NCBI GenBank assembly: GCA_030592645.1
Contig: JAUVIR010000008.1
Location: 1 to 59,965, forward strand
DNA from: Candidatus Fermentibacterota bacterium
GTDB taxonomy: Bacteria > Fermentibacterota > Fermentibacteria > Fermentibacterales > JCC-6
Direction of reading: 5' to 3'
DNA length: 59,965 nt
Shown here: positions 1 through 59,965 of the stretch, one piece after another
Layout: each line of letters starts with the position of its first letter
How positions within the stretch are numbered: the stretch's first letter is position 1
Program-made: the position numbers and the translations under genes
The notes under the pieces: model-generated
What the model saw: only the letters and a program-made list of their open reading frames with translations
The model's database searches: none
Told to the model about the DNA's origin: nothing

Positions 1-143
1 AGAACAGAAATAGAACTGTTATTGTTTTCATTGTGGAATCCTTTCGATTGTGATAAATATGATGAGTAGTAATAATGTATGAGATATGCTTTCTACTGCA
101 CTAAGCCAAGTTTCGGTACTGACATTTCTTGTTGGAAACCTGC

Positions 144-172
144 TTGACTTTCAGCTGTATCCATTTTAATAT
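144..172 (+). promoter_or_regulatory. Predicted sigma70-type promoter
   Basis: TTGACT at 144-149 and TAATAT at 167-172 are separated by 17 bases, close to the sigma70 consensus. It lies about 100 bases upstream of the VCBS gene at 274. The rest of bases 1-273 is A+T-rich and shows no coding signal. Confidence 0.45.
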
Positions 173-273
173 AATTGTACTTGTGTGTTGTTAGGGTGCA
201 TAAAATGCGAATGTTTTTCTGTTTATTTGTAGTTATGTCATTTCTTGCCTCTGAGCCCTTCAGGAGGTTTTGA

Positions 274-1677
274 ATGAAATGCTCTGGTCTTGCATGGTTT
301 CTTCCTCTGTTATTACCTGTGTTCTGCAGAGCACAGCTTTTTCAGGATGCTTTCTGGACCAGGGAGCTCAATGGAGCAGGAGAATTCCAGTTACTTTCTG
401 ATTTTTTCGATGAGGATGCAATCCCCGACCTTGTTCTGGGCAGTGAAGATGGATACTGTCTGATTCTTACCGGGCAGGGTGACGGTTCATTCGTTGTCTC
501 CGATTCACTTGAGATTCCATACCCTGTAGCAGAGCTTGCTGCAGGTGATTTTGATAACGATACCGGTGTTGATATCCTGGTGAGAACTCAGTCTCCATCA
601 AGTTTGTATACTTTGCTCAATCAAGGTGCCGGGAATTTCAGTGCCCCTTTTGCTTCAGGTGTATCATGTAATCATTTGACTGTCTGTTCTTTTGACCAGG
701 ACAATAATCTGGATGCTCTGGGTGCCACAGGATTCATGGTGTCATTCCTGAAGGGGGCGGGGGATGGGACTTTTACTGATTCAATACTGACCCCCGTGAT
801 AGACTGGTTCTATAGGATAGATAGTGCCGATTGCAACGGTGACGGCAATCAGGATTGTGTTCTGATGACCCTTGATTATGTTGCCGTGTATTTTGGTGAT
901 GGCAGCGGTGGAATATTCGGTGGTGGGAATTACGGTTATTATCCCGGACAGACGCCGGCAGCCACAAGCATTACAACCGGCTACCTGAATCCGGACACCA
1001 TTCCTGACATAGTGTTAACAACAGCTACCTATTCAGGGGAAACAGTATTCTCTCTGACTGGAAACGGTGACGGAAGTTTTGAAACTGTTGGAACTGGATG
1101 GCTGGATTCTTTCTACGATCAATCGGTGGTATGTGATATCGATCTCGATCTGAAAAACGATGTTTTTCTTGCTGCTTCACCGGATGGCCTGATAACAGTA
1201 TTAAAGGGCGACGGGGCAGGGGGTTTTAACGAGATCCCTATGTATGAGAACAGCGGGTTTGAAGCCACTGGACAGGCTGCTGTGGCAGATTTTGATATTG
1301 ACGGTGATATTGACTTTGCAGTAATAGGTCAGACCACAGGAGGTTCTCCTGAAATCAGGGTTTATCTTAATCAGGCAGTGGAGCTTGGAATAGAGAAACA
1401 GTCAGCTCTTGTTCCGAATCTTGTGCTGCAATGTGAGCCGAATCCGTTTACAGAGACTCTCGGCGTTACATTCTCCACCGTTGAAACCGGCAATGCCAGG
1501 ATTTCTGTGTTTAATCTAGCTGGAAGACTGGTTGATACACTGGCTTCCGGCACAGTTGATCCAGGGCAGCATTATGCAACATGGAACCCCGTCTCCACCA
1601 TTTCTCCTGGACGATATTTTATCTGTTTTGATTCCCAGGGCAACAAGGTTGTTAAGCCAGTTGTGTTACTGAGATAA
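274..1677 (+). CDS. Exported VCBS/FG-GAP repeat protein with C-terminal sorting tail
   Basis: 467 residues. An N-terminal signal peptide (hydrophobic LAWFLPLLLPVFCRA) is followed by about six repeats with calcium-loop-like stretches such as DFFDEDAIPDLVLG, DFDNDTGVDILV and DFDIDGDIDFAV. These are typical of VCBS/FG-GAP beta-propeller modules. The last 80 residues form a sorting-type tail: EPNPF, then VFNLAGR, then W, then GRYFICF, ending VVLLR. A strong ribosome site (AGGAGG at 262-267) supports the ATG at 274. The protein is probably secreted or surface-attached; its ligand is unknown. A similar repeat protein is at 38774-40402 but lacks the tail. Confidence 0.85.
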   Translation: MKCSGLAWFLPLLLPVFCRAQLFQDAFWTRELNGAGEFQLLSDFFDEDAIPDLVLGSEDGYCLILTGQGDGSFVVSDSLEIPYPVAELAAGDFDNDTGVDILVRTQSPSSLYTLLNQGAGNFSAPFASGVSCNHLTVCSFDQDNNLDALGATGFMVSFLKGAGDGTFTDSILTPVIDWFYRIDSADCNGDGNQDCVLMTLDYVAVYFGDGSGGIFGGGNYGYYPGQTPAATSITTGYLNPDTIPDIVLTTATYSGETVFSLTGNGDGSFETVGTGWLDSFYDQSVVCDIDLDLKNDVFLAASPDGLITVLKGDGAGGFNEIPMYENSGFEATGQAAVADFDIDGDIDFAVIGQTTGGSPEIRVYLNQAVELGIEKQSALVPNLVLQCEPNPFTETLGVTFSTVETGNARISVFNLAGRLVDTLASGTVDPGQHYATWNPVSTISPGRYFICFDSQGNKVVKPVVLLR

Positions 1678-1845
1678 CTCTCTCTGAACCTTTTTGGGAA
1701 ATCTCATGATCCAGTGTTACTGTTCAGTTCTTCGCTCATGGGTTTCATTCCTGCAGTTGAAAAGACGAATTCAATGGAGAAGCCGAAGTATTCACTGATC
1801 CTGAAAGCATGAATCCTATTGCTTGTTGGGAGATAGGTGAAAGCG

Positions 1846-1997
1846 CTATTCGATTTCAACTCCAATATTTCCTTGAGCATCGGTCTTGATGAGATAGACA
1901 TCATTGGAACCGGCACCGAAATGTTCAGTCATTCCTGTGATGATGAAGCCACCATCCTGAGTCTCTTGAACAGAAAAGCAATACGAGCATTGTTTAG
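1846..1997 (-). pseudogene. Relic of an exported repeat protein
   Basis: Reading the minus strand from about 1997 down to a TAG at 1846-1848 gives [20 protein letters not shown], followed by [14 protein letters not shown]. This matches the repeat unit (S-x-Q-x-T-x-DGG[FY]-I-I-T-G ... D-[VI]-Y-L-[IV]-K-T-D) of large secreted repeat proteins common in FCB-type candidate phyla. There is no start codon, signal peptide or downstream continuation in this frame, so it is a fragment of a decayed gene. It fills most of the 1678-2001 gap between two convergent genes. Nothing else was recognised in that gap. Confidence 0.6.
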
Positions 1998-2001
1998 ACC
2001 A

Positions 2002-2808
2002 TCAAGAAACCCCAGATTTCCCGGAGAATAACTCCCTGAACATGATATCTCCCTGCAATCCCTGTATTCCCATCCTGGTAAGGGCAAAATCGTACTTCAC
2101 AGGATCATCGGGACTGATTGCTCTGAAACTCTCCGTGATCTCAAACGCCGCTGCGCTGCTTGCGGTTTTTCTCACGGTGAAGCCAAGTGCTCCAGCAGCT
2201 CTGAACATATGAACATCAAGGGGAACTACCAGAACTGATGGTGAGATCCATTCCCATCCTCCGGGGTCGACCTCGTCCTTTCTGATCATCCATCTCATGA
2301 AAAGGTGAAGTCTTTTGCAGGCACTTCCAAGAGAGGGCCTGGGCAGCAGGCTGCACTTCTCCAATCCAGCTCCTTCAAGAAGATTTGCTGAGAACCGCTC
2401 AAGAGCATTCTGATAAGTACCTTCAGAAATAAATGCTCCCAGCATCTTGCCAAGAAGCCCCCATTCTTTCTGAAGTTTGGATGCGGATTTAAGAAGGGTC
2501 GCCATCTCAAAAGATGTCGTGAACCTGTGTTTGAATCCCGTAAGAGCACCGGAGAGTTCTTCGATGGAAACCTCCCGGAGAAAAGCGGATGGAGCGGGCC
2601 CAAGCACGTCAAGAACTTTTTCGGTACTTTTCAGTATCTGCACAACCCTCCCATAGGCAAGTCCGGACGCTATCAATCCGACTATCTCCCTGTCTTCGGT
2701 ACTGCTGTACTTCCAGAGAAATTCAAGTGGATCCGGGTGAATGAATTCCCGCCGGTTGTATTTATTGTAAGCGTTTTCCAGGCGTTCACGGAGCTCAAGC
2801 GGCGGCAT
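2002..2808 (-). CDS. TIGR02757 family protein
   Basis: About 268 residues. It matches the TIGR02757/DUF2400 family of unknown function through the opening LEFLWKYSSTEDREIVGLIA, the following SGLAYGRV, and the C-terminal LDVHMFRAAGALG and KYDFALTRMGI segments. These resemble a helix-hairpin DNA-glycosylase-like fold, which is an inference. It is cytoplasmic with no signal peptide. The start is uncertain: ATG at 2808 is used, with TTG at 2814 as the alternative, and neither has a clear ribosome site. It begins about 20 bases after the deiminase gene ends and may be cotranscribed with it. Confidence 0.8.
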   Translation of the reverse strand: MPPLELRERLENAYNKYNRREFIHPDPLEFLWKYSSTEDREIVGLIASGLAYGRVVQILKSTEKVLDVLGPAPSAFLREVSIEELSGALTGFKHRFTTSFEMATLLKSASKLQKEWGLLGKMLGAFISEGTYQNALERFSANLLEGAGLEKCSLLPRPSLGSACKRLHLFMRWMIRKDEVDPGGWEWISPSVLVVPLDVHMFRAAGALGFTVRKTASSAAAFEITESFRAISPDDPVKYDFALTRMGIQGLQGDIMFRELFSGKSGVS

Positions 2809-2827
2809 GGACAAAACTATCAGTCAA

Positions 2828-4507
2828 CTATCTGATAAGTGTGACTTTTTGCACTGCCTGCCATCCGGGACTTTCAAGCCTGATGATGTAAACACCTGCC
2901 GGAACCGTATCACCGGGTGTCCAGGTGAAGGAATCAAAGCCGGTTTCAAGTGGATTGTCAGCTACAGCCATCACCCTTCCGGAAATATCGAATACGGTCA
3001 TCGTTACGGAAGCCTGAGAAACCGTTGAGTACTGAATTGAGATAGCATTCCAGAACGGATTCGGTTCTACATTCTCTATTGCGAGGCCCGCAGCTGAAAG
3101 ATCACCATGACCCAGACCTGTCGAGTTGGTTTCATACTCGAAGAACCAGGTATCCGGGGCGAATCTCGGCCGGGTTTCATTTCTACCGGAGTCATCGGAA
3201 GCGGAAATGTAGTACTGCACCGTTTCGATTCCCGCTACTCCGGGAATATCAACTGTGAACGAATCGGAACCTGTAGAAGTCATGGAAAGTGATGTGAAGG
3301 ATCCTGATGTGCCGATTCTGTAATTCACCTCATGACCGGTCAAAGTATTGTCAGGATGGCACCGAATCAGCGCATCGATAGAAACCGGGGTGCTGGAGGG
3401 CTGCTGCGAACCCACGGGAATATGCCCGATGAACAGCATCTCATTATCTATGACATTTCTGGTCCTGCAGTGAAGCGCATCAGTGGGCAACCAGCCTGAA
3501 TGATAAAAACCCTGTACTGTATATCCGGGAAGCGCGTATTCATAAACAGCAATGGCCGGTGTGTCGTTATCGCTGTTAAATGCAGGCATATACACATGGT
3601 CATTGTGTATCAGGCTGTTCGTATACCCCTCGCTTCCATCGCCTTCAACCCTGTAAACTTCCCAGTCGGTTCCGTAGGGACTTTCCGTTGATGCCAGCAG
3701 ATCAGCTGCAGTTTCCAGAGCAGCCCAATCAGGATGTGAGGGTGGAACCTTCAGAACAAGAATCTTTCCAGGGGTGAGAATCTTTGACCAGCAGTCGATG
3801 TGGTCGATACTGCTACCAAGAAGTGGATCATCCATCGTAACGTAGTTTTCAATTCCCAGATAGAGTTCCATCTGCGAATCGACCCAGTCTTCATCCCCTC
3901 CGTTCTCATTGTAAACAAGATCTGTTGACATTGCCTGGTCAAATCCGCTGGACATGTAATTACCACCGGAATGTACAATGGTTGAAGTGTACACCGGGAT
4001 TCCCCACGCTGATCCGACCACTATCGGAATATTGTTGTCAAGATACCTGGGTCTGTTATAGGTGTAATTGAAGATTCCCTGCTGTCCGTCCTCCAGAAGA
4101 ACGAACCATGGGCCGTAATCGCGCACCCAGATTGTGTTGGTTTCGCCGAAAACATAGTCAACATTATCCATATTCGCTCCATAATTAACGAAGGCGGTTT
4201 CAACCGAACTCTGCTGGGTAGAATCGCATATAACCCAGACTGTAGTCTCTTCGGAAAGGGCTACTATCAAACTTGGAGGAAGCCCCAGCGGCCATCTTAC
4301 GAATACTCCAGTCGCGGGGTCGAATTCACCGGGGTTGATCGTACCATACGGCGGCGGTGCCGTGGGAACGGTATTGATGCCTATTTCATCCAGGCGCAGC
4401 AATTCCTCATCCGTGAAACCGATGGGAAGCAGCTCCTCTGTTCCGCACACGGACATCTCAGCGAATGATGTCATTGCAAATATCAGCAGTAAGGGTGCAT
4501 ACTTCAT
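2828..4507 (-). CDS. Secreted agmatine/peptidyl-arginine deiminase family protein with sorting tail
   Basis: 559 residues from ATG 4507, preceded by GGAGG; an ATG 45 bases upstream lacks a ribosome site. Order: signal peptide (YAPLLLIFAMTSFAE), PAD_porph-type deiminase domain (about 20-380), an Ig-like beta domain (about 390-470), then a sorting tail beginning NVEPNPFW and ending VTLIR. Guanidino-modifying enzyme motifs are present: TIWVRDYGPW, HSGGNYMS, DHIDCW, and a catalytic-type Cys near residue 347 (ALHCRTR). Cytoplasmic agmatine deiminases have no signal peptide or tail. This architecture is instead that of Porphyromonas gingivalis PPAD, a secreted protein-arginine deiminase. Whether the substrate is protein arginine or agmatine cannot be read from sequence. 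Confidence 0.85.
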   Translation of the reverse strand: MKYAPLLLIFAMTSFAEMSVCGTEELLPIGFTDEELLRLDEIGINTVPTAPPPYGTINPGEFDPATGVFVRWPLGLPPSLIVALSEETTVWVICDSTQQSSVETAFVNYGANMDNVDYVFGETNTIWVRDYGPWFVLLEDGQQGIFNYTYNRPRYLDNNIPIVVGSAWGIPVYTSTIVHSGGNYMSSGFDQAMSTDLVYNENGGDEDWVDSQMELYLGIENYVTMDDPLLGSSIDHIDCWSKILTPGKILVLKVPPSHPDWAALETAADLLASTESPYGTDWEVYRVEGDGSEGYTNSLIHNDHVYMPAFNSDNDTPAIAVYEYALPGYTVQGFYHSGWLPTDALHCRTRNVIDNEMLFIGHIPVGSQQPSSTPVSIDALIRCHPDNTLTGHEVNYRIGTSGSFTSLSMTSTGSDSFTVDIPGVAGIETVQYYISASDDSGRNETRPRFAPDTWFFEYETNSTGLGHGDLSAAGLAIENVEPNPFWNAISIQYSTVSQASVTMTVFDISGRVMAVADNPLETGFDSFTWTPGDTVPAGVYIIRLESPGWQAVQKVTLIR

Positions 4508-4765
4508 CGGTTTCCTCCAGGAGTTCTTCGAATTAAACAATGTAAATAACAATGGTATAACAAAAAGTATACAAAACAGTTTCGGAAAGAGAAAGCTCTA
4601 TGAAACAGAACACATCAATAATTGCACGTATTATCTTAGAATAATAAATAATAAAAGGTCATAACATCCTATTGAAATATATTCGATTAATATGCATTTC
4701 TAAGCTGTTTATAAGTACTAAAATAAGGATATTGCGTCCAGCAAGTTGAAGAAGTATGGTACGTC

Positions 4766-4785
4766 CCCGTTATTTCCCGTTATTT
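4766..4785. repeat. Tandem 10-bp duplication at a gene end
   Basis: The unit CCCGTTATTT occurs twice in direct succession at 4766-4775 and 4776-4785, across the stop codon of the flavoprotein gene. The 4508-4765 gap upstream is A+T-rich. It should hold the promoter of the deiminase gene, but no clear -35/-10 pair was identified. Confidence 0.5.
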
Positions 4786-5934
4786 GAGGGCTTCGACGGA
4801 TGTGAACTGGCGGTTCAGGCGCAACTCACTTAGAACCAATCTGTCCGTCTCATTCATTTCATCAACCATCAGCCTTGCCATAACCTCTCCGATACCCGGC
4901 CCCAGCATGAACCCCTGACCGCACATTCCAACCGCGACATAATGATTATCCGGGCCGCACCTGTCCAGTATCGGTGCTCCGTCCGGCGTCATGGGATATA
5001 TGCCTCTCCAGGTTCTCCGTACTTTCAGATTGGCAAGCCTGGGATAGAGATCTATCATTCTGGGCGCAACCAGCGGAAGGAATTCAGATCTTTCATCGAT
5101 ATCGGTACCCCGGATCGGCGGATCCGGTGTTATACAGAAAACAATCTGGCCTGTATCGTGCTGATAGAAGTAGTAATTGGCTGAACCGGGCGCTTTTCTG
5201 ATGTCCACCACCATAGGGTCGAAGAGCCTCTTAACAGGTTCGGTAACCCCTGCCTCATGGCTCTCGGGGAATACGGGAAGTTCAACCCCCGCCATTTTCC
5301 CGACTGGAGCGGCAAAGGATCCTGCGCAGTTCACAACCGCGCCGCATGAATACGTATCCCTGTCAGTCGTAACCGAAACCATCCTGTTTCCATCGATACC
5401 AAAACCTGTAACGGTTTCGTTGAAAACAAAATCCGCCCCGAGCTCTGCAGCTATTCTCTCGAAGGCGTAACAGCTCTGCATGGGACTCGCGCTTCCATCG
5501 AAAGGGGACCAGGTTCCTCCAAGAAGGCCTTCCGGATTTATACCGGGAACAAGGTTCTCCATCTCCGCTGCATCTATGAGCCTGATGTTGAGGCCTGCCT
5601 TCTGCTGAAGCGGGACATTACCACGGAAAAGGTTCATTGTTTCCTCGTCGTATGCCACGTACGTGTAACCGCCCTGGTACCAGCTTATCTCATCCCCATG
5701 GATCTCTTTCCATGTTCTGAAGACCTCAAGGGAACGGAGCCCCAGTGCGACCTTGGCCGGTTCACTGTGAGTAGCCCTTGCTCCACCTATGGCGCACTTG
5801 TTGTTACCCTGACCCGCTGAGGAAGCGCTGTCTATGCATAGAACGGATAGCCCCTTCTCCGCCAGATTCATTGCAAGGGGAGTTCCTACACTTCCGGCTC
5901 CGATAATGATCGAGTCGTAGCTCTTCCTATTCAT
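4780..5934 (-). CDS. FAD-dependent amine/amino-acid oxidoreductase, DadA/HcnC type (beta subunit)
   Basis: 384 residues. An N-terminal dinucleotide-binding motif (IIGAGSVGTPLAMNLAEKG) is followed by a DAO-fold body with RRTWRGIYPMTPDGAPILD and a C-terminal GMCGQGFMLGPGIGEVMA flavin motif. These are typical of sarcosine oxidase beta, proline dehydrogenase beta and HcnC. It should oxidise a secondary amine or amino acid and pass electrons to its partner. The ATG overlaps the end of the 5927-8002 gene by 8 bases, so the two are translationally coupled and probably form one complex. The substrate cannot be assigned; proline, sarcosine, hydroxyproline and glycine are all possible. Confidence 0.85.
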   Translation of the reverse strand: MNRKSYDSIIIGAGSVGTPLAMNLAEKGLSVLCIDSASSAGQGNNKCAIGGARATHSEPAKVALGLRSLEVFRTWKEIHGDEISWYQGGYTYVAYDEETMNLFRGNVPLQQKAGLNIRLIDAAEMENLVPGINPEGLLGGTWSPFDGSASPMQSCYAFERIAAELGADFVFNETVTGFGIDGNRMVSVTTDRDTYSCGAVVNCAGSFAAPVGKMAGVELPVFPESHEAGVTEPVKRLFDPMVVDIRKAPGSANYYFYQHDTGQIVFCITPDPPIRGTDIDERSEFLPLVAPRMIDLYPRLANLKVRRTWRGIYPMTPDGAPILDRCGPDNHYVAVGMCGQGFMLGPGIGEVMARLMVDEMNETDRLVLSELRLNRQFTSVEALK

Positions 5935-8002
5935 CGTCCGCCCCCTTGAACCATCCCAGCTCGGTTTCTGCGAAAAGGGGTCTGTCAGTGAAAGCTGTTA
6001 CTTCCCCTGCAGGAATCCCCTCCTCCCTGCATATCCTTTCGATCAGAGAGGAACAGGTCTTACCCCCGCATGCTCCGAACCCGGCTCTTGTTACCGCCTT
6101 CAGGTGGTTCATATCCCTTACTCCCGATCTTAAATGCCTTCGGATATCACCCGCGCTTACCCGCTCACACCTGCAGACGATGGCATCATCGGATAATGGC
6201 ACTTCCAGCGGTTCACTCAGAGGGGCAATATCCTCAGGTTCCTGGATCCTTACTCCGGCAACCCTGCATGCTATATCAGCCGGGGTTTCAAGTTTCAGCA
6301 GAGTCGTATATGGAAATCCTGCTGCTTTTTTCCAGCCTGTGATCAAAGCTTTTCCGAGAACGGAGCCCTCCCATCCGGTAACGGTTACTTCAGCGCCCTT
6401 CTCAAGCAGCCATTCACCCAGCTCGAAGGGTACGGTTACCAGTGGTCTCTCTCCCGATTTCCTGAAATCCACCAGTGTAACAGCCAGCCCCGGACACACG
6501 GCTACACACTTTTCGCATCCAATGCAGGAGCCATGGAATTCCGGCAGGCCCATTATCGGATGCCCCGATGTACCTATCAGATCCTTCGGGCAGCATGTCA
6601 TGCATGGATTGCATGGGATTTCCTGTATGCAGTGAAGAATGGGGAATACACCCTCCTTCACCTCAGAGGAATGGTATGGAAACAATTCTCCGCCCGGGCT
6701 TTTCAGCACCTCAGCCTTCTCATGAAGATCCGGAGGGATTGAGATATCCTCCGCTCCCAGTTCCCTGGCGATCTGAAGCCCTCTTATTTTCCCTGAGAAC
6801 ATCGCGGCGCTGGCTTCGGCTATCTCCTCCGCGTCACCTGCCATCAATGTTCTCATTCCGAACTTCATGGCCTTCCGGTGGAATTCATCAACGGGATTAA
6901 GCCCCACTGCAACCAGAATGGTGTCCACTTCCCAGCTTTTACCAGTACCGGGCAGGGGGGCGAACGAATCATCAACTTCAGCGATCGTAACCGCTTCCAC
7001 CTTTTCATTGCCATGTGCTGCAAGCACGGTATGCCGGGTGAAGACTGGAACACCGAGCCTCTTGATCTTATCCGCATGAACCTTGTAGCCGCCGCATCGG
7101 GGCATAGCTTCCGCCAGACCCACAACGGTCATCCCGGCCTGCAGAGCATGGTACGCGGCTATCAGACCCACGTTGCCTCCGCCTACAACAAAGATTCTCT
7201 CCGAACACCTGACCAGATCCCTGTTCACAAGGGTCTGGAATGCTCCAGCACCGTATACTCCGGGTAATGTACATCCGGGGAATGGAAGTGATTTTTCCCT
7301 TGCTCCGGTTGCGATAAGCAGGTATTCGGGCTTTACTATTCTGTAGCCATCGGTACACCTTACACCAATCGTACCGTCACTGAATACTCCGAGAACAATA
7401 CTGTCAAGCCATACATCCACAGATTCCAGTTCCTCGATCTCTCCTGCAAGCAGGGAAGCTATATGGATACCCCTTGTTCCAGCATGGCAGTCAGCCACGG
7501 AGCCAAAGAACTTGTGCGTCTGCAGAACAAGCTTGCCGCCCAGACGGTCTTTATCATCAACAATAATTGTGCTTACACCGTTTTTCCCAAGCTCTATAGC
7601 GGCGGCCATACCCGATGGTCCCCCGCCGAGGATCAGAACATCCGTTTCAATCGCACGAGGATTCCGGACATCGGGTCCAGGAAGATCACTCAGTTCGGGA
7701 AGACCTTCAAGGCTTTCTATCCGCATACCCGCCTCCAGCGGAACTATGCAGCTCTTGCGCGGAATAGAATCAATAAGAAGAGTACACTGTGAGCACTGTC
7801 CATTAGCGCAGAACATTCCCTGCGCGCTTTCGTCTGCATGGTGGTGTCCGAATATGTGAATCCCCATGGCAAACAGAGCGGATGATACGGCTTCACCCTC
7901 GATACCGGTGACGGACTCTCCATTAAAAGTGAATTCAACTCTATTGACGCCGGATTCTTCCAGAATCGGATGTCTTGTAATTCTTTTTTCCCCGGAAGAC
8001 AC
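5927..8002 (-). CDS. Fused 2Fe-2S / pyridine-nucleotide-disulphide oxidoreductase / 4Fe-4S / BFD protein (dehydrogenase alpha subunit)
   Basis: 691 residues, GTG start behind GGAGGAG. Domains in order: ferredoxin-like 2Fe-2S (about 15-105; CANGQCSQC), FAD domain (GGGPSGMAAAIELG, about 128), NAD(P)-type domain (VGGGNVGLIAA, about 273), a cysteine-rich insert with CNPCMTCCPK then CIGCEKCVAVCPG (about 465-510) that looks like two 4Fe-4S sites, and a C-terminal BFD-like 2Fe-2S domain (CRCE ... GFGACGGKTC, about 605-655). This equals HcnA and HcnB joined in one chain. It probably shuttles electrons from the DadA-type subunit to ferredoxin, NAD or quinone. The 4Fe-4S insert suggests ferredoxin as a partner; that is inference. 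Confidence 0.85.
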   Translation of the reverse strand: MSSGEKRITRHPILEESGVNRVEFTFNGESVTGIEGEAVSSALFAMGIHIFGHHHADESAQGMFCANGQCSQCTLLIDSIPRKSCIVPLEAGMRIESLEGLPELSDLPGPDVRNPRAIETDVLILGGGPSGMAAAIELGKNGVSTIIVDDKDRLGGKLVLQTHKFFGSVADCHAGTRGIHIASLLAGEIEELESVDVWLDSIVLGVFSDGTIGVRCTDGYRIVKPEYLLIATGAREKSLPFPGCTLPGVYGAGAFQTLVNRDLVRCSERIFVVGGGNVGLIAAYHALQAGMTVVGLAEAMPRCGGYKVHADKIKRLGVPVFTRHTVLAAHGNEKVEAVTIAEVDDSFAPLPGTGKSWEVDTILVAVGLNPVDEFHRKAMKFGMRTLMAGDAEEIAEASAAMFSGKIRGLQIARELGAEDISIPPDLHEKAEVLKSPGGELFPYHSSEVKEGVFPILHCIQEIPCNPCMTCCPKDLIGTSGHPIMGLPEFHGSCIGCEKCVAVCPGLAVTLVDFRKSGERPLVTVPFELGEWLLEKGAEVTVTGWEGSVLGKALITGWKKAAGFPYTTLLKLETPADIACRVAGVRIQEPEDIAPLSEPLEVPLSDDAIVCRCERVSAGDIRRHLRSGVRDMNHLKAVTRAGFGACGGKTCSSLIERICREEGIPAGEVTAFTDRPLFAETELGWFKGADDE

Positions 8003-8093
8003 TTCTCCTCCTTAGCGGTACTCTGGATCTGCTGAATAATCAGAGAATGGGCAATCTATCACTGCACCGGAAATGATGCAACAGTTTCAAATG

Positions 8094-8423
8094 TTATTTC
8101 TTTCCTGTTTTCCTGCTCCAGTCGGCTGCGAATTTGATCCTTCTTGGTTTCAAGGCTTTGGCGAATCCTCTGCATCCGGGGTAATTGACGCATCTCCAGA
8201 CAGTTATATGCGGATACTTATGCAGTTTTGTCATAGCTCCGCATAATGGACATGAGGGAATATTATCCCCTGCCTCTCTTTCTATCGCTCTTTCCTCGGC
8301 ATCTATCTCCATGTATTGCTTCTTCCTGTCGGGGCCCCCCAGCCATTGACGTATCACCTGTCTGATGATGAACCACAGGAACGCAATACCTACAAACAGA
8401 AGCAGAAGCCTCGCAGAGTTCAT
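8094..8423 (-). CDS. Small membrane protein with zinc ribbon
   Basis: About 109 residues from the ATG at 8423, which has GGAGG just upstream. One N-terminal membrane helix (LLLLFVGIAFLWFIIRQVI) is followed by a charged, helical linker. A C-terminal zinc ribbon has CPLC, then 13 residues, then WRCVNYPGC, like the topoisomerase I C-terminal zinc finger. The ribbon is probably cytoplasmic and may bind nucleic acid, but the function is unknown. It stands alone, divergent from the EF-G-like gene. Confidence 0.65.
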   Translation of the reverse strand: MNSARLLLLFVGIAFLWFIIRQVIRQWLGGPDRKKQYMEIDAEERAIEREAGDNIPSCPLCGAMTKLHKYPHITVWRCVNYPGCRGFAKALKPRRIKFAADWSRKTGKK

Positions 8424-8472
8424 TTTTATCCTCCGGCCGGGTAGAAAAGTAGTTTTCTTCCACAATTAGCGG

Positions 8473-8501
8473 TTGACAGAAGCTCTTTTCATGCGTAAGT
8501 A
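8473..8501 (+). promoter_or_regulatory. Possible promoter of the EF-G-like gene
   Basis: A perfect TTGACA at 8473-8478 is followed after 17 bases by TAAGTA at 8496-8501. A better -10 (TAATAT, 8500-8505) would need a 21-base spacer. The EF-G-like start lies 75 bases downstream. Confidence 0.35.
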
Positions 8502-8576
8502 ATATGGTCTATTATCAGTATGAATATTAGTAACCTTTTTCTATAAGAACAAGTACGGGATTAGAGGAGTATTGAC

Positions 8577-10634
8577 TTGAAGAACTACAATTCAGATAAG
8601 CTTAGAACAATATCAGTTGTCGGCCACGGTACGGTCGGAAAAACCAGTCTCTGCGACTCGCTTCTTTTTGTAAGCAAAGCTGTTGATCGCCTCGGGAGTG
8701 TCGACAGCGGCACAAGCCAGTTCGATTACACTGATGAGAGCCGCGACCGGAAACACAGTCTTTCCTCTTCCATGGGTATAGTTGAACACAACGGTTACAA
8801 GATCAACATAATCGATACACCGGGGCTGGCGGATTTCCACGGCGCTACCATCGGCAGTGTCATAGTGTCCGACGGAGTTATTCTTGTCGTTGACGGCTCA
8901 GACGGTGTAGAGGTTGGAACCCTTAAAACATGGGACTTCGCCGCGAAGAACGATACGCCGCTGATGATCTGGGTAAACCGGGTTGACCGCGATAATGCTG
9001 ATTTTACCAGAACACTTGAAGATATCAGAAAGAACCTGAGGAAAAGCGCAATTCCGGTAACATTTCCAGTAAAGGATAACGGTGCTATTTCTGCGATTGT
9101 CAATGTACTCACAGGTAAAGCTGTTGATGCTGAGGGTAAGGACATACCCGTACCGGATTCTGCAAAAGATGACACTGAACTCTACAGGATGCAGCTGGTC
9201 GAAACTGCTGCCGAATCCGATGACAAACTGATGGAATCATTTTTCGAGAATGAAACGCTTTCAGAAGAAGAAATGAGTATCGGTCTTAAAAAGGCATTTG
9301 CAGCCAGGAATTTCTTTCCCGTATTCAGCGGTCTTGCAATACCTCCTGTCGGTCAGAAGTTCCTCCTTGATTTAATCCCGGCTCTCGTGCCCTCTCCTTT
9401 AGAAGCGCTTCCTGTAGCCGCAACCGACCGGGGCAAAGAAGTGATGATAGATCCCGACCCATCGGGGCCCTTCGTAGCCCGGGTGTTCAACTGCAAAGTA
9501 GACACACATATGGGCGAAATAGTCTTCGTACGGGTAGAGAGCGGCGGAATCGAGGGAACTACAGATATATCCAACACAACAAAGAACGCTTCCGAACGCC
9601 TGGGTAACTACTATTTCATAAGCGGTTCGAGCAGAACCGATACAGACAGACTGGTTACGGGAGATATCGCCGCAATAGCAAAGCTGAAGAATACCTCCAC
9701 AAACGACACTCTCGGCCAGAAGGGGAGCAAGATCATCCTCAAGCCCATTGTTTTCCCAGAGCCCGTTTACAGGGTAGCAATCGCGGCCAAGGAGAGAGGT
9801 CACGAGGACAAAATGGGTTCAGGTCTATCAATTCTTGCAGCCCAGGACCCCACACTTATTCTCAGAAATGAATCCGAGATCGGACAGACGACCCTTTCAG
9901 GAATGGGTGAGCTTCATCTCAAGGTTATGCTCAGCAGGCTGAAGGACTCAACCGGAGTGGATACGGAAACCTTCAAACCGAAGATCGCCTACCACGAGAC
10001 GATCACCAAAAAAGCTGAAGGTTCCTACAAGCATAAAAAGCAGACAGGCGGCCGTGGTCAGTACGGCCATGTATTCATCAGGCTTGAACCCCTGCCAAGG
10101 GGTGCCGGATTCGAATTCCAGAGCAAGGTCGTTGGAGGAAACGTTCCCACCAACTTCATTCCGGCAGTTGAAAAGGGAGTAATAGAGGCCATGAAGAACG
10201 GCCCTATTTCGAAATGTAAGGTCGTTGATGTAAGGGCTGTTGTGTATGACGGTTCCTACCACCCTGTGGATTCCTCGGATATGGCTTTTAAACTTGCTTC
10301 CAGAAAGTGTTTCAAGGAAGTCATGATGAACGCCGGCCCAAGCCTCCTTGAACCTGTCGTGAACATGGAAGTCACAGTCCCCGAAGAATTCATGGGAGAT
10401 GTTATGAGTGATCTGACTTCCAGGCGCGGACGTATACAGGGAATTGAAGCTGAGGGCGCATTTCAGGTCATTAAAGCCAGTGTTCCGGAGGCCGAGCTTT
10501 TCCAGTACACAAGTACTCTTAAATCACTCACTCAGGCAAGAGGCAGTTTCGTTCAGAGCTTCGAAGGTTATCAGCCGGTTCCCAGGGATGTAAAGGAAAA
10601 GATCATGGCCAGCGTTGCCGAAGAGGAGGAATAA
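8577..10634 (+). CDS. Elongation factor G-like GTPase (EF-G2 type)
   Basis: 685 residues, TTG start at 8577 after GAGGAG. It has a G domain with P-loop GHGTVGKTSLC, DTPGLADF and NRVD, domain II, domain III, domain IV (GGRGQYGHVFIRLEP) and domain V (RRGRIQGIE). The length and order are those of EF-G. The switch II motif reads DTPGLADF, so the GTPase-activating His of EF-G (DTPGHVDF) is Leu, and NKxD reads NRVD. Both changes are seen in the EF-G-like paralogue family rather than in canonical translocases. It probably acts on ribosomes under special conditions; the role is unproven. The next gene starts one base after its stop. Confidence 0.85.
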   Translation: MKNYNSDKLRTISVVGHGTVGKTSLCDSLLFVSKAVDRLGSVDSGTSQFDYTDESRDRKHSLSSSMGIVEHNGYKINIIDTPGLADFHGATIGSVIVSDGVILVVDGSDGVEVGTLKTWDFAAKNDTPLMIWVNRVDRDNADFTRTLEDIRKNLRKSAIPVTFPVKDNGAISAIVNVLTGKAVDAEGKDIPVPDSAKDDTELYRMQLVETAAESDDKLMESFFENETLSEEEMSIGLKKAFAARNFFPVFSGLAIPPVGQKFLLDLIPALVPSPLEALPVAATDRGKEVMIDPDPSGPFVARVFNCKVDTHMGEIVFVRVESGGIEGTTDISNTTKNASERLGNYYFISGSSRTDTDRLVTGDIAAIAKLKNTSTNDTLGQKGSKIILKPIVFPEPVYRVAIAAKERGHEDKMGSGLSILAAQDPTLILRNESEIGQTTLSGMGELHLKVMLSRLKDSTGVDTETFKPKIAYHETITKKAEGSYKHKKQTGGRGQYGHVFIRLEPLPRGAGFEFQSKVVGGNVPTNFIPAVEKGVIEAMKNGPISKCKVVDVRAVVYDGSYHPVDSSDMAFKLASRKCFKEVMMNAGPSLLEPVVNMEVTVPEEFMGDVMSDLTSRRGRIQGIEAEGAFQVIKASVPEAELFQYTSTLKSLTQARGSFVQSFEGYQPVPRDVKEKIMASVAEEEE

Positions 10635-10635
10635 T

Positions 10636-11244
10636 ATGATATCAAAATACAGGACGACTACGGCTCTTGTTCTTATATCTGTGTTCCTTCTTTCATGCCC
10701 CCTTATGGCTGGAGAAGGCGGGAGCGGGGAAACAGGTGAAGATGGCGATTCCAATGCCATGACATATATCACCATAGGCCTCATTGTCGTAGTGGGAGGC
10801 CTCTTCTTTCTTGATGTTCTGGCAGGTTCAGATGAAGAAGCAGTCATCGCTGATACCATGCCGGACCAGATCATAGAAACGGGTATCAACTGGGACGATG
10901 CCTTCCCTGAAGAAGAACTTATCACGGTTGCCGTTTCAGTTTTCCCCGGAGATAACGGATCCGAAACCACAATGCAGTTCATTCGCATGCTTAATGATCT
11001 CGCCGGGGATAATGTTGCAGTATACAATGATCCTCTGGATCTAGGGACAGATTCCGCTGTCAGCCGCGCTCTGATGGCTCACGAATATTTCGGCGCAAAC
11101 TACCTTATCTTCCAGGTAGAGGATTCGGAGACCCTTCGGTACGGGATAGCATCCCCGGATTCAATTCTCTGGACATCCACCTATCAGTCTGATAACGATA
11201 TGCTTGTTATCGCAGAAGAAGTCCTGCAGTCGGGTGTCTTCTAG
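10636..11244 (+). CDS. Exported acidic protein of unknown function
   Basis: 202 residues from ATG 10636, with GAGGAGGA just before it inside the end of the EF-G-like gene. An N-terminal signal (TTALVLISVFLLSC) could be read as a lipobox (LLSC). It is followed by a Gly/Glu-rich linker and a second membrane-spanning stretch (YITIGLIVVVGGLFFLDVLAG). The remainder is acidic and soluble, and probably periplasmic, with a segment resembling CsgG/FlgO-like periplasmic domains (FIRMLNDLAGDNVAVYNDP). That resemblance is weak. No family was recognised. Confidence 0.65.
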   Translation: MISKYRTTTALVLISVFLLSCPLMAGEGGSGETGEDGDSNAMTYITIGLIVVVGGLFFLDVLAGSDEEAVIADTMPDQIIETGINWDDAFPEEELITVAVSVFPGDNGSETTMQFIRMLNDLAGDNVAVYNDPLDLGTDSAVSRALMAHEYFGANYLIFQVEDSETLRYGIASPDSILWTSTYQSDNDMLVIAEEVLQSGVF

Positions 11245-11306
11245 GATCGATCCCGGAACCAATCAGAAGCCGGCAGCGTTATTAAGCTGAACTAAGGGAT
11301 GATACT

Positions 11307-13673
11307 ATGAAATATCTGGTTTCTGTAATTATGGTTGCATCGGCCCTTGGAATCTATGCTGGTGAAATGGTCGTAACGATACCTCTGGACGCTTCTGCGA
11401 TAAACTTCCATGAAGCTGGCATCTATACAAGAATTACGGGTACCGGAATGGGGCTTATGGGTGCCGAAGGTGAACCCAGCCTTCCCGAGTTCACCGCCAG
11501 GATAGCACTTCCCACCGGATGCGCCGCAACCGGGATAGAAGTTGTAAATACTGTGTATACACCTGTTCGCGGCCGCTTCACCGTATTGCCGGCCGCCACA
11601 CCGGTTCCGCTTTCAGTTGAACGGGAAATCTATCCTGTCGAACCGGATCCGCATATTTACGGTTCAAGCGTTTCGTATCCGGAGCGACCATTCAGTTTCG
11701 AGGGTTCAAGTGTTATCATGGGAATTCCGGTTGCTTACATTAGAGTATTCCCTGTGAGGTGGAATCCAGCCAGCAGAACAGTGGAAACCCTATCAAACCT
11801 TACGTTGAATGTAACCTTCGAAATCAGCCCTGAAGCATCTACAGTTTCCAGAAGGAGCCTTCAGAGTGAACTGCGCTCGCAGGAGATAGTCAGAAACTCC
11901 GTAGTGAATCCGGATGCAGTTGCTTCCTCGGGTGCCGCCATTGTTGATTCAAAAGCACTGGCCTATGGTGAGTATGTGATCATTACTCCTCCGGATTACG
12001 TAAGCTACGCCCAGGAACTTGCCGACTGGAAAACCTCCAAGGGTATCCCTGCAAGCGTATATACAATTACAGTTATTCAAAGCATGTATACTTGCTGTGA
12101 CCTTCTGCAGGAAATTCGTGCCTTTCTAACCGACTGCCGAATCGAGGGCGTGGAATACGTTCTTATCTACGGAGATGACGATAAGATCGCTGCGAGATTG
12201 GCATGGATAGGCGCAGACCCTGATTATGACGAACTACCCTGCGACCTTTACTACTCTGATATAAACGATACTGCCCCCGGTATTGACAGATGGGACAGCA
12301 ACGAAAACCTTGTCTGGGGTGAATACGGAATAGATGATTTAGACTACCATCCGGATCTCTGGGTTGGAAGGGCAAGTGTAAATACTACAGGTGAATGCAC
12401 GATCTTCAACGACAAAGTTTTTGCATACGAACGTGTTACTATTACCGACTATTTTGACACAGCTCCAATAGAATTGAGAATCGGATATACTACAGAAATG
12501 CTCTGGCCCGGATGCTACGGTTCGGCAGGTGCAGAACTTATATCCAACTTCGTACCCTCATCGGCCTGGGAAGAGGAGAAGTGCTACGACTCCGCTGGTA
12601 CGAACACTGTAACGATCACAAATAACATGATAAACGCTGGACCTCATCACCTTTACCACGCGAGCCACGGCTCACAGACATCCTTCTCTCTTCCAGGTGG
12701 AAGTTACACAACCTCCGACTTTATGAGCCAGACCAATATCTCCGGTGGTGGCCTCCCTGCGATCTGGAACTCGATCTCATGCCATATCGGTTATCTGGAT
12801 TACTATACTGACTGCATGGGTGATGCATGGAACAACTCCCCCAACGGAGGAGGGTTCGGAGCATTCAACGCCAGGTACGGATGGGGTGATCCGGATAATC
12901 CCGGTTACGGTCTCAGCGAGATTCTCTCAAGGTACTTCTACGATGCAATGTGGAACGATGACCTTTACAATCTTGGTGTAGCTCACCTCATGGGAAACGA
13001 CATGATGTCTGCACCTTCCGATGAATACGAAGACTGGTGTGTAAAGGAATACAATCTATTCGGCGAACCTGAATTGCCAATGTGGTTCCTTGACGCTCCG
13101 GACCTTACCGCTTCCCATCCGAGCAGCATCTCTGAAGCAACAACTTTCAATGTAACGGTAACATCCGGGGGTTCCCCCGTAAACGGCGCCAGGGTATGCA
13201 TTCAGAAAGGCAACTGGCAGACCGGTGATATTTACATGGTAAATACAACGAACGGAAGTGGAATAGCTACTTTTTACGTCAATCCGTCATCAACCGGAAC
13301 AATGTCCGTTGTAGCCTGGGCAAGGGACAATGTATCCTACCAGGGAACCATAAATGTTACCGGAACCGGCTTTGAGGAGGAAGGCATTCAGAATTACACC
13401 TATGATGTGAATGCCGTATATCCCAGCCCTGCCATGAGCAGCGCTACAATACCTTTCAGCCTTGCCGCAGCAGGCACCGCGAGGGTCGATGTCTACGATG
13501 TGGCAGGCAGAATTGTCACGACTCTTGCGGCCGAAGAGATGGCAGCAGGACAGCACAATCTTGTCTGGAACCTTGAAGATTCAAGCGGCTCGGTAATTCC
13601 TTCAGGTGTATATCATATAAGGATTGCAACCGCAGACTGGACAGGCACAACCAGCCTTGTTGTAGCCAGATAG
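11307..13673 (+). CDS. Gingipain-like C25 family cysteine protease with sorting tail
   Basis: 788 residues. A signal peptide is followed by a propeptide-like region (about 20-210). A caspase-like C25 catalytic domain (about 220-600) has His454 in HASHGSQ and Cys492 in SISCHIGYLD, the His-Gly and Cys dyad of gingipains. Next is a carboxypeptidase-regulatory/Ig-like domain (about 610-690). The C-terminal tail has YPSPA, then VYDVAGR, then W, then GVYHIRI, ending LVVAR. It is secreted, probably made as a zymogen, and cleaves extracellular proteins. Specificity is unknown. The ATG at 11307 follows AAGGGATG. A terminator lies 24 bases after the stop. Confidence 0.9.
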   Translation: MKYLVSVIMVASALGIYAGEMVVTIPLDASAINFHEAGIYTRITGTGMGLMGAEGEPSLPEFTARIALPTGCAATGIEVVNTVYTPVRGRFTVLPAATPVPLSVEREIYPVEPDPHIYGSSVSYPERPFSFEGSSVIMGIPVAYIRVFPVRWNPASRTVETLSNLTLNVTFEISPEASTVSRRSLQSELRSQEIVRNSVVNPDAVASSGAAIVDSKALAYGEYVIITPPDYVSYAQELADWKTSKGIPASVYTITVIQSMYTCCDLLQEIRAFLTDCRIEGVEYVLIYGDDDKIAARLAWIGADPDYDELPCDLYYSDINDTAPGIDRWDSNENLVWGEYGIDDLDYHPDLWVGRASVNTTGECTIFNDKVFAYERVTITDYFDTAPIELRIGYTTEMLWPGCYGSAGAELISNFVPSSAWEEEKCYDSAGTNTVTITNNMINAGPHHLYHASHGSQTSFSLPGGSYTTSDFMSQTNISGGGLPAIWNSISCHIGYLDYYTDCMGDAWNNSPNGGGFGAFNARYGWGDPDNPGYGLSEILSRYFYDAMWNDDLYNLGVAHLMGNDMMSAPSDEYEDWCVKEYNLFGEPELPMWFLDAPDLTASHPSSISEATTFNVTVTSGGSPVNGARVCIQKGNWQTGDIYMVNTTNGSGIATFYVNPSSTGTMSVVAWARDNVSYQGTINVTGTGFEEEGIQNYTYDVNAVYPSPAMSSATIPFSLAAAGTARVDVYDVAGRIVTTLAAEEMAAGQHNLVWNLEDSSGSVIPSGVYHIRIATADWTGTTSLVVAR

Positions 13674-13696
13674 AATCTGGGCAAAAAGCGGATAGG

Positions 13697-13725
13697 AAAG
13701 GGCGGGGAAATCCCCGCCCTTTTTC
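13697..13725 (+). terminator. Rho-independent terminator after the C25 protease gene
   Basis: A perfect 12-base stem (AAAGGGCGGGGA, 13697-13708; complement 13711-13722) has a 2-base loop and is followed by a short T run. It ends the 8.5-13.7 kb plus-strand unit. Confidence 0.85.
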
Positions 13726-13762
13726 TGTATGCAAAAATATTTATACGGTATGAATACTCTGA

Positions 13763-13790
13763 TTTGGAAATTTTTCCCAATTTGTATAAT
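13763..13790 (+). promoter_or_regulatory. Possible promoter of the lipoprotein-esterase pair
   Basis: A perfect TATAAT occurs at 13785-13790, with a weak -35 (TTTGGA, 13763-13768) 16 bases before it. The lipoprotein start is 50 bases downstream, after the terminator at 13697-13725. Confidence 0.4.
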
Positions 13791-13839
13791 ACTACTATTC
13801 GGAAGCTGAAACGTAGACTATGGAGAATGGGAGACAGCT

Positions 13840-14991
13840 ATGAAGAACTGTTATAAGCTGATCACAGTACTTGCATCTCTGGTTTCAATCGCAGCGGTTA
13901 TGACTGGATGCGGTAACGATGCAGAACCTGAAGCCCCTGCTGATGCTTCAAGTTCGGAAGCCGTGGATACACTCATAATTGCGGTTACAGATACAATAGG
14001 GGTTGAAATGGGCGACAGCTCCTACGTATTCGGTATGCTGATGGAAGTCGCACACGGAGCGGATGGAAGCATAATCGCTCTGGACATGAACAGAGCATGT
14101 CTTTCGGTCTACTCTCCAGACGGAGAATTCATCAGTTCGATCGGATCTCCAGGACCAGGTCCCGGGGAGTTCCTGATACCCATCGGATTTGCTGTAATGG
14201 CAGATGGAGGCATCGCGGTAAGTGACGCGGTAGCCCGGAATATTTCTTTCTTCGATACGGAGGGTGTTTTCCGGGAAGTTATGGACGGTTTTTTCCCCAC
14301 ACCCCCCATGTCCATAGAAGGCTGCCCTGATGGAGGTTTTATCGGTCAGAGCATGTCGATGGTTATGACAGGAGAGACTATGGATGCTTCGCTACAGCTG
14401 TGCAAGTACAGCGACAGCACCGAAGCCGATGTAACCTACTTTTCAAAACCGATGGAAATGGATTTCTCGGGCGGGGGCCAGGCCAGTCTTCAAAGGGGAC
14501 CGGAGTTCGATTTCGCGGTGGGTCCCGACGGAAGTGTTTTTGTAGCCGAAATATCGGACACCCTTTTTGCAGTAAGCGGCTACTCCCCGGATGGAGAGGA
14601 ATTCCTAACACTCTACGAAGAAAGGGAAAAAACTCCACTGACACAGGAGGAGATCGATGCCGGGTCACTCAACCTGTCCATCATGATAGTTAATGGAGAG
14701 GCTTCAGCCGGCATGGACAGAACTGATGATGTATACCCATGGAGGAACGTGATAGCTTCCATAGGAGTTGATTCCATGGAAAGGATATGGGTTGAGATGG
14801 CATGCACTGATATGCCGGTATTCAGAGTATACGATTACTCCGGCACTCTTCTCTTCGTTGCTCTGCAGGACGTTGCGTTCACTGCTGTCACGCGGCCTGC
14901 ATTCATGATAGACGCGGGCGGTATACTGGCATACGACCAGGACCCGATGGATTATCCGAAGATCTACAACTTCCAGCTGCTGGAGAACTAG
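13840..14991 (+). CDS. 6-bladed beta-propeller lipoprotein
   Basis: 383 residues. The signal peptide ends in a lipobox (VMTGC), so the protein should be lipid-anchored from Cys near residue 24. The body carries NHL/6-bladed propeller repeats, for example AHGADGSIIALDMN..CLSVYSPDGEF, followed by SIGSPGPGPGEFLIP. That G-x-G-x-G-[QE]-F motif is typical of the 6-bladed beta-propeller family common in Bacteroidota and relatives. Such proteins are usually scaffolds or binders. The esterase gene starts one base after its stop, so the two probably work together. The ligand is unknown. Confidence 0.75.
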   Translation: MKNCYKLITVLASLVSIAAVMTGCGNDAEPEAPADASSSEAVDTLIIAVTDTIGVEMGDSSYVFGMLMEVAHGADGSIIALDMNRACLSVYSPDGEFISSIGSPGPGPGEFLIPIGFAVMADGGIAVSDAVARNISFFDTEGVFREVMDGFFPTPPMSIEGCPDGGFIGQSMSMVMTGETMDASLQLCKYSDSTEADVTYFSKPMEMDFSGGGQASLQRGPEFDFAVGPDGSVFVAEISDTLFAVSGYSPDGEEFLTLYEEREKTPLTQEEIDAGSLNLSIMIVNGEASAGMDRTDDVYPWRNVIASIGVDSMERIWVEMACTDMPVFRVYDYSGTLLFVALQDVAFTAVTRPAFMIDAGGILAYDQDPMDYPKIYNFQLLEN

Positions 14992-14992
14992 A

Positions 14993-16087
14993 ATGGCAAT
15001 CCTGCTGCTTCTGCTTACGCTATCGTTTCCCGGTACCGGCCTTGCGACACCGGGTGAAATAGATCCTTCAGATCCATCTGCGGGAGATTTTCTGGATCTC
15101 GATCTTTCAGATTACTACAGGATAGCGGGAGATGCATACAGAGATGAAAACTACAACCTTGCCATCAGATATTACCTCGCATCCCTGACAAGAAACATCG
15201 ATAACGAAATCGCAATTTACAATGTTGCCTGCTGCTACGCTCTGATGGGCAATGTGGAGCTTGCTTCCCTCTACCTCCAGAGGGCGGTTATCGCCGGGTA
15301 TCATGATATCAGCTTCATGCGGGAGGATCATGATTTCGACAGTGTGCGTGATGATCCTTTATTTGTCGGCACCATGCAGCATATCTCAGCTGCGCTTGCT
15401 GAAGCCCCTGATTATGCAGGTGACCGGTATCTGTTCCATGCCGAGGCGGCCTTCCGCTGCCTGTTGCGTTTTCCCGAAGGATACGATCCTCAACTGGAAT
15501 ACCCTCTCGTTGTTGGCCTGCACGGTTACGGCGATTCTCCGGAGAATTTCATCCGCATCTGGGAGTACTTCGATGGACCTGATTTCATCTACGCCTGTCC
15601 ACGGGGACCTTACCCCTATACGGAGAACAACGTTACTGCATTCTCCTGGTTCAAGCCGTACGATGATGAGTACGATATCCGGGAACTTGACCTGCTTTCC
15701 ACCGAATATGTGATCTCACTTGTTGACGATCTTCGGGAAAGGCACCTGATATCGGATGTTTTCCTCTTCGGCTTCTCCCAGGGATGCGCACTGACCTGGA
15801 TGACTGGTCTCACACATCCGGAGGAATTCAGAGGGCTGATAGGATTCGGCGGAAGGCTGGACACTACATTTGTGAGCCCTTCGGGCTGGGGTGATGTTTC
15901 GGGACTGCACGCCTTTGTGGCCAACGGCACCATGGATCAGGCCGTCAGTGTCGAGGCTGGATTGGAAACGGTTGAGATCCTTGAAGATCTTGGAATTGAA
16001 ACGGTTTTCAGCTCATGGGAAGGGGTACATATGGTTAACAGACCTGTACTCCTTCAGGCTCAGGAATGGATGGAATCGCTACGCTGA
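14993..16087 (+). CDS. Exported alpha/beta-hydrolase with TPR N-terminus (phospholipase/carboxylesterase type)
   Basis: 364 residues. A signal peptide (LLLLLTLSFPGTGLA) is followed by two or three TPR-like helices (about 35-125; YRDENYNLAIRYYLASL, ALMGNVELASLYLQRAV). An alpha/beta-hydrolase domain (about 150-364) has nucleophile Ser in GFSQGC, a likely acid in NGTMDQAV and a likely His in EGVHMV. HGYGDSPENF provides the oxyanion-hole region. It most resembles the carboxylesterase/phospholipase and dienelactone hydrolase group. It should act in the periplasm or outside the cell on small esters. It is translationally coupled to the lipoprotein upstream. Confidence 0.8.
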   Translation: MAILLLLLTLSFPGTGLATPGEIDPSDPSAGDFLDLDLSDYYRIAGDAYRDENYNLAIRYYLASLTRNIDNEIAIYNVACCYALMGNVELASLYLQRAVIAGYHDISFMREDHDFDSVRDDPLFVGTMQHISAALAEAPDYAGDRYLFHAEAAFRCLLRFPEGYDPQLEYPLVVGLHGYGDSPENFIRIWEYFDGPDFIYACPRGPYPYTENNVTAFSWFKPYDDEYDIRELDLLSTEYVISLVDDLRERHLISDVFLFGFSQGCALTWMTGLTHPEEFRGLIGFGGRLDTTFVSPSGWGDVSGLHAFVANGTMDQAVSVEAGLETVEILEDLGIETVFSSWEGVHMVNRPVLLQAQEWMESLR

Positions 16088-16095
16088 TTGATTTC

Positions 16096-16125
16096 GGGGT
16101 CAAGCCTCAATTGAGGCATGACCCC
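16096..16125. repeat. REP-like hairpin, possible terminator
   Basis: A 30-base near-perfect palindrome (GGGGTCA ... TGACCCC, one mismatched pair) starts 8 bases after the esterase stop. It lacks a T run, so it may be a REP-type element rather than a classical terminator. Its GGGGTC ends match those of the larger repeat that follows. Confidence 0.6.
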
Positions 16126-16140
16126 AAGACTAGTTGCATT

Positions 16141-16218
16141 ATAGGGGTCGTATCTTGAATTTTGGCATTCTTAAATGTCTTACAAATGAAATGCCAAAAT
16201 TCAAGATACGACCCCTAT
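16141..16218. repeat. Long inverted repeat, copy 1
   Basis: The arms 16141-16169 and 16190-16218 are perfect 29-base inverted complements around a 20-base loop. The outer end is ATAGGGGTCG and the inner end is TTTTGGCATT. The same arms recur at 34394-34466. It lies between convergent genes (esterase plus, cupin minus). It is consistent with a REP/MITE-type element mobilised in trans; no transposase is in the window. Confidence 0.85.
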
Positions 16219-16228
16219 TTTGCGGCCC

Positions 16229-16564
16229 CTATTTTGGTATAGTGCAGAGGAAATCCAGGGGCTCACTGCCGTTATTCACAAAATTGTGCTCTTCATCCGG
16301 CAGTACGAGAATCACGGTTCCAGCACTTATTTTATGATCTGTATCGCCGAGTCTGACAAGGCCGGTCCCGGACAGGACGTAGAGTTCATGCTCCCAGGAA
16401 TGAGTGTGAAACGGGGTGTGTCCGCCCGGTTCAATTGTAAATCGTCTCATAATAAAATTGGGAGCGCCGTCAGCTTCCGAAATGAGAACCCTTTTCTTCA
16501 CTCCACTGGCATTTTCCATTTTCACATCTTCGGCATCTATATCGGTGTATTTACGAATTATCAT
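16229..16564 (-). CDS. Cupin domain protein
   Basis: 111 residues, a single cupin barrel. Metal-binding motif 1 is PGGHTPFHTHSWEHELYVLSG (G-x5-H-x-H-x3,4-E-x6-G); motif 2 is LPDEEHNFVN. It probably binds a divalent metal; ligand or reaction unknown. The ATG at 16564 overlaps the osmC stop by one base (TGATG), with GGAGGTGATTTG as ribosome site. It is the last gene of the leuS operon and ends 11 bases from the inverted repeat. Confidence 0.8.
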   Translation of the reverse strand: MIIRKYTDIDAEDVKMENASGVKKRVLISEADGAPNFIMRRFTIEPGGHTPFHTHSWEHELYVLSGTGLVRLGDTDHKISAGTVILVLPDEEHNFVNNGSEPLDFLCTIPK

Positions 16565-16971
16565 CAAATCACCTCCGAATTGGAAATGGTAACTTCAAAT
16601 TCCGGAAGTCCCTTTGCAATATGCTTCTTAACGGTGCACTGCTCCGCTGAACGTACAAGCGCTTTATGATACTTCTGCGGGAAAGAGGCGGGTACCCGGA
16701 TATCGATTTTCAGCTTCTGGAACATCCTCGTCTCAGTATCCCACTCGGCGTTCTGATGCAGCGTGATGCCTTCGGTGGGAAGGTCATGATGCTGGCAGAA
16801 TGAAAGCACATAAATACCCGCACAGGTCCCGAGGGAAGCGAAAAACATATCAAAGGGTTCCGGTGCGGACCCCTCTCCCCCGCCCCTTACACACTGATCC
16901 GTTCTGATCGTAAAATCTCCGTAAAGGGCATCAACTCTTTTCCCGCCGGGAAAAACTATTTCCATATCCAC
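16564..16971 (-). CDS. OsmC family protein
   Basis: 135 residues. OsmC/Ohr fold: FDMFFASLGTCAGIYVLSFC contains the first active Cys region, and the C-terminal half has VRSAEQCTVKKHIAKG with the second Cys. The Cys pair suggests thiol-dependent peroxide reduction. This form is close to the YhfA-like branch of OsmC. The GTG start is used (AAGGAG upstream); ATG two codons later is possible. It lies 19 bases after the PNPOx-like gene. Confidence 0.85.
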   Translation of the reverse strand: MDMEIVFPGGKRVDALYGDFTIRTDQCVRGGGEGSAPEPFDMFFASLGTCAGIYVLSFCQHHDLPTEGITLHQNAEWDTETRMFQKLKIDIRVPASFPQKYHKALVRSAEQCTVKKHIAKGLPEFEVTISNSEVI

Positions 16972-16990
16972 TGTATTCAGCGCTCCTTGT

Positions 16991-17452
16991 TTATTTGAAT
17001 GATTTCTTGCCGGTCATTTCCGTGATCCTCAGTTTCAGAATCAGTACATTGTCAATTTGCTGTTTCGGGATATTCCAGCTATCAACGCCTGAATAGTGCT
17101 TCATGAGAATGTTCATAGCATTGAGTTTATCGGTTGCTCCCGAAACTTCCTCGAGGTTTCCGTAACCTATTACGCTTCTGTAGTTCATTCCCCATCTGCT
17201 TGCCTCTTCTGACGGTTTCACTGAAACATCCAATTCAATTTCGAAACATGCCAGTCTGTTGTTGCGGATGAATTCCAGTTTCAGACCCTCACCGGCTGAG
17301 TGAAAGTACAGATATCCATCGGAGTATCCGTAGCACATCGGAACCACGTAGGGAACATTGTCTCTGCACAACCCAAGCCTGCAGACGGTTCCGAGGTTGA
17401 GGATCTCCTCCAGCTCATCGCTGCATGAGATCTCCCGCTTTTTAAGCCTCAT
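16991..17452 (-). CDS. Pyridoxamine 5'-phosphate oxidase-like flavin-binding protein
   Basis: 153 residues, split-barrel fold. LGTVCRLGLCRDNVPYVVPMCYGY and YLYFHSAGEGLKLEFIRNN are typical of the NimA/PNPOx-like family that binds FMN or F420. True PdxH has a different C-terminus, so this is a general flavin reductase or binding protein. The start overlaps the ywbE stop by four bases (ATGA), showing operon membership with leuS. Confidence 0.8.
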   Translation of the reverse strand: MRLKKREISCSDELEEILNLGTVCRLGLCRDNVPYVVPMCYGYSDGYLYFHSAGEGLKLEFIRNNRLACFEIELDVSVKPSEEASRWGMNYRSVIGYGNLEEVSGATDKLNAMNILMKHYSGVDSWNIPKQQIDNVLILKLRITEMTGKKSFK

Positions 17453-17643
17453 ACCAGAATCTCCCTGACTCTGCCCACCAGGCCGCTTTCCAGTCTCACC
17501 TTGATACCGTGAGGGTGCCGGGGAGATTTAGTAAGGATATCCATCACGATACCCTCGGTTAGTTCCCCTGAACGCTGATTTACCTTGGTTACTATCGCAA
17601 CCTTCATACCTGCTTTAATATCAGCTCGTGCAGGAAGCATCAT
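17449..17643 (-). CDS. ywbE: YwbE family protein
   Basis: 64 residues matching the small YwbE family (DUF2196): IKAGMKVAIVTKVNQRSGEL, TEGIVMDILT, and HPHGIKVRLESGLVGRV. The fold is a small SH3-like barrel and the function is unknown. The ATG overlaps the leuS stop (ATGA) and the gene end overlaps the next start, so it is tightly coupled on both sides. Confidence 0.85.
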   Translation of the reverse strand: MMLPARADIKAGMKVAIVTKVNQRSGELTEGIVMDILTKSPRHPHGIKVRLESGLVGRVREILV

Positions 17644-20099
17644 GGTATGATGTTGACCAGTTTGCCGGGTACAACTATCACTCTCCGCGGCTCACTGCCA
17701 TCCAGCAACTCTTCAATTCTGTCCAGTGACAGGGCTCTTTTCTCAATCTCATCAGTACCTGTATCGGAGGGAACCCTCATCCTGGCACGAATCTTACCTT
17801 TCACCTGAACGACAATTTCAACTGTATCGAGAACAAGATCAGCCTCGTTCCAGGAAGGCCATTCCTGTTTAGTAACTGTTTCTCCGGGGAAGTTCATCCG
17901 CTCCCACAGCTCATCGGAGATGAACGGTGTAATCGGAGCGAGCAGCACAAGCAGTTTCCGGATCGAATCCTTCCAGAGGCTGCCTGCGGCACCTGCCCTC
18001 TCCCTGTTGGCCGAAAGGAAATTTACGAATTCCATCATCGCCGCAACCGCCGTATTGAAAGCAAAGGAATTCACATCTTCCGTGACCTTCTTCACAGTTC
18101 TGGCTGTGATGTAACGGAGTTCGGTTATGAAATCATCATCCATCTCCATGGGCTCCGGTTCTGCCGTTTCATGAACAACCGACCAGACCCTTTTCAAGAA
18201 TCTGTAAGTACCGGCTATCCCATCTTCGCTCCATCCCAGTTCGGCTTCGAACGGCCCCATGAAAAGGATATAGAGCCTCAGGGCATCGGCACCGTACTTC
18301 TCCACCATCTCATCAGGAGTAACGATGTTCCCTTTTGATTTGGACATTTTCTGTCCATCGGCTCCGAGTATCATTCCCTGATTCTTCAGAACGCGGAACG
18401 GTTCGGTAAAATCAAGCATACCTTCATCGTACATGACCTTTGTCCAGAATCTGGCATAGATAAGGTGCATCACCGCGTGCTCCGCGCCGCCTACGTAAAG
18501 ATCGACCGGAAGCCAGTACTTCACTGCTTCCGGGTCGAATGGTCTGCAGGATTCATGAGGGGAGGCAAACCTGAGGAAATACCACGATGAACATACAAAA
18601 CCGGCCATCGTATCGGTGTCCCGCCTGGCAGGTCCTCCGCACTTGGGACATACGGTATCTACCCACTCTTGTGCCCTTGCAAGTGGAGAGAGTCCTGAAT
18701 CATCAGGCTCGAAGTTTTCTATTTCGGGAAGAATAACCGGAAGGTTTCTATCGGGGAGAGCACCGCAGCTTTCGCAATGGATTATCGGGATCGGAGCTCC
18801 CCAGTACCTCTGCCTTGAGACAAGCCAGTCTCTTATCCTGTAGCGGACATCAGGTTTTCCGATTCCATTCTCTACGGCGTACTCCGCCATCTTATCTCTG
18901 GCTTCATCTGAATCCAGACCGGTGAAGGGTCCGCTGCTTATAAGCTGTCCGTCAGCGACGGTGGCAGCATCTTCGACTCCCCGGGGTACGCCTCCTGGGG
19001 CTATAACCTCAATAATGGGAATGTTGAACTTAACCGCGAAAGCATGGTCCCGAGCGTCGTGAGCAGGGACTGCCATTATTGCGGCGGTTCCATATCCTGC
19101 CAGCACATAATTGGCAACGTAAACCGGAATTTTTTCAGCGTTGTACGGGTTCAGAGCAAAGCAGCCTGTGAACACTCCGGTTTTCTCCTTCTCCGCCGCT
19201 GCAGTTCGTTCAAGGTCGCTCTTGGCCCTGGCTTCGTTTACATAATTCATGACTTCTTCATGCTTTTCAGCGGTAACCAGTTTCTCGATATCCGGATATT
19301 CCGGAGCAAGAACACAGAATGTGGCTCCGTAGATAGTATCAAGTCTGGTGGTATAGACAGGCAGGTCCAATTCAAAGTCTGTTTCCGGATTAACCACTCT
19401 GAAGATTACCTCGGCCCCCTCGGATCTTCCGATCCAGTTCCTCTGCATTGCCTTTATACCCTCGGGCCAGTCGAGGTCTTCAAGGTCTGCAAGCAATCTG
19501 TCGGCGTACTCTGTGATCCTGAAGAACCACTGCTTCAGTTTCTTTCGTGTAACTTCGCCTCCGCAGCGCCAGCAGATACCGCCTGCAGCCTCTTCATTGG
19601 AAAGGACTATCCTGCATGCAGGACACCACATCTGATCCTTCTCAGTCTGGTATGCAAGTCCCCTGTCAAAAAGGAGGTTGAAAAAATACTGGGTCCACCT
19701 GTAGTAGCCCGGATCGCTTGAATTGATTTCCCTTTCCCAGTCGTAACTCGCTTCAATCAGCTTGAACTGCCTGCGGTAAGTATCCGAGTTGATCCTGGTC
19801 ACTTCAGCAGGATGTATACCCGTTTTAATAGCGTACTCCTCCGCCGGCTGACCGAAGGCATCCCAGCCCATCGGATGGAGTACATTGAAACCATCCATTC
19901 TTTTTTTTCGACAGATGACATCGGTCGGTATGTAATTCTTGCAGTGCCCCACAGACAATCCTGCTCCGGAGGGGTAGGGGAAATAGTCGAGGCAATAGAA
20001 GGGTTCTCTGTCAGGTTCTGTACCGGTTCTGTAAAGCTCCATCTCGTCCCAGACGGGCTTCCATTTTTCTTCCAGTTTTCTGAAATCGTAGGGATCCAA
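17640..20099 (-). CDS. leuS: Leucine-tRNA ligase
   Basis: 819 residues, within the normal bacterial LeuRS range. The class I signatures are PYPSGAGLSVGHCKNY (HIGH-like) and KMSKSKGN. There is a zinc-site region (CPACRIVLSNEEAAGGICWRCG), an editing domain (CP1; TTRLDTIYGATF) and a tRNA-binding C-terminal domain ending VVPGKLVNIIP. It charges tRNA-Leu in the cytoplasm. It is the first gene of the leuS-ywbE-PNPOx-osmC-cupin operon. The 150 bases upstream (20100-20250) contain no gene; they should hold its promoter. Confidence 0.97.
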   Translation of the reverse strand: MDPYDFRKLEEKWKPVWDEMELYRTGTEPDREPFYCLDYFPYPSGAGLSVGHCKNYIPTDVICRKKRMDGFNVLHPMGWDAFGQPAEEYAIKTGIHPAEVTRINSDTYRRQFKLIEASYDWEREINSSDPGYYRWTQYFFNLLFDRGLAYQTEKDQMWCPACRIVLSNEEAAGGICWRCGGEVTRKKLKQWFFRITEYADRLLADLEDLDWPEGIKAMQRNWIGRSEGAEVIFRVVNPETDFELDLPVYTTRLDTIYGATFCVLAPEYPDIEKLVTAEKHEEVMNYVNEARAKSDLERTAAAEKEKTGVFTGCFALNPYNAEKIPVYVANYVLAGYGTAAIMAVPAHDARDHAFAVKFNIPIIEVIAPGGVPRGVEDAATVADGQLISSGPFTGLDSDEARDKMAEYAVENGIGKPDVRYRIRDWLVSRQRYWGAPIPIIHCESCGALPDRNLPVILPEIENFEPDDSGLSPLARAQEWVDTVCPKCGGPARRDTDTMAGFVCSSWYFLRFASPHESCRPFDPEAVKYWLPVDLYVGGAEHAVMHLIYARFWTKVMYDEGMLDFTEPFRVLKNQGMILGADGQKMSKSKGNIVTPDEMVEKYGADALRLYILFMGPFEAELGWSEDGIAGTYRFLKRVWSVVHETAEPEPMEMDDDFITELRYITARTVKKVTEDVNSFAFNTAVAAMMEFVNFLSANRERAGAAGSLWKDSIRKLLVLLAPITPFISDELWERMNFPGETVTKQEWPSWNEADLVLDTVEIVVQVKGKIRARMRVPSDTGTDEIEKRALSLDRIEELLDGSEPRRVIVVPGKLVNIIP

Positions 20100-20250
20100 C
20101 TTTGTCCTCCAGACAAAACAAATGCCATGGTTCGTGAACCGGTACTATGACCAGAAAACCAACCAAGGTAAAGTATTCGCTATCCGATATCCAGTGTTCA
20201 ACAGGATACCTGCGAGTACACGAATGGAGCATTCTGCAGTTGAATCAGTA

Positions 20251-23200
20251 CTAATCCATGCAGGGAAAGAGTATGTACAGGGAGCCGTTCTTATCGTCCT
20301 TGCGGAGTGCACAGCCGGCCAGCTGCAGAATGAGGCTGAGCAGGGAGATTTCCGAGGCTTGAGGAATCCCTCCTGAAAAATCGATCGGTACAGTTGTATC
20401 GTAAAGCCCTGCAGGAACAATCTTCAAAGGGCTGCCATCCGTCTTCTGAATTTCCAGTTTTACGTACTGTTCCGCTTCCCTGTAGAGATCCCCCGTATAC
20501 TCAAGGTTCTTTCTTCGGATGACAGATACCCTGAAGTCCGGCGCGGCTTCAGGGCATACAATACTGCAGAGTTGAATAGTAATACGCTGAATCAGGTCGA
20601 TATCACCGGATATGTCGAAAAGGCTGCCTGATATGGAAACAACCGGAGAGAACATTCCTGCCTCAATAAAGGAGGAAATGACCTTATCAATATAGAGTTC
20701 GGTATTGATACGTTCAGGAACCGCTTTCAAAGACATCTGGATCAATCGAAGGTAGAGATAGCCCTTGTCCATGCCCTCAAAGGCGTACTTTGCAGTATTC
20801 AGAACAGCAGCTACAGGATGATCGGGGTTAAGGACCTTCTTTATATGCATGAAACCTCTGCTGATTCCTTCAAGAAGGCTGTCCAGCATATCTCTTAATG
20901 CGGATGCCGAATCTTCGGCTGATTCCATCTGCCCCAGATGCATTAAATACGAAGGTTCTGATACCGGCCACCAGATGATGAGTGATTCCCCAATATGACC
21001 GTCAAGTGCTACTGCAACCATCTGCACAGACTCTCCACTTGCGGTTTTGAGCTTAAGGTTCAGCCTGCCTTTTTTCAGGATACCAGAAATCGATGCATCC
21101 AGATGTGACCATTCGGTACCCGAGAATAAATCATAGACTGTCCGGTTGGAAATGGAGGCGTCGGATACATCCATCCAGGTGGACAGGAGTATCCTGCCGC
21201 TGCTGTTGGAAATAAGAAACTTGCCAGCCGCCCTGTCCGCGATGAATGTGAATCTTTTTCCAATAGCTGATTTTTCAAGTTCCACGCAGGTTCTGGCAAC
21301 ATTTCGGACAAAATCCTTCAGAATAGAGTAATCTCTTCCGCCGTTGAACAGACATTCCCCGATAACCTCGTTATCAGTTTCAAGGGGGATTTTCCATTGG
21401 TGCAGCGCAACTCCATCTGTTTTCTGATCGTAGGATGTTCGCGTAACAGGATTGGTTCCCTGGATCTTCAGGGTAACCCTGGATGCTCCTGATATTTCAA
21501 GAAGTGCAGCTACTGCTGCCTCTTTAACCCTGATCCGGTCAGATGCCGATAACAGTGCCGAAGTACCTCTGCTTAGAGCGGAATATGTCTCGGCTGCCTT
21601 TTTAGCTGCATTGATACTGTAAACATCATCTGATTCAACTCCTGCCACGATTATTACAGGTTCAAGATTTCTCCCCTCGACTGATTCCGTTCGAAGAAGG
21701 CGCCAGGTACACCTGGTAGTTTCTCCATCCTGATTCTCAACTTCCCAGGATTCCGGGAATTCGGAAGATCCGTTTCTGATGAATCTCTGAGCAGCGCTGA
21801 TACCGCCTATACCGCTAAAAAGTATATTGGCGGCAATCTCAGACCTGGCAGTGGCCAGATCGAAGGAAACTCCTGTCAGTTCCTCCATGGGCTTGTTCCA
21901 CAAAATAACCGACCAGTCGATCCTGAACAGGGCAACAGGTACATCAAGTGAATCGATCACGGTGCCCGCAAGTTTACTCTGCCTGCTGAGCAAAAGGTCC
22001 AGATGTTCTATCTCAGTCTTGTATTCGTTAGCGTTGTGATATGCCCTGATCGCTCTGGCTGCTATTTCTGCTAAGGGAAACAGCTCTATCGATGAATCGG
22101 TTCCAATTGAAGCTATAATAATGTAACCGTAGGTCTTTCTGTCCGACTCCAGAGGAAATACAAGGCAGCTGGTGAACCAGGAATCAAGGGCTCCCATATC
22201 ATCCCCGGTGAGCCTGTAACCGGTATCGGAATCGACCAGGACTGAAGCCAGCCTCAACTCCAGAAAGACTTCTGGTACATCATCCGGCCAGTCGGATGTG
22301 CAGCCTGCGAGCCTGCTGTCGGAAAGGGGATCCGATAGATAAATAGCTACAGCGTCAGCATTAATACTGTCACGCAATTTTTCAGCGATTTCAGCAGTGC
22401 TGAAAGTTCTGGCGGAAAGGAGGGTATCAGCAAGATGATTAATTCTTTTTACCATTTCAAGGGAATTTCTACTGTTTTCGTTCACAATTGTGATTTCGGA
22501 AATATCCTCAAATATTCCGACAGCGTAGAATACGTCACCATAATCCTCAAGGATCGGGTGAACATCCTGAAGGATTATCCTTCTTGTTTTATCAGGAAGG
22601 ATGAATCGGGCAGTTCTTGCATCCTCCTTCTCCTGTGATTGGTTTGAAAAGAAGGGTCTGGTGAGATCTTCGATGATCTCATAACTTTCGCTGGGCAGGA
22701 TCTCATGGAGGTGAATACCGAGAAGGTTTTCAACCAGCCCGAACATACGGCCGAAAGCTCTGTTGGCTACAAGTATCCGGAAATCCCTGTCGAATAGAAC
22801 CAGTCCTGTGGTCACTGAATGGAAATATGCCTGGTTCATTTTTCTGCTTGTTCTGAGGCGATTTTCAGCCTGAAAACTCTCTGTTGTATCGAAACAGGTT
22901 CCAACCATACCGCTGCTGCCCGGAGTGAATGTGCACTCTATTCTACGCTGGACATCGGGATGGCAGACTACTTTTATCTGTTTGCCGTCCAGAACCATCT
23001 TTACGACATTCTCCCAGGAATACAGTACAGGCGATACCAGAACATCCTGTATACTCTTACCGATCACGTGTTTCTGGGGTATCCTGAATATACTGGACAT
23101 AGCTTTGTTCCAGAGTGTGATAGTGCCTGTTCTATCGGTTCCCACAATACCTGCACCTAGTTCATCAAGCATGATGTTGCTCCGGCTCTGAAATCCCGGA

Positions 23201-23484
23201 ATACCGAAAATGACTATCTCAGCCTGATCTTTAACTGTGGTGATTGACCCTGTGAGGGAAGATGTGGATAAATGAACCGGGATATCCGGCATTCCACCGG
23301 CAAGAACAGTGGCAAGTTCAACGGGAAGAAGAGTAAGAGGCTCAGGTGAATTGATCAGCCTTCGAGCGCTTACACCCAGAAGTCCTTCACTGTCACCGGA
23401 AACAAGCAGTACACCTGAATCAGGAGTCCAGCTAATCCTTACCCATCCACGAGAATGTGCGGCGCCTGCCATATTATTATTCAT
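20251..23484 (-). CDS. Large multi-PAS/GAF sensor protein with no recognisable kinase core
   Basis: About 1077 residues from ATG 23484 (a TTG 18 bases earlier is possible). There is no signal peptide or membrane segment, so it is a cytoplasmic sensor. PAS domains are at about 100-215 (GAGIVGTDRTGTITLWNKA), 220-340 (GLVLFDRDFRILVANRAFG) and 500-620 (ALFRIDWSVILWNKPMEELT). GAF-like regions are at about 350-490 and 635-775, followed by a further degenerate PAS (about 780-870). The last 200 residues align in position with a DHp/HATPase module. However, no H-box histidine, N-box or G-box glycines are visible. It may signal through protein contact or be an inactive kinase. Confidence 0.7.
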   Translation of the reverse strand: MNNNMAGAAHSRGWVRISWTPDSGVLLVSGDSEGLLGVSARRLINSPEPLTLLPVELATVLAGGMPDIPVHLSTSSLTGSITTVKDQAEIVIFGIPGFQSRSNIMLDELGAGIVGTDRTGTITLWNKAMSSIFRIPQKHVIGKSIQDVLVSPVLYSWENVVKMVLDGKQIKVVCHPDVQRRIECTFTPGSSGMVGTCFDTTESFQAENRLRTSRKMNQAYFHSVTTGLVLFDRDFRILVANRAFGRMFGLVENLLGIHLHEILPSESYEIIEDLTRPFFSNQSQEKEDARTARFILPDKTRRIILQDVHPILEDYGDVFYAVGIFEDISEITIVNENSRNSLEMVKRINHLADTLLSARTFSTAEIAEKLRDSINADAVAIYLSDPLSDSRLAGCTSDWPDDVPEVFLELRLASVLVDSDTGYRLTGDDMGALDSWFTSCLVFPLESDRKTYGYIIIASIGTDSSIELFPLAEIAARAIRAYHNANEYKTEIEHLDLLLSRQSKLAGTVIDSLDVPVALFRIDWSVILWNKPMEELTGVSFDLATARSEIAANILFSGIGGISAAQRFIRNGSSEFPESWEVENQDGETTRCTWRLLRTESVEGRNLEPVIIVAGVESDDVYSINAAKKAAETYSALSRGTSALLSASDRIRVKEAAVAALLEISGASRVTLKIQGTNPVTRTSYDQKTDGVALHQWKIPLETDNEVIGECLFNGGRDYSILKDFVRNVARTCVELEKSAIGKRFTFIADRAAGKFLISNSSGRILLSTWMDVSDASISNRTVYDLFSGTEWSHLDASISGILKKGRLNLKLKTASGESVQMVAVALDGHIGESLIIWWPVSEPSYLMHLGQMESAEDSASALRDMLDSLLEGISRGFMHIKKVLNPDHPVAAVLNTAKYAFEGMDKGYLYLRLIQMSLKAVPERINTELYIDKVISSFIEAGMFSPVVSISGSLFDISGDIDLIQRITIQLCSIVCPEAAPDFRVSVIRRKNLEYTGDLYREAEQYVKLEIQKTDGSPLKIVPAGLYDTTVPIDFSGGIPQASEISLLSLILQLAGCALRKDDKNGSLYILFPCMD

Positions 23485-23523
23485 CCGATTCGCTCGAGTC
23501 AAACAGCGATGAAACAGCCATAG

Positions 23524-24654
23524 TTAGATTACATACTGCAGACCAATGCAGAAGTGAGTCCAGGAATCATCAACGAAATCCGAATACTCGTTGGGAAATG
23601 AGGTACTTTTCCGGGATCTTCCACTATGTGACAATGCGCAATCTACTCTAACCCGACCCAACTGGTAATTTCCCCCAACGGAGAATGCAAGGCCCACGCG
23701 GTTCATATCCTCCCCCTCATTGAATCCGACACCGGCATACATGTTCATATTGTCCTGTATGGGGGTTTCAATGGAGAGCTTCCCGATAAAATAGTTATTA
23801 TTCAGCGGATCGATTATTTCACCTTCAAAACCCATCGTGGAATTACCTATATGCTCGGCTCTGGCTCGCCCTGCAATCGAGATTCTGGAATAGTAATGAT
23901 CTGAGGATCCTGAAGTGTAACAGACACCGGCGCTTAACTCATCGTCGGCTAAAAGGAAACCAAGATGGTAACATGCCTCAGAAGCATCCCAGCTCCATGA
24001 ATATGTTGAATCGATGTAGGGAGTGAATTTTTGATCATACACATATTCGTAACTGACTTCACCGAACCTCAATCCTGCGGACACACCTGCTGAGATATTG
24101 TCATTGAAACTCCATGAAGCTCCGCCAACGGCTTCCCATAATCCACCATCAGCTTCGAGCATTTCAACGATATCTATCCCCGGATGAGCGGGATCATCCG
24201 GAAGGTAATGCGTTCCATTATACTGGTGATCCGATACCTTTGCGGCGCCGGCTCCAATGACCAGATTCGATCCCGCCCGAAACGCGACCGCACCGGTCAG
24301 TGAACCAATGCCTGTACCCGAACGCTGTACGGTACTGGTGCTGTCAACAACTTCCTCATTCCATGCGATCAATGAAGTGGAGGCTGTCATATTGAAACTG
24401 TTAACATTGGAAAGAGAAGCGGGGTTCAGTAATACCGCCGATGCTCCCTCTGATCCGAATACTCTGATACCGACAAGAGCAGCTGACCTTATGCTGACAA
24501 CATTAATAGTGTTCCCATAGTTCAAAGCGTCATGAAATCCGTACCCGAAGCATACAGCGGGAACAATAAATAGAATCAGAACAAGAACACACAGTGATGA
24601 AACAGTTCGGGAGTTATGCAGAGATGAAATCCTTGTGAATGAGAAGTGGAGCAT
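23524..24654 (-). CDS. PorV-like outer-membrane beta-barrel protein (copy 1)
   Basis: About 376 residues from ATG 24654, preceded by AAAGGATC; longer upstream reading lacks a ribosome site. A signal peptide (VLVLILFIVPAVCFG) is followed by a beta-barrel body. The N-terminal region (SIRSAALVGIRVFGSEGASAVLLNPASL) has the G-x-x-A-x-x-x-N-P-A signature of the PorV/OmpP1-FadL-like family. It ends in an aromatic/hydrophobic strand (FCIGLQYVI). It is similar in order and motifs to 25221-26300 (FGEASYD / FGEVSYE, GxxxAKVSD / GVARISD). PorV proteins shuttle type IX cargo; a role here is inferred from the sorting tails nearby. Confidence 0.65.
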   Translation of the reverse strand: MLHFSFTRISSLHNSRTVSSLCVLVLILFIVPAVCFGYGFHDALNYGNTINVVSIRSAALVGIRVFGSEGASAVLLNPASLSNVNSFNMTASTSLIAWNEEVVDSTSTVQRSGTGIGSLTGAVAFRAGSNLVIGAGAAKVSDHQYNGTHYLPDDPAHPGIDIVEMLEADGGLWEAVGGASWSFNDNISAGVSAGLRFGEVSYEYVYDQKFTPYIDSTYSWSWDASEACYHLGFLLADDELSAGVCYTSGSSDHYYSRISIAGRARAEHIGNSTMGFEGEIIDPLNNNYFIGKLSIETPIQDNMNMYAGVGFNEGEDMNRVGLAFSVGGNYQLGRVRVDCALSHSGRSRKSTSFPNEYSDFVDDSWTHFCIGLQYVI

Positions 24655-24775
24655 ATCTGATCCTTTCTTGTATGCTGTGATTGTCCCTGCAATGATACAA
24701 TCAGTGATTAGTAAAAACAACATTGCGTTCAACTGGATGGTATGCATATTATCCTAAATGATGAAAGGGGCCCGA

Positions 24776-25219
24776 ATGGAGCAGACACTTGTTATTCTTA
24801 AGCCGAATGCAGTGCAGAGAGAACTGATCGGTCAGCTGATATCAAAATTCGAACGAAGGGGGATGAAGATAACAGCTATGAAACTGACCAGAATTCCCCT
24901 CAAAACAGCAGAACAGCATTATGAAGAACACAGGGGGAAGGAATTCTATAAAGACCTCATCTCCTTTATTACAAGCGGACCATCCGTTATCATGATCCTT
25001 GAATCAATGGATGCTGTTGATATTGTCAGATCCATGGTTGGTGCAACTAATCCTGCGGAAGCCGTACCTGGTTCCATAAGGGGGGATTACGCAACCAGTC
25101 CTGGCCATAATATGATCCACGCGTCTGATTCCGGTGAAGCAGCAGAACGAGAAATAGAGCTTCTCTTCAAACCGGAAGAGATACAGGAGTACAGGCTGGC
25201 AGTAAGACCCTGGCTGTAA
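24776..25219 (+). CDS. ndk: Nucleoside diphosphate kinase
   Basis: 147 residues from the ATG at 24776, which follows GAAAGGGG; an in-frame ATG 18 bases earlier is less likely. LVILKPNAVQRELIGQ opens the fold, and NMIHASDSGEAAEREI contains the phosphorylated active-site His. It transfers gamma-phosphate from ATP to NDPs. Compared with most bacterial Ndk it has slight changes (HGSDS becomes HASDS). It lies on the opposite strand between two paralogous beta-barrel genes. Confidence 0.95.
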   Translation: MEQTLVILKPNAVQRELIGQLISKFERRGMKITAMKLTRIPLKTAEQHYEEHRGKEFYKDLISFITSGPSVIMILESMDAVDIVRSMVGATNPAEAVPGSIRGDYATSPGHNMIHASDSGEAAEREIELLFKPEEIQEYRLAVRPWL

Positions 25220-25220
25220 C

Positions 25221-26300
25221 CTACAGATTCCAGTTAAGCCCGAAGGAAAGAAGCGATTGCGATACTTTGATATCGATCGGATCCCAGGAAGAGAAAGCGT
25301 ACGATTCTCTGGTTACGGAAGACCATGCAAAAGCACCGTTCAGAGTTATTCTTCCGAGAGCAATTCCTGTTCCTAAAGAGATGCCTATCCCCTGGCTTTG
25401 AACTTCCTCATTTCTGTCGCTGATGGACAGCGCGCCCCTGAAAGTAAGTGAGTTGGAAGGAGAAAACTGCCCCAAGAGCCTGGCTTCCATATTATTGGCT
25501 TCGCCTGGATCAACGATCTCAGCCTCAACTCCAAAAGCTCCCTGCTTCGAATCTCCAGTATAGAGCAGGGCGCCGGCGGCAATTCGCGCATCGTAATGAT
25601 CGGTGGCGGATGCCCATGAGATACCGATACTGGTCATACTGAGGGGAATAATGATGCCTGCGTGCCAGCAGAAATCACTTTCATCCCATGCAATCGAAAC
25701 CGTTGTATCGTTTTCGGGATTTACCCTGTCCTCAAATGTGGAATCGTAACTGGCCTCGCCAAACCGAAGTCCGCCGGACAAACCTACATTGATCCAGCTC
25801 TCCGGGTGCCATGAAAAACCAGCTGCGGATTCGTACAGGCCCCCCTGGGCATCAAGTGTATATTTTTCGATAATTGCACCCGAGATCGGATCCCGGTCGT
25901 AATAACTGCCCTGGAATGAGAAATCCGATATTCTTGCTACTCCGGCTCCCAGTGCAAGCTTGCTGCCAACCTGAAATTTCATGGCAGCGGAAAGGTTAGC
26001 TAATGCAATCCAGTTGTAATCATGAAGTCCGGTTGTGTCTTCGAAGGATTCGAAAAGCACAGCGGGGCCGATTGAGATTGTAAAAGATGTTCCTGGAATC
26101 CTGTAAATGTCAGCAGGATTTGTAAGAACGGAGAGGGCGTCTCCGAACCCAATGGCTCTTGCTCCGCCAAGTGCAAGTGTAACGGTATTGTATCCGGGAA
26201 TGGAAGTCCCATTGCCATTTGCAGCAGCGTAACCGAAAGCAGAGGTAATACCCGTAACAACAAAGAGAAATGCTAAAACAGAAAATAACATAATCCTCAT
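25221..26300 (-). CDS. PorV-like outer-membrane beta-barrel protein (copy 2)
   Basis: 359 residues. The signal peptide (MLFSVLAFLFVVTGITSAFG) is followed by LALGGARAIGFGDALSVLTNPADIY, the same PorV/OmpP1-like N-terminal pattern as the neighbour. The beta-rich body ends in LLSFGLNWNL, a typical barrel terminal strand. It is a paralogue of 23524-24654 by motif order and length. Convergent with ndk, with one base between the stops. Confidence 0.65.
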   Translation of the reverse strand: MRIMLFSVLAFLFVVTGITSAFGYAAANGNGTSIPGYNTVTLALGGARAIGFGDALSVLTNPADIYRIPGTSFTISIGPAVLFESFEDTTGLHDYNWIALANLSAAMKFQVGSKLALGAGVARISDFSFQGSYYDRDPISGAIIEKYTLDAQGGLYESAAGFSWHPESWINVGLSGGLRFGEASYDSTFEDRVNPENDTTVSIAWDESDFCWHAGIIIPLSMTSIGISWASATDHYDARIAAGALLYTGDSKQGAFGVEAEIVDPGEANNMEARLLGQFSPSNSLTFRGALSISDRNEEVQSQGIGISLGTGIALGRITLNGAFAWSSVTRESYAFSSWDPIDIKVSQSLLSFGLNWNL

Positions 26301-26388
26301 AATAATCCCCAGTTCATTCTATGTTATGAGTCAGAATGCAACGGCAGCCGCCGGCAGCAGGGTTACCGACGGCTGCATCATCTACTTA

Positions 26389-27828
26389 TCAGGAGAAATT
26401 CTCCTTAACATATTCGTACCCTTTTCTTACGGCTTTTTCGTTCAGCTTCATAACCTCTCCAGATTTACCTTTGAACAGGGACGGCATGAGGTTCTCTATC
26501 TCACCGGGATCGAACATTCCGGTAACAGCCGCGAAGGCACCTACATTGACCATACTCTGAACCCTCGTATCACCGAGTTCATCGGCAATACCTGTAATCG
26601 GTATTGGATATACTTTAAGATCCGTGCGCGAAGGCTCTATGTCGATAAGTGTAGTGTTGTAAATAAGCGCTCCGCCGGGAACGAGTATCTTCTCGAATTT
26701 CTCGAGACTCGGCTGGTTCATTGCGATAACCATGTTGGGTTCGGTGCACTCGGATGCACCAATTGTGTCTGCCTGTATTTTGACCGAGCAGTTAGCGGTA
26801 CCGCCACGCATTTCAGGACCGTAGGAAGGAAGCCAGCTCACGTTGTAACCGTATTCCATTCCAACGTTAGCCAGAGCAATACCGGTGGACATGATACCCT
26901 GCCCGCCAAAACCGGCTATCCTCACTGCAACCCTGTCAAAGGCAGCGTCGGGATTCTTTTCGAGATTTGAATCACTGAGTGCAGTATACTCAAGGATTCT
27001 CTTGACTTCCTCAGGGTCCATGACCGGAACAGGACGTTCTATTGCAGATGTATCTTCCGAGATATCCCTGAACGTATCAAGAGGGAACCTGGGTATCATG
27101 TTCTCTTCAATCCACTTCTGGGCCGGAACAGAATCCATCTTCCATCCGCTGGGACACATGCTCAGAACCTCGACAAAGGAGAATCCCTTCTTGTCCCTTG
27201 TGTTCTGTATAGCCTTGCGTACAGCTGCCCTTGTCTTCCTGATATTGGGCATGTCATGAAGAGATGTTCTTACCACATATACCGGAGCCGTCAGCTGATT
27301 GATGATTTCGCAAACCTGTATCGGATAACCGTCGGTTTTGACATTTCTCCCGTAAGGCGTTGTAGTGGTTTTCTGGCCCTCGAGTGTAGTTGGAGCCATC
27401 TGCCCGCCAGTCATGCCGTAAATAGCGTTGTTAACGAAGAAAACTACCATGTTTTCCCCGCGGTTCGCCGCCTGGAGGATGTTGTTGCCTCCGATAGCCG
27501 CAAGGTCTCCGTCACCCTGGTAGCTTATCACGATAGAATCGGGATTAGCTCTGGAAACGGAGGTAGCAACAGCTGGAGCTCTTCCGTGAGGAACCTGCAG
27601 ATTTCCGGTATGGAAATAGTAGTATGCGAACACACTGCAGCCGACGGGACTGATGACTATTGTCCTGTCTACAATATCGAAATCCTCAAGGGCTTCGGCT
27701 ATGAGCTTGTGCAGGATTCCATGGCCGCAGCCGGGGCAGTAATGTGTTCTATCCTTCTCGGCTCCGGGCTTATGCTTGTAGACATCAATGAAACCCAGTG
27801 GTTTTCTAAGTACTGTTTTCTGAGCCAT
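26389..27828 (-). CDS. 2-oxoacid:ferredoxin oxidoreductase, fused beta and gamma subunits
   Basis: 479 residues from ATG 27828 (GTG 27834 possible). The N-terminal 290 residues are a TPP-binding beta subunit: CPGCGHGILHKL, GDGDLAAIGGN and NNAIYGMTGGQMAPTT. Residues from about 300 form the gamma subunit: VRIAGFGGQGIMSTGIALA, then PSYGPEMRGGTANCSV. The two are normally separate genes in Kor/Vor enzymes; here they are joined by a short acidic linker. With alpha and a ferredoxin subunit upstream it should make acyl-CoA from a 2-oxoacid, CoA and ferredoxin, or run in reverse. The substrate (2-oxoglutarate or branched-chain oxoacid) is not certain. Confidence 0.9.
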   Translation of the reverse strand: MAQKTVLRKPLGFIDVYKHKPGAEKDRTHYCPGCGHGILHKLIAEALEDFDIVDRTIVISPVGCSVFAYYYFHTGNLQVPHGRAPAVATSVSRANPDSIVISYQGDGDLAAIGGNNILQAANRGENMVVFFVNNAIYGMTGGQMAPTTLEGQKTTTTPYGRNVKTDGYPIQVCEIINQLTAPVYVVRTSLHDMPNIRKTRAAVRKAIQNTRDKKGFSFVEVLSMCPSGWKMDSVPAQKWIEENMIPRFPLDTFRDISEDTSAIERPVPVMDPEEVKRILEYTALSDSNLEKNPDAAFDRVAVRIAGFGGQGIMSTGIALANVGMEYGYNVSWLPSYGPEMRGGTANCSVKIQADTIGASECTEPNMVIAMNQPSLEKFEKILVPGGALIYNTTLIDIEPSRTDLKVYPIPITGIADELGDTRVQSMVNVGAFAAVTGMFDPGEIENLMPSLFKGKSGEVMKLNEKAVRKGYEYVKENFS

Positions 27829-27830
27829 AA

Positions 27831-28883
27831 TCACACCCCATAAAGTTCGGAGACATTTTCAACGATCTCCAGGGCAGACGGAACATTGCCGCCCATTCTA
27901 TTGTGCAGATCGGAAATCATCTTTCCGCCCAGCGCAAGATTTACATCGTCTACAAGCTGACCATCAGACATTTCAACGGTAAGAATACCTTTCAGTCCTC
28001 TGTCTGCAAGTGAGGCTATCTCATCAACAGGGAAGGGGAAAAGAGTTATGGGTCTGAGCATTCCGAGCTTGATTCCTCTTTCCCGGGCGATAGCGATGGC
28101 AGAACGAAGAACACGGCTTGAACTTCCATAACCGATGGTTACGATTTCAGCATCATCCATCCTGTACTCCTCCACCCGCACTTCATTCTTCTGGATGACA
28201 GCGTATTTCTTCATCAGTTCTCTGTTCCACTTCTCAAGGTCATCATGATCAAGGTAGATGGAATTGATGAGATGTCGAGAATCAGCCGTTCCGTAAACAG
28301 CCCATTCACTCTTGTCCGGGAGCTCTGTCACCGGTTGGGGAAGCTCTACAGCCTCCATCATCTGACCGATAACACCATCGGTGAGAACAAAGACGGGGTT
28401 TCTGTATTTATCCGCCAGTTCAAAAGCCAGCATTGTCAGGTCACACATCTCCTGGGCGGAGTTGGGCGCAAGCACAATAACCTTGTAGTTGCCATGTCCG
28501 CCGCCCTTGAGAACCTGGTTGTAATCTCCCTGCTCGGGGCCGATGTTGCCAAGGCCGGGGCCTCCGCGCATGATGTCTACAATTACACATGGAAGAGCCG
28601 AACCTGCGCAATAGGAAATACCTTCCATTTTAAGGCTGATTCCGGGACCGGAGCTGCCGGTCAGAACCCTCTGTCCGCATCCCGCTGCTCCGTAGACCAT
28701 ATTGATCGCGGCAACTTCACTTTCAGCTTGAAGGAATGTTCTTCCGAATTTCGGGAAGAGCAGGGAAGCCGCTTCCGCTATTTCGCTGGCAGGTGTAATG
28801 GGATAGCCGTAGTATGCCTTGCACCCGGCTAGAATTGCGCCGTATACGGCAGCATGGTTCCCCTTCATCAGTTTTCGAGGCAT
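27831..28883 (-). CDS. 2-oxoacid:ferredoxin oxidoreductase, alpha subunit
   Basis: 350 residues from ATG 28883, with AGAGGAGGTGAG upstream; the start shares one base with the ferredoxin stop (TAATG). [29 protein letters not shown] is the classical alpha start. The [12 protein letters not shown] and [20 protein letters not shown] motifs follow, and the C-terminal domain II has [13 protein letters not shown] and [10 protein letters not shown]. It forms the enzyme core with the fused beta-gamma chain. The TPP site is completed at the alpha-beta interface. Confidence 0.92.
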
Positions 28884-29131
28884 TAGCTCACCTCCTCTGG
28901 GACATAATTCCTCAGATATACTGTAACAGCACTGGGCTCGGGACATGTGTAGAAACAATTACCGCATCCAATGCAGCCTTCACCAACGTATTCCGAATAA
29001 TGAAACCCCTTGGAATTAAGTTTTTCCGAGACCACCAGTACACCCCTGGGGCAAGCCGCTACACACAGCCCACACCCCTTGCATATATCTGGATCGATCT
29101 CGGAAAACGGGTATTTCCTGTTTTCGTTCAC
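28883..29131 (-). CDS. 2x[4Fe-4S] ferredoxin subunit of the 2-oxoacid oxidoreductase (delta)
   Basis: 82 residues, GTG start at 29131 with GGGAGG upstream. It has two CxxCxxCxxxC(P) motifs: [15 protein letters not shown] and [14 protein letters not shown]. It is the first gene of a ferredoxin-alpha-(beta/gamma) operon and passes electrons between the TPP core and free ferredoxin. The 130 bases upstream to 29262 have no gene. Confidence 0.92.
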
Positions 29132-29262
29132 TGATAAACCTCCCGGTTCATGTTGCGATTTTTCTAAATCAAATACTGTTTTTGATAATACGCCTAAAGA
29201 TTACCTAAATATGTATAGCAAGTCAACGCAAATCGAATCAAATCGCGTGTTGAACGCTGAAA

Positions 29263-30855
29263 TCAGGGGTACACTTCCAGAGTATTCCCGTCGGTTGACA
29301 TTATGAATGTACCGTCCAGATCGGTTCTGTAAACCAGCGCCCCGTAATTCTCAAGCCTCTGCACTACTTCATTGTGAGGGTGACCGTAAGGATTACCGTA
29401 GCCCACTTCAATGGCAGCGTAATCCGGATCTACCGCCTGCAGCCAGGAACTTGAGGTTGAGGTGCTCGAACCATGGTGTCCAACTTTGAGAACATCTGCT
29501 GAAATATCGTCGATGAATCCCTGGCTCAGGGCGCTGAGTATAACGTTTTCACCGCCGGTGGTTTCAAGATCACCGGTAAAAAGAAAAGATACGTTCTCAA
29601 AGGTTATCCGCAGAACGATAGACGCATTGTTCGCGTCGCCGCCCAGCGGCTCCACAGGATGAATGCATTCAACTGTAAGGTTCTCATCCCAGTTGAGAAG
29701 GTCTCCCCTTCTCGGCGTGACAAAATCCGAACCGTTATCAGAGATCGCCTGAAGGTAAGCCAGGTAAGTTGCCGTAGAATGTTCAAAGCCTGAATCCCAC
29801 ACCGTTGCCACCGGTACATTCTCAAGAACACCGATCAAGCCCCCAATATGATCCGAGTGCGGATGTGTCGCGACAATTCCATCAAGGCTGTCTGCTCCGA
29901 GGCTGTCAAGCAGTGGCAGAACCTTTTCGATTCCGCAGCTCCAGCTTCCACTTCTGTCTCCCCCGTCGATCAGATAGAAGTTGTTATCAGGAGTTCGGAG
30001 AAGAATAGCATCACCGGAATAGTAATCGTTATGTGAAGGATCTATAAAGAATACTGTCAATCTGGGAGTCAGGTCCGGTGTGGTAACCGAGACTTCATTG
30101 CTCCATGAACTGAGCTGTGATTCGTTAAGCGTTTCCACCGCATAATAATAGGGTGTCAGCCCCTCAACTTCATTGTCTTCGTAAGCCGTATCTCCGCTTT
30201 CCTCGGATGTGGAAACGATTTCGGCTGATGAGGGATCACCCTCTATGTCAGGGGTGTTGGAACGGTAAAGGTTATAACGGTAGAAATCACTGTCCGGGCA
30301 TTCGGTCCATCCAAGGGTGATCTGACCGAAAGGACCATCTCCCGTATAAACACCAGTAAGTGTAGAGGGGGAAGGTGGTGCGGCAGCGGGAACAACCACG
30401 GAATCCTCGTTGCTCCAGGAATCCAGATCATCCGAGTTCATGGTGCGTACAGCGTAGTAGTAAGTATTCCCCTCGCTGATACCGGTATCGATCCATGCAG
30501 TACTCGAAACTGATGAGAAAACTACACTGGTATCCGCAGCTCCTGGATTAGATGCGATTCCGGGGGTCCCGGAACGGTAAATGGCATACCAGGAGAAATT
30601 GTCATCAGGGCACTGTGTCCAGACAGCCACTGCCTGGTAGTCACCCTTGCTGTCTATTTCAAGTTCAAGCTCACCTGCAAAAACTGAGACTCTGTTAACT
30701 GCGTTAGTATGAAGGGAACTTGTCTCTTCAAGGGTAACCATGAGTATTGATTCGGTGGGGTTGGAAGCATCCAGAGGCCCCGATGGCTCGCTGCAGGATA
30801 ACAATACAACGATGAAGAGTGTGAGTAGAAAGAATATTGAAAGAATTTGTCTCAT
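29263..30855 (-). CDS. Lipoprotein with two fibronectin-III-like domains and a ComEC-like metallo-beta-lactamase domain
   Basis: 530 residues from ATG 30855 (GGAGG 7 bases upstream). The lipobox is VVLLSC. Two Fn3-like repeats (about 65-155 and 160-255) share W-x-E/Q-C-P-D-x-D/N-F-x-x-Y-x-x-YRS and G-x-T-Y/P-YYYAV. The MBL domain (about 265-530) has HPHSDHIGG, FTGDLE and VGHHGSSTS, the metal site pattern of the ComEC C-terminal and related hydrolases. It lacks the ComEC membrane channel. It is probably a surface or periplasmic hydrolase, perhaps a nuclease or phosphodiesterase. Substrate unknown. Confidence 0.8.
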   Translation of the reverse strand: MRQILSIFFLLTLFIVVLLSCSEPSGPLDASNPTESILMVTLEETSSLHTNAVNRVSVFAGELELEIDSKGDYQAVAVWTQCPDDNFSWYAIYRSGTPGIASNPGAADTSVVFSSVSSTAWIDTGISEGNTYYYAVRTMNSDDLDSWSNEDSVVVPAAAPPSPSTLTGVYTGDGPFGQITLGWTECPDSDFYRYNLYRSNTPDIEGDPSSAEIVSTSEESGDTAYEDNEVEGLTPYYYAVETLNESQLSSWSNEVSVTTPDLTPRLTVFFIDPSHNDYYSGDAILLRTPDNNFYLIDGGDRSGSWSCGIEKVLPLLDSLGADSLDGIVATHPHSDHIGGLIGVLENVPVATVWDSGFEHSTATYLAYLQAISDNGSDFVTPRRGDLLNWDENLTVECIHPVEPLGGDANNASIVLRITFENVSFLFTGDLETTGGENVILSALSQGFIDDISADVLKVGHHGSSTSTSSSWLQAVDPDYAAIEVGYGNPYGHPHNEVVQRLENYGALVYRTDLDGTFIMSTDGNTLEVYP

Positions 30856-30929
30856 CAGAACCTCCATAAATCAGTCAGCATAAGTGAAACATACTTCCAC
30901 TTGCAGAGCTTCGCTATCCAGTGTTGCTC

Positions 30930-31730
30930 TCAGAGAATCTTGTTCCAGCCGGCGGGGGTTTTCCTGTAACCGGACATTTCCAGAGTGATTTCATCGCCGT
31001 CCCACACTGTAAACCTTACCGCCCTGCAGCCCTGATACTTCAAGTACCGCTCAAGGGTTTCAAGGAATTTGTGAACCGGTAGATTCTCAGCGATCTCAAC
31101 CTCTGTAACGATGGAGACCGCTCCGGGCTTCAGGACCATACTGCCCAGCTTCTCCCCCGAAAGTTCAAGAACCAGTCTGTCCTCTTCACCTTTGACAAGG
31201 CGGGGCGCGTTTTCTTCAGTTCTTCTGCGCTGTTTTATTCTCAGATGAAAGATAGCCAGTAAATATAGAACCCCGAATGAGAGGATGGCCTCCATGACCG
31301 GCACATTCCCCTTCAGAACAATCAGAATTGCAAGCAGTATCCCATGCGAGAGGAAGACCAGCCCCATGACAATGGACATCTCACCGGAGAACTCACTGCC
31401 GGCTGAAAACCCGGTGACCCTCTTCATCTGGGAAGCCAGCCACGGTTTTCCTCTTGCGGTTGAGATGAGCAGCACACCTGCGAGGATAAGCTCGAGAAGC
31501 ACGTATCCAGCTCCGCTGTATCCCAGAGCAGACAGCATCTCACCGGCAAGACCTGCGGACGCCAGCACCGCGCCCTCCAGAATGAGTGCGGGGTGCTTTG
31601 TACCCCGGAAAACCAGCAGGAAAAGGAACTCCCCAAAACCAAGGGCTAACACAGCAAAGGCGGCAGCGTATCCGCCTAAGAAGATATCAGCTGCAAGGTA
31701 TCCGGCGATTACAATAAGAGTCGGGTACAT
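30930..31730 (-). CDS. Integral membrane protein with C-terminal soluble domain
   Basis: 266 residues. Five or six membrane helices fill residues 1-165. An internal stretch, GKPWLASQMKRVTGFSAG, recalls the IspZ/YciB or VC0807-like membrane families, but the match is loose. The last 95 residues are soluble, with TEVEIAENLPVHKFLETLERYLK. Function unknown. The ATG follows the clpB stop after one base, so it depends on clpB expression. Confidence 0.6.
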   Translation of the reverse strand: MYPTLIVIAGYLAADIFLGGYAAAFAVLALGFGEFLFLLVFRGTKHPALILEGAVLASAGLAGEMLSALGYSGAGYVLLELILAGVLLISTARGKPWLASQMKRVTGFSAGSEFSGEMSIVMGLVFLSHGILLAILIVLKGNVPVMEAILSFGVLYLLAIFHLRIKQRRRTEENAPRLVKGEEDRLVLELSGEKLGSMVLKPGAVSIVTEVEIAENLPVHKFLETLERYLKYQGCRAVRFTVWDGDEITLEMSGYRKTPAGWNKIL

Positions 31731-31731
31731 T

Positions 31732-34326
31732 CTATTCCGTTTCAGCTTCTGGTCTCATGATGAATTTCTCGCCATCGGTGTCCAGAAGGACACTATCTCC
31801 CTGATGTATGCTGCCATCAATGATGGAGTTGGCCAGTTCATTCTGAACGTACTTCTGTATGACCCTCTTCAGTGGTCTGGCGCCAAATGCCGGTTCGTAT
31901 CCAAGTTTCGTCAGAAGATCCAGGGCTGATTCGGACGGTATAAGGGTTATGTTCTGTTCCTTCAATATTCTGTTCAATCTCTTAAGCTGGATCTCGACGA
32001 TCTCTCTTAACTCCTCACGTCCAAGCGGGCGGAAAACGATAATATCATCTATTCTGTTGAGGAACTCAGGCCTGAAATGTGTGCTCAGTTCCCTCTTGGC
32101 CCTTTCCGTAAGTTCCTCCTGGGTCAGCTTGCCGGCGCTTTCGGCTATCCAGTCACTGCCGAGGTTGCTGGTCATGATGATAACCGAGTTTCTGAAATCA
32201 ACGGTCCTGCCCTGGCCATCCGTAAGGCGGCCCTCATCAAGTATCTGCAGGAACACGTTGAATACCTGCTGATGAGCCTTTTCGATTTCATCGAACAGAA
32301 TGACTGAATAGGGTCTTCTTCTGACTGCTTCTGTCAGGTACCCTCCCTCATCGTATCCCACGTATCCCGGAGGAGCGCCAATAAGCCTTGAAACGGAATG
32401 CTTCTCCATGAATTCACTCATGTCTATCCTGATAAGGGCATTCTCATCATCGAAGAGGAAATCGGCGAGGGATCTTGCAAGCTCTGTCTTACCCACACCT
32501 GTAGGTCCCATGAATATGAAACTGCCCAGGGGTCTGTTGGGGTCCTGCACGCTTGCGCGCGATCTTCTGACAGCCTCGGAAACCGCAGAAACCGCTTCAT
32601 CCTGACCGATAACTCTTCTGTGAAGCTCATCTTCAAGTGTGAGAAGCCGTTCCTTCTCACTCTCCATCAGCCTTGATACAGGAATACCTGTCCATTTGGA
32701 GACCACTTCGGCTATGTCATCGGCAGTTATCTCCTCGGAGAGAAGCGAACCCTCCTTCTGAAGGTCGTTCAACCTGTCTTTCAGGGTAGCGGATTCATCC
32801 TCCAGTTCACGGATGGTGCCGTAAGTTATTTCCGCCACCTTTTCAAAATCACCCTGGCGCTCAGCTATCTTGGCCTGGGAGCGGAAATCTTCAATAATCC
32901 TGGCATTATCACGGATCTTATCGATAAGATCCTTCTCATTCTTCCAGCGAAATTCAAGGGCTGTTCTATCCTCCTCCAGGTCTGCCAGATCTTTCTCGAT
33001 CATATCCAGCTCAGTCTTGCAATCAGCCTCATCTTCTCTGCGCAATCCTTCCCGTTCAATCTCCAGCCTCATTATCCTGCGCCTGATCTCATCTATCGAT
33101 TCGGGCATGCTGTCGATCTCAATACGCAGCCTGCTTGAAGCTTCATCCACAAGATCTATCGCCTTATCGGGCAGGAACCTGTCGGTGATGTAACGGTTGG
33201 ACAGTGTTGCAGCGGCAATGAGTGCCGCGTCCTGGATAATAATTCCATGGTGACTTTCGTACCTGTCACGGAGCCCCCTTAGAATACTTATCGTATCCTC
33301 CACAGAGGGAGCTTTAACAATAACGGGCTGGAAGCGTCTTTCCAGCGCAGCGTCTTTCTCAATGTGCTTCCTGTATTCATCCAGTGTAGTGGCACCTATG
33401 CAGTGCAGTTCTCCGCGGGCAAGTGCAGGTTTCAGCATATTTGCCGCGTCAACCGCGCCTTCAGCGGCACCAGCGCCAACAAGCGTATGCATCTCATCTA
33501 TGAAAAGAATGATTCTTCCCTCAGCATCAGCTATCTCTTTGAGGACAGTCTTCAGCCTCTCCTCGAATTCTCCTCTGAATTTCGCTCCTGCGATCAGAGC
33601 ACCCATATCCAGAGCAAGTACGCTTTTATTCCTGAGCGTTTCAGGGATATCACCTTCAGTTATCCTTATAGCGAGTCCCTCGACAATTGCGGTCTTACCT
33701 ACTCCGGGCTCGCCTATGAGAACGGGATTGTTCTTTCTTCTCCTCCCCAGGACCTGCATGATCCTTCTTATCTCATCATCCCTTCCTATGACAGGATCAA
33801 GCTTCTCCTGACGCGCCATTGCTGTAAGATCCCTGGTGTATTTCTCCAGAGCTTTGTAATTGTCTTCGGCTGATTCAGAATCAATCCTGGAAGAACCTCT
33901 AACGGAGGCTACAGCTTCCAGGAAATCTCTCTTCGTAACCCCCATCGAACTGAAGATATTCGCGACCTTACCGCCCGAACCAAGCAGAGCCAGAAAAAGG
34001 TGCTCCCTCGCTACATATTCATCCTTCATTTGAGCGGCTGCTTTTTCCGCTGCATCCAGTACCCTTGTCAAGTTCGAGGACATCCTCGGTTCGGATCCTC
34101 CCCGGGTTTCAGGCAGTGAACCCAGCGCTCCAGTTACCTCGTCTCTTATCGTCTGGCGGTTAAGTTCAAGGCTGTCCAGTACTCCGCCGATTACACTATC
34201 ATTATCATCAAGCAGCACTGCTGCGAGATGAATGGGAGCTATCTCCGGATTACCGGCTTCAATAGCCATTCTGCCAGCCTCCTGGACAGTTTCCCTTGAC
34301 TTTATCGTAAATTTCTCAAAGTTCAT
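31732..34326 (-). CDS. clpB: ATP-dependent disaggregase ClpB
   Basis: 864 residues, normal ClpB length. It has an N-terminal Clp_N double repeat (1-145), AAA1 with [15 protein letters not shown] and [20 protein letters not shown], a long coiled-coil middle domain (about 400-520), AAA2 with [15 protein letters not shown] and LFDEIEKAH, and a ClpB D2-small domain near the end ([10 protein letters not shown]). It solubilises protein aggregates with DnaK. No CIRCE element or sigma32 box was seen in the 230 bases upstream. That region does contain inverted repeat copy 2. Confidence 0.97.
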
Positions 34327-34393
34327 TGATTACCTCCTGTCCGTACAATAGAAGCATATACCTTGCCATGCAACCTTTGAGGTCACGTTTATC

Positions 34394-34466
34394 GGGGTCG
34401 TATCTTGAATTTTGGCATTTGATTTGTTGAAACATTAACGAATGCCAAAATTCAAGATACGACCCT
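34394..34466. repeat. Long inverted repeat, copy 2
   Basis: A 25-base perfect inverted repeat (34395-34419 and 34441-34465) with a 21-base loop. The arms are the same as those of 16141-16218, while the loop differs. It sits in the divergent intergenic region between clpB (minus) and the Gfo/Idh/MocA gene (plus), so it could affect expression of either. Confidence 0.85.
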
Positions 34467-34556
34467 ATTCCCCGACCCCTTTTCTGTTTTAACATCCGGT
34501 TGTAGTTTCTCCTGACTGGAAAGTGGGATCATTCACAATCTAAGGAGAAAACGTAT

Positions 34557-35546
34557 ATGGTAAAGACTGGAGTCATCGGACTTGGTTACTGGGGACCCAA
34601 CCTGCTGAGGAATCTCTACGCCAATCAGCGGAGGGGTGAACTGGTGATGTGCGATTCTAATCCCGCCCGACTTGAAAAGATCAGATCAAGATACCCCGAT
34701 GTGAGTTTCACGTCTGATTGTCAGGACCTTTTCAATGACAGCAGCCTTGACGCCATTGTAATCGCTACGAATGTCTCCTCACACTATCCGCTCGCTAAAG
34801 AGGCTCTGCTCGCTGGAAAACACGTATTCGTTGAAAAGCCCTTCGCCGCCAGCATCGAGGAGGCGCAGGAGCTTGTCGACCTGGGCAAGAGCAAGGGTCT
34901 GGTTACAATGGTAGGACATACATTCATGTTTTCACCTCCCGTTATCAAAACAAAGGAGATAATAGACAGCGGTGAACTGGGTGACATTCACTTCATCACA
35001 TCCAGCCGGGTGAACCTCGGTCTTCACCAGAAAGATGTTTCCGTGATCTGGGATCTTGCCCCGCATGATTTCTCCATGCTGTTCTACTGGCTCGGGGAGG
35101 AACCTTCGGGAGTAAGCGCCTTCGGACATGCCTACGTTCTTGAAGGTATCCCGGATGTGGCTTTCATAAACCTTGCTTTCCCGAGCGGTGCCATCGGTAA
35201 CGTTCAGGTTGCCTGGCTTGCACCTTCAAAACTCAGGAGAACGGTGATCGTCGGAAGCAGAAAAATGCTTGTCTACGACGATACAGAACCCATTGAAAAA
35301 ATAAAGATTTATGACAAGGGTGTGGATATTATCGAACCTGAAAGTTTCGGAGAATACCAGCTTACCTATAGAACGGGAGATATCATTTCGCCAAAACTGC
35401 CAACGGGTGAACCCCTGGCAGCCGAGATGGAGGAATTCCTGAGCTGCATAGAAACCGGAAACAGCCCCAAGTCATCAGGCGAGGAAGGTCTTGCCGTTGT
35501 GAGAGCTCTTGAGCTTGCCGATGCCAGCCTGAGGAAAGCGGACTAA
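34557..35546 (+). CDS. Gfo/Idh/MocA family oxidoreductase
   Basis: 329 residues. The N-terminal NAD(P) fold has VIGLGYWGPNLLRNLY. HVFVEKP holds the catalytic-type Lys, and the C-terminal domain has WDLAPHDFSMLFYWLG. The family includes sugar dehydrogenases such as WlbA-type UDP-N-acetylglucosamine 3-dehydrogenases, and GYWGPN is common in that branch. The substrate is not certain. ATG 34557 follows TAAGGAG. The ABC-like gene starts 18 bases downstream. Confidence 0.85.
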   Translation: MVKTGVIGLGYWGPNLLRNLYANQRRGELVMCDSNPARLEKIRSRYPDVSFTSDCQDLFNDSSLDAIVIATNVSSHYPLAKEALLAGKHVFVEKPFAASIEEAQELVDLGKSKGLVTMVGHTFMFSPPVIKTKEIIDSGELGDIHFITSSRVNLGLHQKDVSVIWDLAPHDFSMLFYWLGEEPSGVSAFGHAYVLEGIPDVAFINLAFPSGAIGNVQVAWLAPSKLRRTVIVGSRKMLVYDDTEPIEKIKIYDKGVDIIEPESFGEYQLTYRTGDIISPKLPTGEPLAAEMEEFLSCIETGNSPKSSGEEGLAVVRALELADASLRKAD

Positions 35547-35564
35547 AGGAAGGAACAGCTGTCC

Positions 35565-36509
35565 ATGGATTCTTCAGTACACCTCAGTACGGAGGAACTC
35601 TATATAACCGGAGAATCGGATGAACCTCTTGACCTGGCAGTTCTTGCCGGATCCATGATAGTTCTTCTCGGTAACGATGAAACCATCGCTCCTGACCTTG
35701 CCCTTATTCTCGCAGGCAGAAGAGCTCCTGCTTCCGGGATTGTCCGCCTCGGAGATGATGACCTGGATGTCAGAAGTCACAACGCAAGAGGAAGGGTTGA
35801 ATACGTTTCCTGCGATTTCTCCTGTCCTCCGGGAATGACCGTCTCAGGACACCTCTCCCTTGCATCCGCAGCAGCAGGTTACAGTAAAAAAGATACCAGG
35901 GATGTTCTATCACAGCTTTACACCTGGTGTTCACTTGAAAACTGTATTGATGAAAAGGTGAATGAGCTTTCGCCCGATGACCGGTACCTTACCGCCTTTG
36001 CCGCCGCTTGTCTGCCGATTCCAGATGTCTTTGTGCTTCAGGGACCCTTTCCTGAAAAACTGCATCCGCTCCTCGAAGACATCTGTCAGGGAGGGTGCGC
36101 GGTCATCGCATCCCTTCCAGAAGTTCATTGCATACCTCAATCAACCGACAGGATCGCAATCTGTGACTCTGATGATGTAAGACAGATCGTAAGGCTCGGG
36201 GAATTGTCGGATGCCTGTTCCCATCTTATGCGGCTGCAAGTCAGGTTCTTTCCTGTCCTGCCCAGAGCAGTAATGGAAAGCCTGCCCGGAGCCCGGAATG
36301 TTCTGGCAATACATGGCGGATACGAATTCCTTCACACTGGACTCTCCACTGCAGTTACAAACCTGGTTAACCTTGCCAGGGCCAATTCAAGACAGATAAC
36401 AGGGCTTGAGGTAAAACCACCCTCAAACTCCGAATTAATGGAATACTTCACAGTTGATGATGAACCTGGAGAGGCGGATCTTTTTTGCGCAGAAGGCCTG
36501 GATATCTGA
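35565..36509 (+). CDS. Degenerate ABC-transporter ATPase (pseudo-ATPase)
   Basis: 314 residues with the overall ABC layout but no catalytic motifs. Where Walker A (GPNGAGKST) belongs, near residue 34, the sequence is GNDETIAPDLALILAG. It is followed by the usual P-x-SG-x-V-x-LGDDDL. The signature LSGGQ is LSPDD, and Walker B plus Glu (LLLLDEP) is DVFVLQGP. A C-terminal region (about 220-310; ITGLEVKPPSNSELMEYFT) matches the domain that follows ATPases of ABC-2 exporters. The reading frame is intact and long, so it is a maintained protein, not a pseudogene. It overlaps the permease gene by 25 bases. It probably acts as a structural or regulatory partner. Confidence 0.65.
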   Translation: MDSSVHLSTEELYITGESDEPLDLAVLAGSMIVLLGNDETIAPDLALILAGRRAPASGIVRLGDDDLDVRSHNARGRVEYVSCDFSCPPGMTVSGHLSLASAAAGYSKKDTRDVLSQLYTWCSLENCIDEKVNELSPDDRYLTAFAAACLPIPDVFVLQGPFPEKLHPLLEDICQGGCAVIASLPEVHCIPQSTDRIAICDSDDVRQIVRLGELSDACSHLMRLQVRFFPVLPRAVMESLPGARNVLAIHGGYEFLHTGLSTAVTNLVNLARANSRQITGLEVKPPSNSELMEYFTVDDEPGEADLFCAEGLDI

Positions 36510-37183
36510 GAATTTACGCCTCTGTATTCCGGTATATGTCGGAATGGGCTTTACGCAGGCAGCTTTTTATCTGGATTCTGCTGGCCGCTCCCTTAATTGC
36601 ATGGATCCTCCCGGGACAGACTTCTGTTCCGTTTCTGCCCCTGGTGATATCCTGCATTACATACTGCGGGCCAGCCGCATTCATCGCGGGATGGCGCTGC
36701 TCGAGTGCAAGAAGTAACCTTGCGGATATCCTGTTCAGCACAAAAGCCGGGAAATACTCGCTGATACTTCCGGAGATTCTGCTCCCCGTGCTCGCCGGTG
36801 TGCTTCCCGCGCTTGGTCTGGCGATCCTCTGGACAGCAGGCAGAGGCGGTTTCCCCTGGCAGTTATGGGTAGTTATTCCCTTCGCTTCTCTGACCGCTGT
36901 TTCAATAACGATTCTTCTGGAGAAGTACCTGCATCAGACGGGATATATGCTCAATCTTCTGGCTTTCATGGCTCAGGCATCCACCGCATCATGGGTCCTC
37001 TCCCCTGTTTTCCAGCTCATGATACCTCAAGGATATGTTCTGTGGACTCTGAGATGGATCGATGGCAGCGGGGCAGCTTACCACGGAGATATGTATGTTT
37101 TCGCAGCGGTAATTCAGGGAATCGGATTGATACTACTCACGGTTAAAGTGCTCTCAGATTCAGGAATGAACCGTTCAGCGTAA
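36485..37183 (+). CDS. ABC-2-like membrane permease
   Basis: 232 residues from TTG 36485, where GGAGAGG lies about 11 bases upstream inside the preceding gene; ATG 36536 is an alternative. About six membrane helices (for example FIWILLAAPLIAWILPG, SLILPEILLPVLAGVLPALG, AAVIQGIGLILLTVKVLS). Size and topology fit a half-size ABC-2 type export permease. It is coupled by overlap to the pseudo-ATPase. A diverged copy of its last 18 codons is found at 40891-40946. Confidence 0.6.
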   Translation: MRRRPGYLRIYASVFRYMSEWALRRQLFIWILLAAPLIAWILPGQTSVPFLPLVISCITYCGPAAFIAGWRCSSARSNLADILFSTKAGKYSLILPEILLPVLAGVLPALGLAILWTAGRGGFPWQLWVVIPFASLTAVSITILLEKYLHQTGYMLNLLAFMAQASTASWVLSPVFQLMIPQGYVLWTLRWIDGSGAAYHGDMYVFAAVIQGIGLILLTVKVLSDSGMNRSA

Positions 37184-37198
37184 TCTCGGGATTTCCAT
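37128..37198 (+). repeat. Junction repeat, left copy
   Basis: 71 bases covering the last 18 codons and stop of the permease plus 15 bases. They align without gaps to 40891-40961 at 54 of 71 positions, including a perfect 15-base core (37143-37157). The two copies bracket the 3.7-kb block of three accessory genes. Confidence 0.8.
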
Positions 37199-37223
37199 TA
37201 ACCTTTGATCAAAAGCAATTGAT

Positions 37224-37252
37224 TTGACCAATTGTGATGATTTCATGATAAT
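37224..37252 (+). promoter_or_regulatory. Predicted promoter, possibly giving a leaderless mRNA
   Basis: TTGACC at 37224-37229 and GATAAT at 37247-37252 are separated by 17 bases. The ATG of the next gene is at 37262, only 10 bases after the -10, and has no ribosome site. Transcription would start within a base or two of the start codon. Confidence 0.5.
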
Positions 37253-37261
37253 TAACTTACT

Positions 37262-38773
37262 ATGCTTAAACTGATATTGTATCTGAGTTTCTCTGGAACA
37301 ACCATAATAACAACCACTCCTAATGGTTCGTTTGACTATCTGGAGTATGATAATTATGCGCATGTTGTTGAGGGTGAGTTTATCACTGAGAGCGCTGATT
37401 CTGTCTACTTAAGAGTCACTGAAGTCTGGACAGGGTCATCCGAAACTGGTGATGAACTGACACTCTTCATTTGGTCCAGTACATTCCTTGAGCAGGGAGA
37501 GAAGGCTCTTTTCATAGCAGATAGCACTGGAATACTTCAGTGCTTAGGTCATGCAAGAGAAGGCTTCTATATCTTGATTGGAAACACTTCTCCGAACATC
37601 CTTACGGTGGATGATCTGGAATTGCTATCCCGGGGAGATGAACCGGAGTTCAATAAGCATGAATCTCAAATCACTGTTCGATTTCCGCTTTCCTCAGAAG
37701 TGATCGATATCACGGTTGCTCCAACGGAGAACGGTAGACGAACTATTTCAAATTACTTACCCTGGAATGATCTGGATCCATTTGGAAACATCTGTTCAGG
37801 CTACACTAATATGACGGAATTCGGCATGATCCCATCTGAAGATGATCTCTATCAGGGAGTTCAGTTGGGTATTTTCGCTGGTGATGTCAGAAAGTACTCT
37901 GGTGGTACCTATTTCATTGATCTCTGGCCGAAGTACCCCTGCTTTGCATCCATACAGAATATGGATGATTTCCATGAATACGGCTCAATTCCCGTCTATA
38001 TGTTCAGGATCGAGATGGAGAATGAAGATTACTGGTCCATAGGTTTGCCAGATGAAGCTATCATGGTTAGTGCTGGCAGGGATTTCTACCTGAGAGGCCG
38101 GCAAAGATGGGCTTCAGAGGATACTAGAAGATACTTGGAAAATTTCGATCTTTTCTTCAGAACATTCGCTTCAGGTGGTTCCGGTTATTCAAGCAGAGGT
38201 ACTATACTCAGGATTGACGACATGGACCGCGAATTGAACCGTCCTCTCCTTGCTACCATGTTGAAAGTACTTAAGGATCGACCGATCTCTGGAACTCTGT
38301 ATTTTGTTGAGTCAGATGATTCTGAACCAGAGCTATATTCCGACTGCACCATAAGCCTATATACACCAACTTTCGAGATTGCAGCAACTTGCGATACTAC
38401 TACTATGGATGCATTGATTAACGATGTTACTCTATCGTTCAATGATACTGGCAGTGCCATCTTGGAATATGACGGCAGAACTTTTCCTCAAATACACATG
38501 AATCTGGGCTTCCCATGGTCCGGCGTTCACCCTCCAATAAGACAATACACCTATGCCGTGTTTGATTATCCTGGAGATGGGGATTATTACCTTCTTCTCC
38601 ATTTTTCAAGTGTTCGTCAGAGTACATACATTGATGGTGCAGATGATATGCTGATATCGGCACTCATTCATTATTGGATAAAAGATGGCATAATTGAGGG
38701 TAAGATCTACAAGTTAGACAGTACTAGTTTTGAAATAGGACACGTCGGAACTTTCTCAATGTCAAAGATTTAA
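37262..38773 (+). CDS. Hypothetical exported protein of accessory block
   Basis: 503 residues. A short hydrophobic N-terminus (LKLILYLSFSGTTIITT) may be a weak signal peptide. The first 130 residues (AHVVEGEFITESADSVYLRVTEVW, then GEKALFIAD) have the pattern of small beta-barrel NTF2/TIMP-like exported domains, but no family was recognised. The rest is beta-rich and acidic with no catalytic motif seen. No sorting tail. Codon use is richer in A+T than in flanking genes. It is convergent with the VCBS gene, whose stop is adjacent. Confidence 0.65.
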   Translation: MLKLILYLSFSGTTIITTTPNGSFDYLEYDNYAHVVEGEFITESADSVYLRVTEVWTGSSETGDELTLFIWSSTFLEQGEKALFIADSTGILQCLGHAREGFYILIGNTSPNILTVDDLELLSRGDEPEFNKHESQITVRFPLSSEVIDITVAPTENGRRTISNYLPWNDLDPFGNICSGYTNMTEFGMIPSEDDLYQGVQLGIFAGDVRKYSGGTYFIDLWPKYPCFASIQNMDDFHEYGSIPVYMFRIEMENEDYWSIGLPDEAIMVSAGRDFYLRGRQRWASEDTRRYLENFDLFFRTFASGGSGYSSRGTILRIDDMDRELNRPLLATMLKVLKDRPISGTLYFVESDDSEPELYSDCTISLYTPTFEIAATCDTTTMDALINDVTLSFNDTGSAILEYDGRTFPQIHMNLGFPWSGVHPPIRQYTYAVFDYPGDGDYYLLLHFSSVRQSTYIDGADDMLISALIHYWIKDGIIEGKIYKLDSTSFEIGHVGTFSMSKI

Positions 38774-40402
38774 TTACTCCCAGGTTACTGTTACGCTGTT
38801 CAATACTGGCGTTAGATCCGGATTGTCGGATTCCAGGACCACCTTGTACTGAAAAGTCCCGGAACTCGATTCTCTATAGTCCAGCAGACTGCCCGGTTCG
38901 ATCATAGGACCGTACCAATCCATTGAATCCATATTATCGAATCGAACATAAAATGAAATAGATGTGCCCTCAGGCTCTTCAGAAGACCAGGCTATATCCT
39001 GCCAGATAGTAGATTCGTCAGCTAGAAGAACCTCCGAGAGAAGTCCTCCTGTTCTATCGCTGCTGAAATGATCTATGAACCAGATGTTATAATCGGATAT
39101 ATAGATTAACTCCTCAGTACCGTTTCCATCAACATCGGCGCAAACAAGATTCGTCAATGATTCATCAAAGACGATTAAACGCCGTTCAAACCCAGCATTC
39201 TGATCGTACGCCAACATGAACTGTTCTGATCCTGCAGTCTTATAGTTGTGTAATATCCAAGATCCGCCATCTGCAATCTTCTCAAAACAGTATCTTTCCG
39301 TGCAGATATCCTGATCTCCGTCATTGTCAATATCACCAGAGCATACAGGAGCGTATATCGTACTGGATACTTGTTCATTCAGTAACAATGTATCCGCAAC
39401 CCAACGGGATCCTTGATACTCAAACAATACAAATCCATCTCTTGAATATCGATGCTGTCTAGAATCAATAAGAACGAGTAAACTGGGAAATGTGCTTTCA
39501 ACATCTGATATAGTTGATGCAGGTAGCAGAAGTACTAGTCCTATTCTGTCAATCGTGACTCTTGAAGATATATATAATCGGGATTGCGTGTATTCATTCT
39601 CTTCGAACCGGTGGACTCTTAATTCATGAGGCCAATGAGAAGTCACTATATACATCTCCTTGGATCCATCACCATCGTAATCATCAACCACCATAGATAA
39701 AAGAGAGAAAATAGAATTTTCATCTCTATCAATAATATGCTTCACCCACTCCGAATCATCTGTACCGGGATTTTCCCACCACGCAGTGTCAGTTGAAGTG
39801 CGATTTCTGCCAATGATGTCTTCCAATCCGTCTCCATTGAGATCAAAACAGACTAAATTGCTTCCGATATAGAAGTGCTTATCGATGTTCCTGGTAACCC
39901 AGACATCCTCCTCTATCTGAAAGGAAATGCACAATCCATCCTCATCCGATATCACAGCAAGGTCTCGAAGACCATTGTCATCGAAATCAGATACAGCTAA
40001 AATTCTTGGTTTGTAGAATGGGTCCTGAATATTGTGATACAGCCAGCTGGAGTTATCACTCACATTCTCCAACCATCCAATTCTATTATCTATTTTCTGC
40101 AGTAGAAATAGATCAATATCTCCATCTGAATCAACATCGGTCGGTATAAAACTGGTTATCCTGAAATCCTGCTCAAAACTTATGGGTTCTCTCACAAATC
40201 CGCTGGTCAGTACCAGGGAACCGGGAAGGCTAAAACAGTCTATTCCCCATGCTGAATGGAACCTGTCATACCATTCAAACGTACCTCTTAGTTCCCTCTC
40301 CCCTCCTTCCCATGTTGTCTGTGTTGCACAACAACTCAAGCTAGTATCCTGAGCAATGCATGGTTTGAGAACACCAACAATAAGAACGAGCGATGCTTTC
40401 AT
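38774..40402 (-). CDS. Exported VCBS-repeat protein of accessory block
   Basis: About 542 residues from ATG 40402 (signal KASLVLIVGVLKPCIAQ). Upstream in-frame starts would overlap the previous gene and lack a signal peptide. The body has FG-GAP/VCBS repeats: DVDSDGDIDLFLL, DFDDNGLRDLAVI, DLNGDGLEDIIG, DYDGDGSKEMYIV, DIDNDGDQDICT and DVDGNGTEELIYI. These form a calcium-binding beta-propeller, followed by a C-terminal beta domain (DLTPVLNSVTVTWE). There is no sorting tail, unlike the VCBS protein at 274-1677. Function unknown; probably binds a surface or polymer. Confidence 0.75.
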   Translation of the reverse strand: MKASLVLIVGVLKPCIAQDTSLSCCATQTTWEGGERELRGTFEWYDRFHSAWGIDCFSLPGSLVLTSGFVREPISFEQDFRITSFIPTDVDSDGDIDLFLLQKIDNRIGWLENVSDNSSWLYHNIQDPFYKPRILAVSDFDDNGLRDLAVISDEDGLCISFQIEEDVWVTRNIDKHFYIGSNLVCFDLNGDGLEDIIGRNRTSTDTAWWENPGTDDSEWVKHIIDRDENSIFSLLSMVVDDYDGDGSKEMYIVTSHWPHELRVHRFEENEYTQSRLYISSRVTIDRIGLVLLLPASTISDVESTFPSLLVLIDSRQHRYSRDGFVLFEYQGSRWVADTLLLNEQVSSTIYAPVCSGDIDNDGDQDICTERYCFEKIADGGSWILHNYKTAGSEQFMLAYDQNAGFERRLIVFDESLTNLVCADVDGNGTEELIYISDYNIWFIDHFSSDRTGGLLSEVLLADESTIWQDIAWSSEEPEGTSISFYVRFDNMDSMDWYGPMIEPGSLLDYRESSSGTFQYKVVLESDNPDLTPVLNSVTVTWE

Positions 40403-40433
40403 TGCATAAAGCGATGTTAACGGGAATGTCGAG

Positions 40434-40781
40434 TTATATCTCGATGAGGATCGGTATTTCTTCACTATATCCACTCCTGAGTTTAAACTCCACAACCACC
40501 CTTGAAGCACTTGTTACAATCACATCGATACTGATTCTTTGCATACCAACCATCAATGCCTGAAGAGAATAGAAACCCGGAGGAATCCCAGATATAGTAA
40601 ATTCTCCGTTACAGCCGGTCATAGCTCCCAATGCAGTTCCAACGATCATCACAGTTGCACCTTCGAGGGGATGCCCTCTGTAAGTCGTTACAATGCCACG
40701 TATAGTGCCCGAAGTTAATTCTTCAGAGCTTGAAACAACTGGATTTAGTACAATAGTAAGCAGTAGAATTTTCAATAGCAT
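40434..40781 (-). CDS. Small exported carboxypeptidase-regulatory-like domain protein
   Basis: 115 residues. A signal peptide (LLKILLLTIVLNPVVSSS) is followed by one CarboxypepD_reg-like beta-sandwich: GTIRGIVTTYRGHPLEGATV, then GEFTISGIPPGFYSLQALMVG. This is the N-terminal module of TonB-dependent receptors, but here it stands alone. AGAGGTGAG precedes the ATG. The VCBS gene starts 31 bases downstream, so the two likely form a unit. Confidence 0.75.
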   Translation of the reverse strand: MLLKILLLTIVLNPVVSSSEELTSGTIRGIVTTYRGHPLEGATVMIVGTALGAMTGCNGEFTISGIPPGFYSLQALMVGMQRISIDVIVTSASRVVVEFKLRSGYSEEIPILIEI

Positions 40782-40890
40782 AAAATACTCACCTCTTAGG
40801 ACAATTTAATCAGACCTTCAGAGAGATGCAATAAACAGAATACATAGGTTCAGAATACGGAGCTGGAATGAAATACTCTGAGATAAAATC

Positions 40891-40961
40891 TGATACTCCT
40901 CGCACTTAAAGTGCTCTCAGCGACGGTAATGAAACATTCAGATTAACTTCGGGAAATCCAT
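40891..40961 (+). pseudogene. Junction repeat, right copy: relic of the permease 3' end
   Basis: Read in the frame of the permease, this segment gives LILLALKVLSATVMKHSD and a stop at 40944-40946. The permease ends LILLTVKVLSDSGMNRSA and a stop. Upstream the frame is broken by a stop, so only the 3' end remains. Its stop overlaps the stop of the glycosylase gene on the other strand. The rest of the 40782-40942 gap has no gene. Confidence 0.7.
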
Positions 40962-41566
40962 CTGGAGCCATTGAGCACAAACCTTCTTTTCAAGTCGAAT
41001 CCACTGGTGATGCCGATGCGCTTTGTGACTGCTATATCAGGTCTGCTGCCCTCAGTCCGAACCAGTACCTGAATCTCCCCGTCTTCCAGCGAGATACCAT
41101 TGTGGTTTCTGTCTATTCCGAACGCCTCGGAGAGTTTACCAGGACCACTGCACAGATTCATGAGTTTTTCCGTTCTGCGGTTCGCAATCATAAGTTCAAT
41201 TCCTTCAAACGGTTGGGCGGCACGGATCAGAACGGCTTCTCCACTTCCTGGTATTCCGGATGTAACATTGAAGCAGTTGTGAACACCGTAGATCAGATAT
41301 ACGTAAGCCAGCCCCCCTCTCTCGAACATGAGCCGATTTCTGGGGGTTCTGCCGCGGAAGGAATGGCTTGCCGGATCATCCTGGGTGTAAGCCTCGGTTT
41401 CAACAATTATCCCGGATATGAATCCGCCGCCAACCTTCCTTCTCAACAGACAATCGATAAGATCAGGGGCCAGTACTACAGCATCCCTGCTGAAGAATCC
41501 GGCGGGCGGCGTTGTGTAATTCTCCAGAATCCTCCTCCTGTTTCCAAAAGAGATAATAACGTACAT
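40943..41566 (-). CDS. DNA-3-methyladenine glycosylase (AAG/Mpg family)
   Basis: 207 residues from ATG 41566. The AAG fold signatures are GIIVETEAYTQDDPASHSFRG (catalytic Glu in the ETEAY motif), YVYLIYGVHNCFNV and LCSGPGKLSEAFGI. It removes alkylated purines in base excision repair. The ATG at 41566 overlaps a TATAAT on the same strand, and AGGAGG appears 30 bases downstream. Translation may therefore begin near 41527 (CTG), giving about 194 residues starting ENYTTPPAGFF. Divergent from the HIT gene. Confidence 0.92.
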   Translation of the reverse strand: MYVIISFGNRRRILENYTTPPAGFFSRDAVVLAPDLIDCLLRRKVGGGFISGIIVETEAYTQDDPASHSFRGRTPRNRLMFERGGLAYVYLIYGVHNCFNVTSGIPGSGEAVLIRAAQPFEGIELMIANRRTEKLMNLCSGPGKLSEAFGIDRNHNGISLEDGEIQVLVRTEGSRPDIAVTKRIGITSGFDLKRRFVLNGSRWISRS

Positions 41567-41600
41567 TATAGTTAGAGATTAAACAGGCAAGGAGGATGAA

Positions 41601-41978
41601 ATGAGTGACTGTCCATTCTGTAATCCCGATGAAGACAGAATCATCTGGAGAGATGAGAATGTGTACGTTATTCGCGACCTTTACCCGGTATCCCCGTCCC
41701 ATTCGCTGATTATTCCCTTCAGACATTTCGCAAGTGTATTCGATGCCACCGAAGAGGAGCTGACCTCCATGTCCCGCGCGCTCAGTTTCAGAAAGAAACA
41801 GCTCGAGCAGTCCCTTGCAGCGGATGGTTACAATATCGGAGTGAATGAGGGAAAATCTGCAGGGCAGACGATACCTCATGTTCATATACACCTTATACCG
41901 AGATTTGAACGGGACGTTGATGATCCAAGGGGGGGAATAAGGGGAGTTATTCCAGAGAAGAAAACATATCCCAACTAA
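41601..41978 (+). CDS. HIT family hydrolase
   Basis: 125 residues. CPFCNPDEDRIIWRDENVYV is the usual HIT N-terminus with a CxxC pair. HVHIHLIPRFERD gives the histidine triad with the catalytic His. It belongs to the Hint/Fhit-like nucleotide hydrolase group; the natural substrate is not known. ATG 41601 follows AAGGAGG. The promoter lies in the short divergent region shared with the glycosylase gene. Confidence 0.9.
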   Translation: MSDCPFCNPDEDRIIWRDENVYVIRDLYPVSPSHSLIIPFRHFASVFDATEEELTSMSRALSFRKKQLEQSLAADGYNIGVNEGKSAGQTIPHVHIHLIPRFERDVDDPRGGIRGVIPEKKTYPN

Positions 41979-42091
41979 ACCCATCACCGAGCATTGCGGA
42001 TCCTCTTCTTACCTGCCGGATGAGCTGTGGTTCCGCTTCCACCCCGCCCCTGTGAAACAGCGATGGTTCGTGGGTTTTGAAGCTTAAGTCT

Positions 42092-42844
42092 ATGAAGAGG
42101 ATGTTGATGAGAAATAAGAGATCATTCGAAGAAACACTGAAGTGTATTCAAGCGCCGATGGTTCTCGATGTCGCAACGGGAAACGGTAACTTCGCAGATC
42201 ATCTGAGAACAGAGTATGAGGGTATCGGCACCATCACAGGCATCGATGTAAGCCCGAATGGATTGGAAAGATCAAGGAAAGCACTGGAAAAGATCGATGA
42301 CATGCTCACTGTATGCATGGACTCTTCGGAACTGGCATTTCCCGCGGGGAGTTTCGATATGGTCTGCATTTCCAATTCCCTTCATCACATGGCAAGGCTG
42401 GATGATGCTCTTGCGGAGATGATGCGAGTACTCAGACCCGGTGGATATTTCCTTGTACGCGAAATGTACAGTGATAATCAGACCGAAGCACAGATGATGC
42501 ATGTTCTGATGCATGAGTGGTGGGCAACTATCGACACGCTGAATGGAATACCCCATTTCAGTACTTTTCCCAGGAAGGAAATCCTTCTTGTATGTGGAGG
42601 GCTTGATCTTGAAGAGATGATCGTCGCTGATTACTCATTCCTTGAGAGTGATCCTTTGGACAGAGAAGTAATAGACCGCATAAACGGCGCCATAGATACC
42701 TATATCGCAAGGATAGAAGATCCCCAGAGTAATTCAGAACTGGCCCGGAGGGGCGAACAGCTGAGAAATAGACTTCACAATGTCGGCTTTCACAGGGCCA
42801 CTTCCCTTGCGCTTCTTGGCATGAAACCATCGAGCGCTATATAA
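42092..42844 (+). CDS. Class I SAM-dependent methyltransferase
   Basis: About 250 residues. The SAM motifs are VLDVATGNGNFADHL (motif I), GIDVSPNGLERSRKAL, FDMVCISNSLHHMARLDDAL and LRPGGYFLVREM. It belongs to the UbiE/Methyltransf_11 type; the acceptor is not identifiable. The start is uncertain: TTG 42077, ATG 42092 or ATG 42107. The last has an AAGAGG at suitable distance. Bases 41979-42091 hold no other gene. Confidence 0.85.
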   Translation: MKRMLMRNKRSFEETLKCIQAPMVLDVATGNGNFADHLRTEYEGIGTITGIDVSPNGLERSRKALEKIDDMLTVCMDSSELAFPAGSFDMVCISNSLHHMARLDDALAEMMRVLRPGGYFLVREMYSDNQTEAQMMHVLMHEWWATIDTLNGIPHFSTFPRKEILLVCGGLDLEEMIVADYSFLESDPLDREVIDRINGAIDTYIARIEDPQSNSELARRGEQLRNRLHNVGFHRATSLALLGMKPSSAI

Positions 42845-42950
42845 TTCACGGGAACTGATTCTACACAGAATGTATTGTTTATTAATAAGTTATAGGCTAC
42901 TCGGAGTTACTGTATTTTTATATTTAAAACAATTAACTGAAAGGTGAACC

Positions 42951-44696
42951 ATGAAACTGTTACTGACCCTTTTTCTTATAACCGGACTGGCCCTTTCCGG
43001 AACCATCTCCCCCCGGCTTTCAGAGGAGATGAGTACTTCTGCAGACACGGAGCTGTTCAGTGTATTGATCAAACCTGTTGGCTCTGTAGATACGGAATAC
43101 ATAGCCATGGCCACTGTAGGAATGACCAGGGACGAAAGACGCGCATTTGCAGCAGGAGTAATGAAAGACCGGGCCGCGGAAGCCCAGGCGGGTATTCTTG
43201 CGCAGCTTTCAGTTTATGGCGATGAATCCGTTTCGGATGTCCATCCGTTCTGGATCGTTAATGCAATAGTTGTTTCACTTTCGGCAGAGGTTATTGAACA
43301 GATAGCCATCAGAGACGACGTTCTTTTCATCAGGATGATGAACACCGAGAACGCTCTCATTGAACCTGTTGATATTCATCCCTCCACTCATGATGAACTG
43401 GATGCCGTAGCATGGGGTGTATCCCAGATAGGAGCCCCGGATGTCTGGTCTCTTGGATACAACGGCTCCGGTGTGGTGGTCAGTATCGTTGATACCGGCG
43501 TGAATCACGCCCATTGGGATCTGCACAATAACATGTGGCACGACACGGCTGCCGGTTTCCACTACGGATGGGATTTTGAAAACAACGACGGCGACCCGAT
43601 GGATTCAAACGGACACGGAACCCACTGCGCCGGAAGTGTCGCCGGTGACGGTACGGCGGGAACCGAAACGGGTGTTGCACCCGGGGCAACGATAATGGGC
43701 CTGAGAGTGGCCAACTCAACAAGTGCAGAAGCCCAGTTATGGGATGCCTTCCAGTTCAGTATCGACCACGACGCCGATGTAATTTCAACTTCAATGGGCT
43801 GGCTGCAGTCATGGGATCCGGATCGTGTGTCATGGCGCGAATCCGAGGAGAATGTCCTTGCAGCAGGCATCTGCCATTCGGTAGCGGCGGGAAATGAGGC
43901 CGGCAACACTTCCACATACGGTGACATAAGAACACCGGGAGACTGCCCGCCTCCATGGCTCCATCCCGACCAGACCACATCAGGAGGTCTTACGGCTGTT
44001 GTAACCGTCGGCGCAACAGACATCGGAGATAATATCGCCAGTTTCTCCAGCGTCGGTTATTCAACCTGGATGTTCGATGATCCCTGGTTCGATTACAACG
44101 ACACTTCACCTAATATCGGCCTTATCGATCCGGACATCTCCGGACCCGGCGTGGATATTGTCAGCTGTAACCTTACAGTCTCAGGATACACCACCATGAG
44201 CGGAACCTCAATGGCTACTCCTCACCTTGCCGGATGTATGGCGCTGGTAATAAGTGCCAATCCCTCCCTTTCGCCGGCAGTAGTTGACTCCATCCTTGAG
44301 GTAACGGCCCTTGAACTGGGCAGTGCCGGTAAGGATAATGTATTCGGTTCGGGAAGGGTTGATGTGTACGAAGCCGTACTTGCTGCTCTTTCAGTATCGA
44401 TAGAAGAAGGTCTGGGCGAAGAATCCCCTCATCAGCTCCTGATAGCACCCGCTGGACCCAATCCGGCATTTTCTTCCGTACTGTTCGACCTGTACACAGG
44501 CACTTCATCTAATGTGGAAGTATCCGTATACGATGTTGGAGGACGTGTTATTGATGTTATTCACAGCGGAGAGCTTGCAGGCGGAAACCACAGTTTCACC
44601 TGGGGAATTCCGGAAACAATGAGTTGCGGCATCTATTTCCTGAGAGCTGAAACTCTCAATGATACTGCCACTATGAGATTTACCGTATTGAAATAA
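42951..44696 (+). CDS. Secreted subtilisin-like serine protease (S8) with sorting tail
   Basis: 581 residues. A signal peptide and an inhibitor-like propeptide (about 20-130) are followed by an S8 domain with Asp181 (IVDTGVNHAHWDL), His222 (GHGTHCAGSVAG) and Ser420 (SGTSMATPHLAG). The C-terminal sorting tail has GPNPAFSSV, then VYDVGGR, then W, then GIYFLRAE, ending FTVLK. It is exported, and probably autoprocessed. The ATG follows GAAAGGTG. A terminator follows the stop. Confidence 0.92.
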   Translation: MKLLLTLFLITGLALSGTISPRLSEEMSTSADTELFSVLIKPVGSVDTEYIAMATVGMTRDERRAFAAGVMKDRAAEAQAGILAQLSVYGDESVSDVHPFWIVNAIVVSLSAEVIEQIAIRDDVLFIRMMNTENALIEPVDIHPSTHDELDAVAWGVSQIGAPDVWSLGYNGSGVVVSIVDTGVNHAHWDLHNNMWHDTAAGFHYGWDFENNDGDPMDSNGHGTHCAGSVAGDGTAGTETGVAPGATIMGLRVANSTSAEAQLWDAFQFSIDHDADVISTSMGWLQSWDPDRVSWRESEENVLAAGICHSVAAGNEAGNTSTYGDIRTPGDCPPPWLHPDQTTSGGLTAVVTVGATDIGDNIASFSSVGYSTWMFDDPWFDYNDTSPNIGLIDPDISGPGVDIVSCNLTVSGYTTMSGTSMATPHLAGCMALVISANPSLSPAVVDSILEVTALELGSAGKDNVFGSGRVDVYEAVLAALSVSIEEGLGEESPHQLLIAPAGPNPAFSSVLFDLYTGTSSNVEVSVYDVGGRVIDVIHSGELAGGNHSFTWGIPETMSCGIYFLRAETLNDTATMRFTVLK

Positions 44697-44721
44697 CTCA
44701 CGATCAGTTTCTTCGCGAAAG

Positions 44722-44750
44722 AACCCCGTCTCCTGAGGGAGGCGGGGTTT
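44722..44750. terminator. Terminator between the S8 protease and tamB genes
   Basis: AACCCCGTCTCC (44722-44733) pairs with GGAGGCGGGGTT (44738-44749), with one G-T pair, around a 4-base loop. It lies between two convergent genes and could serve both strands. Confidence 0.75.
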
Positions 44751-44752
44751 CG

Positions 44753-47700
44753 CTAATACCTTATGGTGTAATGCAGCTCGACGGTTGGCTCGAGATATCC
44801 GTGTATGGTGGTTCTGCTGGTTCCCTCAGCGTAGAAATCAGGACTGAAAAGGTACTGGACGCTGACAGTTCCAGGATCGGCAGAGAATACATCGTCTTTG
44901 TACGAAACGTAAAGATCGGGCAGTACATACTTTCCAACATTGAGTACAAGGCTCGTCGTATCGGAAAGCAGCTCCGGTGAAATCTCGAATGTATCAAGGC
45001 CGATCTCATGCCTGAGATTCCGGGCAAGAAGGCTTCCCAGCATAGTCTGGGCTACATTCTCAACTTCGGATCTGATAGAACTTGAATTCATCTGCTGCAT
45101 CTCGCCGTAGGTCAGTCCTACTGCCAGCAGTGTAAGAATATCCTCCTGCGCTACCTGGCCGGATGGACCCTGGCAGGAGAGGGAGATATCAAGATTCTCC
45201 AGATCTCCGGAAATGACAATTGTAATTACGTATTCCTCGTGGCTTATCATGCTGCGCACCCTGGTTTCGGCTGTTACGTTCAACTGCATGACCGGAGGAT
45301 TGCCCTGTATGATATTCACCCTTCCTTCAGTTATCTGGAAATCCCTCTGAAGCAGAGTGATCCTGCCTCTTACCGCCGATACATATCCGTTCACTGTCGG
45401 CTCTCGCTCAAGCGTGAATATCCTTAGTTTCAGAGCCATCTCGATATCCGCGAAGTTCGTTCTGAACCAGAGATCCCCTGTCCCGGCCACATCAATGGAG
45501 AGATCGAATGGAAGCTCCCCTGAACCACTGGACGAGGAGGAACTGACCGGTTGAGGAATACCCACCGCACCCTCTATAATCTTAATCTGCCCCGACAGGA
45601 CAGGTCTTTCTTCCAGTCCGTTTCCACTTGATGAAAGCCCTCCTGAGCAGATGACAGCTCCCATTCCCGGTATGGCGATCTCCATATCTGACAGTGTGGA
45701 ATTGAGAGTGTAACTGCCTAATTCAAAGGGGATCAGACTTACGATATCAGCATACCAGCTTGAGGAAAAGTTTCCAGTGCTCTCACTGCCGGAACCAAGC
45801 GTAAGCCTGGCGTTGTATCCCCTTTGGGTAGTGTCGGGATAATTCATGTAGAAATTCACATTCGGCAGTTCTATTCCAAGCACGGTTATATACAGCCGGT
45901 TTATCCTTGCTGACGCTTGAATCTCCAGAGAATAATCCTCGGAATTCTTCTCGTACTCGATCCTCGCAGAAACACTTGCCCCCATGGTTTTCACGGGTGA
46001 CGGCAGAATATAGAAAAGCCAGTCACCTATATCGTTAACCTCAAGCTCAAGCCATTGGATCTTATCAAATAGAAGAGCAGCATCGGTTCCGGCCCAGACA
46101 TCAACGGCTCTCATCTGAAGACCGGATCTGACACCATCATGCCACGCGTATATCCCGTTCACATTGAAAGCATTGTTCTGTGCGGAAATATCAAGTGTTA
46201 TGCTGTCCATCCTGAACTGACCGTAAACCGGATCCGATATCTGTCCAATCAGGGAGCCGTGAACACCGGATGTATCGCTGAGATAGGATAATCTGAAGTT
46301 ACCGACCCCCGACATATCTGCAGGTAAGCCGGAGAAGGTACTGAATGAACTGAGATCGAAGTTTACAATATCAGCGTGCATTTCCATTTTTTCTGCGCTT
46401 AGCATCCCGGACATGGCAAAATCTCCCACTGGAGGGTCGAGCCAGAGAGTGTCCAGGGTTATCGTACCGTTTTCAGTGAATCCTGACAATCCTCCGGATG
46501 TGATCACTCTCAGCTTGGAGTGGGTAGCCCTTATCTCCTCTACACTGAAAGAGGTTGTATCACCTTTCCCTACTTCTATTTCAGCCGTATACAGCCGGTC
46601 AGCTGAACCGGCAAGAGTTAACCCGTCTATTCTGATGCCGTACTCATCAAGCTTGATGTCCGCTGTTGTGTGGAAAACGTCGGAGAGTACTCTGAGGCTG
46701 TCTATCAGAAGGGATGCGTCTGCAGACAGGGAGGAACCTGCGATGCCGAATGTTCCCTCCAGGGATGCAGTGTCAGCCTCCACCCCTTCCGCTTTGAAAC
46801 CAAGGACTTCAATACCGCCATCGAAACTCGCTCCGAATGGAATCCCGGCGATGATGTTCCTTGTCGAGTAATTAAGGGTACCGTCAACGGATACCCTTTC
46901 GGCTGACATCCCCTCCACTTCAAGCCCTCTGACTCCCGCGCTGCCTCGTATATTCATGCCGAATCCGCTGCCGCTTCCGCTCAATGAGAAGTACGCGGAG
47001 GTTATATCGGGACAAACATCCAGGCAGTATTGCCTGAAAAATGCAAGATCTCTCACCTCACCATCAGCCTGCAGTATCCAGGATTCAGGAATCCATCCCG
47101 ATCCGAGATACCCGCTGCCGGTGAACGAAGCATTCCCGCTGCTGCTGCCCACCGACCCTTCCAGGCTGAAGGAATTATCTTGCAGAACCGCACCGACATG
47201 AAGCGTTGAAAGATCGATAATTTCCGAATATGATTCCGAGATATCGACTGTCACTGAGCCGTACAGACCGGAGTATCCGGTTCCTCTGCCCCGGGCATGA
47301 ACAGAACCGGTAATACCGGTAGCCCAAAAGTGTGCCAGGTATTCAGAAACATCAGTATTCATCATGTTCAGATCTAACGCTGCACTCCATTCAAGAGATT
47401 CAATGTTGAATGCTCCGTCAAAGTATAATTCGGCATCATCCGTCACAAGATGCAGATTCCGAACGCTGATATCCTGAAGATCGGCTTTCAGTGTATCCAC
47501 TTCAAAGGACGCTTCGGTTCCGAAAAGAACAGCTCGAATGCTCGTCAGTTCAAGTTCCGCCTGGAGATCGGGCAGCCTGCTATTTATTCTGCCCTCAATA
47601 AGGATAGACAGATCAACTGGTACATCATAGGATGAAGTCCCGGCTATTCCTGAAAACTCGACATTCAGAGTTTCCTCCGGGCCGGACAGGGTTCCGGTAA

Positions 47701-48361
47701 CGAACAGTGAACCGGGGGCGGCGATTCCGGTGAATTCATCTGCAGTGACATAACCATTATCCATTCGCAGAAGCCCGTATCCGCGTATACTGCCGAAACC
47801 AGGCAGATAGACTCCAGCAGAATCAACATTCAGTAATATTCCGGGAATTCTATCAATTGAAGTGCTGATGTGCATGGAATCAACAATAATGCAACCGGAT
47901 TCAGTAATTATACCGTAGCGAAGAGACATCCTGTCAGTGCTGGCTGCTACCCCCATGTCGATATTATCGAGGATGGTCAGGAGAGCAATCGGCTCTTCAT
48001 CCGACAGGTGCGTTTCCGGAGCGAGCTGAATACTGAGGCTGTCGACCAGTATCTGATCGACATGACCGTCAACCAGGTAATAAAGAAGATTGCCGCCTAT
48101 CTGAATGGAAGCTGCAGTAACCACCAGACCTTCGATATCAGTGACTATTACCGTGTCTGCTGAAGTACTCCAGAAGATATCGGTACGCAGCCCTCGAAAG
48201 GCGATTGTAATATTGTCATCCGACACAAAGCTGCCGATTATGTTTCCGGGAACATCCCCTAAAAACCCTGTGGCCAGGAGAATGTAGAATGAGAGCGCAA
48301 ACAGTACAAACCCAAACACTATCAGCCTGAACCAGCGGCTGACCCAACGCTTTCTGCTCAA
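44753..48361 (-). CDS. tamB: TamB-like translocation and assembly module protein
   Basis: 1202 residues, TTG start with GGAGG 7 bases upstream. One N-terminal membrane anchor (LIVFGFVLFALSFYILLATGFLG) is followed by a very long beta-rich body of AsmA/TamB type. The C-terminal DUF490 domain has VNGYVSAVRGRITLLQRDFQ, ITEGRVNIIQGNPPVMQLN, GPSGQVAQEDILTLLAVGLT and, near the end, VGKYVLPDLYVSYK. It spans the periplasm as a beta groove and supports outer-membrane protein assembly or lipid transport. It lies 27 bases after the TamA-like gene, its expected partner. Confidence 0.9.
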   Translation of the reverse strand: MSRKRWVSRWFRLIVFGFVLFALSFYILLATGFLGDVPGNIIGSFVSDDNITIAFRGLRTDIFWSTSADTVIVTDIEGLVVTAASIQIGGNLLYYLVDGHVDQILVDSLSIQLAPETHLSDEEPIALLTILDNIDMGVAASTDRMSLRYGIITESGCIIVDSMHISTSIDRIPGILLNVDSAGVYLPGFGSIRGYGLLRMDNGYVTADEFTGIAAPGSLFVTGTLSGPEETLNVEFSGIAGTSSYDVPVDLSILIEGRINSRLPDLQAELELTSIRAVLFGTEASFEVDTLKADLQDISVRNLHLVTDDAELYFDGAFNIESLEWSAALDLNMMNTDVSEYLAHFWATGITGSVHARGRGTGYSGLYGSVTVDISESYSEIIDLSTLHVGAVLQDNSFSLEGSVGSSSGNASFTGSGYLGSGWIPESWILQADGEVRDLAFFRQYCLDVCPDITSAYFSLSGSGSGFGMNIRGSAGVRGLEVEGMSAERVSVDGTLNYSTRNIIAGIPFGASFDGGIEVLGFKAEGVEADTASLEGTFGIAGSSLSADASLLIDSLRVLSDVFHTTADIKLDEYGIRIDGLTLAGSADRLYTAEIEVGKGDTTSFSVEEIRATHSKLRVITSGGLSGFTENGTITLDTLWLDPPVGDFAMSGMLSAEKMEMHADIVNFDLSSFSTFSGLPADMSGVGNFRLSYLSDTSGVHGSLIGQISDPVYGQFRMDSITLDISAQNNAFNVNGIYAWHDGVRSGLQMRAVDVWAGTDAALLFDKIQWLELEVNDIGDWLFYILPSPVKTMGASVSARIEYEKNSEDYSLEIQASARINRLYITVLGIELPNVNFYMNYPDTTQRGYNARLTLGSGSESTGNFSSSWYADIVSLIPFELGSYTLNSTLSDMEIAIPGMGAVICSGGLSSSGNGLEERPVLSGQIKIIEGAVGIPQPVSSSSSSGSGELPFDLSIDVAGTGDLWFRTNFADIEMALKLRIFTLEREPTVNGYVSAVRGRITLLQRDFQITEGRVNIIQGNPPVMQLNVTAETRVRSMISHEEYVITIVISGDLENLDISLSCQGPSGQVAQEDILTLLAVGLTYGEMQQMNSSSIRSEVENVAQTMLGSLLARNLRHEIGLDTFEISPELLSDTTSLVLNVGKYVLPDLYVSYKDDVFSADPGTVSVQYLFSPDFYAEGTSRTTIHGYLEPTVELHYTIRY

Positions 48362-48388
48362 AGGAGAACCTCCGGGAAACTCAATACC

Positions 48389-50131
48389 CTAGAAAGCATG
48401 GCCTATCCCGATATATATCTTTCCTCTCTTGAGGGAATTCCTCCAGGTAGGCGCGAAACCATAATCAAGCCTTATAGGGCCGAAGAGTGTATGGTAGCGG
48501 AGTCCGAATCCTGTACCGAAGCCTGCCGTCTCGAAATCAACCTCTTCGAACGAGTTCCAGAGCCCGCCCGCATCTGTAAACAGAACAACTCCGAAATTTC
48601 CGATTATCCGAACGCGGATCTCGAAATTTCCAAGAACTTCGAGCCGTCCTCCTATGGGGTTTCCCTCATCATCCTTAGGACCCAGTGAATTGAATGGATA
48701 ACCCCTCACTGTTGTTCCTCCTCCAAGGTAGAACCTGTCGTCCGGAGGTACGGTAGTATCATCACCGTAGGGAAACGAACCCCCGAGCTTCAGGCGGGAG
48801 GCCAGAATAAAATCTTCATTCAGCGGAAAGTAGAGCCTTCCTTCAGTGAAGGCACTGTAGTAATCACTGCCGCCCAGAAACCCTCCTGACAGCTTCCCCC
48901 CCGCCATCATCCAGTGTCCCCGCAGAGGATCAAGAAGTGGACTTCTTGTATCGTGCGAAATAGTTGATGTGATACTGGAAGTTGTCCGCCAGTCGGTAGT
49001 GGTGAAACTGCTGTCCGCCCATTCGTTGTACTTCTCGTACTCGAGGCTGTAACCGATAGTGAATTTCAGATGATCGGTGATGTCTCTTGCGAATGTGGAC
49101 GTTATTGAATAACTTCGCAGCCTGATACCTGGTGTGAAAAGGTAGAGATAGCCCAGTTTCAGCTGCCATTTCCATCTTGTTGACAGGAACCATGGCTCCT
49201 CGTAAATGATCTCAGGTTTCAGCATTCGACCATCCCTTGAACCGAAATATTCCATCATGTACATGCCGATGGACAGCCTCTGATTGTTCCCCATGATATT
49301 GGGATGAAGCCAGGTGACGCTTCCGAACATGGCCGACGGAGATACGTAACCGGTACCCAGATCCACTCTTTTGTATCTGCTCTCACTTAACGAAATATCA
49401 AGGTCTACGATACTGCTGTCATTCTCGATCGGGTTGTAGGTAAATCTTACATCCTGGAACAGGCCAAGTCCGTAGATATTGCTGACAGACTGTCTGAGCA
49501 GTTCCATGTTCAGGGAATCACCGGGCTGGATCAGTACTTCTCTTGTAATGACCGTTTCTCGGATAGTTTCCAGTCCTGCAACGGAAACATCGCCGAGGAA
49601 TACCTGTTCATTCTCATCAATATTGCATTCCACTGCCCTGTATCCGGTTTCACTATCTACTTCGCTTATGCTCAGAAGATTAATGCTGATGGATGAATTG
49701 ATGTAGCCTCTTTCATTGTACAGATCGAGTATGGAATTCTTGAAGGAAAGTGTATCTACGGGTGTTATAGGCTCGCCCGGGACTCCCGGATAAAGCGAAG
49801 CCAGAGAATCGGCGGTAAAAACTACAGCACCATTGAAAACGAGACCGGAGAGAAGACTTCTTACCCCGGCTTCGACCGAAATTCTCACCATATCTGTCTC
49901 ATCATCCCAGAGAGGCCACTGGACGGTCACAACAGCATCAAGGTAGCCAATATCGTTCAGGTTTGCAATGATACCGTCTCTCACCTGTACCGGTGTTATC
50001 CGAAGAAGGGATGCCCCTTCTTCAAGCCCTGTTCCGCTTAGAAGTTTATGTTCGGATACGGGAAATTCCCCGTATACGTATATGGAATCAACTACAGGTT
50101 CGGTGAAATCTCCATACACGAATGAAGACAT
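48389..50131 (-). CDS. tamA: BamA/TamA family outer-membrane assembly protein
   Basis: 580 residues from the first in-frame ATG (50131). Two or three POTRA domains (about 10-240; VDSIYVYGEFPVSEHKLLSG, then VFLGDVSVAGLETIRETVI) precede a 16-strand barrel of the Omp85 type. The barrel has the RFYLGGGTTVRGYPFNSLGP motif (VRGF/Y) and ends in FGPIRLDYGFAP ... YIGIGHAF. It has no signal peptide from this start. Reading upstream in frame to ATC 50168-50170 adds TRRLTPFLLVLF and makes a full signal peptide ending FVYG. Its place next to tamB suggests TamA rather than BamA. Confidence 0.88.
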   Translation of the reverse strand: MSSFVYGDFTEPVVDSIYVYGEFPVSEHKLLSGTGLEEGASLLRITPVQVRDGIIANLNDIGYLDAVVTVQWPLWDDETDMVRISVEAGVRSLLSGLVFNGAVVFTADSLASLYPGVPGEPITPVDTLSFKNSILDLYNERGYINSSISINLLSISEVDSETGYRAVECNIDENEQVFLGDVSVAGLETIRETVITREVLIQPGDSLNMELLRQSVSNIYGLGLFQDVRFTYNPIENDSSIVDLDISLSESRYKRVDLGTGYVSPSAMFGSVTWLHPNIMGNNQRLSIGMYMMEYFGSRDGRMLKPEIIYEEPWFLSTRWKWQLKLGYLYLFTPGIRLRSYSITSTFARDITDHLKFTIGYSLEYEKYNEWADSSFTTTDWRTTSSITSTISHDTRSPLLDPLRGHWMMAGGKLSGGFLGGSDYYSAFTEGRLYFPLNEDFILASRLKLGGSFPYGDDTTVPPDDRFYLGGGTTVRGYPFNSLGPKDDEGNPIGGRLEVLGNFEIRVRIIGNFGVVLFTDAGGLWNSFEEVDFETAGFGTGFGLRYHTLFGPIRLDYGFAPTWRNSLKRGKIYIGIGHAF

Positions 50132-50402
50132 GAACAGAACCAGCAGAAACGGTGTCAGCCTCCTCGTGATGAAAAAGCAATTCCTCGGTACGATATTGTT
50201 TCCTTTCAGGACATGAAAACCGGCAGCTCCCGCATACTATGCAGTCCTGCTGAGCAGGTATTCGGAAATATACAGACCAGCAAGTATAGTTCCACATATA
50301 CATCAAGCATAATTCCAAATACAGGGTGCGGGTTAGACAGTGGCGAAGCAGTATCTGGTGTTATTATCTTAGGCAGGAAATTCAAATGAAAAGGAGACAA
50401 CC
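50132..50402. other. Divergent intergenic region between tamA and DUF1576 genes
   Basis: About 270 bases with no recognisable gene. It contains the probable unannotated signal-peptide codons of tamA (50132-50170 on the minus strand) and AAGGAG at 50391-50396 on the plus strand. No clear promoter hexamers were identified for either gene. Confidence 0.4.
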
Positions 50403-50447
50403 ATAGTAGACCAGAACAAAACTCTGCTATTCCTGCTCATATTCATC

Positions 50448-51656
50448 ATGTTCTCTTTCATTGTCACCGGGATAGCCGCGGACGGAGCAGGCAAAGCCTT
50501 CAGCGGATTTCTGGACCTGCAGCTCAGCCCGGCGAGACTCATCAGTGATTTCATGTCCGCCAGCAGCGTCGGGGCCTCTTTTATAAATGCGGCGGCGGTC
50601 GGCGCTATTGGCCTGATACTTATTCTGTGGTCGAAAGTTCAGCTGTCCGGAGCAGCCTTTGCCGCTGTTTTCACTATGATGGGCTTTGCCCTGTTCGGCA
50701 AAACACCCGTCAATATTATCCCGATAATCATCGGAGTATATATCTCCGGAAGACTGGTCGGCAGGAGCTTCTCCGAATACATAATCATCGCCCTGTTCGG
50801 AACTGCCTTAGGACCGCTGGTCAGCCTGATCACGTGCGAACTTGGTCTTTCTGGATTATCTGCCATCGCGGTTGGGACAGCCGCAGGTATCGCTACCGGT
50901 TTCCTGCTTCCGGCAATTGCCGTATCCATGCTGCATTTCCACCAGGGATACAACCTTTACAATCTGGGTCTGTCATGCGGTTTTTTCGCCCTGTTCGCCG
51001 CAGCACTGATAAGGGCGGGAGGACATACTTTCGATACCCTGATGCTGTGGCATACTGAGGAGTCCCTGATACTGACATTACTGGTTCCCGTTCTATCCCT
51101 TGTTCTGATCCTGACGGGATTGCTGTCGGGCGGCATGAAGAGCCTGAAGGACCTTTTGGCCATTCAGAAGCACTCCGGCCGGCTTCCATCGGATTTCATG
51201 GATATGGAATCGATGGAGGGGGCTCTGCTTAATTCGGGTCTTATCGGGCTTGCCGGTTCTCTCTACATTCTGCTGATAGGCGGGGATCTCAACGGCCCTA
51301 CAATCGGAGGACTCCTGACTATCATGGGCTTCGGAGCATTCGGTACACATCTGAAGAATTCCTGGCCGGTCGTCCTTGGAGTTATCATCGCAACACTCCT
51401 CTTCGGCAAATCACTCACGGCGCCGGGCGCGATTCTCGCCGCTATCTTCTGTACCACCCTTGCGCCGCTGGCCGGGGCATTCGGAATCCTGACCGGTCTG
51501 ACAGCCGGCTTCATTCACCTGATACTGGTTCACCAGACCGGAGCGTGGCAGGGTGGTATGAATCTCTACAACAATGGTTTCGCAGGTGGTCTGACCGCGG
51601 CACTCATAGTTTCAGTTATTGCTTGGTATCGCTCCCGAAACTCTGACTTTAAATAG
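50448..51656 (+). CDS. DUF1576 membrane protein
   Basis: 402 residues from ATG 50448. It has about ten membrane helices and two similar halves: MMGFALFGKTPVNIIPIIIGVYISG and IMGFGAFGTHLKNSWPVVLGVIIATLLFG, each followed by A-L/I-F-x-T-x-L-x-P-L. This matches DUF1576, an uncharacterised family of transporter-like membrane proteins. The true start is probably upstream: AAGGAG (50391-50396) lies 6 bases before ATA (50403). That reading adds VDQNKTLLFLLIF and completes the first membrane helix. No ribosome site precedes ATG 50448. Confidence 0.85.
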   Translation: MFSFIVTGIAADGAGKAFSGFLDLQLSPARLISDFMSASSVGASFINAAAVGAIGLILILWSKVQLSGAAFAAVFTMMGFALFGKTPVNIIPIIIGVYISGRLVGRSFSEYIIIALFGTALGPLVSLITCELGLSGLSAIAVGTAAGIATGFLLPAIAVSMLHFHQGYNLYNLGLSCGFFALFAAALIRAGGHTFDTLMLWHTEESLILTLLVPVLSLVLILTGLLSGGMKSLKDLLAIQKHSGRLPSDFMDMESMEGALLNSGLIGLAGSLYILLIGGDLNGPTIGGLLTIMGFGAFGTHLKNSWPVVLGVIIATLLFGKSLTAPGAILAAIFCTTLAPLAGAFGILTGLTAGFIHLILVHQTGAWQGGMNLYNNGFAGGLTAALIVSVIAWYRSRNSDFK

Positions 51657-51678
51657 TGCACTAACGGAAGCAGCTAAA

Positions 51679-52065
51679 ATGAAAAGAAAAGAATTGATCC
51701 TCCATCTCATCGGCGAAGTATCGAATTACCTGTTGGAGAACAATCCGAAGCGGCTGGTCATCTCCCTCCATCAGGAGGAGGACGGGCTCCATCTCTCCGT
51801 CCTCGATGATAACCCTCACAGCGATGAGGAAATCGAAAATGTGGACCATGCTCTGAACAGCCCGAAAAGGCCGGAGCTGGCCGGTTATTACGGCGCCATG
51901 ACCGGTCACGATATGCTTGGTGCTTCCCGGCTTAATCTGCTCGGATGGCAGGTGAAACACTGTGATGTATCGAGAACACGCAACGGGATCAAAGTTGACA
52001 TCTGGCTTGGCGGTGATCGCTTTGAAAGTGACCAGTTCACGATACCGAAGAAAGACCAGGAATAG
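51679..52065 (+). CDS. Small cytoplasmic protein, possibly GHKL-ATPase-like
   Basis: 128 residues from ATG 51679 (GGAAG upstream). LILHLIGEVSNYLLENNPKR, then VISLHQEEDGLHLSVLDDNP, resembles the N-box and G1 box spacing of a small histidine-kinase-like ATPase domain. IKVDIWLGG near the end fits the final strand. The glycine-rich lid is not obvious, so this is tentative. It is 22 bases after the DUF1576 gene and 18 before the thiD-Nudix gene, in the same operon. Confidence 0.6.
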   Translation: MKRKELILHLIGEVSNYLLENNPKRLVISLHQEEDGLHLSVLDDNPHSDEEIENVDHALNSPKRPELAGYYGAMTGHDMLGASRLNLLGWQVKHCDVSRTRNGIKVDIWLGGDRFESDQFTIPKKDQE

Positions 52066-52083
52066 TTAAAGGTATTTTACAGC

Positions 52084-53388
52084 ATGAATAACGTTTTACT
52101 TTTTGTTGGCGGAACGGATCCCAGCGGCGGAGCAGGGCTGCCGGCGGATCTGAAAACAGCCTCAGCCCTTGGTTTCCATGGATGCCCGGCAGTCACAGCT
52201 CTTACAGTTCAGAACAGTGGAAACGTTCTATCATGGGAAGCTGTGGTTCCGGAAGTACTTATAAAACAGCTCAAAGCTGTGTGCGATGATGGTCCGGTAG
52301 CAGGTGTGAAGTCCGGGATGCTCGGAAGCACGGAGAACGCTTCCGTTCTTGCCGGATTCATAAGGGAGGAACTGAGGGGAATACCCTACGTTCTTGACCC
52401 GGTTCTTACCGCAGGAGGAGGCGGATCCCTGACAGGGAGCGGCATGGTTGACCTGCTGCGAGACGAGCTTCTGCCATTGTGCACTCTCTGCACTCCGAAT
52501 ATCGACGAAGCGGAAATCCTGTCCGGAATAGTAATTTCGAATACAGAGGATATGATAGAAGCCGGCAGGATCATTATCCGCATGGGCGCGAATGCAGTTC
52601 TGGTCAAGGGAGGACACCTTGCGGGGGATCCTGTGGACTTGCTGGTAACGAAAAATGATCGTACCAGGTTCAGCGGTTCCAGAATCACCGGAGATAACGT
52701 ACACGGCACCGGCTGCACCCTTGCCGCTGCAGCTGTATCTTTACTGGGCGCCGGGTTTCCCGTAGAATCTGCGGTTCGAGATGCCCGATTATTTGTAAGA
52801 AGGGTCATCTCCAGAAGGATCAGCAGGCTTCATGGCAACCTGCCGGGGCATTTCCCCGGTGCTGGTCCACTGCCTCCGGCGCCTGATGGAACTTCATTCT
52901 ACCTGCCGCCGGCATTCTGCTCAATGTGCGGTGAACCACTTGGTAAATCACCAGCAGAACACGGGCACCTTTTCTGCTCGCAGTGCGGATTCATCCACTA
53001 CAGGAACCCCCTCCCTGCCGTGGTTCTTCTGGTTCATGACTTTGAAAGAGTACTGCTCGTCCGAAGGGCAGTGCAGCCGAAAATGGGGATGCTGTCCCTT
53101 CCCGGGGGTTTTCTTGAAACGGGCGAAAGCCCTGAGGAATGCGGCCGTCGTGAGCTGATGGAGGAAACGGGTCTTCATGCGCGGGATAGCAGGCTGCTGG
53201 GCGTGGAAACCGATCTGACAGCCTATGGGGGGATTATCCTGACCGTACTGGAAGTAAAGGAATGGGAAGGTACTCTTCTGGCAGGGGATGATGCCTCTGA
53301 AGCTATGTGGTGCCCTATCCGGGAAGTTCCGGAACTTGCTTTCAGCGCACATAACAGACTTGTGGCAGAACTAATGAATACCCTGTAA
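52084..53388 (+). CDS. thiD: ThiD-Nudix fusion: hydroxymethylpyrimidine (phosphate) kinase plus zinc-ribbon Nudix hydrolase
   Basis: 434 residues. Residues 1-255 are a ThiD kinase: GGTDPSGGAGLPADLKTASA, then ALTVQN, VLDPVLTAGGGGSL, VKGGHL and HGTGCTLAAA. It phosphorylates HMP and HMP-P in thiamine synthesis. After a linker (about 256-285) comes a zinc ribbon (CSMCGEPL ... FCSQCGFIHY). A Nudix hydrolase (about 315-434) follows with the full box G-x5-E-x7-REL-x-EE-x-GL. The zinc ribbon-Nudix part resembles NudC-like or ADP-ribose-type enzymes. No thi genes are nearby. Confidence 0.88.
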   Translation: MNNVLLFVGGTDPSGGAGLPADLKTASALGFHGCPAVTALTVQNSGNVLSWEAVVPEVLIKQLKAVCDDGPVAGVKSGMLGSTENASVLAGFIREELRGIPYVLDPVLTAGGGGSLTGSGMVDLLRDELLPLCTLCTPNIDEAEILSGIVISNTEDMIEAGRIIIRMGANAVLVKGGHLAGDPVDLLVTKNDRTRFSGSRITGDNVHGTGCTLAAAAVSLLGAGFPVESAVRDARLFVRRVISRRISRLHGNLPGHFPGAGPLPPAPDGTSFYLPPAFCSMCGEPLGKSPAEHGHLFCSQCGFIHYRNPLPAVVLLVHDFERVLLVRRAVQPKMGMLSLPGGFLETGESPEECGRRELMEETGLHARDSRLLGVETDLTAYGGIILTVLEVKEWEGTLLAGDDASEAMWCPIREVPELAFSAHNRLVAELMNTL

Positions 53389-53402
53389 TCGGAGCAGGTT
53401 AC
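53348..53402 (+). repeat. Second junction repeat, left copy
   Basis: The end of the ThiD-Nudix gene (AHNRLVAELMNTL and stop) plus about 14 bases recur, diverged, at 54781-54842. An 11-base perfect core (ACAGACTTGTG) is shared. Confidence 0.6.
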
Positions 53403-53454
53403 AGTTTCGGTTAGTCAGATTCACCAGCACCAGCGAACGGAAATTCATTTGCTC

Positions 53455-53483
53455 TTGACTCGAATCCTGCAAGATACTATGTA
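53455..53483 (+). promoter_or_regulatory. Possible promoter of the DUF4143 ATPase gene
   Basis: TTGACT at 53455-53460 is followed after 17 bases by TATGTA at 53478-53483. The ATG is 49 bases further on. The -10 is weak. Confidence 0.3.
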
Positions 53484-53531
53484 AATCCCAGATTTAACTT
53501 TTATATTGCATAAGTAGACTTGAGGGTAATA

Positions 53532-54740
53532 ATGCAGAAATTCATCCATCGGAAGTCAGAACCATTGCTGAAACAGCTGGCAGGACACTATCCAGTCGTA
53601 ACCCTTACGGGCCCCCGACAGTCAGGAAAAACTACCATCTGTCGTATGGCATTCCCCGATATGGTATATGCCAACCTGGAAGAACCGGATACACGTGAAT
53701 TTGCTGCAACCGATTCCAGAGGTTTTCTGGCACAGTTTCCCGATGGTGCTATTCTTGACGAAATTCAGCGCGTTCCGGAACTCACTTCATTCATTCAGGC
53801 TGCCGTGGATACCGTAGATTTCAAAGGTAATTACATTCTGACAGGCAGTCAGAATCTGTGTGTGCGTAATACTATTAATCAGTCACTTGCCGGACGAACA
53901 GCGCTCCAGACTCTTCTGCCTTTCTCCTTCGATGAAATTTCGGATCATTGGGTTGTTTCGAGTATTGACCAGTTGATCTATAACGGCGGTTACCCGCGGA
54001 TCTATCACAGAGAACTGAATCCAACACAGGCTCTGTCCGACTATGCCGCTACATATATTGAACGGGATGTCAGACAACTGAGCATGATACGTGACCTGAC
54101 CGTTTTTCAAAGGTTTCTGGGCCTTTGTGCGGGAAGGGTGGGCCAGCTGCTCAATTTTTCTAATCTGAGTAACGATTCGGGGGTATCGCAGCCAACGATA
54201 ATGGAATGGCTGTCTCTTCTGGAAGCCAGCTACATCTGTTTCAGGCTTCCACCATATTTCGCGAATATCTCTAAAAGGCTTGTGAAATCTCCCAAACTTT
54301 ATTTCTACGATGTCGGGCTTGCGGCTTATCTTATGGGGATAAACTCTGTGGAGCAGATTGCAGTGCACCCCCTGCGGGGAATGCTTTTCGAAAACCTTAT
54401 CATCACTGAAGTTATGAAGTTTTTCTTCAATGAGGGGCAGAAACCAGCCCTTATGTTCTACCGCGACAGCAACGGGAACGAAGTTGATCTACTGATTCAG
54501 CACGGCGCAGAAATCGTTCCCATTGAGATCAAATCTGCTGCTACTGTAAGCAGGAGCTTCTTCAAAGGCTTAAAGCAATTCAGAGCCAATGTGAGTGCAT
54601 CAACTGACGGAGTCCTCATCTATGGAGGAAGCGATACACGAATGCAGAATGATATGCAGGTTACGAACCTCGAGAATCTTACCGCAGTATTAACTTCAAT
54701 CAAACACGGTGGAATCAAACCCCCTGAAGTTCACCGATAG
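53532..54740 (+). CDS. AAA ATPase with DUF4143 domain
   Basis: 402 residues from ATG 53532, with GAGGG upstream. An AAA_14 ATPase domain has TLTGPRQSGKTTICRMAF (Walker A) and DGAILDEIQRVP (Walker B), with NYILTGSQN as sensor. The DUF4143 domain follows (about 200-370): YIERDVRQLSMIRDL, KLYFYDVGLAAYLMG and ALMFYRDSNGNEVDLLIQHG, then VPIEIKSAATV. The ExK-type end recalls a nuclease-like fold, probably inactive. Such genes are widespread and patchily distributed, with an unknown role. Here the gene stands alone between two diverged copies of a Nudix gene end, a mark of insertion. Confidence 0.92.
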   Translation: MQKFIHRKSEPLLKQLAGHYPVVTLTGPRQSGKTTICRMAFPDMVYANLEEPDTREFAATDSRGFLAQFPDGAILDEIQRVPELTSFIQAAVDTVDFKGNYILTGSQNLCVRNTINQSLAGRTALQTLLPFSFDEISDHWVVSSIDQLIYNGGYPRIYHRELNPTQALSDYAATYIERDVRQLSMIRDLTVFQRFLGLCAGRVGQLLNFSNLSNDSGVSQPTIMEWLSLLEASYICFRLPPYFANISKRLVKSPKLYFYDVGLAAYLMGINSVEQIAVHPLRGMLFENLIITEVMKFFFNEGQKPALMFYRDSNGNEVDLLIQHGAEIVPIEIKSAATVSRSFFKGLKQFRANVSASTDGVLIYGGSDTRMQNDMQVTNLENLTAVLTSIKHGGIKPPEVHR

Positions 54741-54779
54741 ACAGGACTCAGGCAAAAGTGTAACATTTCCCCGGGTGCA

Positions 54780-54842
54780 TCACATAGTAAAAACAGACTT
54801 GTGAATAATCTGACGAATATCCAGTAAGCGGATGCGGATTAC
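54780..54842 (+). pseudogene. Second junction repeat, right copy: relic of a Nudix gene 3' end
   Basis: In frame it reads SHSKNRLVNNLTNIQ with TAA at 54825-54827, matching the ThiD-Nudix end AHNRLVAELMNTL. FSHSKNRLV-like endings are common in Nudix proteins. No upstream continuation exists; the segment before it is the 3' flank of the ATPase gene. Its downstream part overlaps the fabD stop. Confidence 0.6.
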
Positions 54843-55768
54843 GTAAGGGCTTTGAGAGTCTCCTCAAGGGCTTCCCTGTCGTGGGTTCCGTAAACAGTGA
54901 CATCTTTAACCCTTTTCATGAGTCCCTGAAGCACTTTCCCGGGGCCGACTTCAATGAATGTATCAAACCCACTTCTCTGAAGCTTCTTTATAGAATCGGC
55001 CCAGAGAACGGGTGACATAACCTGTTTCTTCAGCATTCTTTTCGCTTCATCACCACTTCGGATCAGATCAGCAGTGACATTTGCCACTACGGGTATTTCA
55101 GGCTCGTAAAAACCAGCATCATCAAGTGCGCTCTCAAGACCCTTGGCGGCATCCTTCATAAGAGGTGAATGCCATGCCCCTGAAACCTGAAGAGGTATGA
55201 TCTTTCTGGCGCCCATTTTCTTGCAGAGCGCCCCGGCCTTCTTCAGAGCATCCCTCGCTCCGGAGATAACAACCTGCCCATCTGAATTAACGTTGGCTAT
55301 TCCCACGGGACCGATGGCGGAGGCTTCCTCAACACATTTCCGGGCATCTTCGAGGTTTATACCAATAAGGGCAAGCATTCCACCGGGATGCCTGTCCGCA
55401 CATTCCTGCATGAGTTCGCCCCTGATGCGGGTAAGCTTGGCTGCTATTCCCGGCAGTAGAATACCTGCGGTAACCAGTGCGGCATACTCCCCGAGGCTGT
55501 GTCCTGCTGTACCTTCAGGTTTTACTCCGGCGGCTACCAGAACGTTCATGGTGGCTATGCTTACCATGGTGATTGCAGGCTGTACATTATCAGTTCTCGT
55601 CAGGATATCTGCCGGTCCATTAGCGATAATTTCGCTTAATTTATGAACACCTGTCATTTCATCGATCCTGTCAAGAAAATCAACGGCATCAGGATAGTTT
55701 CGAAGAAATTTATCCATGCCTACACTCTGTGATGCCTGCCCGGGAAACAGAAAAGCTAATCTTCCCAT
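54839..55768 (-). CDS. fabD: Malonyl-CoA:ACP transacylase
   Basis: 309 residues. FLFPGQASQSVGM opens the fold. GHSLGEYAALV holds the nucleophile Ser. SGAWHSPLM holds the catalytic His, and VANVTAD is conserved. It loads malonate onto acyl carrier protein for fatty acid synthesis. TTAGGAGGATTGA precedes the ATG. No other fab genes are in the window, so it is detached from the usual cluster. Confidence 0.96.
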   Translation of the reverse strand: MGRLAFLFPGQASQSVGMDKFLRNYPDAVDFLDRIDEMTGVHKLSEIIANGPADILTRTDNVQPAITMVSIATMNVLVAAGVKPEGTAGHSLGEYAALVTAGILLPGIAAKLTRIRGELMQECADRHPGGMLALIGINLEDARKCVEEASAIGPVGIANVNSDGQVVISGARDALKKAGALCKKMGARKIIPLQVSGAWHSPLMKDAAKGLESALDDAGFYEPEIPVVANVTADLIRSGDEAKRMLKKQVMSPVLWADSIKKLQRSGFDTFIEVGPGKVLQGLMKRVKDVTVYGTHDREALEETLKALT

Positions 55769-55849
55769 TCAATCCTCCTAACGATAGCAGAAACAACCAT
55801 CGAAATTCTATATAACAATATGAGACAAACGCAACCCCCGCGTTTTTGC

Positions 55850-57145
55850 CTATTCTCCAATTCTGGGTGTTCGTCCGAGTAGAACCAGCAATCTCGCTTC
55901 CGTTATCAGGCATGATACCCTGGAGGATTCAACCGATGCCTCGGCTTGCGTTACGTTCGACTGGGCATCCAGCAGATCAAGAAGAGAAATGCTTCCGAGG
56001 TCGTAACTCATCATTGAAAGCCTGAGTTTCTCGTCAGCCTGATTCAGAACTTCAAGGGAAAGCTCCCAGCTCATGATAGAACTGATGAGATTGTTATGAG
56101 AAGTCTTAATTAAGCTCTCTATCGAATTCATGAGGGCTTCGTGCGAGGCCTGCTGCCTGAGTACTGATGCTCTTGAAGATTGAATTATGCTTTCGCGGCT
56201 GAATCCGTCAAAGAGTGTCCAGCTGAGTGTAACGGAGGCCTGCCAGCTGTCTCTGTTGGAGAAATCCTCGAAATCAAGTTCATCGTTACTCCAGTTCCAG
56301 CTCCCCCCCGCATTGAGTGATGGCCAGTACGCGCGCCTGCTCGCTTCGTAGCTGTACTCTACCGCCGCAGTTCTCTCTATCGAGGATGCGATCGTATTGC
56401 TACCTGACATATCCAGGCTGTAGTTCATTGCCGTTTCGATTGAAACGGGCTGCAGTACCGCATTGGTATTAACTGTATACCCGGTACCGATAACACCGGC
56501 TGTCTGATACAGGGCGGTGTAGGAATTGGATACCGCCTGATCCTTCCGAAGCAGCGTCAGGTTGTCGGTGCTCTGCTGAACTTCAGCCTGTATCAGTTCA
56601 AGGTTCGTTGCCCCGCCTATCTCGTAGAGAGCCTCTGTTCTCCTTAGCTGCTCTGAACTTCTATCCAGTGCTCTTCTCGAGGAGGCCAGCAGCTGTATAT
56701 CCTCTATAACTCCGTAATATGCCTCAACGACATCCATTGTAAGATCGAGTCTTGCCTGATCCATATCGAACTCCGAAGCGGAAAGTGAATGCCTGCTTCC
56801 GGACAGACGCAGCCAGCTGCTTCCACCGGATGCAAGCAGTTCCTGTGAGATACTGGCGGACATTGACCATGATTCTTTATCGGTATCCGTATAGCCGCCT
56901 GACATATCTGGAGTGGAGCTCCATGAATGCCCGGCGGAGGAACTGAAAGTCAGTCTTGGCCAGAGAAAGGATTCCGAAGATGTCACCGATGCGGAGCTGG
57001 ACATAAGATCGGCAGATGAGATCGTAATACTCGGTGAATTCTCCATTGCCACCCTCACCCATCCGGAAAGATCAAGGGGGAGGGAATCCGTCTGTGCGAA
57101 AAGAACTGAAAGAACCAAAGGCAGAAGAAAGGCGGTATTTTTCAT
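55850..57145 (-). CDS. TolC family outer-membrane efflux protein
   Basis: 431 residues from ATG 57145 (GGAG upstream). A signal peptide (KNTAFLLPLVLSVLFAQ) is followed by two OEP repeats of long helices: ARLDLTMDVVEAYYGVIEDIQ, then LYEIGGATNLELIQAEVQQ, and later SYDLGSISLLDLLDAQSNV. The paired Y-E/D-x-G-x-x-x-L-x-D/E-L-L-x-x-x pattern is typical of TolC/OprM-type channels. Last gene of the dedA-glgA-yip1-tolC operon, 20 bases after the Yip1 gene. No inner-membrane pump is present here, so the partner is unknown. Confidence 0.88.
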   Translation of the reverse strand: MKNTAFLLPLVLSVLFAQTDSLPLDLSGWVRVAMENSPSITISSADLMSSSASVTSSESFLWPRLTFSSSAGHSWSSTPDMSGGYTDTDKESWSMSASISQELLASGGSSWLRLSGSRHSLSASEFDMDQARLDLTMDVVEAYYGVIEDIQLLASSRRALDRSSEQLRRTEALYEIGGATNLELIQAEVQQSTDNLTLLRKDQAVSNSYTALYQTAGVIGTGYTVNTNAVLQPVSIETAMNYSLDMSGSNTIASSIERTAAVEYSYEASRRAYWPSLNAGGSWNWSNDELDFEDFSNRDSWQASVTLSWTLFDGFSRESIIQSSRASVLRQQASHEALMNSIESLIKTSHNNLISSIMSWELSLEVLNQADEKLRLSMMSYDLGSISLLDLLDAQSNVTQAEASVESSRVSCLITEARLLVLLGRTPRIGE

Positions 57146-57165
57146 TCTCGGGCGCTCCGTTTCCG

Positions 57166-57915
57166 TTATGCTTCCGGTGCGAACATCACCGGTAGAGAGA
57201 TAAGCAGAATACCGATAACATATATAGAAAAGCAAAGACGTATCCCCCATGAACGGCTGCGCTGCAGCATTACGGCAAGGCCTCGGCCCCATAGAACCAG
57301 CGCTGTAATTGAAGGAATGTCCACACTCTCCAGAAATCTATAGATAAACACATGAATCCTTGAAGGGGCAACAACATCAACAGGCACAATAATTGAGAGG
57401 TTGAGCCTGATAGACGGCGGAATATCAAGCAGAGAAACAAGAACAACAAGGAACACGCCGGTGAGCATATAAGCGGATTGGGATAGAACTGAAGATGTAA
57501 TGTAGTCCGTGATCCGGCCTACCTTCTCTCCTTCAACGGCGAATACTATACCAAATCCGGCAAGAGCCGCGAGCAGGGCAATTACGCTTCGCTCCACAAG
57601 CCGCGCCATTGGAAGATTCCCGGCCATACGCTTCATTTCCTCAAGCTCACCTGAGAACACGCTGTCAGCCCCTGCAGGAGTGAATCCCTCCGCTTCGAGT
57701 TCAGGCAGTCTTTCGCCTCTCCATACATCCTCAACCTCGGCCCAGTTGATAAGCATTGCAGGCACATATCCAGCAACGGAAATCACTATCACCGCCGCAA
57801 TAATCACCACTCCCGCACTCCTCATGTTCAGAAGGAGGGAATATGCTTTATCCGTTCTCCAGAACTGAGTGAATACGGCAAGCAATGATTCTAATGTATT
57901 CTCCGGAATCTTCAT
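57166..57915 (-). CDS. YIP1 family membrane protein
   Basis: 249 residues with about five membrane helices. SVIALLAALAGFGIVFAVEG and TDYITSSVLSQSAYMLTG resemble the Yip1 membrane domain, and SRIHVFIYRFLESVDIPSITALVLWGRGL is a typical late segment. Function unknown in bacteria. The ATG overlaps the glgA stop by four bases (ATGA). Confidence 0.7.
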   Translation of the reverse strand: MKIPENTLESLLAVFTQFWRTDKAYSLLLNMRSAGVVIIAAVIVISVAGYVPAMLINWAEVEDVWRGERLPELEAEGFTPAGADSVFSGELEEMKRMAGNLPMARLVERSVIALLAALAGFGIVFAVEGEKVGRITDYITSSVLSQSAYMLTGVFLVVLVSLLDIPPSIRLNLSIIVPVDVVAPSRIHVFIYRFLESVDIPSITALVLWGRGLAVMLQRSRSWGIRLCFSIYVIGILLISLPVMFAPEA

Positions 57916-59336
57916 CTTGCCTTTCTGCTGTTAACTGCTCTTGAATATACACCCTCGTAAAGGGGCACTCTGCTCTTCCATGAATTATCCTGTCTCATAC
58001 ACTTCTTCACGAGCCATGCCCATCTGTTTCTTTGGCTGTAGAGATCCCCGGCACGTAGAATACACTTATACAACTCTTCGGGGGCGGCTTTCCTCATTAC
58101 GAACCCGAATCCGCCCTCCTTCTCATCGATAACCGTATCCGCAAGCCCCCCTGTACTGTTCACGAGCGGAACAGCGCCATACCTCATCCCCATCATCTGG
58201 GCAAGGCCGCAGGGCTCGAATCTGCTGGGCATCATTATGATATCGCAGCCGGAAAATATCTGCCTCGCTATGATCTCGTCATACTTCAGATCTACCGCTA
58301 CACTACCGGGGTGTTCCAGGGAAAGTTCTGATAACCTGTCCATATAATATTCGTCGCCGGTCCCCAGTATAACGAACCTTACGCCTCTTGCTACCAGTTT
58401 ACCCATTAATGGGAACAGAAGATCCAACCCCTTCTGCCCCGTCAGTCTTGATACAATCCCGGCGGTCAGTTTTCCGCTGCCCGGATCAAGGTCATGAGTT
58501 TTCAGCAGCTCATTTCTGCATTTCCGTCTCGGTACAATCGAATCAGCGCTGTACGAAGCAGCCAGCGCCCCGTCAGCTGCAGGATTCCAGGCATCGTAAT
58601 CGATACCATTCAGTATTCCTGTAAGATCAGAAGAACGTTCGCGCAGCAGACCATCGAGGCTGAAGCCGAACTCGGGTTTCTGTATCTCCTGCACATAAGT
58701 CCTGCTCACTGTAGTAATCTGGTCTGCGTAGACAATTCCGGATTTGAGAAAACTGAAAGTTCCGAAGAATTCAAGACCGCTCATCGTAAAAAGCGAACGG
58801 GGAAGAAAAGTGTGTACGTACTCCTCCTGAGGAAAGTTCCCCTGAAAATGCATATTATGAATAGTAAATACGACTGCCGGTCTGATGCGGTTCCTCATGT
58901 ACGCCGGAATAAGCCCGGTCTGCCAGTCGTGACAATGGATTATGTCAGGCGGTTTTTCAAGGCTTTCCTGGAAAGCGACAACTGCTCTGCAGAAAAAGGA
59001 GAACCGCAGCGCATTGTCATCGAAGGCGCTTGCATTATCAGGACCATATATCCCCGCTCTATGAAAGTGTTCTTCCTTGCTTACAAAATATGCAGGGATG
59101 GAGGTTCCGGGAATAACCGATTCCGCCAGGCCGAAACTCTCTCCCGCAGAAGTCAGGAATTCTCCGCTGATCCACTTGAAATTCCCGGCTTTTTCAACAT
59201 CTCGATACAGGGGCATGATAATGCTTACATCATGTCCGGCATCGCAAAGGGCTTTGGGAAGGGAACCTGTTACCCCTGCAAGTCCGCCTGTACTTGCGAA
59301 CGGATATGCCTCGGACGCGGCGAAAAGTATCCTCAC
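57912..59336 (-). CDS. glgA: Glycogen synthase
   Basis: 474 residues from GTG 59336, which overlaps the dedA stop by four bases (GTGA) and has AGGGAG upstream; this gives the usual MRILFAASEAYPF start. GT5 features include DIIHCHDWQTGLIPAYMRN, VFTIHNMHFQG, GIVSRLTGQKGLDLL, and MPSRFEPCGLAQMMGMRYG with the EPCGLxQ motif. It extends alpha-1,4-glucan from ADP- or UDP-glucose. The N-terminal nucleotide loop, usually KTGGLAD, reads STGGLAG, so the conserved Lys is Ser and the Asp is Gly. This may alter donor preference. Confidence 0.93.
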   Translation of the reverse strand: MRILFAASEAYPFASTGGLAGVTGSLPKALCDAGHDVSIIMPLYRDVEKAGNFKWISGEFLTSAGESFGLAESVIPGTSIPAYFVSKEEHFHRAGIYGPDNASAFDDNALRFSFFCRAVVAFQESLEKPPDIIHCHDWQTGLIPAYMRNRIRPAVVFTIHNMHFQGNFPQEEYVHTFLPRSLFTMSGLEFFGTFSFLKSGIVYADQITTVSRTYVQEIQKPEFGFSLDGLLRERSSDLTGILNGIDYDAWNPAADGALAASYSADSIVPRRKCRNELLKTHDLDPGSGKLTAGIVSRLTGQKGLDLLFPLMGKLVARGVRFVILGTGDEYYMDRLSELSLEHPGSVAVDLKYDEIIARQIFSGCDIIMMPSRFEPCGLAQMMGMRYGAVPLVNSTGGLADTVIDEKEGGFGFVMRKAAPEELYKCILRAGDLYSQRNRWAWLVKKCMRQDNSWKSRVPLYEGVYSRAVNSRKAR

Positions 59337-59944
59337 CTCATCTCCCTTCGTTTGCGAATTCCAGTAATGAGGAAAATGAGAACAACAACAGCCAGAATGA
59401 TCCAGAGCCATATCTCGAAATGCTTCATGAATCCCTCGGCAGCCTTTATATTGTTTCTGAAAACCGAACCGGCGACGGAAAGCAGCAGGTACCATGCTAA
59501 AGCGCTGAAAGCCATGGGTATTGCGGCCAGAGAAAACCTCATTCCCGAAGATCCCGCCACGAAAACCAGCAGGGACCTTACGCCCGGAATAAACCTGCTT
59601 ACGGCAAGGATCAGAGGACCGCGATCAGCGATCAGGGATTTTGCCCGGTCGATCTTCTCCGGCTCGACCTTTCTCGAAAGCCAGCCTTCAACGAACTGTC
59701 TCCCCGGTTTGTGCCCGGCGTAGAATAGAATACAGCTGGCCAGAATACATCCTGTTACCCCATAGAAAGCAGCTGTCATAAGAGATAGACCGCCTGAAAG
59801 TGCCCACCCGGATATGACTATGAAGAGAATATCTCCAGGAATTGGAGGAAAAAGAGTTTCTGCAAAGGCGATCACTCCCAGAAGCGGCCCTGTCCACGCT
59901 CCAGGCGGGTTATTCGCGAGATATTCAAGTATCCCTTCGATCAA
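59333..59944 (-). CDS. DedA family membrane protein
   Basis: 203 residues, TTG start with AAAGGAT upstream. GVIAFAETLFPPIPGDILF carries the family E-x-x-F/L-P-x-x-PG motif. AVSRFIPGVRSLLVFVAG carries the conserved R-F-x-P-G-x-R. About five membrane helices, ending in a basic tail. DedA proteins are implicated in flipping undecaprenyl phosphate or phospholipids across the inner membrane. First gene of the dedA-glgA-yip1-tolC operon. Confidence 0.93.
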   Translation of the reverse strand: MIEGILEYLANNPPGAWTGPLLGVIAFAETLFPPIPGDILFIVISGWALSGGLSLMTAAFYGVTGCILASCILFYAGHKPGRQFVEGWLSRKVEPEKIDRAKSLIADRGPLILAVSRFIPGVRSLLVFVAGSSGMRFSLAAIPMAFSALAWYLLLSVAGSVFRNNIKAAEGFMKHFEIWLWIILAVVVLIFLITGIRKRREMR

Positions 59945-59965
59945 CTATCCTTTGTCCCTTCAGTG

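Follow-up and report, generated by a model that had tools for sequence, protein, structure and literature searches.

Diverged copies of an overlapping gene junction flank a probable moved three-gene cassette in a Fermentibacterota genome

Our analysis of a contig from a Candidatus Fermentibacterota bacterium reveals that three genes are bracketed by two diverged copies of the convergent junction between a permease gene and a DNA glycosylase gene. The presence of empty sites in close relatives, of the same cargo at other loci, and of a cargo edge located right at one of the copies suggests that the block is a moved cassette, probably from elsewhere, and that the two copies, as judged by sequence comparison, represent the duplicated junction of the recipient. 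We consider it somewhat better than an even bet that this cassette was captured additively, in a manner resembling a single crossover, that the recipient junction was duplicated in the process, and that the duplicate was retained where the two genes overlap.

The window, that is, the entire 59,965-nucleotide stretch analysed, represents one whole contig (C73) of its genome. Within it, bases 37128–37198 and 40891–40961 of the forward strand are identical at 54 of 71 positions without gaps, precisely as originally predicted. The runner-up 71-mer match of the left copy in the entire window (both strands) reaches only 37 identities, and the same query scored at most 41 in 200 windows simulated with a first-order Markov model (one strand). 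A search of the bacterium’s own genome with bases 37000–37260 returned only the two copies at E ≤ 0.001, the right copy with E 9e-8. Comparison of 54/71 with these controls, together with analogous structures in the relatives G016 and G014 (see below), rules out both chance similarity and assembly error.

Open reading frames and translation bear out the anatomy that had been proposed for the two copies. The left copy comprises the last 18 codons of the permease gene, its stop codon and 15 further bases, and encodes the protein end LILLTVKVLSDSGMNRSA, which differs at 1 of 18 residues from that of G011, a relative with an empty site. The right copy likewise encodes a permease end (LILLALKVLSATVMKHSD, then a stop codon), here without a preceding gene, and extends into the end of the glycosylase reading frame (40943–41566). 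Its permease end is a relic, with 7 of 18 residues different from those of G011; the working end of the glycosylase gene comes next, and the copy aligns to the one junction present in each of G011, G012 and G003. The left copy thus appears to preserve the end of the permease protein and the right copy that of the glycosylase. At the base level, the contrast between the permease and glycosylase parts of the copies is modest: identities of the left versus the right copy are, (i) in the permease part (53 bases), 47 vs 42 for G011, 42 vs 39 for G003 and 39 vs 37 for G012, and, (ii) in the glycosylase part (18 bases), 11 vs 15 for G011, 10 vs 12 for G003 and 11 vs 13 for G012. The divergence is consistent with the earlier view that the copies are too different for a recent duplication.

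A spacer of 20 bp (37199–37218), absent from the G011 cargo, separates the left copy from the cargo; it may represent a decayed remainder of the duplicated glycosylase end. Extending the left copy with gaps to about position 37214 is doubtful, as 22 of 2000 shuffles were equally good in a test that included 15 bases of the known match. BLAST of 37199–37262 against the glycosylase side (40941–44800) gave no match, and BLAST revealed no further pieces of a larger duplication in the window, that is, beyond 71–90 bp.

The cargo (37219–40890; right edge set by eye, extent based on BLAST to G011 and G004) contains three predicted genes with a G+C content of 42.0–42.6% (41.9% for the whole cargo) against 49.0% for the window, in agreement with the original prediction of A+T-richer genes. 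Gene 1 (37262–38773, forward strand) encodes 503 residues for which no Pfam, NCBIfam or PADLOC family was found; its lone PHROGs match is weak (E 0.002) and of unknown function, and strong homologues (E < 1e-100) were found only in G011, G004 and G046 among 35 other genomes of the family. Convergent with it lies gene 2 (38774–40390, reverse strand), which encodes an FG-GAP repeat protein of 538 residues (PF13517, E 2e-14) with a likely start at 40390 in a reading frame that runs to 40510. Gene 3 (40434–40781, reverse strand) encodes 115 residues with a carboxypeptidase-regulatory-like domain (PF13620, E 9.5e-15). By eye, all three proteins have hydrophobic N-termini. Neither an integrase nor a transposase was detected in the three genes with Pfam, NCBIfam and PHROGs, and no inverted repeats were seen by eye at the cargo ends; the cargo hence lacks the hallmarks of a DNA transposon.

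On the left, the slot is bordered by a membrane protein (36485–37183, forward strand; the ABC-2-like permease of the original prediction), for which the left copy provides the working 3’ end. It has homologues in 17 of the 18 other genomes of the genus (18 of 19 when its own is included) and no Pfam or NCBIfam match at E ≤ 0.01; an alignment of the permease comprised 12 of 18 sequences, omitting those of G010, G004, G006, G008, G015 and G017. The right neighbour is a methylpurine-DNA glycosylase (40943–41566, reverse strand; PF02245, E 2.9e-58; NF002003, 191.5 bits with a cut-off of 182) present in 15 of the 18 other genomes. The near relatives compared are MAGs.

Both genes reside on one contig in 14 other genomes of the genus, and in 12 of these they are adjacent, with aligned ends 6–46 bp apart (measured directly in 10 genomes, derived from coordinates for G004 and G008). 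The gap amounts to 1.5 kb in G013 and 2.1 kb in G016; the two genes are on separate contigs in G002, and in G010 and G014 the permease is followed by unrelated DNA and the glycosylase was not found in either assembly. Both flanks of the window align, overlapping by 52, 50 and 51 bp, to one junction in G011, G012 and G003, respectively, so that the single junction of these three genomes matches both copies. In the same three empty genomes, the stop codons of permease and glycosylase share the bases TTAA. Relatives with directly adjacent genes, as called for in the original prediction, therefore exist, and with the cargo found elsewhere in G011 and G004 they support insertion at a formerly direct permease–glycosylase junction.

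A convergent trio homologous to the cargo is found at another locus in G011 (contig C15; 83.2% DNA identity over 3681 bp, corresponding to window 37219–40893) and in G004 (contig C166; 83.5% over 3574 bp, window 37335–40899), and a distant trio exists in G046, which belongs to another genus (37–44% amino acid identity). Homology with G011 stops at most 3 bp from the start of the right copy, and by eye the common sequence ends at 40890. Counting against additive capture, the G004 alignment begins only at 37335 and extends 9 bp into the right copy, where G004 has TGGTACCCC and the window TGATACTCC. Amino acid identities to the window for G011 and G004, respectively, are 95/88% (oxidoreductase), 83/61% (ABC), 86/58% (permease) and 76/61% (glycosylase) for core genes, and 74/77, 79/76 and 68/78% for the three cargo genes. 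G011 is thus nearer in the core genes but about equal to G004 in the cargo, which argues for horizontal movement; this case depends on relative identities, since the oxidoreductase identity to G004 (88%) exceeds that of the cargo. We take the neighbours of the G011 cargo locus to be HipA-like and glycosyltransferase-like, and that of the G004 locus to be BirA-like. By self-BLAST, no repeat flanks the cargo in G011, and the six G011 matches to a query with the permease end all lie on other contigs; the suggestion that the incoming DNA carried its own diverged gene end is hence not borne out there. A cassette from a relative already holding the cargo beside its permease may nonetheless have brought such an end along.

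The slot has been filled with different DNA in different relatives. The sequence following the permease differs among the window, G002, G016, G013, G010 and G014, and the two genes are adjacent in 12 others, so that the same core neighbours enclose differing accessory genes. In the slot, G016 has a gene for a Castor/Pollux-like channel protein and G013 one for a C25 peptidase (both Pfam). The G010 product matches the C-terminal portion of Dsr1, a PADLOC model (E 5.9e-17), and the gene in G014 belongs to no Pfam family; of the G002 genes, one has a FlgD-type tail that scores below cut-off and one has no family. Neither an integrase nor a transposase was detected by Pfam in six genes from these five inserts, three of which (G002, G010, G014) are incomplete; the right ends of the G010 and G014 slots are unassembled. 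A second permease end is found in G016 (77% over 82 bp, E 1.6e-9), with other DNA between the copies, and in G014 (90% over 81 bp), again with other DNA between and with more non-glycosylase DNA beyond. By eye, the left copy of G016 contains an internal tandem duplication of some 23 bp. The right copy of G002 is short and its assignment ambiguous: among 5000 shuffles, an equally good extension was obtained 52 times against G011, 105 against the window right copy, 2420 against G012 and 3218 against the window left copy, which would provide nominal support with G011 and the window right copy only.

Taken together, these data allow us to propose a scenario for the slot, which is a site for accessory genes between neighbours whose stop codons share TTAA in close relatives: the three-gene cassette (37219–40890) would have been captured there additively. 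An incoming molecule with local homology would integrate either by single crossover of a circle or by one-sided homology combined with end joining, and integration would duplicate the homologous stretch on both sides of the cargo. The left copy now forms the permease end, and the right copy is a decaying permease end that still serves the glycosylase. Later deletions would trim the surplus duplicate; removal would proceed where the genes are spaced and be slowed where they overlap, as full removal of a duplicate of overlapping ends would damage a gene. Both the way in which the molecule integrated and the idea that selection limits trimming are inferred. As in a single-crossover merodiploid, direct repeats of the recipient locus lie on either side of the foreign DNA. 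Among the observations that count against this reading, about 53 bp of permease end persist in the right copy without being needed by the glycosylase, and the G013 insert at the permease–glycosylase site lacks a duplicated permease end. In G018, the sister of G013, the ends of the two genes do not overlap, and the duplicate-free G013 insert hence fits the trimming idea (n = 1). No intermediates with a large intact duplication were seen.

A second locus informs on the size of the duplication. Seven syntenic contigs (21 pairs) were scanned for one-sided indels of at least 700 bp whose flanks overlap on the empty side by 15 bp or more. Such overlap was found in 7 of 49 indels, which are not independent since loci recur between pairs, and all seven lie at two loci: six at the permease–glycosylase junction (window and G016, each versus G011, G012 and G003), and one at a 6.95-kb insert in G013 between genes which, from motifs, we take to be yicC-like and gmk. 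In G018 these genes overlap by 8 bp if the start of gmk is TTG. The two junction copies in G013 are identical in 84 of 119 aligned columns (0/1000 shuffles as good), and the outer copy of the gmk start adjoins a relic of 36 bp that matches the leader and start of yicC (32/36; 0/1000 shuffles); by eye, a short AGGCT repeat links this relic to the last codons of yicC. In the intact order, the yicC leader and the gmk start are about 0.9 kb apart. Most simply, the whole of yicC and the start of gmk would have been duplicated, with most of the spare yicC deleted later. Two further indels that were examined have no junction duplicate, and a search for direct repeats in 40 stretches of G000 and G013, 739 kb in all, yielded 6 pairs, with no clear two-copy duplication of a gene end.

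Among the alternatives, a slot duplicated only once, long ago, at the base of the clade, whose cargo was later swapped or lost by recombination of the flanks such that empty relatives are reversions, is the most serious; we rate it as possible, though rather unlikely, while noting that its estimated probability overlaps that of additive capture and that the two are partly compatible. By eye, the left copies of the window and of G002 have changes in common downstream of the stop codon, and the right copies of the window and G016 begin within 2–3 bp of each other; moreover, hotspots devoid of mobile elements are described as showing more recombination at flanking core genes in the relevant passages of PMC5635113. 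However, the copies are 90% identical in G014 and only 76–77% in the window and G016, which suggests at least two duplications. By eye, GTGCTC in both window copies stands where GTACT is found in the left copy of G002 and in the empty junctions of the three close relatives, pointing to a later duplication or to gene conversion. Furthermore, a tree of the flanks (5 of 13 inner branches weak) places the empty G012 and G003 beside the filled pair of window and G002, so that a single ancestral slot would require repeated precise loss.

Additive capture must also be weighed against a long target-site duplication, in which the cargo was captured at a staggered break with overhangs of 70–120 nt, whose filling-in duplicated the target. 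The order copy–cargo–copy arises from both mechanisms, and the anatomy alone cannot separate them; the break would accommodate cargo lying within a few bases of the right copy as well as duplicates of similar size in the window, G016 and G014. The relic of the yicC leader in G013, a sequence that in the intact order is about 0.9 kb away from the gmk start, argues instead for a duplication exceeding such an overhang, as a single crossover would give, and the other 42 of 49 indels show no duplicate. We thus consider break repair unlikely.

Less probable still is that an integrase-type element brought its own version of the permease 3’ end, as e14 does at icd, and has since lost its integrase. 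The duplicated gene end at the far side of the insert (54/71) is the anatomy described for e14 in E. coli, where the account of this element gives 163 bp of duplicated gene end (PMC6379469). Integron-type integrases score over cut-off in 10 of 19 genomes of the genus, and G014 has tandem permease ends. Against this reading stand (i) the finding of no integrase in the window genes or the six genes of other inserts mentioned above (three inserts incomplete), (ii) the G011 cargo locus without permease end, implying that the attachment sequence is not constant, (iii) the start of the right copy, which by eye differs by about 9 bp between the window and G014, and (iv) the same anatomy at a second locus in other genes.

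We attach slightly less credence even than this to a two-step origin, with a short tandem duplication of the junction creating a spacer and cargo entering later between the copies. The tandem duplication seen in G016 would represent such a first step, yet none of 10 empty junctions examined is a cargo-free tandem, and the cargo lies within a few bases of the right copy and 20 bp of the left.

Finally, a dedicated route in which a trans-acting recombinase, perhaps an integron-type integrase, inserts cassettes at gene ends with duplication of a target of about 100 bp and a TGRTACYCC-like entry sequence appears very improbable. The window right copy starts with TGATACTCC, and in G004 the same cargo end abuts TGGTACCCC, which belongs to a dispersed repeat of the genus; the GGAAGTCCG abutting the cargo end in G011 does not fit. 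On 4 of 9 IntI contigs, self-BLAST revealed no array but, on C108 of G016, one direct-repeat pair (86% over 205 bp) and an inverted one.

Three further candidates were rejected. A GGTACCCC motif considered as attC turned out to be a dispersed repeat, located in places, by eye, within tRNA-like 3’ ends. A dispersed repeat was also dismissed as the cause of the duplications: exact copies of the tail motif are present only in the G014 slot, the remaining 10 of 12 matches each carry 3 mismatches, and no copies of the GGTACCCC type were found in the window. The tail after the permease stop codon in G010, G014, G016 and G013 was considered as a remnant of the glycosylase end, and only the comparison of left and right copy in G016 supports this (1/2000 shuffles). 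For left tails versus G011/G003, the counts among 2000 shuffles are 484/585 (window), 620/572 (G002), 199/797 (G014), 641/670 (G010), 1848/1996 (G016) and 41/61 (G013).

Most captured genes leave no trace of their entry. If selection erases duplicates of overlapping ends slowly, overlapping junctions would record that capture was additive, where the DNA entered and, by the divergence of the copies, when, and the scar pattern can be tested in any well-sampled bacterial genus. The titles and abstracts among the literature matches listed, with few subscription papers, contained nothing on junction duplication at overlapping genes.

The closest laboratory counterpart of additive capture is the integration reported for E. 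coli, where the section on 14 sequenced clones describes foreign DNA between target duplications of 109–950 bp, attributed to a single crossover of recircularised DNA (PMC3240628). That case, as described there, involves a laboratory plasmid with engineered homology, whereas the one in the window is natural, old and located at overlapping gene ends. Compared with e14 at icd, as outlined in PMC6379469, the window likewise exhibits the duplicated 3’ end of a protein gene, with the end of the element completing the gene and the old end left as a relic; it differs in that no integrase was found in the insert, the G011 cargo has no gene end, and the pattern recurs at a second locus in different genes. 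Lastly, with its variable cargo, fixed core genes and no integrase or transposase found, the slot resembles the transfer hotspots devoid of mobile elements portrayed in PMC5635113. Unlike what the hotspot passages of that paper describe, however, the inserts in the window, in G016 and at yicC–gmk in G013 carry a duplicated junction, with G002 ambiguous in this respect.

The type of scar seen at the permease-glycosylase junction, that is, a duplicated gene junction flanking an insert, is found at a second locus within the genus: in the related genome G013, two copies of a yicC-gmk junction (genes named from their motifs) are located on contig G013:C11 (L188-L190) at reverse-complemented coordinates 41653-41769 and 48675-48790, on either side of a 6.95-kb insert, and a relic yicC leader is likewise present. 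A further insertion spot, near the permease-glycosylase site at window 41979-44745, comprises a methyltransferase-like and a subtilisin-like gene (named by eye), both of which are missing at the same place in G011 and G013, while G018 retains the first, methyltransferase-like gene only; no duplicated junction is present at this spot. Window 29244-30930 measures 1.7 kb, compared with ∼0.17 kb at the corresponding place in G011.

In G004, the same three cargo genes are flanked on both sides by a dispersed repeat, GGTACCCCGTGGTGGAC...AGAACT (L128:5249-5286 and 9857-9894; also in L161, L163 and L164), the core of which is present in 12 of the 19 genus genomes and which is often accompanied by a TTCTAA/TTAGAA palindrome. 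The window itself carries a dispersed repeat of ∼100 bp at 16139-16241 and 34389-34491; the copies match in both direct (79%) and inverted orientation (91% over 75 bp), and the repeat is therefore an imperfect palindrome.

Integron-type integrases exceeding the NCBIfam cut-off (e.g., G000:C14:27405-28328; L173) are encoded in 10 of the 19 genomes, including the window's own, and an attC-like array was not found on the four contigs checked.

In G014, a tRNA 3'-end-like sequence (L130, about 716-759, minus strand) immediately adjoins the second permease end, and ARAGORN detected no complete tRNA in L059 from the same contig. In G010, the gene in the slot behind the permease (L060:1-567) is truncated by the contig end; it matches the PADLOC model Dsr1 over the C-terminal part of that model (E 5.9e-17), and may be a defence gene.
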